NCBI GenBank assembly: GCA_002391185.1
Contig: DGRY01000128.1
Location: forward strand, 1 to 39,539
Reading direction: 5' to 3'
From: Prevotella sp. UBA4376
Lineage (GTDB): Bacteria > Bacteroidota > Bacteroidia > Bacteroidales > Bacteroidaceae
Length of the DNA: 39,539 nt
Notes under the pieces: generated by a model
Databases searched by the model: none
Seen by the model: only the letters and a program-made list of their open reading frames with translations
What the model was told of the DNA's origin: nothing
Shown here: positions 1 to 39,539 of the stretch, one piece after another
How positions within the stretch are numbered: the stretch's first letter is position 1
Layout: every line of letters begins with the position of its first letter
Program-made: the position numbers and the translations under genes

Positions 1-583
1 CACTAGAAAATAAAGTGCTGATGCACCAGGGCGCAATCGCGCAAAGGATATCAACCTAACAACTTTGAACGTTGAATTTTGAGGTTTGAAGAATGAAGAA
101 AAAAACAAGAAAACATCTGAATAAACCCGTTCTGAAATGTGGAGTTAAGGTTCTTACAGGCACGAAGTGCCGTGGTTTATCTCTTATCAAGAATTTAAGA
201 CGAGTTGATGAGAGCTTTGCTCGAATAATTTGAGAATTGGCTTGCGCCCTTGCATGGTCTTATAATTCTTATGAATTCAAGTAGAATTAATTAGAAACAT
301 AGGGGCGTTAGCCTAAAAATTCTCTAATTCTCTAATTCTTGATAATATTTTAGAGTAATATTCGCTTGCGAAACTTTAGTTCACTATAAAATAAAATAGC
401 AAAGCATCTGGAAAAATCTGTTTAACTGTAAATTGTTTTCCTGACGTTTATTCTTTTTCCTTCCTTCGAGATGGTTCCTAAATGCCTCCGAGATGGTTTC
501 GAGATGGTTTTTCACTATTTTGTTATTTTTTTTCCTCCACCATAAGAAAAGGGGTGAAATAATCCTATCTGAAGTAAAGTAAA
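1..583. other. Gene-free stretch with short repeats at the window edge
   Basis: No convincing coding region is visible. Bases 64-98 form five consecutive heptamers of the type NTTGAAN, like arrays elsewhere in the window. A GGCAC-GAA-GTGCC hairpin sits at 159-171. A 12-bp inverted repeat (TTATCAAGAATT at 184-195 and its complement at 334-345) spans about 160 bases. The decamer CGAGATGGTT occurs three times, at 467, 489 and 500, the last two directly adjacent. The stretch is the 3' flank of the exopolysaccharide-type operon; I see no clear intrinsic terminator for that operon here. Confidence 0.6.
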
Positions 584-1114
584 CTACAGAAAATCAGGAA
601 CAGAATCCCCAACCCAATAACCATTTTCTGTGATACGACCAGAGATGCTATTCTGCCCTACGACAGCATCGTCATCGCTGTTTTTCTTATATATTTCCTC
701 ATAGTCAGGTTCGGCACCTGTTGGCACAACAACATTAACATCAAACAAAAGAGTAACAACACCTTTGGGCTCAACATTCCCATAAATGCGTATATATTGG
801 CGAACATATCCCCTATTCTTTGCACTATTAAAAAGGAAATTAAGATTAGCTGATTTTCCAGGCATAATAATTCGGCAATGATCATCATCTGCAGTAACAC
901 AACCACACGATGGTTGTATATCACTAATCACAAATGGTTCATCACCAATATTTGTAAGCTTATAGCTTAGTCTGAGATTGTCGTTAAGCATCATTGGGTA
1001 ATAATGCCGGATAGAGTCTTCAACAATAACATGAGTAGGCATTACTCTCTTTTTGCATGATGTAATAGCAAAAAGAGAGAACATAAATATTATGTATAAA
1101 TAGCAATATTTCAT
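584..1114 (-). CDS. DUF1573-domain lipoprotein
   Basis: A 176-residue predicted lipoprotein. The N-terminus is a short hydrophobic signal ending in a lipobox (LFAITSC, Cys about residue 20). The rest matches the DUF1573 pattern: an Ig-like beta-sandwich with the hallmark PSCGC motif near residues 68-72 and strands such as SYKLTNIGDEPFVI before it. DUF1573 proteins are very common in Bacteroidota envelopes and have no agreed biochemical role. It is the last gene of a five-gene minus-strand operon, 17 bp after the DUF4838 gene. Its membership suggests a periplasmic or outer-membrane accessory role in glycan export; that is inference from position only. Confidence 0.85.
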   Translation of the reverse strand: MKYCYLYIIFMFSLFAITSCKKRVMPTHVIVEDSIRHYYPMMLNDNLRLSYKLTNIGDEPFVISDIQPSCGCVTADDDHCRIIMPGKSANLNFLFNSAKNRGYVRQYIRIYGNVEPKGVVTLLFDVNVVVPTGAEPDYEEIYKKNSDDDAVVGQNSISGRITENGYWVGDSVPDFL

Positions 1115-1131
1115 TTGTTTATATATTGATA

Positions 1132-3198
1132 TTATTTCACCATTATTTCGTCAATGGCAAACGAGTGTCCCGATTTAATAATAATTAGATTAACTGGTAT
1201 TTTTCTATCAACCTTTTTAAGAGGAATAGAAATAGTGTGGCGTGTAAAATCGTCAGCTGCTCCGTCAATAGGCATTACCTCAGAAATAACTTTCCCTTCC
1301 TGACAAAGTTTTACGGACTTTGGCAGAAAGATGTGCCATGGTGACGCCTCCATAAAGTTCATCTGCAATTCTCTCCCCTGCACACATGAAACATTAATTT
1401 GAAGAGAATCTCCTGAGAAAATAAGCCAATGTGTGTGATAATCAAACGGAATACCAAGTTTGCCATCAGTAAGAGCAGAAAGTGGCAGCTGACCTTCATC
1501 AAGGCGAGAAGCGCTACTTATCTTGTTTGCAAGAGGATTAGGGGAACAAATAAACAATTTATGATTACTAACAAAATTGATATAATCATCAAGTGTTCCA
1601 TTAGCTTCACGATAATTATTCATTTCAGGAAAAGCTTTATGCCCTGATAGATTATGCATAATCTGACTTAGCATTTCGTTATTAACACTTTTACCAACAA
1701 AGCGCATCAATTCAAAACGTGTATAGTTCAAAGCTGTCAACAATTTATTCAAACGTGTACGCTCATCACCATTTGTTTCTTTAGAAGCCTTCTCAAGATT
1801 ACAAAAGAAAGTATTAAATTCCTGCACATCAAGATACCCTTCAACAGCATCACCGATGCCACCATAAAACTCCAACGGTTTTCCTACTGCGAACGCCCTA
1901 TTTTCTATAGCGTTATAATATTGGATTAAAATATTAGAAGTCTTTGGATAGAATTTCTTAAAGAAACGACAGCATGCCGTCTGCACATCAATAGAAGGAT
2001 TGATAAGCAACTGCGAGATAACAGCCGTCTGCATATCATCAAAAGAAGAAAAATTGTCGCCGGAATCATTAAAAACAACTCCACTCACACCATTCTGCTT
2101 ATAGAATTGTAATCGTTGTTGCAAGATGAGCAAGCATGGGAATGGAGACAAATAATCGTCATAATTGCGATTGTAATCCCATATATATATGCGACTACAA
2201 TATTTTCTCCACTCCTTGATTGTATGCAACAAGCGCTGACCTTTTACGGAATTAACAACATTAGCTTGCAATGGTAAGTCCATAGCACTGACTATCACTC
2301 CCATATTTTTCGGCAAGCGATGTGCAGGCGCAGAAGACATAGTAAGATAGTGCGATGTGACAAATGTGTGGTTAGGGAATCGATGCGCAAGTCGCTCTAC
2401 AAATGCAATAACAGATGGAGCTGCATCATGAAGTGTATTACCAGCTTTCTTGCAACGAGGGCATTGGCACACCACATCATTATCATTAGGCATGATACAA
2501 AACCGAGCAGACTTTTCATCCCCATAGTTGTTTGAAATATATTCAACAAGCTCGTTATAAAGTTCAAAAGATGAGAAACAGAACTGTTTCTTATCCCGTC
2601 CAGTAGCAGTACGAGCATAGCTGTCATCACTCTTGTGAGCGAGAATTTTTCCAAGATTGTGTCCCCAGATAGCCCAATCATAATCAACATGAGAAGCACC
2701 AAGAATAGGAAACATTTCTGGATTTTTATTATAAAGAGAATATATACTGCGATAGTTAAAAGCAAAGTTAGCTGCTTCATTTTTACCATAAGCAAGCATT
2801 GGAGAAGGCAGATCTGTCACATCAAAGCGTTTGTCCCTATCACCTATCATACTGATAAACTGATATATAAGCCAAAGCATTTTATTCTCATCCTTAGCTT
2901 TAAGACAAACACCATGAGAAGTGTAACTTATGGCATAATCAGTAAGCATAGCTGTATTCTGCATCACCGAAATGCTCATTATCTGCTTTTGCTTGTCATT
3001 CGGCTTTGTGAGTACAGATTCAGAAAAAGCTGATCTATTATCAAGATGTTTTCTTAAATAACCAGCCCACTTTGCATCAGATTTACTATCATTGCGCAAT
3101 GGCACAACAAGATAATAATCAGTAGATTGTGGCTTTGGATGAAACGCATCACATGCCGAGAAAAGAAACAAAAAAGTAAATAACAGAAAAACCTTCAT
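1132..3198 (-). CDS. DUF4838 glycoside-hydrolase-like lipoprotein
   Basis: A 688-residue predicted lipoprotein (lipobox FLFSAC, Cys16). It resembles the DUF4838 family, which is thought to have a TIM-barrel related to glycoside hydrolases. Visible family-like features are an N-terminal alpha/beta domain (about 25-130), the segment DYDWAIWGHNLGKIL (about 173-187), and the cluster PNDNDVVCQCPRCK (237-250) with Cys244, Cys246 and Cys249. The last 130 residues look like a beta-sandwich of the F5/8 type C or galactose-binding kind. It lies 14 bp after the TPR-YaiO gene and 17 bp before the DUF1573 gene. In other synthase-dependent exopolysaccharide systems a periplasmic hydrolase or deacetylase (BcsZ, AlgL, PgaB) occupies a comparable role, so this could trim or edit the exported polymer. 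No substrate can be read from the sequence. Confidence 0.75.
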   Translation of the reverse strand: MKVFLLFTFLFLFSACDAFHPKPQSTDYYLVVPLRNDSKSDAKWAGYLRKHLDNRSAFSESVLTKPNDKQKQIMSISVMQNTAMLTDYAISYTSHGVCLKAKDENKMLWLIYQFISMIGDRDKRFDVTDLPSPMLAYGKNEAANFAFNYRSIYSLYNKNPEMFPILGASHVDYDWAIWGHNLGKILAHKSDDSYARTATGRDKKQFCFSSFELYNELVEYISNNYGDEKSARFCIMPNDNDVVCQCPRCKKAGNTLHDAAPSVIAFVERLAHRFPNHTFVTSHYLTMSSAPAHRLPKNMGVIVSAMDLPLQANVVNSVKGQRLLHTIKEWRKYCSRIYIWDYNRNYDDYLSPFPCLLILQQRLQFYKQNGVSGVVFNDSGDNFSSFDDMQTAVISQLLINPSIDVQTACCRFFKKFYPKTSNILIQYYNAIENRAFAVGKPLEFYGGIGDAVEGYLDVQEFNTFFCNLEKASKETNGDERTRLNKLLTALNYTRFELMRFVGKSVNNEMLSQIMHNLSGHKAFPEMNNYREANGTLDDYINFVSNHKLFICSPNPLANKISSASRLDEGQLPLSALTDGKLGIPFDYHTHWLIFSGDSLQINVSCVQGRELQMNFMEASPWHIFLPKSVKLCQEGKVISEVMPIDGAADDFTRHTISIPLKKVDRKIPVNLIIIKSGHSFAIDEIMVK

Positions 3199-3212
3199 CG
3201 TTTATTTTTATA

Positions 3213-6155
3213 TCAGAAAGAAATATTAAGTTGCAGATATATATTGAATAAATTCTTATATCGTGTACTAACCTTTTCGGAATAAGACTCGGCTGTGCCA
3301 AGCATAAAATTATTCTGGGAATAGAATGTGAACCAATCTCCTTGAACAAGCAGAGACATATTACCTGTAAGCATCCAGTGATAGCCCATTCCAACAGAAG
3401 AGTTCATGTGACTGAAAGTACCAGGAAGACCATTATCAAGAATAGCCGATTCTGGAGCTGTTCCCGCACCTACTTGAGCAAATATAAATGAAAGATGATT
3501 GTTCTCGTTAGGATAATACTTCCCTTGCGAGGAAATATTAAAGAAGAGTTTTTTGTTTACAATAACTCCGTCTCCCTTCACTCCAAGAGAAAAATTCCCA
3601 AGATTTTTCGAAACGCCAATACCAACATTATATAGATTTGTCCAAGTCTTGTTCCATCCATCAAACTGCCATTCACCATCATCAGTTGCCTCTGTAGAAG
3701 GCTTAAAACGCTCTGAAGATGCCTCAACACTACGATAACCTCCATGGAGATCAACACCCCAACCATTATTCAGTTCATACCCTACACTTCCATAGAGCTG
3801 TCTGCGTGGGAAAAACATATTACTCCAGCCACCACCTATAGTGACAGAGATAGGTGCTTTGAAATAATGAGTCCATTCGGCAACCACCTGAACGCCAGCG
3901 CCTCCAAAAGAAGAATTTTCTTCAGTCGTTTTATTTGCATATCCCTCTCTTCCGCTATAGTTCACAGATAACGAATAGGTGTTTTTAATATTCTTCAGTG
4001 AATACCCAATAGAAGCTATTGCACGAGTGTTATTGTTATCACTCACACGAGAATGAAGATAACCAAGTGCAATACAATTCTTCTGACAATGAAACATCAG
4101 CTCTTTAAGATGTTCACGCACCTCAACATCATTATCGTTATATTTTTGATACACATAAGCAGAATCATACAAATGTAGCTTTTCGTATATCAATCCCTTG
4201 TCATAAAGCAACTCTACATCATCAGAATTGTAATATAACGCAGAATCAACCACAGCCATAGCCTGCCAAGAATGATTATCTTTCAGGAGTTTGAGAGCTT
4301 TAAGAGCACTGCTTACAGAGAAAGCACGCACAAGAAGTGTGTCGCCAGAAAGAGAATCAAGATAAGGACGCAACAAGTTAAGTGCATGATCATAGTCCTC
4401 CGCTCTATTATAAACTGTTGATTTCTTTATTCGGAAAGTGATATCATCAGGATAGCTTTCAAGTGCCTGATCGAGATACATGTTATATTCATCATTTTTA
4501 TGTAATTGTGCAGAGGTATTAACAGAATATAGCAATCCGTAATAGCTTTCAGGACATAGCCTTACAAGCCTTATAGCTTCGCTGTTAGCCTTACGAATAG
4601 CTCCTTTGGCTATAAGCTTCTTGATATAAGGAACAGCCATTTCTTCGTAACAGCCACTATAAAGTTCATAATCTGTGTTTTCAAAATCAGAAAGTTCTTT
4701 TTCTATAACACTTAGTGCATTATCGGTCTGACCTGTTTTGTCCATCAGTTCTGCCTTGCGAACCAACCACTTGTTATGACCAAATATATCCTGTCCGGCT
4801 ATATTCAGAAGAGTAAGTGCTTTGTCGTAACGTCCGAGCTCATACAGACACGAATACTTTTTATTCCATGCCAAACAAAGATTCTCTCTATCTTTGCTTT
4901 TACTTATTACAAAATCAAGATCTGGAATGGCTTCTTCATAGAGTTTAGCCATCATCAACTGATTTGCTTTTTCCAAATGATAACACGACAACTCTTCGAT
5001 AACACCCTTATTATTAGGCTGCATACGTAAAGCCTTTTCTAAAAGATTTGCCCATTTTCTTGTATTACCAAGACGTTTCTGTACAATAGCCTCTTTATAA
5101 ACAAGCTTAAATGTGACACCCTGACGTTTCTTCATCTCATGAATATAAAAAAGGGCATCATCATTATACTGACGCGACATGGATGTGTTCAACAAATAGT
5201 TAAGTGCTTCTAAAGAATGGCTCTTCTCATAAAGTTTGCCAAACTGCACATAAGGATCGTTGTTTAACGACTCATAGGCAGATTCTTTTTCAAGTTCATT
5301 TAAAAAAGAATTGAGCCCTGAATTAGAGTGCAAACGCATATAGCTCTTGATAAAGGCTATAGCCTCTGAATATCGATGTTCTTCAGCAAGAATAGAAGCT
5401 TTCTTACGTGCAAGCAGAACACTACCCGTTTGCATAACACCTCTCTCAGCAATGCACAAAGCCGCATTCTTATTGCCTTGCTGAAGATAGAGATTGCACA
5501 GAGAGAAATAGTTTTCTGCATTATGTGAATCTTCTTTTACAAGAGTTTCAAGATTACTGATAGCTTGCGACAAATCGCCTTTCTTGCGCAAAATTCCTGC
5601 CTGTTCTTCCAAGCGATAGTGATATTGCTGACGAAGTTTCACATCTGTAGGATATATTTTGCAGAGACGGGCAAGAAGGCGGTCTGCCTCAGCATTATTC
5701 CCTTGTTTAAGATATAGTCTTATCTTCTGCAACCATAACGACTTAGAATAAGGTCGCATCTCAAGAAGGTCGTTAACATAACAGATAGCAACAGAGTAGT
5801 GGCCCTGTTCTTCTTCAAGACTGATGAGTAGTTTATAAGCCTGCGCGTTCTTATCATTATTGCGCACAGCCTTAATCAGAAAGAAACGAGCTTTATCATA
5901 CTGATTTCGATTGCAAAGATATTGTCCCATAAGCTCGTTAAGTTGCGAATCATCTGGATAGATAGGAAGAGCCTCGTCAAGAAGTTTCTTTCCTGCCCTC
6001 CATTTGTGTTCTCGGAAATATGAACGTGTTGCCGACTCATAATAACTAAGAGCTTTTTTATCTTTAGCTTCAACAGTTGTACAGACTGCAAACAAAAAAA
6101 ACATCAGTAAAACAGTTGATATTATTTTTTTTATAAACATCATTTTCTTCATCAT
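3213..6155 (-). CDS. TPR protein with C-terminal YaiO-type outer-membrane barrel
   Basis: A 980-residue protein. A signal peptide (hydrophobic stretch about 13-30) is followed by a long array of tetratricopeptide-like helical repeats to about residue 700. Then comes a region of alternating beta strands with many aromatic and glycine residues (about 715-980), ending in NISF, a terminal Phe typical of outer-membrane barrels. The C-terminal part has the look of the YaiO family. A periplasmic TPR scaffold fused to an outer-membrane pore is the arrangement of PgaA and BcsC, which thread polysaccharide through the outer membrane. Its ATG overlaps the stop of the upstream glycosyltransferase by 4 bp, so translation is probably coupled. 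In Escherichia coli, yaiO neighbours the GT2 gene yaiP, which supports the pairing. Polymer identity is unknown. Confidence 0.8.
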   Translation of the reverse strand: MMKKMMFIKKIISTVLLMFFLFAVCTTVEAKDKKALSYYESATRSYFREHKWRAGKKLLDEALPIYPDDSQLNELMGQYLCNRNQYDKARFFLIKAVRNNDKNAQAYKLLISLEEEQGHYSVAICYVNDLLEMRPYSKSLWLQKIRLYLKQGNNAEADRLLARLCKIYPTDVKLRQQYHYRLEEQAGILRKKGDLSQAISNLETLVKEDSHNAENYFSLCNLYLQQGNKNAALCIAERGVMQTGSVLLARKKASILAEEHRYSEAIAFIKSYMRLHSNSGLNSFLNELEKESAYESLNNDPYVQFGKLYEKSHSLEALNYLLNTSMSRQYNDDALFYIHEMKKRQGVTFKLVYKEAIVQKRLGNTRKWANLLEKALRMQPNNKGVIEELSCYHLEKANQLMMAKLYEEAIPDLDFVISKSKDRENLCLAWNKKYSCLYELGRYDKALTLLNIAGQDIFGHNKWLVRKAELMDKTGQTDNALSVIEKELSDFENTDYELYSGCYEEMAVPYIKKLIAKGAIRKANSEAIRLVRLCPESYYGLLYSVNTSAQLHKNDEYNMYLDQALESYPDDITFRIKKSTVYNRAEDYDHALNLLRPYLDSLSGDTLLVRAFSVSSALKALKLLKDNHSWQAMAVVDSALYYNSDDVELLYDKGLIYEKLHLYDSAYVYQKYNDNDVEVREHLKELMFHCQKNCIALGYLHSRVSDNNNTRAIASIGYSLKNIKNTYSLSVNYSGREGYANKTTEENSSFGGAGVQVVAEWTHYFKAPISVTIGGGWSNMFFPRRQLYGSVGYELNNGWGVDLHGGYRSVEASSERFKPSTEATDDGEWQFDGWNKTWTNLYNVGIGVSKNLGNFSLGVKGDGVIVNKKLFFNISSQGKYYPNENNHLSFIFAQVGAGTAPESAILDNGLPGTFSHMNSSVGMGYHWMLTGNMSLLVQGDWFTFYSQNNFMLGTAESYSEKVSTRYKNLFNIYLQLNISF

Positions 6156-7576
6156 GATTTTTTATTTGTATTATAACCCTTACGCGACATTTTTCCCCAA
6201 CTCGAACGAGTATGAAACAGAAACTTTACATATCCCATTAGCGAACAGAACACAAGAAAAGGATGATATAAGAATGGCTCAAACAAAGATGCCAGCAACA
6301 CAAGCAAGTAATCCCTACACTTATCAAAGGTACGTCCCGACATATAATCGAAGCACATAGTAACCATTGCAACCATAATGCTAAAGAAATATATAGACAT
6401 AAAGATAATCAGTGCACACAACCAGTTAACAGCATCAGTAATAGCCAGATACATGAACACACCTACCCCCGTAGCTTCTACTATCGGAGCAAAGAACTCA
6501 AAGATAAGAAGATAAGGCAGAGTTATCAGTCCCAATCTGCGATACTTTGGGTTGAAAACCATATCACGATGACGTACGAAAGTTTGGAAAAGTCCACGTG
6601 CCCAACGTATTCGTTGACGATATAGAATGGTAAGCGTAGAAGGTGCCTCTGTCCAACAACACGTTGCAGGAATCTGCTCCACACGATATGGACGGTTGAA
6701 ATTACAACAGTATCTTATGGCACTCCACACCATATCCATGTCCTCGGCAAGAGAGTCAGGAGTATATCCACCAGCAGCAATCATCACCTCGGTATTAAAA
6801 AGTCCATAACCACCTGAAACATTAGGCATGGCATTTATTGCCGACCATGCCATCTTGCCCACAAAGAACGAGCGCAGATATTCGAGCACCTGGAAAAGTG
6901 GCAAAGGCAACCATGGCGCACGATGGTTGAGGATTCGTCCTCTGCTCACCTTACATCCATTAGACATTGTCATAGCTCCACTCACGGCTATTACATTGTC
7001 TTTCTTCAGCACAGGTCTAATACATTGGAAGATGGCATCTCGCGAAAGAATGCAATCAACATCAGTATTTACAAAATAAGGATAGCGAACCACGTTGAGT
7101 CCTGCGTTAACGGCATCAGCCTTTGTTCCTCCATTCACCTTGTCAATAACTGTAAGACGGGAATATTTTGGCAAGCTCGATTTAAACATACGTCGATAAG
7201 GACAAGTATGTATCCGCTCATGATAGGCATAAGGAACCTCAACAAGTTGAAAATTATCTATCATCTTCTCAAGAGTAGAATCAGAACTACCATCGTTAAC
7301 AATAATAACCTCAAACACAGGATAATCCTGATCGAGCAGCGAGAGAACATTATCAACAATTGTTTTTTCTTCATTATATGCAGGAGCAACAATAGACACT
7401 CCTGGCGCATAAGGACTTTTTCTTATCAATTCCTTATCATACACTTCCAGCGAATATTCCTTCTGTCGTATGATTTTCTTGCCTGCAAGAATCATCATGT
7501 AAACATAAGAAGCTATCAATGTGAGAGAATAAAAATATATGGTATTTCCAAAAAAATCAAACAAGAACTCTTTCAT
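6152..7576 (-). CDS. Processive family 2 glycosyltransferase (polysaccharide synthase)
   Basis: A 474-residue inner-membrane GT2 enzyme of the PgaC/IcaA/hyaluronan-synthase type. One N-terminal membrane segment (about 9-31) precedes the GT-A domain. Its motifs are all present: APAYNEE (64-70), DGSSDS (95-100), the metal-binding TDVDC (D172, D174), the catalytic-base region AEDMD (277-281) and QRIRW (321-325), the QxxRW signature of processive synthases. At least three C-terminal membrane helices follow (about 350-455), suiting coupled synthesis and translocation. It overlaps the preceding HEAT-like gene by 20 bp and the following TPR-YaiO gene by 4 bp. I see no PilZ or PgaD-like partner; the HEAT-like membrane protein may take that place. 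The sugar donor cannot be deduced. Confidence 0.9.
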   Translation of the reverse strand: MKEFLFDFFGNTIYFYSLTLIASYVYMMILAGKKIIRQKEYSLEVYDKELIRKSPYAPGVSIVAPAYNEEKTIVDNVLSLLDQDYPVFEVIIVNDGSSDSTLEKMIDNFQLVEVPYAYHERIHTCPYRRMFKSSLPKYSRLTVIDKVNGGTKADAVNAGLNVVRYPYFVNTDVDCILSRDAIFQCIRPVLKKDNVIAVSGAMTMSNGCKVSRGRILNHRAPWLPLPLFQVLEYLRSFFVGKMAWSAINAMPNVSGGYGLFNTEVMIAAGGYTPDSLAEDMDMVWSAIRYCCNFNRPYRVEQIPATCCWTEAPSTLTILYRQRIRWARGLFQTFVRHRDMVFNPKYRRLGLITLPYLLIFEFFAPIVEATGVGVFMYLAITDAVNWLCALIIFMSIYFFSIMVAMVTMCFDYMSGRTFDKCRDYLLVLLASLFEPFLYHPFLVFCSLMGYVKFLFHTRSSWGKMSRKGYNTNKKS

Positions 7577-8909
7577 TAGCCTTTTCTGTTAACTGTTTAA
7601 CGATCAATGGGTTTTGAACATGCTTAAAAAGAATAGACTGCTCTGGCAAAGCTTTACTCTGCAACTCGTTGAAAACCTTAGCACTCTCCTTGTTGTAGTA
7701 TTTCAACGCATAGAGAATCTGAAGTTTGGTGTCATTAGATGCTGTTTTGTTGTATGCCTCCATGTAAAAATCCACAGCACGTCCCGAATGCATCTCGAAC
7801 ACCTCTCGAACAATAAGCGAACGTGAAGTTTCGTTTTCAACCCAATAACGATCCATCATTGTTTTTTCCTCTGAAAGACATTTACGCCAACCCATAACTG
7901 TATAAGCGGCATTACGGCAACGGGCATCATCCTTGTCAAAGAATTCCGCCATCTGCTTAACTTCATCATCAGTACCCCAGTAGCCTGCATCATATATCAT
8001 ATAAGGCTTCACCAGCGGCTCTTTCAATTCATTGAGAATAGCCATATATGAAGGCATTAATCGACCACGCTTCTTGCACAATCGCATACATTCATGAAGG
8101 TTAATAGCATCCCACGGTGTGAATTGTTCATTAAGATAATCCTTATTGAGCAGTTCATATGGATTAGAATTATTCGACATGAAATAGCACACTCTTGCAA
8201 GACTTCTAAGAGAATGGTGCCGACTGTTCACAAGTCTAACCATCAAACCAGGTTGCACTGTTACATCCAATATGCGCATTGTTTGAAGAATACGAATACA
8301 GTTTCTGTAATTTCTCCCAACAAGAGAACTGTTAATATATTGTGTTATTCCAAGCAACACATAAACAATATCGCGATTATGTGCATTGATGTTGTTGTCA
8401 CCAAGTTCAAAATGAATATCTATAAGCACTCCAAGAAGGTCATGCATCAAACTTTTTTTTAGTGAGACGCCATTAAGCCCCAGAATTCTGTCTATCTCGT
8501 ATTCAGAAAGGTCGTTTGCATCGTAAAGCACATTGCAAATAGAGTCATGAAATCTGCGCATAAGCAGCCGATGTCTATACTTGCTCCTCATTTCACAATA
8601 AACGAACCTAAACCAAAAAAGAAAAACACAAGCTCCCACCATAACAGAAACAATGATTACCATATAAGCTATTCTTATTACCCATGGAAAGTCATAGAAT
8701 TTGTCCTTATAATAATAAAAATAGTAATTTACGATATCAAATCCATAAAATTCAAGTTCAGTTGTTCCTGGCATCACACTATCCGAAGAAGGCTCAATAT
8801 TTAAAATGAGTCCTCGACAGCGTAATACCCATAACGCGACAATTAGAGCCAAAGAGAATAGGCAAACAAACTTCTGCCTAATCACATGATGTGTCAACGA
8901 AAGTTGCAT
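7557..8909 (-). CDS. Membrane protein with HEAT-like helical repeats
   Basis: A 450-residue protein with two predicted membrane segments near the N-terminus (about 14-36 and 77-103) separated by a roughly 40-residue extracytoplasmic loop rich in Tyr and Phe. The rest (about 105-450) is cytoplasmic alpha-helical sequence that looks like degenerate HEAT repeats, for example VRLVNSRHHSLRSLARVCYF and the ARCRNAAYTVMGW stretch. It is the first gene of the operon, about 105 bases below a good promoter box, and its end overlaps the GT2 gene by 20 bp. A scaffold or regulatory subunit of the synthase is plausible from position. Nothing in the sequence suggests catalysis. The family is not one I can name precisely. 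Confidence 0.75.
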   Translation of the reverse strand: MQLSLTHHVIRQKFVCLFSLALIVALWVLRCRGLILNIEPSSDSVMPGTTELEFYGFDIVNYYFYYYKDKFYDFPWVIRIAYMVIIVSVMVGACVFLFWFRFVYCEMRSKYRHRLLMRRFHDSICNVLYDANDLSEYEIDRILGLNGVSLKKSLMHDLLGVLIDIHFELGDNNINAHNRDIVYVLLGITQYINSSLVGRNYRNCIRILQTMRILDVTVQPGLMVRLVNSRHHSLRSLARVCYFMSNNSNPYELLNKDYLNEQFTPWDAINLHECMRLCKKRGRLMPSYMAILNELKEPLVKPYMIYDAGYWGTDDEVKQMAEFFDKDDARCRNAAYTVMGWRKCLSEEKTMMDRYWVENETSRSLIVREVFEMHSGRAVDFYMEAYNKTASNDTKLQILYALKYYNKESAKVFNELQSKALPEQSILFKHVQNPLIVKQLTEKANERVLV

Positions 8910-9020
8910 TTACAAAAAAAATCATTCAGGCTACAATTTACTTGAGTTATTTTTTCGCATTATACCAGATGCTAATGTAGTCCTACTAAATTGTTACTTA
9001 TTACTTAATTAATTTCGTGG

Positions 9021-9050
9021 CAAAGGTATACATTTTTTTTTGATTACAAA
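9021..9050 (-). promoter_or_regulatory. Promoter of the exopolysaccharide-type operon
   Basis: On the minus strand the -7 box TACCTTTG (9021-9028) matches the Bacteroidota consensus TAnnTTTG, with TTTG at 9047-9050 eighteen bases upstream. The start site would fall near 9015, giving a leader of about 105 bases before the HEAT-like gene. Confidence 0.7.
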
Positions 9051-9225
9051 CAATTATTTTGCATTATTTATTGCAAATTAAATTTAAAATCGTTTTGTAC
9101 ATATAATTTGTTATAAAAGGCTAATTATAAGCTACATATTGTTAGACGCCAGCACAAATATATCGAATTTTATTTACTCAAAAAAAAACTTAATAAAAAC
9201 AAATTGTTAAAACAAATATTTTGAT

Positions 9226-9297
9226 TTAAAAGCTTTCCAAATAGCTATTTCGAAAGCGAATGCAATCCCACAATAGCCACATTAGAAAGCTTTCAAA
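9226..9297 (-). terminator. Possible stem-loop terminator or attenuator after the 36-codon ORF
   Basis: The arms AAAGCTTTC at 9228-9236 and its reverse complement near 9285-9294 extend imperfectly with an inner AGCTATT-like match. On the minus strand the 3' arm is followed by a weak T-rich run. It is weaker than the two other terminators called in this part of the window. Confidence 0.3.
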
Positions 9298-9352
9298 GAA
9301 AAGTTAAACAAAAAAAACAAATTACATTTTATTTACACTCTATACTCATCAT

Positions 9353-9463
9353 TTATGCTGTCCACCCAGCATTTTGATGTGAAGTACCATAAATTTGCTC
9401 TTCATTATAAACATTGTCAAGGTCGAATTCTTCCTCGAAATGCATTTTAGGTTTTCTTCTCAT
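9353..9463 (-). CDS. Small peptide of 36 residues with strong ribosome-binding site
   Basis: A short ORF not resembling any family I recognise. The peptide begins MRRKPKMHFEEEFDLD and ends SHQNAGWTA: basic start, acidic middle, Gly/Asn/Trp-containing tail. It has no membrane segment. An exact AGGAGG lies 8 bases before the ATG, rare in Bacteroidota, which mostly do without Shine-Dalgarno sequences. A promoter box TATATTTG (9548-9555) sits about 85 bases upstream, and the leader contains a hairpin with 7-bp arms (9506-9530). These together favour a translated gene. It could be a modified-peptide precursor, a leader peptide or a signalling peptide, but no maturation enzyme is nearby. The next minus-strand gene is 440 bases downstream behind its own promoter. 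Confidence 0.5.
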   Translation of the reverse strand: MRRKPKMHFEEEFDLDNVYNEEQIYGTSHQNAGWTA

Positions 9464-9505
9464 CTTGTTTCCTCCTATTAATTAAGTTAGATTGAAAATA
9501 ATAAT

Positions 9506-9578
9506 ATTACTTAAGATATTAAGAAGTAATTAAATGTATCACCGCAACAAATATAGCAAAAAGAAGAATATGTAGCAA
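9506..9578 (-). promoter_or_regulatory. Promoter and leader hairpin of the 36-codon ORF
   Basis: The minus-strand -7 box TATATTTG (9548-9555) fits TAnnTTTG. A TTG lies 20 bases upstream (9576-9578). The predicted leader of about 78 bases contains an inverted repeat with ATTACTT arms (9506-9512 and 9524-9530). Confidence 0.5.
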
Positions 9579-9587
9579 GTTAAAAGA

Positions 9588-9626
9588 TAGTAAAAAAATA
9601 AAACCGGATACATCACGTACCCGGTT
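9588..9626 (-). terminator. Intrinsic terminator of the OmpA-family gene
   Basis: On the minus strand AACCGG, a 13-base loop and CCGGTT (9602-9626) are followed by a T-rich run (complement of 9588-9601). It lies about 40 bases after the stop codon of the porin gene. Confidence 0.75.
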
Positions 9627-9667
9627 AAATCGCTTATATTACTTCCGAAATAATATAAAAGGAACAA

Positions 9668-10834
9668 TTATTTTGCATTGTCATTGAAAGTTGCAACACG
9701 ATTGAACTCAACCTGTTCGAAGAGTTTGTCGGTTGCACCCATGCCCTTTGTTGTAAGACGGTCGGCAGCAATCTTGTACTTCTTTACAAGAGCAGTCTTA
9801 ACAGCCTCGGCACGTGCCTCAGAAAGTTTCTGGTTGATTTCCTTGCTACCTTCTGGTGAAGCATAACCCTTAATCTCAACCTTTGCATCTGGATGATTTC
9901 TCATGTAGTTGGCAATAAGCTCGATAGGAGCATACTGAGCAGGCTCGATAGTGCTACGTCCAACTTTGAAGAGAACTGTTGGCTGAAGATTTGTAGCGGT
10001 TGCTGGCTTTACATACTTAGGCTTCTTGTTACAATCGTCGAGAGCCTTCTGCAAGTCGTTGATCTTTGCATCCTTAGCTGCAAGTTCTGCATCCTTAGCC
10101 GCATTTGCATTGCGAAGGTCGTTAATCTGGCTATTCAAGCCATCGATCTCAGCCTGACTGCGTGGAACAACAATCTTAAAGTTGTGTGTACCGTTGCTGT
10201 TACCAAACTTGTAGTTGATACCTGCCAATACACCAATCTGTGCCTTGTTCTTGTTATACTTGATGTCATCGCCATCACGAAGATAACCATGCATATTATA
10301 GTTTACAAATGGCTCAGCATAAATCTGCCATGCCTTAGCGCTACCAAGATTGAATGTGAAGTCGAGACCCAACTTACATGTTAGGGCATTGTGATACAAT
10401 CCCTCGTCAAGAGCTTTATGATCGGCCTTTGTGCCATATCTTGTAGCCCAACCCATTCCATAAATGGCAACGAGTTCAAATACACGTGGTTCACCCTTAT
10501 AGCCTGCAAGCCAGTTTGTAAGGTTTGTTGTACCCAAAACGTTTACCTGTGAATACTGAACTGTTGTTCCAAACTTTGAGAATGGCTTGTTACCAAAAAC
10601 AGCCTCACCTTCAACAGCAAGACCGAATACAGGTGTGAGCCAGCGACCTACACGAAGACCAGCCTGTGGATTAATGTTTTTGAAAACACTATGCTTAGCC
10701 ATTGGTGCAGCAACGCCACCATTAACACCTACATACCAATTATCAAAGAAAGTTTTGCTCTCTTCAACAGCCTGTGCAGATACCCCCTGTACAGCAAATA
10801 CGGCTGCGGTAAGTAAAATCATTAGTTTTTTCAT
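9668..10834 (-). CDS. OmpA-family outer-membrane protein
   Basis: A 388-residue porin-like protein. A clear signal peptide ends in VSAQA (about residue 22). An N-terminal beta-barrel (about 30-210) has alternating aromatic strands. A short coiled-coil linker (about 220-265) repeats NDLRNANAAKDAELAAKDAK-like heptads. The C-terminal OmpA domain (about 285-388) carries the peptidoglycan-binding signature in its common Bacteroidota form, IKGYASPEGSKEINQKLSEAR. It probably anchors the outer membrane to peptidoglycan. It is monocistronic, with its own promoter and terminator. The start is supported by the signal peptide and a leader of about 86 bases. Confidence 0.93.
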   Translation of the reverse strand: MKKLMILLTAAVFAVQGVSAQAVEESKTFFDNWYVGVNGGVAAPMAKHSVFKNINPQAGLRVGRWLTPVFGLAVEGEAVFGNKPFSKFGTTVQYSQVNVLGTTNLTNWLAGYKGEPRVFELVAIYGMGWATRYGTKADHKALDEGLYHNALTCKLGLDFTFNLGSAKAWQIYAEPFVNYNMHGYLRDGDDIKYNKNKAQIGVLAGINYKFGNSNGTHNFKIVVPRSQAEIDGLNSQINDLRNANAAKDAELAAKDAKINDLQKALDDCNKKPKYVKPATATNLQPTVLFKVGRSTIEPAQYAPIELIANYMRNHPDAKVEIKGYASPEGSKEINQKLSEARAEAVKTALVKKYKIAADRLTTKGMGATDKLFEQVEFNRVATFNDNAK

Positions 10835-10925
10835 TTTCTTTTATTTTTTTAGTTAAATGTTTAATAATCAACTCATTGACTAAACATGAGTCATGCGAAA
10901 GAGTATATTATTTTTTTATTTGACA

Positions 10926-10957
10926 CAAAGATAACAATTCCTTTTTAAAAACGCAAA
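10926..10957 (-). promoter_or_regulatory. Promoter of the OmpA-family gene
   Basis: The minus-strand -7 box TATCTTTG (10926-10933) and TTTG (10954-10957) are separated by 20 bases. The fit to the Bacteroidota consensus is good, as expected for an abundant envelope protein. Confidence 0.75.
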
Positions 10958-11191
10958 TATTAGTATGAGTTTTTTGAAACTTTTTTCGAGCACTTCACTG
11001 AATATTTTAGATGTTCTACTGAAAACATTTGTTGAATAGAGACTTTAAATCATCGAGGTAAACAAAAATAGGGTTATCATGGGCGAAAACATCTACATAC
11101 CTATTGGCGACAACTATAAAGAAGCCTTCTTTAACTATCTAAATGAAAGATTTTTAGGTAAATAATTGCAATTCTTTCACTAAAAATCATT

Positions 11192-11273
11192 GTTTTAGCA
11201 CATTATTCCGTAATTTTGTAGGGCAAAACAACAAAAAAGGGAATAACCACATCGGGCAATAAACGTGCTCGAT
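11192..11273 (+). promoter_or_regulatory. metY promoter and leader hairpin
   Basis: A plus-strand -7 box TAATTTTG (11211-11218) matches TAnnTTTG exactly, with a T-rich TTTTAG at 11192 near the -33 position. The start site is near 11225. The leader of about 78 bases contains an 8-bp stem (ATCGGGCA 11251-11258 with TGCTCGAT 11266-11273, one G-T pair) and a 7-base loop, about 29 bases before the ATG. It does not match a methionine or SAM riboswitch that I recognise. Confidence 0.6.
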
Positions 11274-11302
11274 TGAGAGAACATAAACTAAAATTGAACA
11301 AG

Positions 11303-12586
11303 ATGAAGAAGAATTTGAAACCTGCATCGCTTTGCGTCCAGGCTGGCTACAGAGCACAGAACGGAGAACCTATCGAAGTGCCTATCTATCAGAGCACTAC
11401 ATGGAAATATGACAATTCAGAAGAAATGGCAATGCTGTTCGATCTGAAAAAAGACGGATATTTCTACACACGTCTTGCCAACCCCACCAACGATGCTGTT
11501 GCCAAGAAAATTGCTGCCCTTGAAGGTGGTGTGGGTGCTGTGCTCACATCAAGCGGACAGGCTGCCAATTTCTATGCTGTTTTCAATATCTGCGAAGCAG
11601 GCGACCATATTATAACTGCCAACGAAATATATGGTGGCACATACAATCTTTTTGGTGTAACACTGAAAAAACTTGGCATTGAAGCCACTTTCGTAAATCA
11701 GGATGCCAGCGAAGAGGAAATTCAAAAAGCCTTCCGCCCTAACACAAAATGTGTATTTGGCGAAACAATAAGCAACCCTGGATGTGCTGTTCTCGACATC
11801 GAGAAATTTGCACGCATAGCTCACAAGAATGGTGTTCCATTGATTGTTGATAACACATTTGCAACACCTATCAACTGCCGACCATTTGAATGGGGTGCCG
11901 ACATTGTGACTCATTCCACAACAAAATACATGGACGGAACAGCCTCACAGGTTGGTGGTGTGGTTGTTGACAGCGGAAAGTTCGACTGGATGGCTCATGC
12001 CGACAAGTTCCCTGGTTTGTGCACTCCAGACGAGAGCTACCACGGACTCACCTATGTAAAGGCATTCGGCAACATGGGATATATCACCAAGATGGTTGCT
12101 CAACTCATGCGCGACCTTGGTTCTATCCCTGCACCGATGAACTCTTTCATCCTTAACCTTGGACTGCAAACTCTTCACCTACGCATGGCACAGCATTGCA
12201 AGAATGCTCAGAAAGTGGCAGAATTCTTGCACAACAACGAGAAGGTTGCTTGGGTACATTACTCAGGACTGAAAGACGATGCTTATTACGAGCTTGGACA
12301 AAAATACGTGCCAAACGGTTCATGCGGAGTTATTGCCTTTGGATTGAAGGGCGATCGCGAAACAGCTATCAAGTTCATGGATTCTCTTGAAATGATAAAC
12401 ATTGTTACCCATGTGGCTGATGCCCGCACATGTGTGCTTCATCCAGCAAGTCACACCCACCGTCAGCTGAGCGATGAACAGCTTCGCGAAGCAGGTATTG
12501 CTCCCGACCTTATTCGCCTTTCTGTTGGAATTGAAGATGTCGAGGATATTCTTGATGATATCAAGCAGGCTTTGGAAAAAATTTAG
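11303..12586 (+). CDS. metY: O-acetylhomoserine aminocarboxypropyltransferase/cysteine synthase
   Basis: A PLP-dependent Cys/Met-metabolism enzyme of 427 residues. It makes homocysteine from O-acetylhomoserine and sulfide in direct-sulfhydrylation methionine synthesis. Family features are the N-terminal PIYQSTTW, YTRLANPTNDA, the cofactor contact SSGQAANFY, the VDNTFATP motif with its Asp, and the PLP-binding lysine in HSTTKYMDGT (Lys208 from this start). The C-terminal motif HPASHTHRQL and the closing LIRLSVGIED are typical of MetY-length enzymes. An in-frame TTG at 11273 would add ten residues, but the ATG at 11303 is preferred because it is a standard start and leaves the leader hairpin untranslated. 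It is a single-gene unit with its own promoter and terminator. Confidence 0.95.
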   Translation: MKKNLKPASLCVQAGYRAQNGEPIEVPIYQSTTWKYDNSEEMAMLFDLKKDGYFYTRLANPTNDAVAKKIAALEGGVGAVLTSSGQAANFYAVFNICEAGDHIITANEIYGGTYNLFGVTLKKLGIEATFVNQDASEEEIQKAFRPNTKCVFGETISNPGCAVLDIEKFARIAHKNGVPLIVDNTFATPINCRPFEWGADIVTHSTTKYMDGTASQVGGVVVDSGKFDWMAHADKFPGLCTPDESYHGLTYVKAFGNMGYITKMVAQLMRDLGSIPAPMNSFILNLGLQTLHLRMAQHCKNAQKVAEFLHNNEKVAWVHYSGLKDDAYYELGQKYVPNGSCGVIAFGLKGDRETAIKFMDSLEMINIVTHVADARTCVLHPASHTHRQLSDEQLREAGIAPDLIRLSVGIEDVEDILDDIKQALEKI

Positions 12587-12688
12587 GTTAGAACTTGAGA
12601 TTTGAGTTTTATAATCCGATAGAGGTTTAACACATCTATACCGTAAAAAATAAATTTCAAAGAGCAAGTCTCAAAGAAAAATAAAAAG

Positions 12689-12734
12689 TGCCGCCAACAC
12701 ACATCTCAAAAGATGTTGTTAGCGGCATCGTTTT
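12689..12734. terminator. Bidirectional terminator between metY and the GH10-like gene
   Basis: A long stem (TGCCGC at 12689-12694 with GCGGCA at 12722-12727, inner arms ending ACATCT/AGATGT) has a T-run on the plus side (12730-12737). On the minus side an A-rich stretch (12676-12687) reads as T-rich. It can stop both convergent genes. Confidence 0.85.
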
Positions 12735-12756
12735 TTTACACTAATTCAGGTTTTTA

Positions 12757-14460
12757 TTATTTTCCCCATACTGTTTTCTTATTCTGCAAGCCATCAGCTA
12801 ATCCTGCATAAGAAGTTTGACGGTTATAAGCACTGCTCCACAATCCCATATAACTATCGTTACCTGTGTAATTAGAAACACAAATACCATAACGTTGTGC
12901 AGCTGGTACTTTTTCCATATAGGCTAAAATCACATTGTTCAAATAATCAGATATTTCTATACGCTCTTCATTTGAGAGATCAGAAATCTTACGAGTATTT
13001 TCACTTTCATCAATCACCTGAATATCCAAACCAGAAAGACGAATCTTCAAGCCCGTTGTTGCCAATGATTCTAACATATCCTTAATATCAGATATACTTT
13101 GAGCTGCAGTTGAAGAACTGTATTTGAGATGAATTTCGGCATTAATACCTTCGAGTTTAGCTCCATTTTCATTCCACTGCTTTACCATATTAACAAGGTT
13201 TTGTGTCTTAATAGCATCACCATCAAGATTCTTATCGCTATAGAACAGATGTAAGGCAGGATTTACAGCTAAAGCCGCCTTTGCAAGATCAGCAACAAAA
13301 TTATCACCAAGATATTCATTCCAATAGAACAACTTTGAGTTTTCTTCAACAGAAGAATTCAACAGTACATTGCCAGAATTTCCAGGAGCAAGCGCATTGC
13401 TTGCTATTATCCAATTGCTAATCTTATCGCCATATTCTCCAACAGTTGCCTGCACATACTTATCAAAAGCATTAAGAGCATCTGCTTTCTTTTCTTCTAT
13501 TGGGCGTGGTTCAAAATATCCCTTTTCTGTATAATGAGCTTTTACAACAATGTTATCGAAATAATAGTCAGGATTCGAAGCCACATCACCAATACCTAAT
13601 TGAAAACTTGTAGCTTTTTTATCAGCTTCATCTATTTCAAACTTGGTAAAATCGAGTTTATATCCCTTGCGAGCCCATGAATTTGTAGAAATGTGTTGGT
13701 CTGTAGCAGATGTACCCAAATCTCCACCATACTGTTTTCCGTTAATAAAGAATTTGAGTACAGATGCAGGAACCCAACCAGACTTTGTAAAAAGCAAGTC
13801 ACAATAGCCATCTATGATATCACCCACAGTCATGCCAGCAGGCAATGTAACATTAAATTGAGGATGGTTAAAACCTGTTGTCCAATGTGCAACATGACCA
13901 CTTTTGCCTTTAGGATCTTTAACAATAGTACCAGTAGCTCCACCAGATCCTGGGAATGTGGAGCCTATATCCATGTCTTCAAAATCTAATATTTTGAATT
14001 CACCTATAGCTGGCTTTCCTGGGATATATGTATCGGCAACAACAGTGTTCATGTAAGCAACGTTTGTTGTAGCAGGATCACAGAGCGAAGACCCCATAAA
14101 CGAGAATCCTGCATCTTGAGATTCGCTGATAGCATTTGCCGCCTTTGAATCAACGGTAACATTTCCATTTCCATCAACAACTATTTTATGAGCAAAGAGA
14201 TCATTAAATGTGAGCTCATTAAAATTATTTGTGAGTTGTGATATAGATGTGCCATGGTCAAGGATAGACGAAGAACCCGTTTCTGCACCAACCTTGATAT
14301 CGCCAGCATATTCCTTTAGCACATTATATTGATTAACAAACTCTGCAATAGCAACATTCTCAGGTTTGTCAGTCATAAAATTAGTATCAAAATCACCAGC
14401 ACAGCTCGCCAATAAGGCAAGAGCTGATGCTGAAATGAATATATTTTTTATTTGTTTCAT
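12757..14460 (-). CDS. GH10-like surface lipoprotein without catalytic glutamates
   Basis: A 567-residue lipoprotein (lipobox LLASC, Cys20). Its layout is a GH10 xylanase domain split by an inserted carbohydrate-binding-like beta-sandwich (about 150-310), as in Prevotella Xyn10C-type enzymes. GH10 landmarks can be followed: FNELTFNDLFAH (80-91), KLFYWNEYLGDNFV (376-389), GINAEIHL (438-445) and VPAAQRYGI (518-526). The active site is gone. The acid/base motif WDVVNE reads WIIASN (350-355), and the nucleophile motif (I/V)(T/S)ELD reads LSGLD (475-479), with Gly477 in place of Glu. The usual GHTLxWH motif reads GSSLCDP. It is probably a glycan-binding surface protein. It is the last gene of the SusCD locus, 69 bp after the DUF5627-like gene. 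Confidence 0.82.
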   Translation of the reverse strand: MKQIKNIFISASALALLASCAGDFDTNFMTDKPENVAIAEFVNQYNVLKEYAGDIKVGAETGSSSILDHGTSISQLTNNFNELTFNDLFAHKIVVDGNGNVTVDSKAANAISESQDAGFSFMGSSLCDPATTNVAYMNTVVADTYIPGKPAIGEFKILDFEDMDIGSTFPGSGGATGTIVKDPKGKSGHVAHWTTGFNHPQFNVTLPAGMTVGDIIDGYCDLLFTKSGWVPASVLKFFINGKQYGGDLGTSATDQHISTNSWARKGYKLDFTKFEIDEADKKATSFQLGIGDVASNPDYYFDNIVVKAHYTEKGYFEPRPIEEKKADALNAFDKYVQATVGEYGDKISNWIIASNALAPGNSGNVLLNSSVEENSKLFYWNEYLGDNFVADLAKAALAVNPALHLFYSDKNLDGDAIKTQNLVNMVKQWNENGAKLEGINAEIHLKYSSSTAAQSISDIKDMLESLATTGLKIRLSGLDIQVIDESENTRKISDLSNEERIEISDYLNNVILAYMEKVPAAQRYGICVSNYTGNDSYMGLWSSAYNRQTSYAGLADGLQNKKTVWGK

Positions 14461-14529
14461 AAAAGCATGTTTAAGAATGTCCTGTTATGGTACATTCATA
14501 TTGTTAGATTATTAATTCTCACTTACAAC

Positions 14530-15522
14530 TTATTTTGAAACCGTAAAATACTCTTGTTTAATGCCACGATTACGCACTACAAGTGTATCAGTTGTTGTTT
14601 GACTCTTTGCCAAAGACTCAGATGCGAGAGTATAATTAAGATACAAAGCATTTCTATCTTTGCCACCCATACTATTTTTCTCACCATTCTTAACAAAAGA
14701 ACCTGTGCCCTGTGCAGTAAAGCCAGCAGTAAGAGCACTTATAGTGCATTTATTATCATTATCAAAAGTGAGAAGCAACTGGCATGGAACATTCTTTCCT
14801 GCATTATCTTTCATGTTTACAGTCATCACAACCTGATTAAACGCCTTGGTTGCAAGTTTTATCACTTCATCGTTCTCTACATACTGATTGTGACGAACAA
14901 CAGTAACCTTTTCTGCTGCAGTAGTAATTTCATCAACACCATGACGCAGATAATCTGCATGCCAAGGATTTACATACTTCACTGCACACAACACAAAGTC
15001 TTGCCCTTTCAATATGCTATCAGCTCCCTCTACATTTGTGATTCGAAGCGGAATAACATAAGTATTCTTCACTGCATTTGCGTCGGCAAAGAATGCATCT
15101 GTAAAATGAACAGTAACACCACCTTGAATTTTTCCAGCAGGAATAATAAGTTTATTATCATCAAGAGTGTAGTAGTTCTCAGGCATAACTGTTACAGCAG
15201 TGCCATCGCTAAATTTCTGTCCCACGCAAATTGAAGGATCAACAACAAATGTTGCACGAATATCCTTATCGTTAGAATATCCTCCACCAATAGCTGCATT
15301 AATAGATATCTGGTGCAGATTATCGTTCGTAAGGTCAACCTGCGGATCTTCACCAAGTTCTATTGTGCGAATATATCCCTGATTAGAGAAATAAACGGCT
15401 GTGTGATCGTAATTTGGAAAATCATTGTCTCCATTCTCACACGCAGAGAAGAAAAGTAAAGCCGATAATGGGCATATAATACTCAATGCCGCTTTTGCCT
15501 TATAAAATATTGTTGTCTTCAT
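14530..15522 (-). CDS. DUF1735/DUF5627-like surface lipoprotein (XusE-like position)
   Basis: A 330-residue predicted lipoprotein (lipobox LLFFSAC, Cys about 28). The N-terminal half (about 35-185) resembles the DUF1735 beta-sandwich: AVYFSNQGYIRTIELGED, the stretch VMPENYYTLDDNKLIIPAG, and YVIPLRITNVEGAD. The C-terminal half (about 190-330) looks like DUF5627: the start is NPWHADYLRHG and the end is VVRNRGIKQEYFTVSK. Proteins of this kind sit in xylan-type loci between the SusD and GH10 genes, the position of xusE in Prevotella bryantii. A role in binding glycan at the cell surface is inferred. It is preceded within the operon by a strong hairpin. Confidence 0.78.
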   Translation of the reverse strand: MKTTIFYKAKAALSIICPLSALLFFSACENGDNDFPNYDHTAVYFSNQGYIRTIELGEDPQVDLTNDNLHQISINAAIGGGYSNDKDIRATFVVDPSICVGQKFSDGTAVTVMPENYYTLDDNKLIIPAGKIQGGVTVHFTDAFFADANAVKNTYVIPLRITNVEGADSILKGQDFVLCAVKYVNPWHADYLRHGVDEITTAAEKVTVVRHNQYVENDEVIKLATKAFNQVVMTVNMKDNAGKNVPCQLLLTFDNDNKCTISALTAGFTAQGTGSFVKNGEKNSMGGKDRNALYLNYTLASESLAKSQTTTDTLVVRNRGIKQEYFTVSK

Positions 15523-15575
15523 TATAATTCAATATTAGTTATTACCTAAATTAGTGTAGATTTCATTATTCTCCC

Positions 15576-15599
15576 CCTCTCTCTCGTGCGAGAGAGAGG
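15576..15599 (-). promoter_or_regulatory. Strong intercistronic hairpin inside the SusCD operon
   Basis: A perfect 11-bp stem (CCTCTCTCTCG / CGAGAGAGAGG) with a 2-base loop lies between the SusD2 stop and the DUF5627-like start. There is no T-run after it on the minus strand, so it is more likely an mRNA-stabilising or processing element than a simple terminator. Confidence 0.65.
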
Positions 15600-15607
15600 A
15601 AAGAAAA

Positions 15608-17371
15608 TTATTTCCATCCCTTGTTTTGCTGAATGTTGCTGTATTTCAAAACTTCAGAATGAGGAATTGGTCCATAATACATATAATCTTCATACTTTCT
15701 TGCTTCAACATTGTCAAGAGGAGTGAATGTTTCTGTTCCCCAGTCAATACCTCGAGCAGTTTCAGTAATAGGAGCTTTCCAACGACGAAGATCCCAGAAA
15801 CGGAAACTTTCAAAACACAATTCCAAACGACGTTCGTTGCGAATAAGCTCACGCATTTTATCCTTGTCGAGAGCACATTCATCAAGATACTCTGTATCAG
15901 TGATGCCTGCACGCTGACGTATAGCCTTTATAACATCATAAGCAGAATACTCGTGTGTGCCCTTACCTTTAGGTCCCCATGCCTCATTAGCAGCTTCTGC
16001 ATAGTTAAGGAAGAATTCTGTGAAACGCAAACGTGGAATCAAGTGAGTAGCCTTAGATGTTGATGCAGGATTACAGTTAACGTTCATAATAAGACGTTTC
16101 TTCATGTAATATCCAGTACGAGTAGATGTTTCCTTAACATTTATACCATCATCAGTATTCAATTTGCTACCAGTTAAGATAACATTATTCTGTGGTCCTT
16201 CTGTTGCACCATTATAAATAATGTATTTAGCCAATCGAGGATCACGTCCTACATAAGGGTTATTTTTATCATAATGACTTCTCGCATCATTAATAGGATA
16301 ACCATTAGCCATAGGGAATGCATCAACAAGATTCTGTGTAGGATTGATAAAGCCCTTACCAAATAATGAAGGAGGATAATTATTACTTTCCTGATCAGCA
16401 TTATTAGTAGCAAGATTCTCACGCCACAGAATTTCTGCAGGATTGCTTCCTTCTTTAATAGCAGCAATTTCGTCGGTATTACAATAATATGTCACACCAT
16501 TTGCAGCCAAACCAGCAACACCACCTATTTTATCTAATAACTGAGCAGTAGCATCGGCAGCCTGTTCCCATGAAACATCATTACTTTCATTCTGATAAGC
16601 AGGTGATGCAGCCAAAAGAAGCAAACGAGAACGGAATGCACGAACAATATTGGCATTTACCAACCCACGTGCATTATTACCCATAACAAGGTTATAATCA
16701 CCAGAAAGAGTTACATAATCATATTTAGCAGGAATGTGGTTTTTGTCAACATCAGCATAATCATCTGGCAGCAACTCTTCAGCAGCATCAAGATCTTTCT
16801 TTATCATATCAACACTCTGCTTAAACGAAGCACGTGGTTGATTAAAATCGGCATTTGCTCCCATGAATTTGTCAAGCAGCAAAACACCAGCAAGATTACC
16901 ATCAGCAGTATATCCACTATGTGCACGTAACAAGAAATAATGATGAATAGCACGCAAAGCATAAGCTTCACCATGTAAGCGTTCATTAAGCAACTTGTTA
17001 ATTACTTCATTTTGCTTATATTTTATGTCGTGTGCATTTTCAAGGAAAATATTCAAATACTGAATAGCACTATAATCAGATGTCCATTGATTAAATGGAT
17101 TTGTTTCTGATGTCCAAGAACCAGTAGCTATTTTCAAGAAAATATTGTCTTTGCTATTTGTAACCGCATCGTCAGTGGCTACATCACTATTATCGTAGTA
17201 TCCAGGAAGAGTACGATATGCAGTAACCATGAAGCCTTTAGCAAAATCAGGCTCTTTCTGCATCATATCAATGTCCTTAAAGTTCTCAATAGCAGGATCT
17301 ATGAGGTCGTCACAAGCCGTGAGACTGCACGCCATTAGTACTCCCAGACATAATTTATTTAATTTATTCAT
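15608..17371 (-). CDS. SusD/RagB-family glycan-binding lipoprotein (second pair, XusD-like)
   Basis: A 587-residue SusD homologue. A lipobox (LTAC, Cys about 20) puts it on the outer membrane. TPR-type helices of the family are visible, for example LHGEAYALRAIHHYFLLRAH, and the C-terminal RagB signature RNERRLELCFESFRFWDLRRW is intact. It forms the lid of the neighbouring SusC transporter and captures oligosaccharides. It follows SusC2 by 18 bp, so the two are co-translated partners. The second SusC/D pair after the first matches the xusC-xusD part of the Prevotella bryantii xylan locus. Confidence 0.93.
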   Translation of the reverse strand: MNKLNKLCLGVLMACSLTACDDLIDPAIENFKDIDMMQKEPDFAKGFMVTAYRTLPGYYDNSDVATDDAVTNSKDNIFLKIATGSWTSETNPFNQWTSDYSAIQYLNIFLENAHDIKYKQNEVINKLLNERLHGEAYALRAIHHYFLLRAHSGYTADGNLAGVLLLDKFMGANADFNQPRASFKQSVDMIKKDLDAAEELLPDDYADVDKNHIPAKYDYVTLSGDYNLVMGNNARGLVNANIVRAFRSRLLLLAASPAYQNESNDVSWEQAADATAQLLDKIGGVAGLAANGVTYYCNTDEIAAIKEGSNPAEILWRENLATNNADQESNNYPPSLFGKGFINPTQNLVDAFPMANGYPINDARSHYDKNNPYVGRDPRLAKYIIYNGATEGPQNNVILTGSKLNTDDGINVKETSTRTGYYMKKRLIMNVNCNPASTSKATHLIPRLRFTEFFLNYAEAANEAWGPKGKGTHEYSAYDVIKAIRQRAGITDTEYLDECALDKDKMRELIRNERRLELCFESFRFWDLRRWKAPITETARGIDWGTETFTPLDNVEARKYEDYMYYGPIPHSEVLKYSNIQQNKGWK

Positions 17372-17389
17372 AAATTTACTTTTTTAGAA

Positions 17390-20197
17390 TTAGAATGTAA
17401 TCTTAACACCAAGGTTATAGAAACGACTCTGAGGAGCACTTCCTACATTGAGTTCATTAATGTCGTTGTGTGAACTTATAGTAGCAAGATTTTCGCCCAA
17501 TACATATACACTCATACCAGTGACAACACTATGGAACCAGTTTGCAGGCATATCATAAGTTAGTTGCACTCTATTCAAAGTGAACTTATCTGTGCTATAA
17601 CGCCAGAATGTTGAATTACGGAAATTATTGCTGTTGTCTGTTGTAGTGAGTCGAGGATAAGAAGCCGTTGCAGCAGTTTCAGGAGTCCAACGTCCCAATA
17701 CCACCTCACTATACTTGCTTGAGCCTTTCACCCAATAGTAACTATTGTTTTTAAATCCAATAGCTCCAGTCATTCCTGTACCAGCAGCATAGAGAGTAAA
17801 GTTTTTATATTTTAAAGTGAGATTAACACCATAAATAAATGGTGCAGCACTCCACCCTGCCTTACCAAGGTCGATTTGGTCTTTAGAGTCAACAACTCCA
17901 TCTTCGTTAATATCCTTATACTTCAAATCACCAGGCTTAACTTCACCAAACTGCTGTTTTGCATGTGCAGCAATGTCGGCATCATCAGCAAAGAATCCTT
18001 CACATACATATCCCCACTGAGCATCAAGAGCACGTCCTGAGCGATATAAATACTGCTCATCCCACACCTCATCACGCTTCTTAGCGTTTGTTGTGAGAAC
18101 TTGTCCGTTCAAACCAAGAGCAGCTTCAATTTTTCCAAATTTCTTATGAGCATTTACAGAGAAGTCGAAGCCTTTTCGTGTATCTTGGTTGAAATTGGTA
18201 TATGGTAAGAAAGAACCATTACCTTGGAAGAAAGAAGGATAAATAGTAGATCCACCTTGTGTTAGCAATCCGTCTGTGAGTTGATTGAAATAGTTGAAAT
18301 CAACTGTTAACATACGATTCAGGAATGAAGCTTCAAATCCGAGACGCAATTCCTTACGCTGAACAAAGCCGAGTTCTAAGTTTGTACCACGAGATGAAAG
18401 AGATGTGAATCCACCTTGTGACGAATCTTTCCACTGATACCAACCACCTTTAGCATTGTAATATCCCTGATACATATAATAGTCAGAAATATCCAAATCT
18501 TGATTCAACACTGCATAAGATGCATTAATCTTTGCATCATCAACAAAAGGCAATGCGTTCTTGAACCATTTCTCCTGTCCAATGCGCCATCCTAAAGTTA
18601 CAGCTGGTGAAAGAGCGTTACGCTTTCCTTCTGGCAGTTTTGCAGAATGAGCCAAAGCGCCTGCCAGTTCAAGATAATACAGATGATTGAAATTATAATT
18701 CAAACGTAAACCCGCATTAATATTACTGATACGGTGATATGACGAGCTGTTATGATCAGAGTCACTACTGCTCTGTCGCTGAAATCCCCATCCCATTAAT
18801 GTTGCCGCAATGTTATGAACTTTATTGAAAGAGCGTGCCCAATCAAACTGCCCTCTGAAAGTCATTGTTTGGTCGTAAGAACTACTACCAACATACTCGC
18901 TTGTAGAGTTTGTGTCTTTTCCATACTTTTTAAGACCAATAATCATGTCACGACCATTCATATTACTCCAAGTAGGTTCAAAAACGGCATATCCCACTTT
19001 CCAAGCCTCAGAATAGTAATCCTTATAGTCAACACTATATGCTGTAGTGAAAGACAAACCTGGTGTAATCATGCTCAAATCAGCTTTCACGCCAACATCA
19101 AACATAAAGAAACGAGTTTTATCCTTTACATAACCTGCAACAAGCATATCTCCCCATAGTGTTGATGTATCAACAGAAGAACCACCAAGGAGATAATTAC
19201 CATCAATGATATTATTGGTTGTTTCAACCATATTTCTGATAGTCTGATTATCCATGTCCAGTGAACTGATAGGGATAAGTGGATTATACCAGTTAGGACG
19301 CAAGTTGGCTGCTGCACCCCAGAAATCTCCACGACCAGCATAAGCATTGTTGATGTTGATATCAACATTAGCAAAGGCCTTCATCCATGAATTAATCTTC
19401 ATGTCGATGTTGGCACGCACACGGAAATCAAGGTTATTGTCGTTCTTTCTCTCACCATACTTTAGGAAACTGCTATTATATGTCATTCCTAAATTAGCAT
19501 AGTATTGAGCACTTTCGTTTCCACCTGTAATTTCAAGAGTAGCATCTGTGCGATTATATGCCTTTCGCAAGAACTTACTACTGTAGAGATCCATATCAGG
19601 ATATCTTTCAGGATTAGCTCCAACAGCAGTATTATAAATAAGGTCGTCGGAATACTGAGCAGCCTTGCCATCATTGCTGCATGCCTCATTATAAAGGCTC
19701 ATATATTGTGCAGCCCCAAGATAATGTGGATAACGCTTAGCGAAATAAAGTCCGGTATTAGCTGTAGCTTCAACAGTGAGACGCTGCTTCTTACCTCGTT
19801 TTGTAGTGATAAGAACAGCACCCTTTGCTCCACGTGAACCATAGAGAGCTACAGCCGATGCGCCTTTAAGAACAGTAACCGTTTCTATTTCTGTGGCATT
19901 GATAGCCGATGCATCACGTGGAACGCCATCAACAAGCACTAATGGAGCCTGTCCCCAAATATTACCATTATATCCACCTACAAGCGATGAGATATCATCA
20001 AGACTATATGCATGATAGTCTTTTTTCATCAGCTTTTGCACATTAACTTCGCTGACACCGCCCATAAGATCGGTCTTATTAGTTTTGCCGAAAGCAATAT
20101 TTACTTGTTCGGCAAGCGAATCGGCAGATTCCTGAGCTATTGCCGCAAAAGGAAAACAGCAAAGTCCGACTGCTATATATTTTTTTAATTTATTCAT
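17390..20197 (-). CDS. SusC/RagA-family TonB-dependent transporter (second pair, XusC-like)
   Basis: A 935-residue outer-membrane transporter. The signal peptide ends in AAIAQ. The plug domain follows almost at once: VNVQKLMKKDYHAYSLDDI, LVLVDGVPRD and ETVTVLKGASAVALYGSRGAKGAVLITTKRGKK-type sequence, and the barrel ends in LGVKITF. Unlike the first SusC in the locus it lacks the N-terminal carboxypeptidase-regulatory-like domain, so it is about 100 residues shorter. It takes up glycan fragments across the outer membrane with the TonB system. It lies 50 bp downstream of SusD1. Confidence 0.93.
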   Translation of the reverse strand: MNKLKKYIAVGLCCFPFAAIAQESADSLAEQVNIAFGKTNKTDLMGGVSEVNVQKLMKKDYHAYSLDDISSLVGGYNGNIWGQAPLVLVDGVPRDASAINATEIETVTVLKGASAVALYGSRGAKGAVLITTKRGKKQRLTVEATANTGLYFAKRYPHYLGAAQYMSLYNEACSNDGKAAQYSDDLIYNTAVGANPERYPDMDLYSSKFLRKAYNRTDATLEITGGNESAQYYANLGMTYNSSFLKYGERKNDNNLDFRVRANIDMKINSWMKAFANVDININNAYAGRGDFWGAAANLRPNWYNPLIPISSLDMDNQTIRNMVETTNNIIDGNYLLGGSSVDTSTLWGDMLVAGYVKDKTRFFMFDVGVKADLSMITPGLSFTTAYSVDYKDYYSEAWKVGYAVFEPTWSNMNGRDMIIGLKKYGKDTNSTSEYVGSSSYDQTMTFRGQFDWARSFNKVHNIAATLMGWGFQRQSSSDSDHNSSSYHRISNINAGLRLNYNFNHLYYLELAGALAHSAKLPEGKRNALSPAVTLGWRIGQEKWFKNALPFVDDAKINASYAVLNQDLDISDYYMYQGYYNAKGGWYQWKDSSQGGFTSLSSRGTNLELGFVQRKELRLGFEASFLNRMLTVDFNYFNQLTDGLLTQGGSTIYPSFFQGNGSFLPYTNFNQDTRKGFDFSVNAHKKFGKIEAALGLNGQVLTTNAKKRDEVWDEQYLYRSGRALDAQWGYVCEGFFADDADIAAHAKQQFGEVKPGDLKYKDINEDGVVDSKDQIDLGKAGWSAAPFIYGVNLTLKYKNFTLYAAGTGMTGAIGFKNNSYYWVKGSSKYSEVVLGRWTPETAATASYPRLTTTDNSNNFRNSTFWRYSTDKFTLNRVQLTYDMPANWFHSVVTGMSVYVLGENLATISSHNDINELNVGSAPQSRFYNLGVKITF

Positions 20198-20247
20198 TTT
20201 TATAAATATCTCAATATTTAATTATATCAATATTTCTTGTTTCGAGT

Positions 20248-22122
20248 TTATTCCCAACCAGGGTTCTGCTTAAATCCTTCATACATCTGCACATCCTTAC
20301 GTGGGAATGGAAACCAATAATGCTTATCGGTAAGCTGTCGTGTGAACAACACTTCCTCCCGAAGGTTCAATACATGATTGTTCTTTGGGTTTTCATAGCG
20401 CTCTTCATCAGTTTGATCAGCAGCACGATCGAAGTAAACAGCTGTTTTCTTATTATAAGGAGCCTTATCGAGAAGCAACCAACGACGAAGGTCGTTATAT
20501 CTATGTCCTTCGAAAGCCAATTCAACAGCACGTTCACGACGAAGTTCGCTCATGAACTTATCAACCTCTCCTGTATATTCAGCATCTATGCCTCCTACTC
20601 CTGCACGTGCACGAACCTTATTAACAGCTGCAATAGGATTCATAGAATAGTTAGTTGATGTAGCAGTGAGAGAGCCATAGCCTTGAGCAACAGCTTCAGC
20701 ATACATAAGATAAATATCTGCCAAACGAACCAAGCTAAGTGTAACCTGATTGTTTTCACGATAGCCATCCCAATCGTTAGCATATTGAGAATCCCACTTC
20801 ATATTCAAATAACCAGTGAAACAGTCTTTGTCGCGATTAGCAACACGATATGTACCACCAGTGTAGAGCGAAGCATATTGGCGATGTGGATTGTTTCCTA
20901 CATAGTTACCAGCTTTCACGCATTTCACTCCATCAAACACAAAGTTTTCATAGAAACGTGGATCTCTGTCACGGAATGGATATTCTGGATCGTATCCGCT
21001 TTCAGCATCCTTTTTAGTAATATCCTTGATAGGTTTACCATTTGCCATACCGAAATAGTCGGCATAGTTAGCAGTAGGATAACACTTGATACCAGAACCA
21101 GAGAGAGTTGATGGACGGAAGTCATTAACCATGTTCCAGCGCCAGTTGTTATTTACATTCTCATAGAAGATAGCTTCTTTCAAACCAGGAGTTTTGTAGT
21201 TTTGGTTGAAAGTGTAGAACAGAAGCGAATAATCCTTAAAATCGGCAAGTTCATATCGCTTTGTTTCGTCACATATCTTCAATATCTCTCCGAAAGCCTG
21301 TGCTGCTTTCTGGCAATACTCTTTGTTGTATTCAGCTTTACCTTGGCTCTCTTTGTTCATCAATGGCGAACCAGCCCATAGAAGATCCTTTCCCAAGAAA
21401 GCCAAACACATCACCTTATTAATGCGAAGATTATTCTTTCCGAGTGTAGCTTTTCCAACTGTTGTTTGATCCCAGTCAATAGGAAGCAAATCGGCAGCAG
21501 CCTGGAAATCCTCAGCAGCCTTATCAGCAGTTTGCTGATAGTTCAATCGTGGATATCGCATAACGGCATCGGCAGGAATTTCCATATCGATATATGGCAG
21601 TCCGCCCCAGTTCTGCATCAACAGGAAATGGAAGAAGCCACGGAAGAAAAGAAGTTGTCCTTTAATGAGTTTCTTTTCCTCGTCAGTGGCATCCTGAAGT
21701 AAGTCAAGATGTGCCAATCCAACATTAGCTTTTCGAATACCATACCATGACATACCCCAAAGGTGTCCCTTGTTGTCACGATTTGTACTAGTTGGATTTC
21801 CTGTTCCTGAGTGGAAATACGAATAATAGCTTTCGTCCCATCCCCAGTTGTTACCATGGTCAATAGCATAAGCAAGCATACGGGTTTCATTAGGCTGCCA
21901 ATATTCGTCTTCACCAAAATTCCAGCAACAATGGAAATCAGGTGTTGTCATCATAGGAATAGTATTATAGAGCTCATCGGTGAAACCTTGAAAGTTCATA
22001 TAATTTTTATATGGATCTGTATCTCCAATATCACTCAAAGGTGATTTGTCAAGATAGTCTTTACATGATGTTGTCATAGCAAGAGCAGCAACAATCATGA
22101 TATTATAAAAAACTTTTTTCAT
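20248..22122 (-). CDS. SusD/RagB-family glycan-binding lipoprotein (first pair, XusB-like)
   Basis: A 624-residue SusD homologue with lipobox TTSC (Cys20) followed by KDYLDKSPLSD, a typical family start. The TPR region includes KGQLLFFRGFFHFLLMQNWG. The C-terminal family signature is ELRRERAVELAFEGHRYNDL followed by RRW, and the protein ends FKQNPGWE, as do many SusD proteins. It is the surface lid and binding partner of SusC1, whose gene ends 13 bp upstream. Confidence 0.94.
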   Translation of the reverse strand: MKKVFYNIMIVAALAMTTSCKDYLDKSPLSDIGDTDPYKNYMNFQGFTDELYNTIPMMTTPDFHCCWNFGEDEYWQPNETRMLAYAIDHGNNWGWDESYYSYFHSGTGNPTSTNRDNKGHLWGMSWYGIRKANVGLAHLDLLQDATDEEKKLIKGQLLFFRGFFHFLLMQNWGGLPYIDMEIPADAVMRYPRLNYQQTADKAAEDFQAAADLLPIDWDQTTVGKATLGKNNLRINKVMCLAFLGKDLLWAGSPLMNKESQGKAEYNKEYCQKAAQAFGEILKICDETKRYELADFKDYSLLFYTFNQNYKTPGLKEAIFYENVNNNWRWNMVNDFRPSTLSGSGIKCYPTANYADYFGMANGKPIKDITKKDAESGYDPEYPFRDRDPRFYENFVFDGVKCVKAGNYVGNNPHRQYASLYTGGTYRVANRDKDCFTGYLNMKWDSQYANDWDGYRENNQVTLSLVRLADIYLMYAEAVAQGYGSLTATSTNYSMNPIAAVNKVRARAGVGGIDAEYTGEVDKFMSELRRERAVELAFEGHRYNDLRRWLLLDKAPYNKKTAVYFDRAADQTDEERYENPKNNHVLNLREEVLFTRQLTDKHYWFPFPRKDVQMYEGFKQNPGWE

Positions 22123-22135
22123 GATAGATGATTCT

Positions 22136-25100
22136 TTAGAATGTTAAATCAAGTCCGAGATTGAAACGACGCACTGTTGGATAAGCGCCATCGCCTCCAC
22201 TAAAGTTATTCTCTCTGTCGTCAGGCATTTTTGTCCAAAGCAAGAGGTTGTCGCCATTAAGATAAATGCGCAAGCCATTAAGGTGAGCACGCTTTAGCCA
22301 GTCGCCATGGAACGTATATGCAAGCTCAGCATTTTTCAAACGCAAGAAAGAGCCATCATAATAGTAACGTGTACCATTTGCACTATTATCAGTTATTGTT
22401 ACCCAACGAGGCAATGGCAATTCTCCATTATTTGCAATAACGTTGTAATAATTACCCTCCTTGAAGGCAACATGTGCTTCGCGCTGGAATGTTGGGAATT
22501 GCACCTGACGTGTAACGTTTGTAACTCCATAGAACTGCAATGTTAGCGACAATCCTTTCCATTCAGCTTGGAAAGTAGTACTATATGTGTTCTGTGGAAT
22601 GCTTGAGTATTTATATGGTGCACAATCTTCAGATGTGATCTTACCATCAGCATTGAAGTCGATTATCTGATAATCGCCCATAAACTTTGAGTCGTTGTTT
22701 GATTCGACAACAGGACTACCATATAATTCGTCCCAAGTTCTAATGTATCCATGGTCAAGATATGAACGAGTTTGGTTAATAGCATAGCCTTCACCCTTGA
22801 GATAAGCAGCTCTAAGCTCTGGATCGTCGGCAAACTTCACTTTATTCTTCGCATGTGTCATGTTGAAATTCAATGATGTGCGGAAATCAGATGTCCATTG
22901 CTTATTCAGACGAACAGCAAGTTCAAATCCATGTGAATCAACCTTACCTAAGTTAGCTGCAGGTGCACCAACACCAAAATAGCTTGGAATAGCACGCGAT
23001 GTGATGATGATATCGGTACGATGGTCGTTGAATATATCAAGCGAACCTGTAATTAAACCACCGAGGAATCCATAATCGATACCAAGATTGCGCTTTTCAA
23101 CAAGCTCCCAACCCACATTAGGGTTACCTATTTTTGTTTGTCTATAAATGGTGTAAGGGGCTGCTGTGCGATCGGTGCCCATAACAGTGTTTCCACCATA
23201 AGCCCACTCGTCTCTGTGCAGCCAGCGTCCGTTTCCGCCCTTGTCGTCACCAATGCGACCCCAAGAAGCACGAATCTTTACCATATCAATATATTTAGCC
23301 AAAGGCTTCATGAATGATTCTTCAGTTAGCATCCATCCAAGAGAAACAGAAGGGAAGAAATCGAAACGCTTGTTTTCACCAAACTGCTCAGATCCGTTGT
23401 ATGCTCCATTCACCTCAGCAAAATAGCGTGAAGCATAGTTGTATGTTGCACGGAACACCCAGTCTTCACGATAATGAGGGAACTGTGATCCCACAGCATA
23501 TTTCTCGCGTGAGAACAATCCCATAGCTGTTACATCGTGCTTTCCAAACTGTCGTGCCCAGTTTAACTGCAGCTGATAGTAGAGCTTACGGAAAGTAGCT
23601 CCACGATCAACATTACCACCTTGTGTAACCCAGTTTACTGTTTCTGTGAAGTCGCGATCAAGCTGATAATCCACCTGTCCGCTCTCAGGATTAATCCATT
23701 TGCGTTGTGAATCGTTGCCTTGGTCGTTGATACCACGGTCAACCTCAACCATTGTGTTATCAAACGACAGGTTTGCTCTGAAGCTCAAACCTTTTGTAAC
23801 GAAATCAAGTTTTTGATTAAGTATAAAGTCGGTAGTGATTTGGGTGTTTGTGCGACGTTCATCACCACCCACCGACAAAGAATAAACAGAGTTTGGCACA
23901 TCAGCATTACGAGGTCCATAATATCCGTATGTTCCATCGCTGTAAATAGGACGCATTGCGTCAGGAGCAGAATGATATACCGAAGCCCAGAAAGCATTGG
24001 TTACATTGCCATCTGATTTCTGATGATAAGGTGATCTGCGCACTCCATTAGAACCAAACAAGTTTGTAGAGAACTTTGTTGTTTTAGTTAGATCAAAGTC
24101 GAGGTTAGCACGCAAGTTGATGCGGTTATAGCCAAAACCTGAAGAATATCCTCTATTGGTGGTAAACTTCTTGAACAAGTCGCCTTCATGAGTGAAATCA
24201 ATGGCAGCAAAGTATTTTACACTCTTTGTACCGCCTGATACATCGGCTCCTGCATTATACGACATGGCATAATCACGGAAGAGTTCTTTTTGCCAATCAA
24301 CATTTGGATATCGATCCCATTCTTCTTGATTTGCAGGATAACGATATTTGTTGATAATTCCCATTGGTTTGTAATGTGCCCAAGCACCCTCGTTCATAGC
24401 GAGTTCGCGCTCAACAACATCGTTAAGCAACAAGAATGTGTCATAAGCGTCATACTTTTCTGGAAGTTTAGAAACAAGTTTCACAGTGGTATTAGCCTTT
24501 ACATGTACGTTTGCCTTACCTTCCTTACCACGTTTGGTGGTGATAAGAATAACACCATTAGCACCTTTCACACCGAAAACGGCAGTTGCCGAAGCATCTT
24601 TCAGGACAGAAATAGACTCAACAGATGACACGTCAACAGTGTTCATTGGACGCTCTACACCATCAACAAGCACAAGTGGGTCGCTGTTGTTCCATGATGT
24701 CTGTGTACGAATGACAATCTTTGGATCTTCCTCACCAGGAAGACCGGTAGAAGAACTTGTAATAACTCCAGGGAGGTTACCAGTGAGAGCCTGACCCAAA
24801 GAAGGAACGCCTTGATAACGTTTCAATGTGCGCTCATCAGTTTGTGTGATAGCACCAACCACAGAGGCTTTCTTTTGTTGTCCATAACCAACAACAATTA
24901 CTTCAGAAAGCTCGTTGTCGTCTTCAAGTGTAACATTAACCTTGTGCCCACGTGAAACTTTCACTTGTTTAGATTTCATTCCTACATAAGAAATGACAAG
25001 AACAGAATTCTCACTTGGTACAGTAATTGTGAAATTACCATCAAAATCACTGACAGCACCTGCGCCTTTGGCGCCTTTCACCGTTACATTTGCACCAATA

Positions 25101-25258
25101 ATAGGTTCATTGTTACGATCTGTAACGTTTCCGTTAACTTTAAATCCCTGTGCTTGCATACAGATGCAAAACATGAGGAAAAGAACTGCTAACGAAACAC
25201 GTCGCAAATTGCCTAACCAACATGGTGAAATGCAAAAATGCAATTTAAGTTTTTTCAT
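22136..25258 (-). CDS. SusC/RagA-family TonB-dependent transporter (first pair, XusA-like)
   Basis: A 1040-residue transporter. After the signal peptide (about 1-37) comes the carboxypeptidase-regulatory-like domain (about 39-110: VNGNVTDRNNEPIIGANVTV). The linker VIVVGYGQQKKASVVGA and the plug with LVLVDGVERPMNTVDVSSVE follow, then a large barrel ending in LGLDLTF. It imports glycan oligosaccharides. It is the first gene of the polysaccharide-utilization operon, with a promoter box just upstream and the hybrid regulator next to it, and corresponds in position to xusA. Confidence 0.95.
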   Translation of the reverse strand: MKKLKLHFCISPCWLGNLRRVSLAVLFLMFCICMQAQGFKVNGNVTDRNNEPIIGANVTVKGAKGAGAVSDFDGNFTITVPSENSVLVISYVGMKSKQVKVSRGHKVNVTLEDDNELSEVIVVGYGQQKKASVVGAITQTDERTLKRYQGVPSLGQALTGNLPGVITSSSTGLPGEEDPKIVIRTQTSWNNSDPLVLVDGVERPMNTVDVSSVESISVLKDASATAVFGVKGANGVILITTKRGKEGKANVHVKANTTVKLVSKLPEKYDAYDTFLLLNDVVERELAMNEGAWAHYKPMGIINKYRYPANQEEWDRYPNVDWQKELFRDYAMSYNAGADVSGGTKSVKYFAAIDFTHEGDLFKKFTTNRGYSSGFGYNRINLRANLDFDLTKTTKFSTNLFGSNGVRRSPYHQKSDGNVTNAFWASVYHSAPDAMRPIYSDGTYGYYGPRNADVPNSVYSLSVGGDERRTNTQITTDFILNQKLDFVTKGLSFRANLSFDNTMVEVDRGINDQGNDSQRKWINPESGQVDYQLDRDFTETVNWVTQGGNVDRGATFRKLYYQLQLNWARQFGKHDVTAMGLFSREKYAVGSQFPHYREDWVFRATYNYASRYFAEVNGAYNGSEQFGENKRFDFFPSVSLGWMLTEESFMKPLAKYIDMVKIRASWGRIGDDKGGNGRWLHRDEWAYGGNTVMGTDRTAAPYTIYRQTKIGNPNVGWELVEKRNLGIDYGFLGGLITGSLDIFNDHRTDIIITSRAIPSYFGVGAPAANLGKVDSHGFELAVRLNKQWTSDFRTSLNFNMTHAKNKVKFADDPELRAAYLKGEGYAINQTRSYLDHGYIRTWDELYGSPVVESNNDSKFMGDYQIIDFNADGKITSEDCAPYKYSSIPQNTYSTTFQAEWKGLSLTLQFYGVTNVTRQVQFPTFQREAHVAFKEGNYYNVIANNGELPLPRWVTITDNSANGTRYYYDGSFLRLKNAELAYTFHGDWLKRAHLNGLRIYLNGDNLLLWTKMPDDRENNFSGGDGAYPTVRRFNLGLDLTF

Positions 25259-25312
25259 TATTAGTTTACTTTAGATTAATAATACATTGTGTGTATATAT
25301 CGTTTCAGCCGC

Positions 25313-25320
25313 CAAAAGTA
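25313..25320 (-). promoter_or_regulatory. Promoter of the SusC1 operon
   Basis: The minus-strand box TACTTTTG (25313-25320) fits TAnnTTTG. The start site is near 25307, giving a leader of about 50 bases. The -33 region is T-rich but lacks a perfect TTTG, as expected for an activator-dependent promoter. The HTCS binding site is not identified. Confidence 0.6.
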
Positions 25321-25407
25321 AGCAATAATTATTTAAACCTTTTGCTTTTTTATTACATTGATTTATATATATGTTACACAACTTTTAAATCACTAAGTAT
25401 CAACATA

Positions 25408-28400
25408 TTACACCTTGTTTTTATCTACATATGCTGTTGGATTCACCCCATAATACCTTTTAAAAAGACTTGAGAAGTGTGCCAAGCTCTTGAATCCAAC
25501 CTTATAGGCAACCTGACTGACATTAACATTGTTCTCACTTAGCAAACGTGCTGCTTGCTTCAAACGTATGTTTCGGATAAATTCGCCAGCAGCTATTCCT
25601 GTGAGTTGTTTCATTTTTCGATGTAACTGCACTCTACTCAAGCCCACATCGGTAGCAAGATTTTCTACTCCATAATCGCAATCGGTGTAATTGCTGTTTA
25701 CCGACGAAACGATTTTTTCCATCAAGAGTTTATCATTGTCCTCTATTTCTATTTTTTCTATCTTGTCGTTTTGTTCCTGCATACCAGAATATTTACCACG
25801 AAGACGCCGCACATTATCAACAAGATTATCGATTGTGGCATGCAGCTCGCTCACAGCAAATGGTTTTGCGATAAAGGCATCAGCACCATTTTCCAATCCT
25901 ACAAGGCGGTCGTCAACCTCAGCTTTTGAAGTGAGCAAAATAACTGGAACGTCACTAATATTTGGATTTTGCTTCACATTCTTCAACAAAGTAATACCAT
26001 CCATTTCGGGCATTACTACATCAGAGATAAGCAAATCATATTGATCGGCAAGAAGGGCATTGAGTGCTTCGACTCCGTTGCTGACAATCTTTATGCAATA
26101 CCATGGAGATAGTTCCATCTTAATGTATTTAGCTATTTCAACATCGTCATCGGCAACAAGAATTCGACAATCTTTGCGCGATTTACTCTTTTGTGTTGCC
26201 ACTCTCACCGCTACTGATTCTTCTATCTGTTCGGGCAATAAATGGTGTTTGCCCCTAAGCAAAGTAATTTCAAATCGACATCCTTGTTTTCCATCCTCTC
26301 TGCCTGCAGCGGTAATGGTTCCGTGATGCAGTTCTACAAGCTGTTTGCACAGATTCAATCCTATACCAGTTCCAACTACATTATATCCATGTGAATTGCT
26401 TCCTTGATAGTATCTGTCAAAAACTCGCGCATAATCTTTTTCGCTCATTCCCACTCCATTGTCCTCAAAGCTTATCACCACTTCACGCGTTTTTTCTTTT
26501 ATGTCGATGTTAATTTCTCCACCATCAAATGTGTATTTTACCGCATTTGACAGCAGATTATTTATAACTTTTTCCATATTTAATCGATCCACATACACAT
26601 ATATCGCTTTTCTATTATGTGTTACGTTAATCGAAATGTTTCGTTCTCGTGCATGAAAGCCATAGAGTGCCACAATGCCATTCACCATGCCCACCATATC
26701 GGCTTTGCAACAATGAATTTGCATCAGATTAAGATCTATCTTGCGCACATCAAGAATTTGATTAACAAGAGTGAGCATGCGTTGAGCATTTCGTTCAACA
26801 ATATCAATATATCGCTTACTTTCATTGTTTTTGGCATATTCTCTCAACTTTCTTAAAGGTTCAATGATTAATGTTAATGGCGACCTGATATCGTGTGTGG
26901 CATTGATAAGAAATCGCATTTTTTGCTCTTCATATTGCATTTTTAATCGTTTTCGTTTATAACGATTAAGTGCCATCAATACCAAAATAAAAAATATAAG
27001 ATATATCACCTTTGCAAAGATGCTTGCATACCATGGTGCTGCTATTCTGAGCCTTATTGCTGATGTTTCGCTATATTGTCCATTTATTAATGCTCTAAAC
27101 TCTATTTTATAACATCCCGATCGCATTTTGCTGAAAGTAAACGAGTTTTCTCCCTCCTGAGTTTGATGCCACACACTATCTTTATCTAAGCGATATTCAT
27201 ATGTAACATACTCGGGATGAATGTAATCGAGCATAGACATCTCCATGGTGAAACTTGTACTTTCTGCCGGAATAACAAACTCACTCTGTCTGAAATCGAG
27301 AGGCACACCATCAACAAGAAAACGCGACAAAGCAACCTTGCGTTTTGCATTGTGTTCTTTTCGCAAATCATCTGGATTAAAAACCACAACTCCACGGTCT
27401 GTGCCAAAAATGAGTCGTCCATCGGGCAACATAAAAGCCGCATTCTGCACATATTGCTTTGCTTCAAGCCCGTTACCTTTAAGATAACTTGTAAACGTGT
27501 GGTTCTCTCTGTTGTAATGCCATATTCCTTCAGATGTGCTCATCCATGCATCACCATATTTATCGAGAATAATACTATATATTTGCAAGTCGCACAAAGC
27601 ATCAGCCCCTTGCATACGTGCCACCTTATTTTTTTTACGATTATAGTAGAACAAGCCATTGGTGGTGCCAATGATAATATTTCCCAACACATCCTCACAA
27701 CAACCATACACAAGCTGATGAGTAAGCAGATTGGTCCAGCCATATTGCAGGAAAGTGTTTCGGTCGGGATTATAACAGCTCACTCCATCGGCAGTAGATA
27801 TCCACACCAACCCTTGTCGGTCTATCATTATACTCTGTATCCAGCTATTATTCAAGCGGTCTTTTTTAGTTACAGGAGCTCCTGTTATCTCGACACTGTT
27901 CCTTGTGCTGATATTATACATGCCGAAAGCATGTCCCACAGCACAATAATAGAGCATTCCTCGGTGGTTGTCAACAGCAATGTGCTCTATTTCAAAGTTC
28001 TTATTGTTCAGTATTTGCTTAAATGTTCCACCATTTGGCTGATACAGCCAAATGAAATGCCCACCACAAGTCCAATATCTGTTTTGACTATCGCGAACAA
28101 TACTTTTAACCTCCGCCTTAGTGGGATAATACGACACCACATTGCCTTGATTGTTCAAGGTATAGATACCATCCTGTGAGATTGCTCCCATAAGTTCAGT
28201 ACCACAGAGCGACATTGCCGACAGAATTTTCCCCTGTGGATCACAGCCTTGCTCTATAGCCCAGAAATCAAACACATCAGTGTTAGATGAGAGATGATAC
28301 ACCCCTGATTGATAACAACTAAGCCACAAACTGCCATTGGCATCCTCACAAATCCAGTTCACATTAGATTTGGGCATCACTGGTTTGCCATCGACAATAA

Positions 28401-29274
28401 GAGTTTCGGCCTTGCGTGCACCTTTTTTTATTATATAAACACCATTGGCACGTGTGCCAATAACGAAACTGCCGGCACGCGTTTTATATGCTCGCTTTAT
28501 CTTGGCTCCTTGCAACAACGACAAATCAAAACCAGCATCAACAAACACTCGTTTCTTTTCGTCATATTTCAGTATTCCATCTGGACAAAATGCAAGGATA
28601 TTTTTTTTGTCGTCACACAAAAACGACATCACCGACCCTTTTCCCGTATTAAATGAACGGGTAACCATCTTCCCATGTTCCTTGCTACAGGCATAAATCT
28701 TGGGCAAAAAACTTGTTGTAAAAAGAGTGTTTTTCTTGCCAATAATAAACTGATTGCAGAAATTTATGCCTTCCACCTTCAAATTATACATCATTCGGCT
28801 CGCCTTATTGCCCTTAATGCGAAAAAGGCCATAGCCTGCCGTGCCCGCAAGAATAGCACCATCGGGAGCTTCATTAATATAAGTAATGTGTATTTTTTCT
28901 TTCAAAGGAAGTTCAATGCGATCAAAATCATCGGTAGCATAGTTATAACGACACAATCCGTCACCTGTGCCCACCCATAATTCGCCTTTCTTTGAAACAT
29001 ACAAGGTTATAACATCTATTCCGGTAAGCGAACGAGGATTTTTGCCCGAGTGTTTGTAACTTACAAAATGGTAACCATCAAATCGGTTAAGTCCACATTC
29101 GGTTCCAACCCATATAAAACCATATTTGTCTTGAGCAACACATAATGTTCGGCTACTTAACAAACGATTGGCTCCATAGAGTTCACCTTTCATGGCAAAG
29201 GCTTCATTTGTCGCAAAAAATAATGCAACCATAGTAATAATGGCTGCAATTGCATTTCTCATTGTTTTAGTCAT
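25408..29274 (-). CDS. Hybrid two-component system regulator (HTCS)
   Basis: One protein with sensor, kinase, receiver and AraC-type output, about 1288 residues from this start. Order: signal sequence; two-bladed-propeller periplasmic sensor of Reg_prop repeats (motifs like DKYGFIWVGTECGLNRFD); a Y_Y_Y domain; one membrane segment (IFAKVIYLIFFILVLMAL); histidine kinase with NATHDIRSPL (His near residue 790), NLLSNAVKYT, DNGVGM and GTGIGL; receiver with VADDDVE and the acceptor Asp in ISDVVMPEMDG; AraC helix-turn-helix to the C-terminus. All key residues are intact. It likely senses an oligosaccharide and activates the SusC1 operon next to it. The ATG at 29274 is chosen because a promoter box lies at 29302-29309; an upstream in-frame GTG at 29328 lies beyond it. 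Confidence 0.93.
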   Translation of the reverse strand: MTKTMRNAIAAIITMVALFFATNEAFAMKGELYGANRLLSSRTLCVAQDKYGFIWVGTECGLNRFDGYHFVSYKHSGKNPRSLTGIDVITLYVSKKGELWVGTGDGLCRYNYATDDFDRIELPLKEKIHITYINEAPDGAILAGTAGYGLFRIKGNKASRMMYNLKVEGINFCNQFIIGKKNTLFTTSFLPKIYACSKEHGKMVTRSFNTGKGSVMSFLCDDKKNILAFCPDGILKYDEKKRVFVDAGFDLSLLQGAKIKRAYKTRAGSFVIGTRANGVYIIKKGARKAETLIVDGKPVMPKSNVNWICEDANGSLWLSCYQSGVYHLSSNTDVFDFWAIEQGCDPQGKILSAMSLCGTELMGAISQDGIYTLNNQGNVVSYYPTKAEVKSIVRDSQNRYWTCGGHFIWLYQPNGGTFKQILNNKNFEIEHIAVDNHRGMLYYCAVGHAFGMYNISTRNSVEITGAPVTKKDRLNNSWIQSIMIDRQGLVWISTADGVSCYNPDRNTFLQYGWTNLLTHQLVYGCCEDVLGNIIIGTTNGLFYYNRKKNKVARMQGADALCDLQIYSIILDKYGDAWMSTSEGIWHYNRENHTFTSYLKGNGLEAKQYVQNAAFMLPDGRLIFGTDRGVVVFNPDDLRKEHNAKRKVALSRFLVDGVPLDFRQSEFVIPAESTSFTMEMSMLDYIHPEYVTYEYRLDKDSVWHQTQEGENSFTFSKMRSGCYKIEFRALINGQYSETSAIRLRIAAPWYASIFAKVIYLIFFILVLMALNRYKRKRLKMQYEEQKMRFLINATHDIRSPLTLIIEPLRKLREYAKNNESKRYIDIVERNAQRMLTLVNQILDVRKIDLNLMQIHCCKADMVGMVNGIVALYGFHARERNISINVTHNRKAIYVYVDRLNMEKVINNLLSNAVKYTFDGGEINIDIKEKTREVVISFEDNGVGMSEKDYARVFDRYYQGSNSHGYNVVGTGIGLNLCKQLVELHHGTITAAGREDGKQGCRFEITLLRGKHHLLPEQIEESVAVRVATQKSKSRKDCRILVADDDVEIAKYIKMELSPWYCIKIVSNGVEALNALLADQYDLLISDVVMPEMDGITLLKNVKQNPNISDVPVILLTSKAEVDDRLVGLENGADAFIAKPFAVSELHATIDNLVDNVRRLRGKYSGMQEQNDKIEKIEIEDNDKLLMEKIVSSVNSNYTDCDYGVENLATDVGLSRVQLHRKMKQLTGIAAGEFIRNIRLKQAARLLSENNVNVSQVAYKVGFKSLAHFSSLFKRYYGVNPTAYVDKNKV

Positions 29275-29276
29275 TA

Positions 29277-29379
29277 TTTTTAAGATGGTAGATACACTGT
29301 ACAAAAGTATCAAAAAAGTGCAACACACATTTTTTAATATGTTTCATTGTTTTTCTTGTACGTTACACCATCTTAAAAA
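29277..29379. repeat. Inverted repeat flanking the HTCS promoter
   Basis: The 13-mer TTTTTAAGATGGT (29277-29289) recurs as its exact reverse complement at 29367-29379. The similarity continues outward with one gap (TCAT) and inward with GTACAA. The 77 bases between carry the HTCS promoter. The layout is like invertible promoters of Bacteroidota, though no invertase gene is in the window. Confidence 0.7.
29302..29309 (-). promoter_or_regulatory. Promoter of the HTCS gene
   Basis: The minus-strand box TACTTTTG (29302-29309) is identical to the one before SusC1. The start site would be near 29296, about 22 bases before the ATG at 29274. The box lies inside the inverted repeat listed at 29277-29379. 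Confidence 0.6.
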
Positions 29380-29427
29380 ATGATACATAAAACAAAGTTT
29401 GTTTCAAAAAAGGTAAAAAAACAGATG

Positions 29428-30231
29428 CTATAAGATATTCATTTCAACAACCTGGGCCACTCCGTCTTCCTCATTCGAGAGGGTGACATAATTGGCAACA
29501 GCCTTAACGTCGAGTTCTGCATTTGCCATTGCAACTCCAAGACCGGCATATTCAATCATCGACATATCATTGTGCCCATCACCACAGGCTATAACCTCAT
29601 GGCGTGTGATACCAAACTTGTTAACAAGACGATCGAGTGATGCAGCCTTATCAATGTTCAAAGGTACGCACTCCAAGAAGAAAGGAGCCGAGGTATAAAC
29701 GCTTATCCTTCCCTGCATTTGAGAAGCTATCTTTGGTTCAAAATCAGCAATAAGCGTTGGCTCGCCCACAACAAGACATTTGTTAACAGGATATTCTATC
29801 TCGTTAAGGAAGTCAGTAAGCTGCACAACAGGCATCTTATTGATGAAAGCCTCATGATTAACATATTCGTCGGAAGCATCGGTTGTGACAATAGCATTAC
29901 CTCGATAGGTGAGAATTTGCAAACCTGCCCTCATTGTTTGTTCATAAATCAATGGCACAAGATTGTCGTCGAGTTTCTGTTCAAACAATGTTTTACCACT
30001 CTCGCATTCAATAATTTTTCCACCATTGAATGCCATGATAAAACCTCCATAATCAGCCAGCTGAAGCTGTTCGGCTAAAGGAACAATTCCATAGGTTGGC
30101 CTGCCCGATGCCAGCACTATGCGACAGCCCTTTTTCTGTGCTGCCATCAATGCCTCAAAGGTGCGTGGGGTAATCTTCTTCTCGCTATTGGTAAGAGTAC
30201 CATCGAGATCCAATACAATCATTTTATACAT
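29428..30231 (-). CDS. Cof-type HAD-superfamily phosphatase
   Basis: A 267-residue HAD hydrolase of subfamily IIB (Cof/YidA-like). Motif I is DLDGTLTNSEK (Asp8 and Asp10), motif II is LASGR, motif III contains the Lys in NKCLVVGE, and motif IV is GDGHNDMSMIEYAGLGVAMANA. Such enzymes dephosphorylate sugar phosphates or flavin and PLP-related metabolites; the substrate cannot be told. The promoter box TACCTTTG (30240-30247) is so close that the mRNA would have a 3-4 base leader to the ATG at 30231, or 12 bases to the in-frame ATG at 30222 (MIVLDLDG), so either start is possible. Confidence 0.92.
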   Translation of the reverse strand: MYKMIVLDLDGTLTNSEKKITPRTFEALMAAQKKGCRIVLASGRPTYGIVPLAEQLQLADYGGFIMAFNGGKIIECESGKTLFEQKLDDNLVPLIYEQTMRAGLQILTYRGNAIVTTDASDEYVNHEAFINKMPVVQLTDFLNEIEYPVNKCLVVGEPTLIADFEPKIASQMQGRISVYTSAPFFLECVPLNIDKAASLDRLVNKFGITRHEVIACGDGHNDMSMIEYAGLGVAMANAELDVKAVANYVTLSNEEDGVAQVVEMNIL

Positions 30232-30239
30232 AGCGGCTA

Positions 30240-30247
30240 CAAAGGTA
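30240..30247 (-). promoter_or_regulatory. Promoter of the HAD phosphatase gene
   Basis: The minus-strand box TACCTTTG matches TAnnTTTG. Its nearness to the ATG implies a nearly leaderless transcript. A plus-strand TATCTTTG lies 15 bases away at 30262-30269. Confidence 0.55.
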
Positions 30248-30404
30248 ATAAAAAAAATTGCTATCTTTGCAGAAAATTCAGCTGATAATTTGTTACCTGT
30301 GGCGGAGTGTCACTAAACTCACTCAACCACAAAACTCTTGAAGCAAAGACAATGAATATTGAGGGGTGACTTTTTACACATCTATCCTAAGTCAACTTTA
30401 TGTG

Positions 30405-30436
30405 ATTATACAATTATACATTTATACAATTATACA
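30405..30436. repeat. Octamer tandem array (four WTTATACA units)
   Basis: ATTATACA, ATTATACA, TTTATACA and ATTATACA follow each other without gaps. Related units recur in the opposite orientation at 30524-30547 and in the same orientation at 30823-30853. Confidence 0.75.
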
Positions 30437-30515
30437 TTTAGCGCCACAAGCCAATTTCAAGTTCCTAACCAGAGAAAAATTTTTGCCTGCCTGGAAAGTG
30501 GGAAAAAGGTGATTT

Positions 30516-30853
30516 TTGTGAAATGTGAAATTGTATAATTGTATAATCGTGTTTTTGTATTTAGTAGATTGGGGGTTTAGTAAATTGGTAGATTAGAAGG
30601 TTGGGAGATACAAGAAAACAGGAGTACAAATGTACAAAACGAATAGACGTCCCCAATAGATAAATTTCTCGTTTAGGGACTCTCTTTTTTTCTTATATAA
30701 GTATATATCTATAATAAGAATAATAATAATATAATAATAACGCGCGCGCGATATACATTATATTTTATAGTTTTACCATTTTACTGCCAGCTCTCTTCCT
30801 CTTCGGGAATTCCATTTTTGCAATTATACAATTATACATTTCACATTTATACA
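30516..30853. repeat. Inverted pair of octamer arrays
   Basis: The minus strand from 30547 downward (ATTATACA twice, then ATTTCACA) nearly matches the plus strand from 30823 (ATTATACA twice, then TTTCACA), over about 25 bases. The pair encloses roughly 275 bases including a (CG)5 tract. Confidence 0.65.
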
Positions 30854-31006
30854 ATTTATCATTCACAACTTCGGGACAAATCCCAACATAGAATGAAAAA
30901 AACATAGAACATAAAAAAATATTTGTATCTTTGCACACATAAAGACACAACAGGCACTAAAGAAGCAACTATCAACTTGGATATGGGAAAAATCTAAATG
31001 GGGAGC

Positions 31007-31888
31007 TTAGATTATAACCCTTGTCTTGTGGTAGTTATCACGGAATTCGGAAGGTGAACAGCCTTTCTTTTTCTTGAAGATGCGATTGAAATTGCTGAGA
31101 TTGTTAAAACCGCACTCAAAACCAATCTCCGACACACTCTTCACCGTGTCAACGAGCATACGAGCTGCAAAGCCCAAACGGATGTCGATAATATAATCAC
31201 TGAGATTGCGACCTGTGTGAAGTTTAAAGAAACGGCTAAAGGCACTAGCACTCATACCAGCCATGTCAGCAAGCTTATTAAGGCGAATCTCATCCATATA
31301 ATTCTTGCTAATATAATCCTTTACCTTCAATATACGTCGACTATCATCCTGAACAGCTATCTTAGCAAAGCTTGACGAAGCAAGAGTACGAGCTCCCTCA
31401 CAGCGCGAAAGCTCATAAAGAATAGTCATAAACTGCGTAATGGCATAAAAGCCGTCCTTAACGGAAGACAGAGTGTCAAGCAAGGTATAAACCTTCATGA
31501 TAGCACTTAGAGGAAAACAAAGACCTTTCTTTGCTTCATCCATCATTCTGCGAATGCTGTTGAATGGATTGCGCCCAAAGAAGTTATCTTGAGTCATGTT
31601 GAAATCAAACTGAATGGTAACCTCACGAATATCATCGCTGTTACATTGATTCTGCTCCCACACATGTTCAAGATCGGCACTGGTGATTAGCACAAGGTCG
31701 TACTCCCCTATCACCTCTGAAGAATCGCCAACAATTCGTCTCACGCCAGTAGCTTTCTCTACGAAATTAAGCTCATACACCTCGTGGCTGTGTATTGGAT
31801 AAGTAAACTCCTTTTTGTGACGATCGGCAATGTATAGCACATCTTTGCCCATAAGAGGAGTAATCTCGTGAATAACTCTGCGCTCCAT
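31007..31888 (-). CDS. AraC-family transcriptional regulator
   Basis: A 293-residue regulator from the ATG at 31888. The N-terminal half looks like a cupin sensor (FTYPIHSHEVYELNFVEKA and the following stretch). The C-terminal 100 residues are an AraC DNA-binding domain with two helix-turn-helix units: IRLNKLADMAGMSASAFSRF, then SVSEIGFECGFNNLSNFNRI and KKKKGCSPSEFR. A longer reading frame starting at a TTG (32017) adds 43 residues, but those are encoded by repetitive heptamer DNA, so the later ATG is preferred. It lies downstream of dapA and 145 bases from it. The regulated genes and ligand are unknown. Confidence 0.88.
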   Translation of the reverse strand: MERRVIHEITPLMGKDVLYIADRHKKEFTYPIHSHEVYELNFVEKATGVRRIVGDSSEVIGEYDLVLITSADLEHVWEQNQCNSDDIREVTIQFDFNMTQDNFFGRNPFNSIRRMMDEAKKGLCFPLSAIMKVYTLLDTLSSVKDGFYAITQFMTILYELSRCEGARTLASSSFAKIAVQDDSRRILKVKDYISKNYMDEIRLNKLADMAGMSASAFSRFFKLHTGRNLSDYIIDIRLGFAARMLVDTVKSVSEIGFECGFNNLSNFNRIFKKKKGCSPSEFRDNYHKTRVII

Positions 31889-31902
31889 TTGCTTTTTAAG
31901 GT

Positions 31903-32032
31903 TTTGAAATTTGAGGTTTATGAATAGCTTGACCCTTGAAGTTTGAAAATTGAGTTCAAGATCACCTTGATGATTTAATAATGTGCATCTGAGGTAATCA
32001 TAAAACTCAATGTTCAAAGTTCAATGTTCAAA
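31903..32032. repeat. Oppositely oriented heptamer arrays between dapA and the AraC gene
   Basis: Plus-strand heptamers of type NTTGANN occur at 31903-31916 and 31928-31955 (CTTGACC, CTTGAAG, TTTGAAA, ATTGAGT). Four minus-strand heptamers occupy 32005-32032 (complements of ACTCAAT, GTTCAAA, GTTCAAT, GTTCAAA). About 50 bases of unique sequence lie between. Confidence 0.75.
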
Positions 32033-32033
32033 G

Positions 32034-32924
32034 TTATCTTAGCTGCAGCTCCTTCAAAATGGCCGCCATTCTCTCCTTGGTCTTGATGGTCGTAGGCACA
32101 AGTGGAAGGCGAAGCACATTCTCGATCATGCCCATATCGTTGAGCAGAGCCTTGCAACCAGCAGGATTACCATCAACAAAGAGCAACGAATACAGGTCGG
32201 TGAACATATGATGAATCTTGCGAGCTGGTTCGTATTCGCCCTTGAACTCAAGACGAATCATACGCGAAAACTGCTTTGGAAGAGCGTTTCCTATAACCGA
32301 GATAACACCAGCAGCACCACTTGCCACCATTGAGAAGGTGAGTGCATCGTCACCACTGATAACATCAAAATTATCTGGTTTATGCTTAATGATATCGTCA
32401 ACTTGCTCTAACGAGCCCGAAGCTTCCTTGATGGCAACGATATTGTCGAAATCGCGAGCAAGGCGAACTGTTGTCTCTGCCTTCATGTTAATACCTGTAC
32501 GCCCTGGTACATTATACAGAACTATTGGCAGCGGACTTGCCTGTGAGATAGCCTTGAAATGCTGATAAAGTCCCTCCTGAGATGGCTTGTTGTAGTAAGG
32601 GCATATACTAAGTATGCCATCAATACCACTCCAGTCGGTATTCTTTATCTCATCAACTACAGCTCGGGTGTTGTTACCACCACAATATTTCAGAATCTTA
32701 ATGCGACCTTTGTTCACTTCTTTCACAAGTTCGGTAATCTTATCTTTCTCATCATTGGTCAAACAAGGAGCCTCACCTGTTGTAGCAAGGATACAAAGAA
32801 AATCCGCACCATTATCAATTTGATATTCCACAAGCTTTTTTAATGACTTGTAGTCAACCTCTCCATCAGTGGTAAAAGGAGTAACAAGAGCAATGCCCAA
32901 TCCCCTGAAAATATTCTGAGCCAT
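32034..32924 (-). CDS. dapA: 4-hydroxy-tetrahydrodipicolinate synthase
   Basis: A 296-residue class I aldolase that condenses pyruvate with aspartate semialdehyde in lysine and diaminopimelate synthesis. The family motifs are present: LATTGEAPCLTNDEK (47-60), the proton-relay Tyr137 in LYNVPGRTG, and the Schiff-base Lys166 in VAIKEASG. Length and start are standard. It has a near-perfect promoter just upstream. Diaminopimelate is a peptidoglycan component, a loose link with the L,D-transpeptidase further along, but there is no operon connection. Confidence 0.96.
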   Translation of the reverse strand: MAQNIFRGLGIALVTPFTTDGEVDYKSLKKLVEYQIDNGADFLCILATTGEAPCLTNDEKDKITELVKEVNKGRIKILKYCGGNNTRAVVDEIKNTDWSGIDGILSICPYYNKPSQEGLYQHFKAISQASPLPIVLYNVPGRTGINMKAETTVRLARDFDNIVAIKEASGSLEQVDDIIKHKPDNFDVISGDDALTFSMVASGAAGVISVIGNALPKQFSRMIRLEFKGEYEPARKIHHMFTDLYSLLFVDGNPAGCKALLNDMGMIENVLRLPLVPTTIKTKERMAAILKELQLR

Positions 32925-32957
32925 AATAATTTATTTAAATTCTAACAATTCTCGTTG

Positions 32958-32988
32958 CAAAGATACCGTTTTTATATCATTTTGCAAA
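32958..32988 (-). promoter_or_regulatory. dapA promoter
   Basis: The minus-strand TATCTTTG (32958-32965) with TTTG (32985-32988) exactly 19 bases upstream is the textbook Bacteroidota promoter. It lies between the EamA transporter stop and dapA, so dapA can be expressed on its own. Confidence 0.85.
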
Positions 32989-33013
32989 GATTTAGCAATA
33001 AATTCTTTCGTTT

Positions 33014-33958
33014 TTAATGCGATCCGATATACAAAAATACCATTCCAAGCAAAACAAGCAACAAATCGAAAGCCTTGGCCTTGAGATTCTTCTCATGAAA
33101 GAAGATTGCTCCCGACATGAAACTCACTATAACACTTCCACGACGCACCATACTAACAATAGAAATCATAGCTCCTGGCATCGACAACGAATAAAAATAA
33201 ACGAAATCAGCTGCACTTAAAAACACAGAAATAAGGATGATAGCCCAATCCCAATGAAACTTTGACTGAGGAAACAAGGGCTTGCCACCACGGAAACGAG
33301 CAAACGGCTTGAAAATAGCTATAAGCAAAACAACACCCATCATGCCCATCTGATAGAAATTATACCAACTTTGCACTATCATACGGTCGAGTCCTACTCC
33401 ACCTGCCGAAGGAGATGCCATGAGATACTTGTCGTAAAGACCACTAACAGCACCAAGCATAGCTGCAAGCACAAGAAAAACTATCCATACATTGTGCTTG
33501 AAATCAATACCCTCTTTCTTTCCACTTCGACTAAGCAAAAGAAACGAAGCTACCGCTAAACCAACACCAACCCATTGCCAACCATTGAGACGCTCGCCAA
33601 ACACCAGCAGAGCACCAACAAGCACCATAACAGGACGTGTAGCATTGATAGGACCAACAATGGTGAGTGGCAGATGCTTCATTGCAAAATAGCCAAATAT
33701 CCAACTCGAAAGCACTATAAAACTCTTCAAGATGATATATTTGTGCACTTCCCATCCACCTTGAGTTACATAGAAAATGCTGCCATCAAGCTGATGGGTA
33801 GAATACGAAAGAACAATGAACGGAAGAAATATCAATGACGAAAACAAGGTGTTGAGAAACAACACTGTTATCACCGCATTACCCTGTAACGATTTCTTTT
33901 TAAAAGAATCATAAAATCCCAACAACGCTGCTGAGAGAAAAGCTAATATTAACCACAT
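33014..33958 (-). CDS. EamA/DMT-superfamily transporter
   Basis: A 314-residue inner-membrane protein with about ten hydrophobic helices in two EamA halves (roughly 1-145 and 160-314). Motifs such as PLTIVGPINATRPVMVLVGA and FGERLNGWQWVGVGLAVA in the first half have counterparts in the second (MISIVSMVRRGSVIVSFMSG, then FHEKNLKAKAFDLLLVLLGM). Substrate is unknown. The longer frame to 34027 starts at a TTG and its first 23 residues are translated from octamer repeats, so the ATG at 33958 is chosen. The S23 gene and arrays lie between it and truA. Confidence 0.9.
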   Translation of the reverse strand: MWLILAFLSAALLGFYDSFKKKSLQGNAVITVLFLNTLFSSLIFLPFIVLSYSTHQLDGSIFYVTQGGWEVHKYIILKSFIVLSSWIFGYFAMKHLPLTIVGPINATRPVMVLVGALLVFGERLNGWQWVGVGLAVASFLLLSRSGKKEGIDFKHNVWIVFLVLAAMLGAVSGLYDKYLMASPSAGGVGLDRMIVQSWYNFYQMGMMGVVLLIAIFKPFARFRGGKPLFPQSKFHWDWAIILISVFLSAADFVYFYSLSMPGAMISIVSMVRRGSVIVSFMSGAIFFHEKNLKAKAFDLLLVLLGMVFLYIGSH

Positions 33959-33968
33959 AAGTAAGATT

Positions 33969-34024
33969 GAAAAATTGAAAGATGGAAAGATGGAAAAATT
34001 GAAAGATGGAAAAATTGAAAGATT
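33969..34024. repeat. Octamer array, downstream side of the S23 gene
   Basis: Seven consecutive plus-strand octamers of the form GAAARATK: GAAAAATT, GAAAGATG, GAAAGATG, GAAAAATT, GAAAGATG, GAAAAATT, GAAAGATT. The phase is perfect across 56 bases. Confidence 0.85.
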
Positions 34025-34028
34025 CAAT

Positions 34029-34415
34029 TTACTTTTTCAATCCATCTTTAGTCTTCTTTATTATAGTAACTAAAATACCAATTATCTTATTATTATCATT
34101 TATTATCGCCTCATATTCTGCATTATCTAAATAGCCAGCCTTATTAAGCAAAGTTAACCAATACTTGGTTTCATCTGCTTCCTTTAAAGCAATACACAAT
34201 TTACTAATAAAATCCTGTTTACTTTGAGCATTCTGGCTTTCACTAATATTGGCACCAATACTAGTTCCTGATCTTATTAGTTGTTTAGATAAAACCTCAA
34301 AAGTATAATCTCTCACCCATTGGGTATTTAGAAACTTTATTAGTTTTATAACTCTAAGAGAGAAAGTAAGAGATAAAGTAACTATCAAATTATCTTTCAT
34401 ATCGTTTATTGGCAT
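34029..34415 (-). CDS. Four-helix-bundle S23/IVP-family protein
   Basis: A 128-residue helical protein of the family found as ORFs within intervening sequences of 23S rRNA genes (S23/IVP, TIGR02436-like). The hallmark stretch LSKQLIRSGTSIGANISESQ, then AQSKQDFISKLCIALKEADE and TKYWLTLL, is intact. The function of free-standing copies is not established; related bundles (Avd) serve diversity-generating retroelements, but no reverse transcriptase is seen here. The gene lies between truA and the EamA transporter, in the same orientation, and is bracketed by octamer arrays in opposite orientation. An internal ATG at 34400 (MKDNLIV) is an alternative start. Confidence 0.9.
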   Translation of the reverse strand: MPINDMKDNLIVTLSLTFSLRVIKLIKFLNTQWVRDYTFEVLSKQLIRSGTSIGANISESQNAQSKQDFISKLCIALKEADETKYWLTLLNKAGYLDNAEYEAIINDNNKIIGILVTIIKKTKDGLKK

Positions 34416-34422
34416 TTTGCCT

Positions 34423-34502
34423 CATTTTTCAATATTTCCATATTTCCATTTTTCAATATTTCAATATTTCCATTTTTCAATATTTCAATATTTCCATATT
34501 TC
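34423..34502. repeat. Octamer array, upstream side of the S23 gene
   Basis: Ten consecutive octamers, read on the minus strand as GAAAWATK (plus-strand forms CATTTTTC, AATATTTC, CATATTTC). They point opposite to the array at 33969-34024, so a transcript through both could fold into a long imperfect stem with the S23 gene in the loop. Confidence 0.85.
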
Positions 34503-34505
34503 AAT

Positions 34506-34538
34506 TTTTTAGAATCAATACTCTATTGATTCTAAAAA
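34506..34538. repeat. Perfect 15-bp inverted repeat over the end of truA
   Basis: TTTTTAGAATCAATA (34506-34520), the loop CTC, and its exact reverse complement (34524-34538). The truA stop codon (34515-34517) lies in one arm. The T-runs are on the 5' sides of the stem on both strands, so it does not look like an ordinary intrinsic terminator. Confidence 0.75.
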
Positions 34539-35273
34539 CAAGGCATTTCCTGGCATCGACTCACCAGCATCATTGCGACTACCCTTATTCAGAATTTCTT
34601 CAAATTGAGATAGAGTTATCCTGTGACGACCAAGAAGGAACAAAGTGCCAACTGTTGCCCTAACCATATTTCTTAGAAAACGATTGGCTGTGATGGTGAG
34701 ATACCACGAACTATCGCTCGTTTGCACCCATCGACACTCTTTAACATCGCAAAGAGTTGTCTTATTGTCGGCTCCAGCCTTACAGAATGAAGCGAAATCC
34801 TTGTGCTGAGTGATTATCTCGGCACCTTTGTTCATAAGCTCAAAATCGAGCTCGTAATGCGTTTCCAATGAATAATGACGCAGAAACGGATCCTTACGAG
34901 TATGAATATAATAATGATAAGTGCGCCATTTTGCCGAAAAACGTGCATGCATATCATCCCCTACAGCTTCTATGCTCTGCACGCTGATATCCTTTGGTAG
35001 CAACCGGTTCAAACGATATACGAGCTGCCTGCAATCCTCTTGATCATTAATATACTGTTCACTATCTGCCAAATCAAAATGTGCAACCATTGTGCGAGCA
35101 TGAACACCTGCATCTGTTCTGCCAGCACCAACAATATCTATTGGTTGTCGTAATAATGTAGAAAGAGCCTTCTCCATGCACTCCTCTACCGAAATTCCAT
35201 TAGGTTGCACCTGCCAGCCATGATAGTTGGTGCCATCATAACTGAGGGTGATAAAAAATCTTTGTTTACACAT
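34515..35273 (-). CDS. truA: tRNA pseudouridine(38-40) synthase
   Basis: A 252-residue enzyme that makes pseudouridine at positions 38-40 in the tRNA anticodon arm. The catalytic motif VGAGRTDAGVHA is present (Asp54), with further family motifs SYDGTNYHGWQVQPN, RLNRLLPKDISVQ, KWRTYHYYI and RFLRNMVRATVGTL. Length is normal. It follows the Spy-like gene by 10 bp, probably at the end of the sigma-factor transcript. Its last codons overlap a perfect inverted repeat. Confidence 0.96.
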   Translation of the reverse strand: MCKQRFFITLSYDGTNYHGWQVQPNGISVEECMEKALSTLLRQPIDIVGAGRTDAGVHARTMVAHFDLADSEQYINDQEDCRQLVYRLNRLLPKDISVQSIEAVGDDMHARFSAKWRTYHYYIHTRKDPFLRHYSLETHYELDFELMNKGAEIITQHKDFASFCKAGADNKTTLCDVKECRWVQTSDSSWYLTITANRFLRNMVRATVGTLFLLGRHRITLSQFEEILNKGSRNDAGESMPGNALFLESIEY

Positions 35274-35283
35274 ATATCACCAC

Positions 35284-35718
35284 TTATCTCCTTTCAAAAG
35301 CTCTACGGAATGCCTGACGATGAAATTTCTCCTCAGCTCTTATCACTTGAAACACCTTACCTGCAGGAATAACTTTCATGAAACGACTATGATAGCTCTG
35401 CTGAACCTTTTTCATCTGAAGTTCAAGTTCATCAAGCTTACGAATAGCCTCCATAGAAGCCTTGTCGTCACGAGTATCAACATGACGAAGACCTCTCATC
35501 TGAACAAAGAGAGAGCGTTGCTTCTTTTGCATCTCGCGATAAAGCGGAAAAAAATGTGCAGACTCCTGTGGACTCAGTCCTGCCTCCTTCACAATAAACT
35601 GTTCAAGAGCAATTTGAAAACGCTGAGGATCGAACTTCAAACCAGGGTCTTCAGCCTTTACTACCATGCTGAACAACATCAAGAATAGCACAAATATGTG
35701 TTTCGTTAATAAATTCAT
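35284..35718 (-). CDS. Small periplasmic Spy/CpxP-like protein
   Basis: A 144-residue exported protein. A signal peptide ends in VVKAED (about 23). The mature part is charged and helical, with a segment LSPQESAHFFPLYREMQKKQRSL-like in pattern and a second one around KLDELELQMKKVQQS. This resembles the LTxxQ/Spy-type proteins that often sit in Bacteroidota ECF sigma operons. The match is by pattern rather than a strict motif. It lies third in the sigma / anti-sigma / helical-protein trio, so a periplasmic stress-sensing or chaperone role is inferred. Confidence 0.65.
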   Translation of the reverse strand: MNLLTKHIFVLFLMLFSMVVKAEDPGLKFDPQRFQIALEQFIVKEAGLSPQESAHFFPLYREMQKKQRSLFVQMRGLRHVDTRDDKASMEAIRKLDELELQMKKVQQSYHSRFMKVIPAGKVFQVIRAEEKFHRQAFRRAFERR

Positions 35719-35738
35719 AGTTAATTACTCTATTATTT

Positions 35739-36101
35739 TCAATAATCAGTTAAAGCTGCATACATATCAGCATTATCCATCATTGTATAGTCGGCCATCT
35801 GATCAATGGTTTGACTTGCTGTTGGGGTGATGTTACTATGAGCCACAGCCGCCTTATTGCTACCATCATCGCCAGAGAAAGCATAGTATGCTCCACCAAC
35901 AGCAACAATACCTATCACGGCCGCAGCAACCATCTTACGCAAGCGAGAAGACCACGAATGACGAAGCTCCACAATCTGCGCTTTCTGCTCTGGAAGCTGA
36001 CTCATGATATTCTGGGCAAAATCCTCAAAGTAGCCATCAGGAACCTTAAAGGAATTTTCCCTTCCATAATGCTTCAACAGATAATCTTCATATTTATCCA
36101 T
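35739..36101 (-). CDS. Anti-sigma-factor-like single-pass membrane protein
   Basis: A 120-residue protein with a cytoplasmic N-terminal part (about 1-50, containing KVPDGYFEDFAQNIMSQLPE), one membrane helix (about 53-72: MVAAAVIGIVAVGGAYYAF) and a short periplasmic tail. The N-terminal YFE(D/N)F pattern is common in Bacteroidota proteins encoded directly after an ECF sigma factor. The likely role is to hold that sigma factor inactive. The assignment rests mainly on gene order and topology. Confidence 0.65.
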   Translation of the reverse strand: MDKYEDYLLKHYGRENSFKVPDGYFEDFAQNIMSQLPEQKAQIVELRHSWSSRLRKMVAAAVIGIVAVGGAYYAFSGDDGSNKAAVAHSNITPTASQTIDQMADYTMMDNADMYAALTDY

Positions 36102-36117
36102 ATTTTTTTCTCTTTAT

Positions 36118-36147
36118 AACCTTTGACGCATCAATATGCAAAAGGTT
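36118..36147 (-). promoter_or_regulatory. Intercistronic hairpin after the sigma-factor gene
   Basis: Arms AACCTTT (36118-36124) and AAAGGTT (36141-36147), with an inner GCAT/ATGC pair, form a stem-loop between the sigma and anti-sigma genes. It has no T-run, so it may affect mRNA stability or the ratio of the two products. Confidence 0.45.
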
Positions 36148-36692
36148 TAATTATGTAAATGCAAATACTCAGTTATTTTTTTTACCGCCAAATGATAACT
36201 TGCCTTAAGCGCTCCTTCGCTTGTTGAAAGAATTTCACTTATCTCGCTGTATTTCATCTCATTATAATACCTCAACGTGAACACGGTTCGCTGCACATCA
36301 GGCAATGTTGCTACAGCTTCTTTCAAAAGCGCCTGAATCTCGTCGCCATCAAAATATTCATCGCTCATCAGTTTCAAAGCCACTCCTTCCTGCTCGTCAG
36401 CGCTAATGGCTTGATTAGCTTTTTGCTTACGCAAAAAATCCAACGACTCATTGATAGCAATGCGATACATCCATGTAGAGAACTTTGATTTATTCTGAAA
36501 AGAACCAAGATGACTCCATACCTTAACAAAGGTGTTTTGCAATATATCATTTGCATCATCATGATTGAACACAATCTGTCTAATTTTCCAATACAACGGC
36601 TCTGAATAAAGCTGCACAAGCTTAGCAAAGGCACTTCGCTGTGTCTTTGCGTCAAAAAGCTGTTCCAATATTTCTGATTCGTTGTATTTCAA
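36147..36692 (-). CDS. ECF-type RNA polymerase sigma factor
   Basis: A 181-residue sigma-70 family protein without region 1 or 3. Region 2 is visible around NDILQNTFVKVWSHLGSF and FSTWMYRIAINESLDFLRK. Region 4 helix-turn-helix is LPDVQRTVFTLRYYNEMKYS followed by EISEILSTSEGALKASYHLA. It directs transcription of an envelope or stress regulon when released by the anti-sigma-like protein encoded next. It starts 33 bp after the L,D-transpeptidase gene. Confidence 0.93.
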   Translation of the reverse strand: MKYNESEILEQLFDAKTQRSAFAKLVQLYSEPLYWKIRQIVFNHDDANDILQNTFVKVWSHLGSFQNKSKFSTWMYRIAINESLDFLRKQKANQAISADEQEGVALKLMSDEYFDGDEIQALLKEAVATLPDVQRTVFTLRYYNEMKYSEISEILSTSEGALKASYHLAVKKITEYLHLHN

Positions 36693-36725
36693 TTTACTAA
36701 TCGTTACTAAGTGTTCAATTCTATA

Positions 36726-38291
36726 TTATAAATAGTTCTTGAGAACATTGTATATTGCACCATCATAGCCATACACATCAGCATATTCACGAATAACACC
36801 ATTCTTATCAGGAAACATGGTGTAATAGGTGATAAACAACGGCACTTTGGGATTAACATTCACAGAACCAATCATCTTTGAACGTTCTATATTCTCACGC
36901 CCTTCCTTGTCACGCTCTTCACGTGGAATGGTAGTATCTTCACCACCCAAAGGAGCTGTCATCGAATATCTTATTTTTTCTATAAGTTTCTCATCTTTAT
37001 CCTCAAGCATGAAACAAGCCAGCTCAAAGGGCTTTTCCACTCGCACACAACCATGACTCACACCTCTGTCATCACGATTGAACACACCTGGTTGAGATGT
37101 GTCGTGAAGAAACACCGAGAAGGAATTCTTGAAACGGAAAATTATTCTACCAAGAGAATTACCTATTCCTCCCTGCTGAATAACATAATATTTTCCGCTG
37201 GCAAGCATATCACGGGTTATGTGTTCAAAGGGAACAACCTTGCCCGTGCCCTTTTCACGCACATAATAATGATGACGAGACCAGTAGCCACGGTTGCCAA
37301 CCTGATTCAACAAACTATTCTTGATTATTGAATGTGGGATTATCCATTGTGGATTAATATCCATTCGCATAATCTCACTCGTGAGCAAAGGGGTCTTGGT
37401 TGCAAAAGTGCCACATCCCACCCGCATCTCAAGAACAGAATCACCATCTACTGCCATGAGATGATAAGAAGGAACATTAACTACTACATATTTTTTGTGC
37501 CTTTGCGGATAATCGTCCTGACGCCAACGGCAGCGCTCCATATTGCAAAGTATTTTAATTCTATCACTCTCGCTACAAGCCTCATTCAGCTTATTGAGAA
37601 GTTCATAATAGAGCTTGCTATGCGGCTGAATCTCGCGCAAATACTGTGGAACACTATCATTCGATATCTTACGAAATGCCTCTGAATAAAATCGCTTTCC
37701 CGGTTTATCCATGGAAACTGCAAACAAGCCACGATAGCGCACATGAACAGAATCACCATCCATAGCATCAAGGCGGTTAAACACATAAGAGGGATTCATA
37801 TAGCCAAACCGCTGACCTGTGACATATCTGAGATAAGCCTTGGTGAGATTATACTCAAGTCGTGCCATAACATGATTTATGCTGTTTTCGGCTGTATCAA
37901 AATCTAGCTCACGAGCACGTCTCAAGTCTGCCTTTATCTTTGCTACACGAAATCTTGCTGGAGAAAATCCCATATCCTTCACGCTCTGCAAATAGCTTAC
38001 CAAAGAATCAACCTGCGACTTTAATCCATGACGGTCTATCCACAGAAAAGATCCATCTATGAGATAGTGACTCTTTGCCTTATAATCAGCTTGCATAGAA
38101 TCTTTGTCTGCCTTTATCATCATCGAAATATCATCTCTTATGCGATGAGAATTCAACGCATACAACGAGGTATCCAAAGATTCATAATCTTTGAGAGTGA
38201 GGTCTTTATTTGGATTGACAATCTTATCCTTGCAACCAGTTATTGCCGAAGCAATAACAAGCAGGAACAGAAGATTACTTAAAAATCTCAA
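36726..38291 (-). CDS. L,D-transpeptidase (YcbB-like, lipoprotein)
   Basis: A 521-residue envelope enzyme. The N-terminus ends in a lipobox (AITGC, Cys20). An N-terminal helical scaffold (about 30-260) contains YNLTKAYLRYVTGQRFGYMN. The YkuD catalytic domain (about 265-435) starts with VVVNVPSYHLMAVDGDSV and carries the active-site motif FLHDTSQPGVF, then SHGCVRVEKP (His413, Cys415). It probably forms 3-3 cross-links in peptidoglycan or attaches proteins to it. It lies between a small secreted-protein gene and the ECF sigma gene, all co-directional with gaps of about 30 bp. Confidence 0.92.
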   Translation of the reverse strand: MRFLSNLLFLLVIASAITGCKDKIVNPNKDLTLKDYESLDTSLYALNSHRIRDDISMMIKADKDSMQADYKAKSHYLIDGSFLWIDRHGLKSQVDSLVSYLQSVKDMGFSPARFRVAKIKADLRRARELDFDTAENSINHVMARLEYNLTKAYLRYVTGQRFGYMNPSYVFNRLDAMDGDSVHVRYRGLFAVSMDKPGKRFYSEAFRKISNDSVPQYLREIQPHSKLYYELLNKLNEACSESDRIKILCNMERCRWRQDDYPQRHKKYVVVNVPSYHLMAVDGDSVLEMRVGCGTFATKTPLLTSEIMRMDINPQWIIPHSIIKNSLLNQVGNRGYWSRHHYYVREKGTGKVVPFEHITRDMLASGKYYVIQQGGIGNSLGRIIFRFKNSFSVFLHDTSQPGVFNRDDRGVSHGCVRVEKPFELACFMLEDKDEKLIEKIRYSMTAPLGGEDTTIPREERDKEGRENIERSKMIGSVNVNPKVPLFITYYTMFPDKNGVIREYADVYGYDGAIYNVLKNYL

Positions 38292-38320
38292 GGCAAAACG
38301 TTATTTCTTAACCACAGTGT

Positions 38321-38632
38321 TTATCGCAGATAAACCTTTCTAACAACCTTACCAACCTTTATAATATAAAAGCCCTTTGGAAGATTAACGTGAAAACGCT
38401 TGTCCTGACTATCTACACGCATGTTCATCACCTCAACACCAGTAACGTTATACACGCGCATCGTTTCGCCAATAGCGCCGGCAACACGAATCGCACCCTG
38501 CTCAACAATGATCTCAATTTCTATTTGAGGCTGAGCAAATGTTATCTCTGCATCAGCTTCAGTAGCTTGCATTGTCATTGTCCCAAAGAGCATTGGAACT
38601 ATAAAAAGTATAGTAAGTAAACGTTTTGTCAT
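38321..38632 (-). CDS. Small secreted protein with type IX-like tail domain
   Basis: A 103-residue protein from the ATG at 38632. After a signal peptide (about 1-23, ending TMQA) little more than one domain remains. It has the look of a type IX secretion C-terminal sorting domain: TMRVYNVTGVEVMNMRVDSQ, LPKGFYIIKV and a basic end KVVRKVYLR. The longer frame to 38731 is unlikely because a promoter box TATATTTG sits at 38657-38664, inside it. It could be a sorting tail without cargo, or a small surface protein. Confidence 0.75.
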   Translation of the reverse strand: MTKRLLTILFIVPMLFGTMTMQATEADAEITFAQPQIEIEIIVEQGAIRVAGAIGETMRVYNVTGVEVMNMRVDSQDKRFHVNLPKGFYIIKVGKVVRKVYLR

Positions 38633-38656
38633 ATCCAAATAATCTATTAATTTTTG

Positions 38657-38664
38657 CAAATATA
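38657..38664 (-). promoter_or_regulatory. Promoter of the small tail-domain protein
   Basis: The minus-strand TATATTTG fits TAnnTTTG, with a start site near 38650, about 18 bases before the ATG at 38632. Confidence 0.55.
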
Positions 38665-38811
38665 ACAAAAACACATGAACACAATAACCTTGATATAACA
38701 GTTTTATTATATCGTTTGAATTATTTAACATTTCATTCGTTCAAATGTTAATAATAAAGAAGCATAAAAAAAATATTTCATCACAAAACAGCACTCAACA
38801 CACAAAAACAC

Positions 38812-38819
38812 TATATTTG
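38812..38819 (+). promoter_or_regulatory. Promoter of the plus-strand secreted-protein gene
   Basis: TATATTTG on the plus strand, 26 bases before the ATG at 38846. No clear TTTG lies upstream. Confidence 0.6.
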
Positions 38820-38845
38820 CAAAAAATAAACTTTAAACCACCGTC

Positions 38846-39292
38846 ATGAAACATAGCATCACAATTATAATTGCCTTATTCTTTTCCCTTACCTGCTGGG
38901 CTGGGGTGAAAAACCAAAGCATTTCCATAAATGGAACAACAGCTCATAAAAGAGTTGTAGAAATAACATATGACGATGATTCTAACGTGATACTAAAATG
39001 GAGCGACAACACATACACTAATTCTATACTCGCACAAACAATCACAGAAATTGCTTGTAAAAAATGCCTTGACAAGGCAAACATAATTTCCGTTTCTGGA
39101 TTATATAATGACAAAATCACTATATCAGGACTCACTTCTGGAGGAATAGTTAACCTCTTTGATATTCAAGGAAACAAAATCTTCAGCCAACAAGCAAAAG
39201 GACAATCGGTTGAATTCAACCTTAGCCGCCTAAACACCGGAATCTACTTGGTTCAGCAAGACAATAACCTAATCAAATTTGTCAAGCAATAA
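38846..39292 (+). CDS. Secreted protein with type IX-like C-terminal domain
   Basis: A 148-residue protein. A signal peptide (about 1-19, ending CWAG) precedes a short beta-rich region (about 22-75, TYDDDSNVILKWSDN) with a CKKC pair. The C-terminal domain has the type IX sorting-domain pattern: GIVNLFDIQGNKIFSQQAKG, LNTGIYLVQQ and a Lys-rich end (IKFVKQ). It is transcribed away from the related 103-residue gene. Export by the type IX system is inferred; no porin or core component is in this window. Confidence 0.75.
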   Translation: MKHSITIIIALFFSLTCWAGVKNQSISINGTTAHKRVVEITYDDDSNVILKWSDNTYTNSILAQTITEIACKKCLDKANIISVSGLYNDKITISGLTSGGIVNLFDIQGNKIFSQQAKGQSVEFNLSRLNTGIYLVQQDNNLIKFVKQ

Positions 39293-39300
39293 ACAGGCAC

Positions 39301-39330
39301 AAAAAAAATCCAAGTAACAAAGTTACTTGG
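39301..39330 (-). terminator. Terminator of the tRNA-Lys transcript
   Basis: A 9-bp stem (CCAAGTAAC / GTTACTTGG) with loop AAA at 39310-39330. On the minus strand eight Ts follow (39301-39308). It lies just beyond the tRNA 3' end. Confidence 0.85.
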
Positions 39331-39337
39331 CTCTTAG

Positions 39338-39410
39338 TACACCCTTAGGGATTCGAACCCTAGACCCACTGATTAAGAGTCAGTTGCTCTACCACCTGAG
39401 CTAGGGAGAC
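39338..39410 (-). tRNA. tRNA-Lys (anticodon CTT), acceptor stem irregular
   Basis: A 73-base tRNA on the minus strand. The D arm (GCTC/GAGC with GG in the loop), anticodon arm (ACTGA/TCAGT, loop CTCTTAA, anticodon CTT for Lys) and T arm (TAGGG/CCCTA, loop TTCGAAT) are all good. CCA is not encoded. The acceptor stem is odd: GTCTCCC on the 5' side faces AGGGTGT, giving only two Watson-Crick pairs in register, or five with a one-base shift. A promoter box TACCTTTG (39465-39472) and a terminator flank it, so it is transcribed, but it could be a damaged copy. Confidence 0.8.
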
Positions 39411-39429
39411 AGATCGTGTTTCACGAACT

Positions 39430-39496
39430 GAGTCTCAAAGACTCGTCTTTTTCAAAAGCGGGTGCAAAGGTACTGCTTTTTTTTGACATGACCAAA
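39430..39496 (-). promoter_or_regulatory. Promoter and leader hairpin of tRNA-Lys
   Basis: The minus-strand TACCTTTG (39465-39472) with TTTG (39493-39496) 20 bases upstream. Between the promoter and the tRNA is a small hairpin GAGTCT-CAA-AGACTC (39430-39444). Confidence 0.7.
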
Positions 39497-39539
39497 TTTT
39501 TTGGCACTTTTTTTTCAAAAAAATGCTTTTTAACCTTAT

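Follow-up and report, generated by a model that had tools for sequence, protein, structure and literature searches.

A GH10 relative without its catalytic glutamates, probably a surface glycan-binding protein, in the variable last slot of a Prevotella xus-type cassette

A gene of Prevotella sp. UBA4376 that occupies the Xyn10C slot of a xus-type cassette encodes a GH10 relative without either catalytic glutamate, and its product is very probably a surface glycan-binding protein derived from a CBM-inserted GH10 xylanase. The protein is predicted from its sequence to be made as a lipoprotein and probably displayed at the outer surface, where it would no longer cut xylan; its CBM-like insert, perhaps aided by the emptied barrel cleft, would capture complex glucuronoarabinoxylan and pass it to the SusD/SusC pairs, with the backbone presumably cut by another enzyme (related loci encode a GH98 or GH30; the one GH98 gene found in this genome is on a different contig). 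The gene lies in a window of 39,539 nucleotides (the whole stretch of DNA that was analysed) and is the last of a cassette with the order HTCS, SusC, SusD, SusC, SusD, XusE, pseudo-GH10:

12757..14460, minus strand: pseudo-GH10 gene, lipoprotein-like product of 567 aa, both catalytic glutamates absent (sequence, alignment)
13030..13032, minus strand: codon of Gly477, at the place of the GH10 nucleophile glutamate (sequence and alignment)
13396..13398, minus strand: codon of Asn355, at the place of the GH10 acid/base glutamate (sequence and alignment)
13516..14019, minus strand: CBM-like jelly-roll insert, residues ~148-315 (146-318 as modelled)
14401..14460, minus strand: signal peptide with lipobox-like LASC at its end (Cys20)
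14530..15522, minus strand: XusE-like, BT_3987-like N-terminal part plus DUF5627; sole PDB sequence match 3N91
15608..17371, minus strand: second SusD-like
17390..20197, minus strand: second SusC-like
20248..22122, minus strand: first SusD-like
22136..25258, minus strand: first SusC-like
25408..29328, minus strand: HTCS (hybrid two-component sensor/regulator), listed with a GTG start

The original prediction of a GH10 relative without both catalytic glutamates in a xus-like locus was confirmed: the protein has a GH10 profile match as well as the barrel fold, which is interrupted by a jelly-roll module, and it follows a SusC-SusD-SusC-SusD-XusE cassette. In the alignment with GH10 proteins, Asn355 replaces the acid/base glutamate and Gly477 the nucleophile, and neither column retains a catalytic glutamate in any of the ten rows formed by the protein and its close relatives, all ten of which have the lipobox Cys20 (LASC-Cys). 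Eleven of 13 active-site positions are altered relative to the Xyn10C of the same genome, which as the reference keeps 13 of 13 by definition. Fold comparison of the modelled insert places its jelly roll nearest to CBM15, CBM22 and CBM11, and a comparison of the insert with Pfam matched no family. The place assigned to Xyn10C in the prediction also agrees with the published order of xus clusters, xusA-xusB-xusC-xusD-xusE-xyn10C, with the active enzyme after XusE (PMC7848910). The window protein shares with Xyn10C this slot and the carbohydrate-binding module that interrupts the barrel; unlike it, Xyn10C is an active xylanase, and the copy in the same genome is 25% identical.

The idea of a binder is not new, given the precedent of BACOVA_03431 in PUL-XylL of Bacteroides ovatus, described as an inactive, surface-exposed and xylan-binding GH10 protein (Rogowski 2015, PMC4491172). 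The window protein is likewise a GH10 relative without the nucleophile, a predicted lipoprotein and in a XylL-type cassette, and its gene likewise comes after two SusCD pairs and the gene of a DUF1735-DUF5627 protein; for BACOVA_03430 (3N91), the same source reports no binding. Compared with BACOVA_03431 as described there, the acid/base glutamate is missing too, and the window protein is apparently the more eroded of the two. The PUL also differs from PUL-XylL, where BACOVA_03432 is a GH30 and BACOVA_03433 a GH98 endo-xylanase for which corn xylan is given as the sole active substrate among those tried (PMC4491172): hydrolase genes, and with them any xylan-specific enzyme, are absent from the window PUL, and GH30, GH98 and GH115, which were looked for within the window, were not found. 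We do not count these enzymes in the same PUL as defining for a BACOVA_03431-type protein. Homology and gene order shared with PUL-XylL (PMC4491172), together with a conserved reading frame, support the predicted change from xylanase to binder, and by analogy the protein is best regarded as a variant of the published inactive GH10 surface glycan-binding protein and not as a new kind.

In Bacteroides-like genomes, the place of BACOVA_03431 is held by 737-aa-type forms that are 25-29% identical to the window protein over 306-492 residues, in the order SusCD-SusCD-XusE-GH10 followed by GH30 and/or GH98 and/or GH115, as in PUL-XylL. Protein searches that scored only candidates sharing most words did not find BACOVA_03431 by accession; the XylL label as used here rests on gene order and the 3N91 match, and not on a B. 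ovatus accession. Elsewhere in the literature, the B. ovatus case is cited in PMC4855328, PMC11610566 remarks that a GH10 of Phocaeicola, too, may act as a binder, and GH18 chitin-binding lectins without catalytic residues offer a comparison from another family in which a hydrolase fold was reused for binding (PMC4491172); PMC12333352 was set aside as an inactive-GH10 case because the protein concerned is a GH107. The literature searched for inactive GH10 proteins yielded no Prevotella case, nor a description of repeated inactivation, of conservation shifting from barrel to insert or of a hypervariable slot.

The cassettes fall into two lineages. In a tree of SusC2, SusD2 and XusE (36 loci, 1824 columns, LG+G4), the window belongs to a 20-locus XylL-like clade (support 100/100) in which neither glutamate is kept in 12 loci, the acid/base residue alone in six and both in two; the remaining 16 xus/XylS-like loci comprise ten with both glutamates and six with the acid/base residue alone. 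The GH10 tree, built from 60 of 82 rows (22 near-copies, fragments and gappy rows were dropped) with motif columns masked and no mixture model, divides into 28 rows, 27 of them with both glutamates, and 32 rows, two of them with both. The nucleophile state must change four times on the GH10 tree and five times on the cassette tree, which counts against one ancient loss; we infer that these changes are losses, although neither tree gives their direction and the branches deep in the GH10 tree are long. Of the XylL-type members, the two that have both glutamates keep just six and three of the 13 active-site positions, so that the rest of the active site may erode earlier than the glutamates or independently of them.

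The trees disagree in places. A degenerate group with the motifs FDLIDEA and RLSNFDIK (L097-L101, L064) keeps the acid/base glutamate and has cassettes outside the XylL clade; in the GH10 tree, L064, L098, L099 and L101 fall on the degenerate side, joined to a long branch that carries a warning, and in the cassette tree they fall on the other side from the XylL clade; the group is possibly a separate loss. The protein of G786 groups with the 737-aa-type forms, its cassette with those of G346 and G130. A further gene, L122 1574-3316 of G676, reads WNVLDEP at the acid/base site but RISGLDM at the nucleophile site, which is gone; it keeps 5 of 13 positions, and in the tree the cassette before it is placed on the active side.

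Enzymes encoded near related cassettes bear on the likely target. GH98 or GH30 lies inside the fetched flank of 18 of 22 XylL-type loci and of none of ten active-type loci (Fisher 1.6e-5); L001, near-identical to the window and also without GH98/GH30, was left out of the 22, G211 was classed by its GH10 alone, and the active-type flanks reach less than 3 kb downstream in two loci and about 10 kb in the others. The four XylL-type loci without either enzyme are the window, G030 (whose HTCS ahead of the cassette is 50% identical to the window HTCS), G052 (whose contig ends right after the pseudo-GH10 gene) and one of two G796 loci (with a GH115 and a weak GH30-like match of 56 bits). A GH115 occurs in one of the ten active-type loci; GH29 and GH95 are also found near XylL-type cassettes, and GH95 near one active-type cassette (G052). 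A single GH98 gene was found in the genome of the window (71% complete); it lies on contig C3, next to two GH3 genes, and over 206 residues its product shares 73% identity with the GH98 fragment in the G033 locus. In G796, about 50 kb (L103-L105) contain an intact GH10 gene together with GH95-like and GH115-like genes, as well as a XylL-type cassette in which the GH10 lacks both glutamates (WDIASCP / RISDLN). A second GH10-like gene in G284 (L042 4359-6119), interrupted by a stop, adjoins a GH98 gene.

The original prediction had set a locus for a different glycan beside a binder. A different-glycan locus is weakened as a candidate by the GH98, GH115 and GH30 genes around related cassettes, and the two proposals proved compatible, both fitting a cassette lineage tied to more complex xylan. 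Binding of another ligand altogether (a different glycan from plant or host), for which the barrel would be a mere scaffold, would accord with the extent of active-site alteration, with an insert that matches no Pfam family and with a PUL that itself encodes no enzyme specific for xylan; we consider it improbable, as related cassettes accompany GH98, GH115, GH30, GH29 and GH95 in a manner resembling the corn-xylan PUL-XylL, and the published relative is reported to bind xylans (PMC4491172).

The slot of this probable binder varies more than its surroundings. In L001, a sheep-sample locus assigned to an uncultured Prevotella sp., the neighbour genes are 98.9-100% identical to their window counterparts, and the two pseudo-GH10 genes show 20.5 replacement and 3.5 silent differences, against 17 and 34 in the four neighbour genes together (20/4 versus 17/34, Fisher 6e-5). 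Within the insert, 13 codons are changed by replacement and one silently, and 16 of the 22 sites that vary among the window, L001 and P0001 lie there (binomial 4e-5); positive selection is not established, as the ratio of 1.7 for this pair has an interval of 0.66-6.2. Among six close pairs that were compared, the slot is exchanged in two: the active Xyn10C proteins of the G274/G038 pair (L116 14418-16097, L117 1657-3342) are 52% identical between neighbours at 96-99.8%, and pseudo-GH10 proteins of G346 and G130 (L043 9656-11389, L050 5497-7047) are 31% identical beside three compared neighbours at 87-93%. In both exchanged pairs, which the break scan covered, nucleotide similarity is lost roughly 100 bases after the start of the gene, and in G274/G038 it returns at 81% in the second half. 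Slot identity in the other four pairs is 97, 99, 93 and 88%, near or slightly under that of the neighbours.

Across four pseudo loci, the slot stands at 0.46, against 0.67-0.75 for SusC/D and 0.57 for XusE. Fast evolution merely from being dead is unsupported as such, because the slot of eight active loci (0.52) also lies under SusC/D (0.59-0.63), though above XusE (0.46). Conservation appears to have shifted from the barrel to the insert in the inactive forms. We tentatively suggest, at somewhat less than even chances, that xus-type cassettes end in a hypervariable surface slot: as cassettes turned to complex xylan, its GH10 protein may have lost activity in several independent events, with constraint moving from the barrel to the inserted module, and with diversifying selection and allele exchange (through phage, immunity or glycan variants) acting on active and dead versions alike. 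The variable insert raises the question of what drives change at this slot.

The gene is neither a chance resemblance nor a single broken copy. A search of ~5.8 billion proteins, with 7993 candidates scored, returned ten matches at E <= 1e-10: nine are close relatives (41-98% identity), all without both glutamates, and the tenth (P0010) is an intact, longer GH10 of 24% identity; the cluster to which P0001 belongs counts 394 members. Among 398 genus genomes, the tight group of the window (>= 765 bits) is present in at least six, its own included, and more divergent relatives in XylL-type cassettes in at least six others (G284, G346, G281, G156, G033 and G130); these counts are lower bounds, as three candidates were scored in most genomes. 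A relative in G316 surfaced only in a laxer search with a wider profile. A family-level search of 399 genomes, run with the first profile and an E of 1e-60, gave the window alone, a count that is itself a lower bound because the laxer search with the wider profile gave more degenerate GH10s.

That the gene is merely decaying and functionless is hardly credible, even though the window and L001 show a ratio of 1.7, the pseudo barrel is conserved less than the active barrel, the ratio of 0.26 for L054/L056 is likewise higher than that of its neighbours (Fisher 0.03), and G284 holds an interrupted relative. All nine close relatives likewise lack both glutamates and have open frames; the six tight-group genomes show no internal stop (the G211 copy is cut by the contig end), and P0002-P0009 are 41-48% identical over nearly the full length, where residues including P129, N381 and S408 are newly fixed. 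Two other close pairs, with ratios of 0.08 and 0.26, also speak against decay. Equally implausible is retained enzyme activity through a remodelled active site, for instance by means of the Asp at the acid/base place of most relatives: the acid/base column holds Asp or Asn in 11 of 11 window-clade rows, and two XylL-type relatives retain both glutamates, but all 11 rows have Gly, Ala or Asn in the nucleophile column and lack the equivalents of H79, W83, H84 and W305, and the published relative is reported inactive on xylans (PMC4491172).

An active counterpart to the putative binder is encoded in the same genome. Contig C124 carries SusC, SusD, SusC, SusD, XusE, an intact Xyn10C and a GH5, with a GH51-like gene at its other end; identities between the window cassette and this one are 51, 44, 44, 49, 38 and 25% in order, and XusE matches 3N91 with 284 bits in the window and 200 bits in the active-type cassette. 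All six genomes with the window-type protein have a second match to the profile, which in G000, G030, G052, G038 and G274 is a GH10 that keeps both glutamates and follows an active-type cassette (for G211, the second match alone was seen). Active and dead cassettes within one genome offer a clean test of a division between simple and complex xylan. Pfam assigns the window protein to GH10, and xylanase counts based on family membership are probably overestimates, since most GH10 genes of the XylL-type lineage lack the catalytic residues; these residues and cassette type together provide a cheap way to separate cutting from gripping versions.

Outside the cassette, L001 has three ORFs (13293-16183) beside an OmpA-sized ORF, with no same-size counterpart between window ORFs 9668-10834 and 11273-12586. 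Adjoining DUF4838, TPR/YaiO-like and family 2 glycosyltransferase genes at window positions 1132-7576 are possible exopolysaccharide genes.
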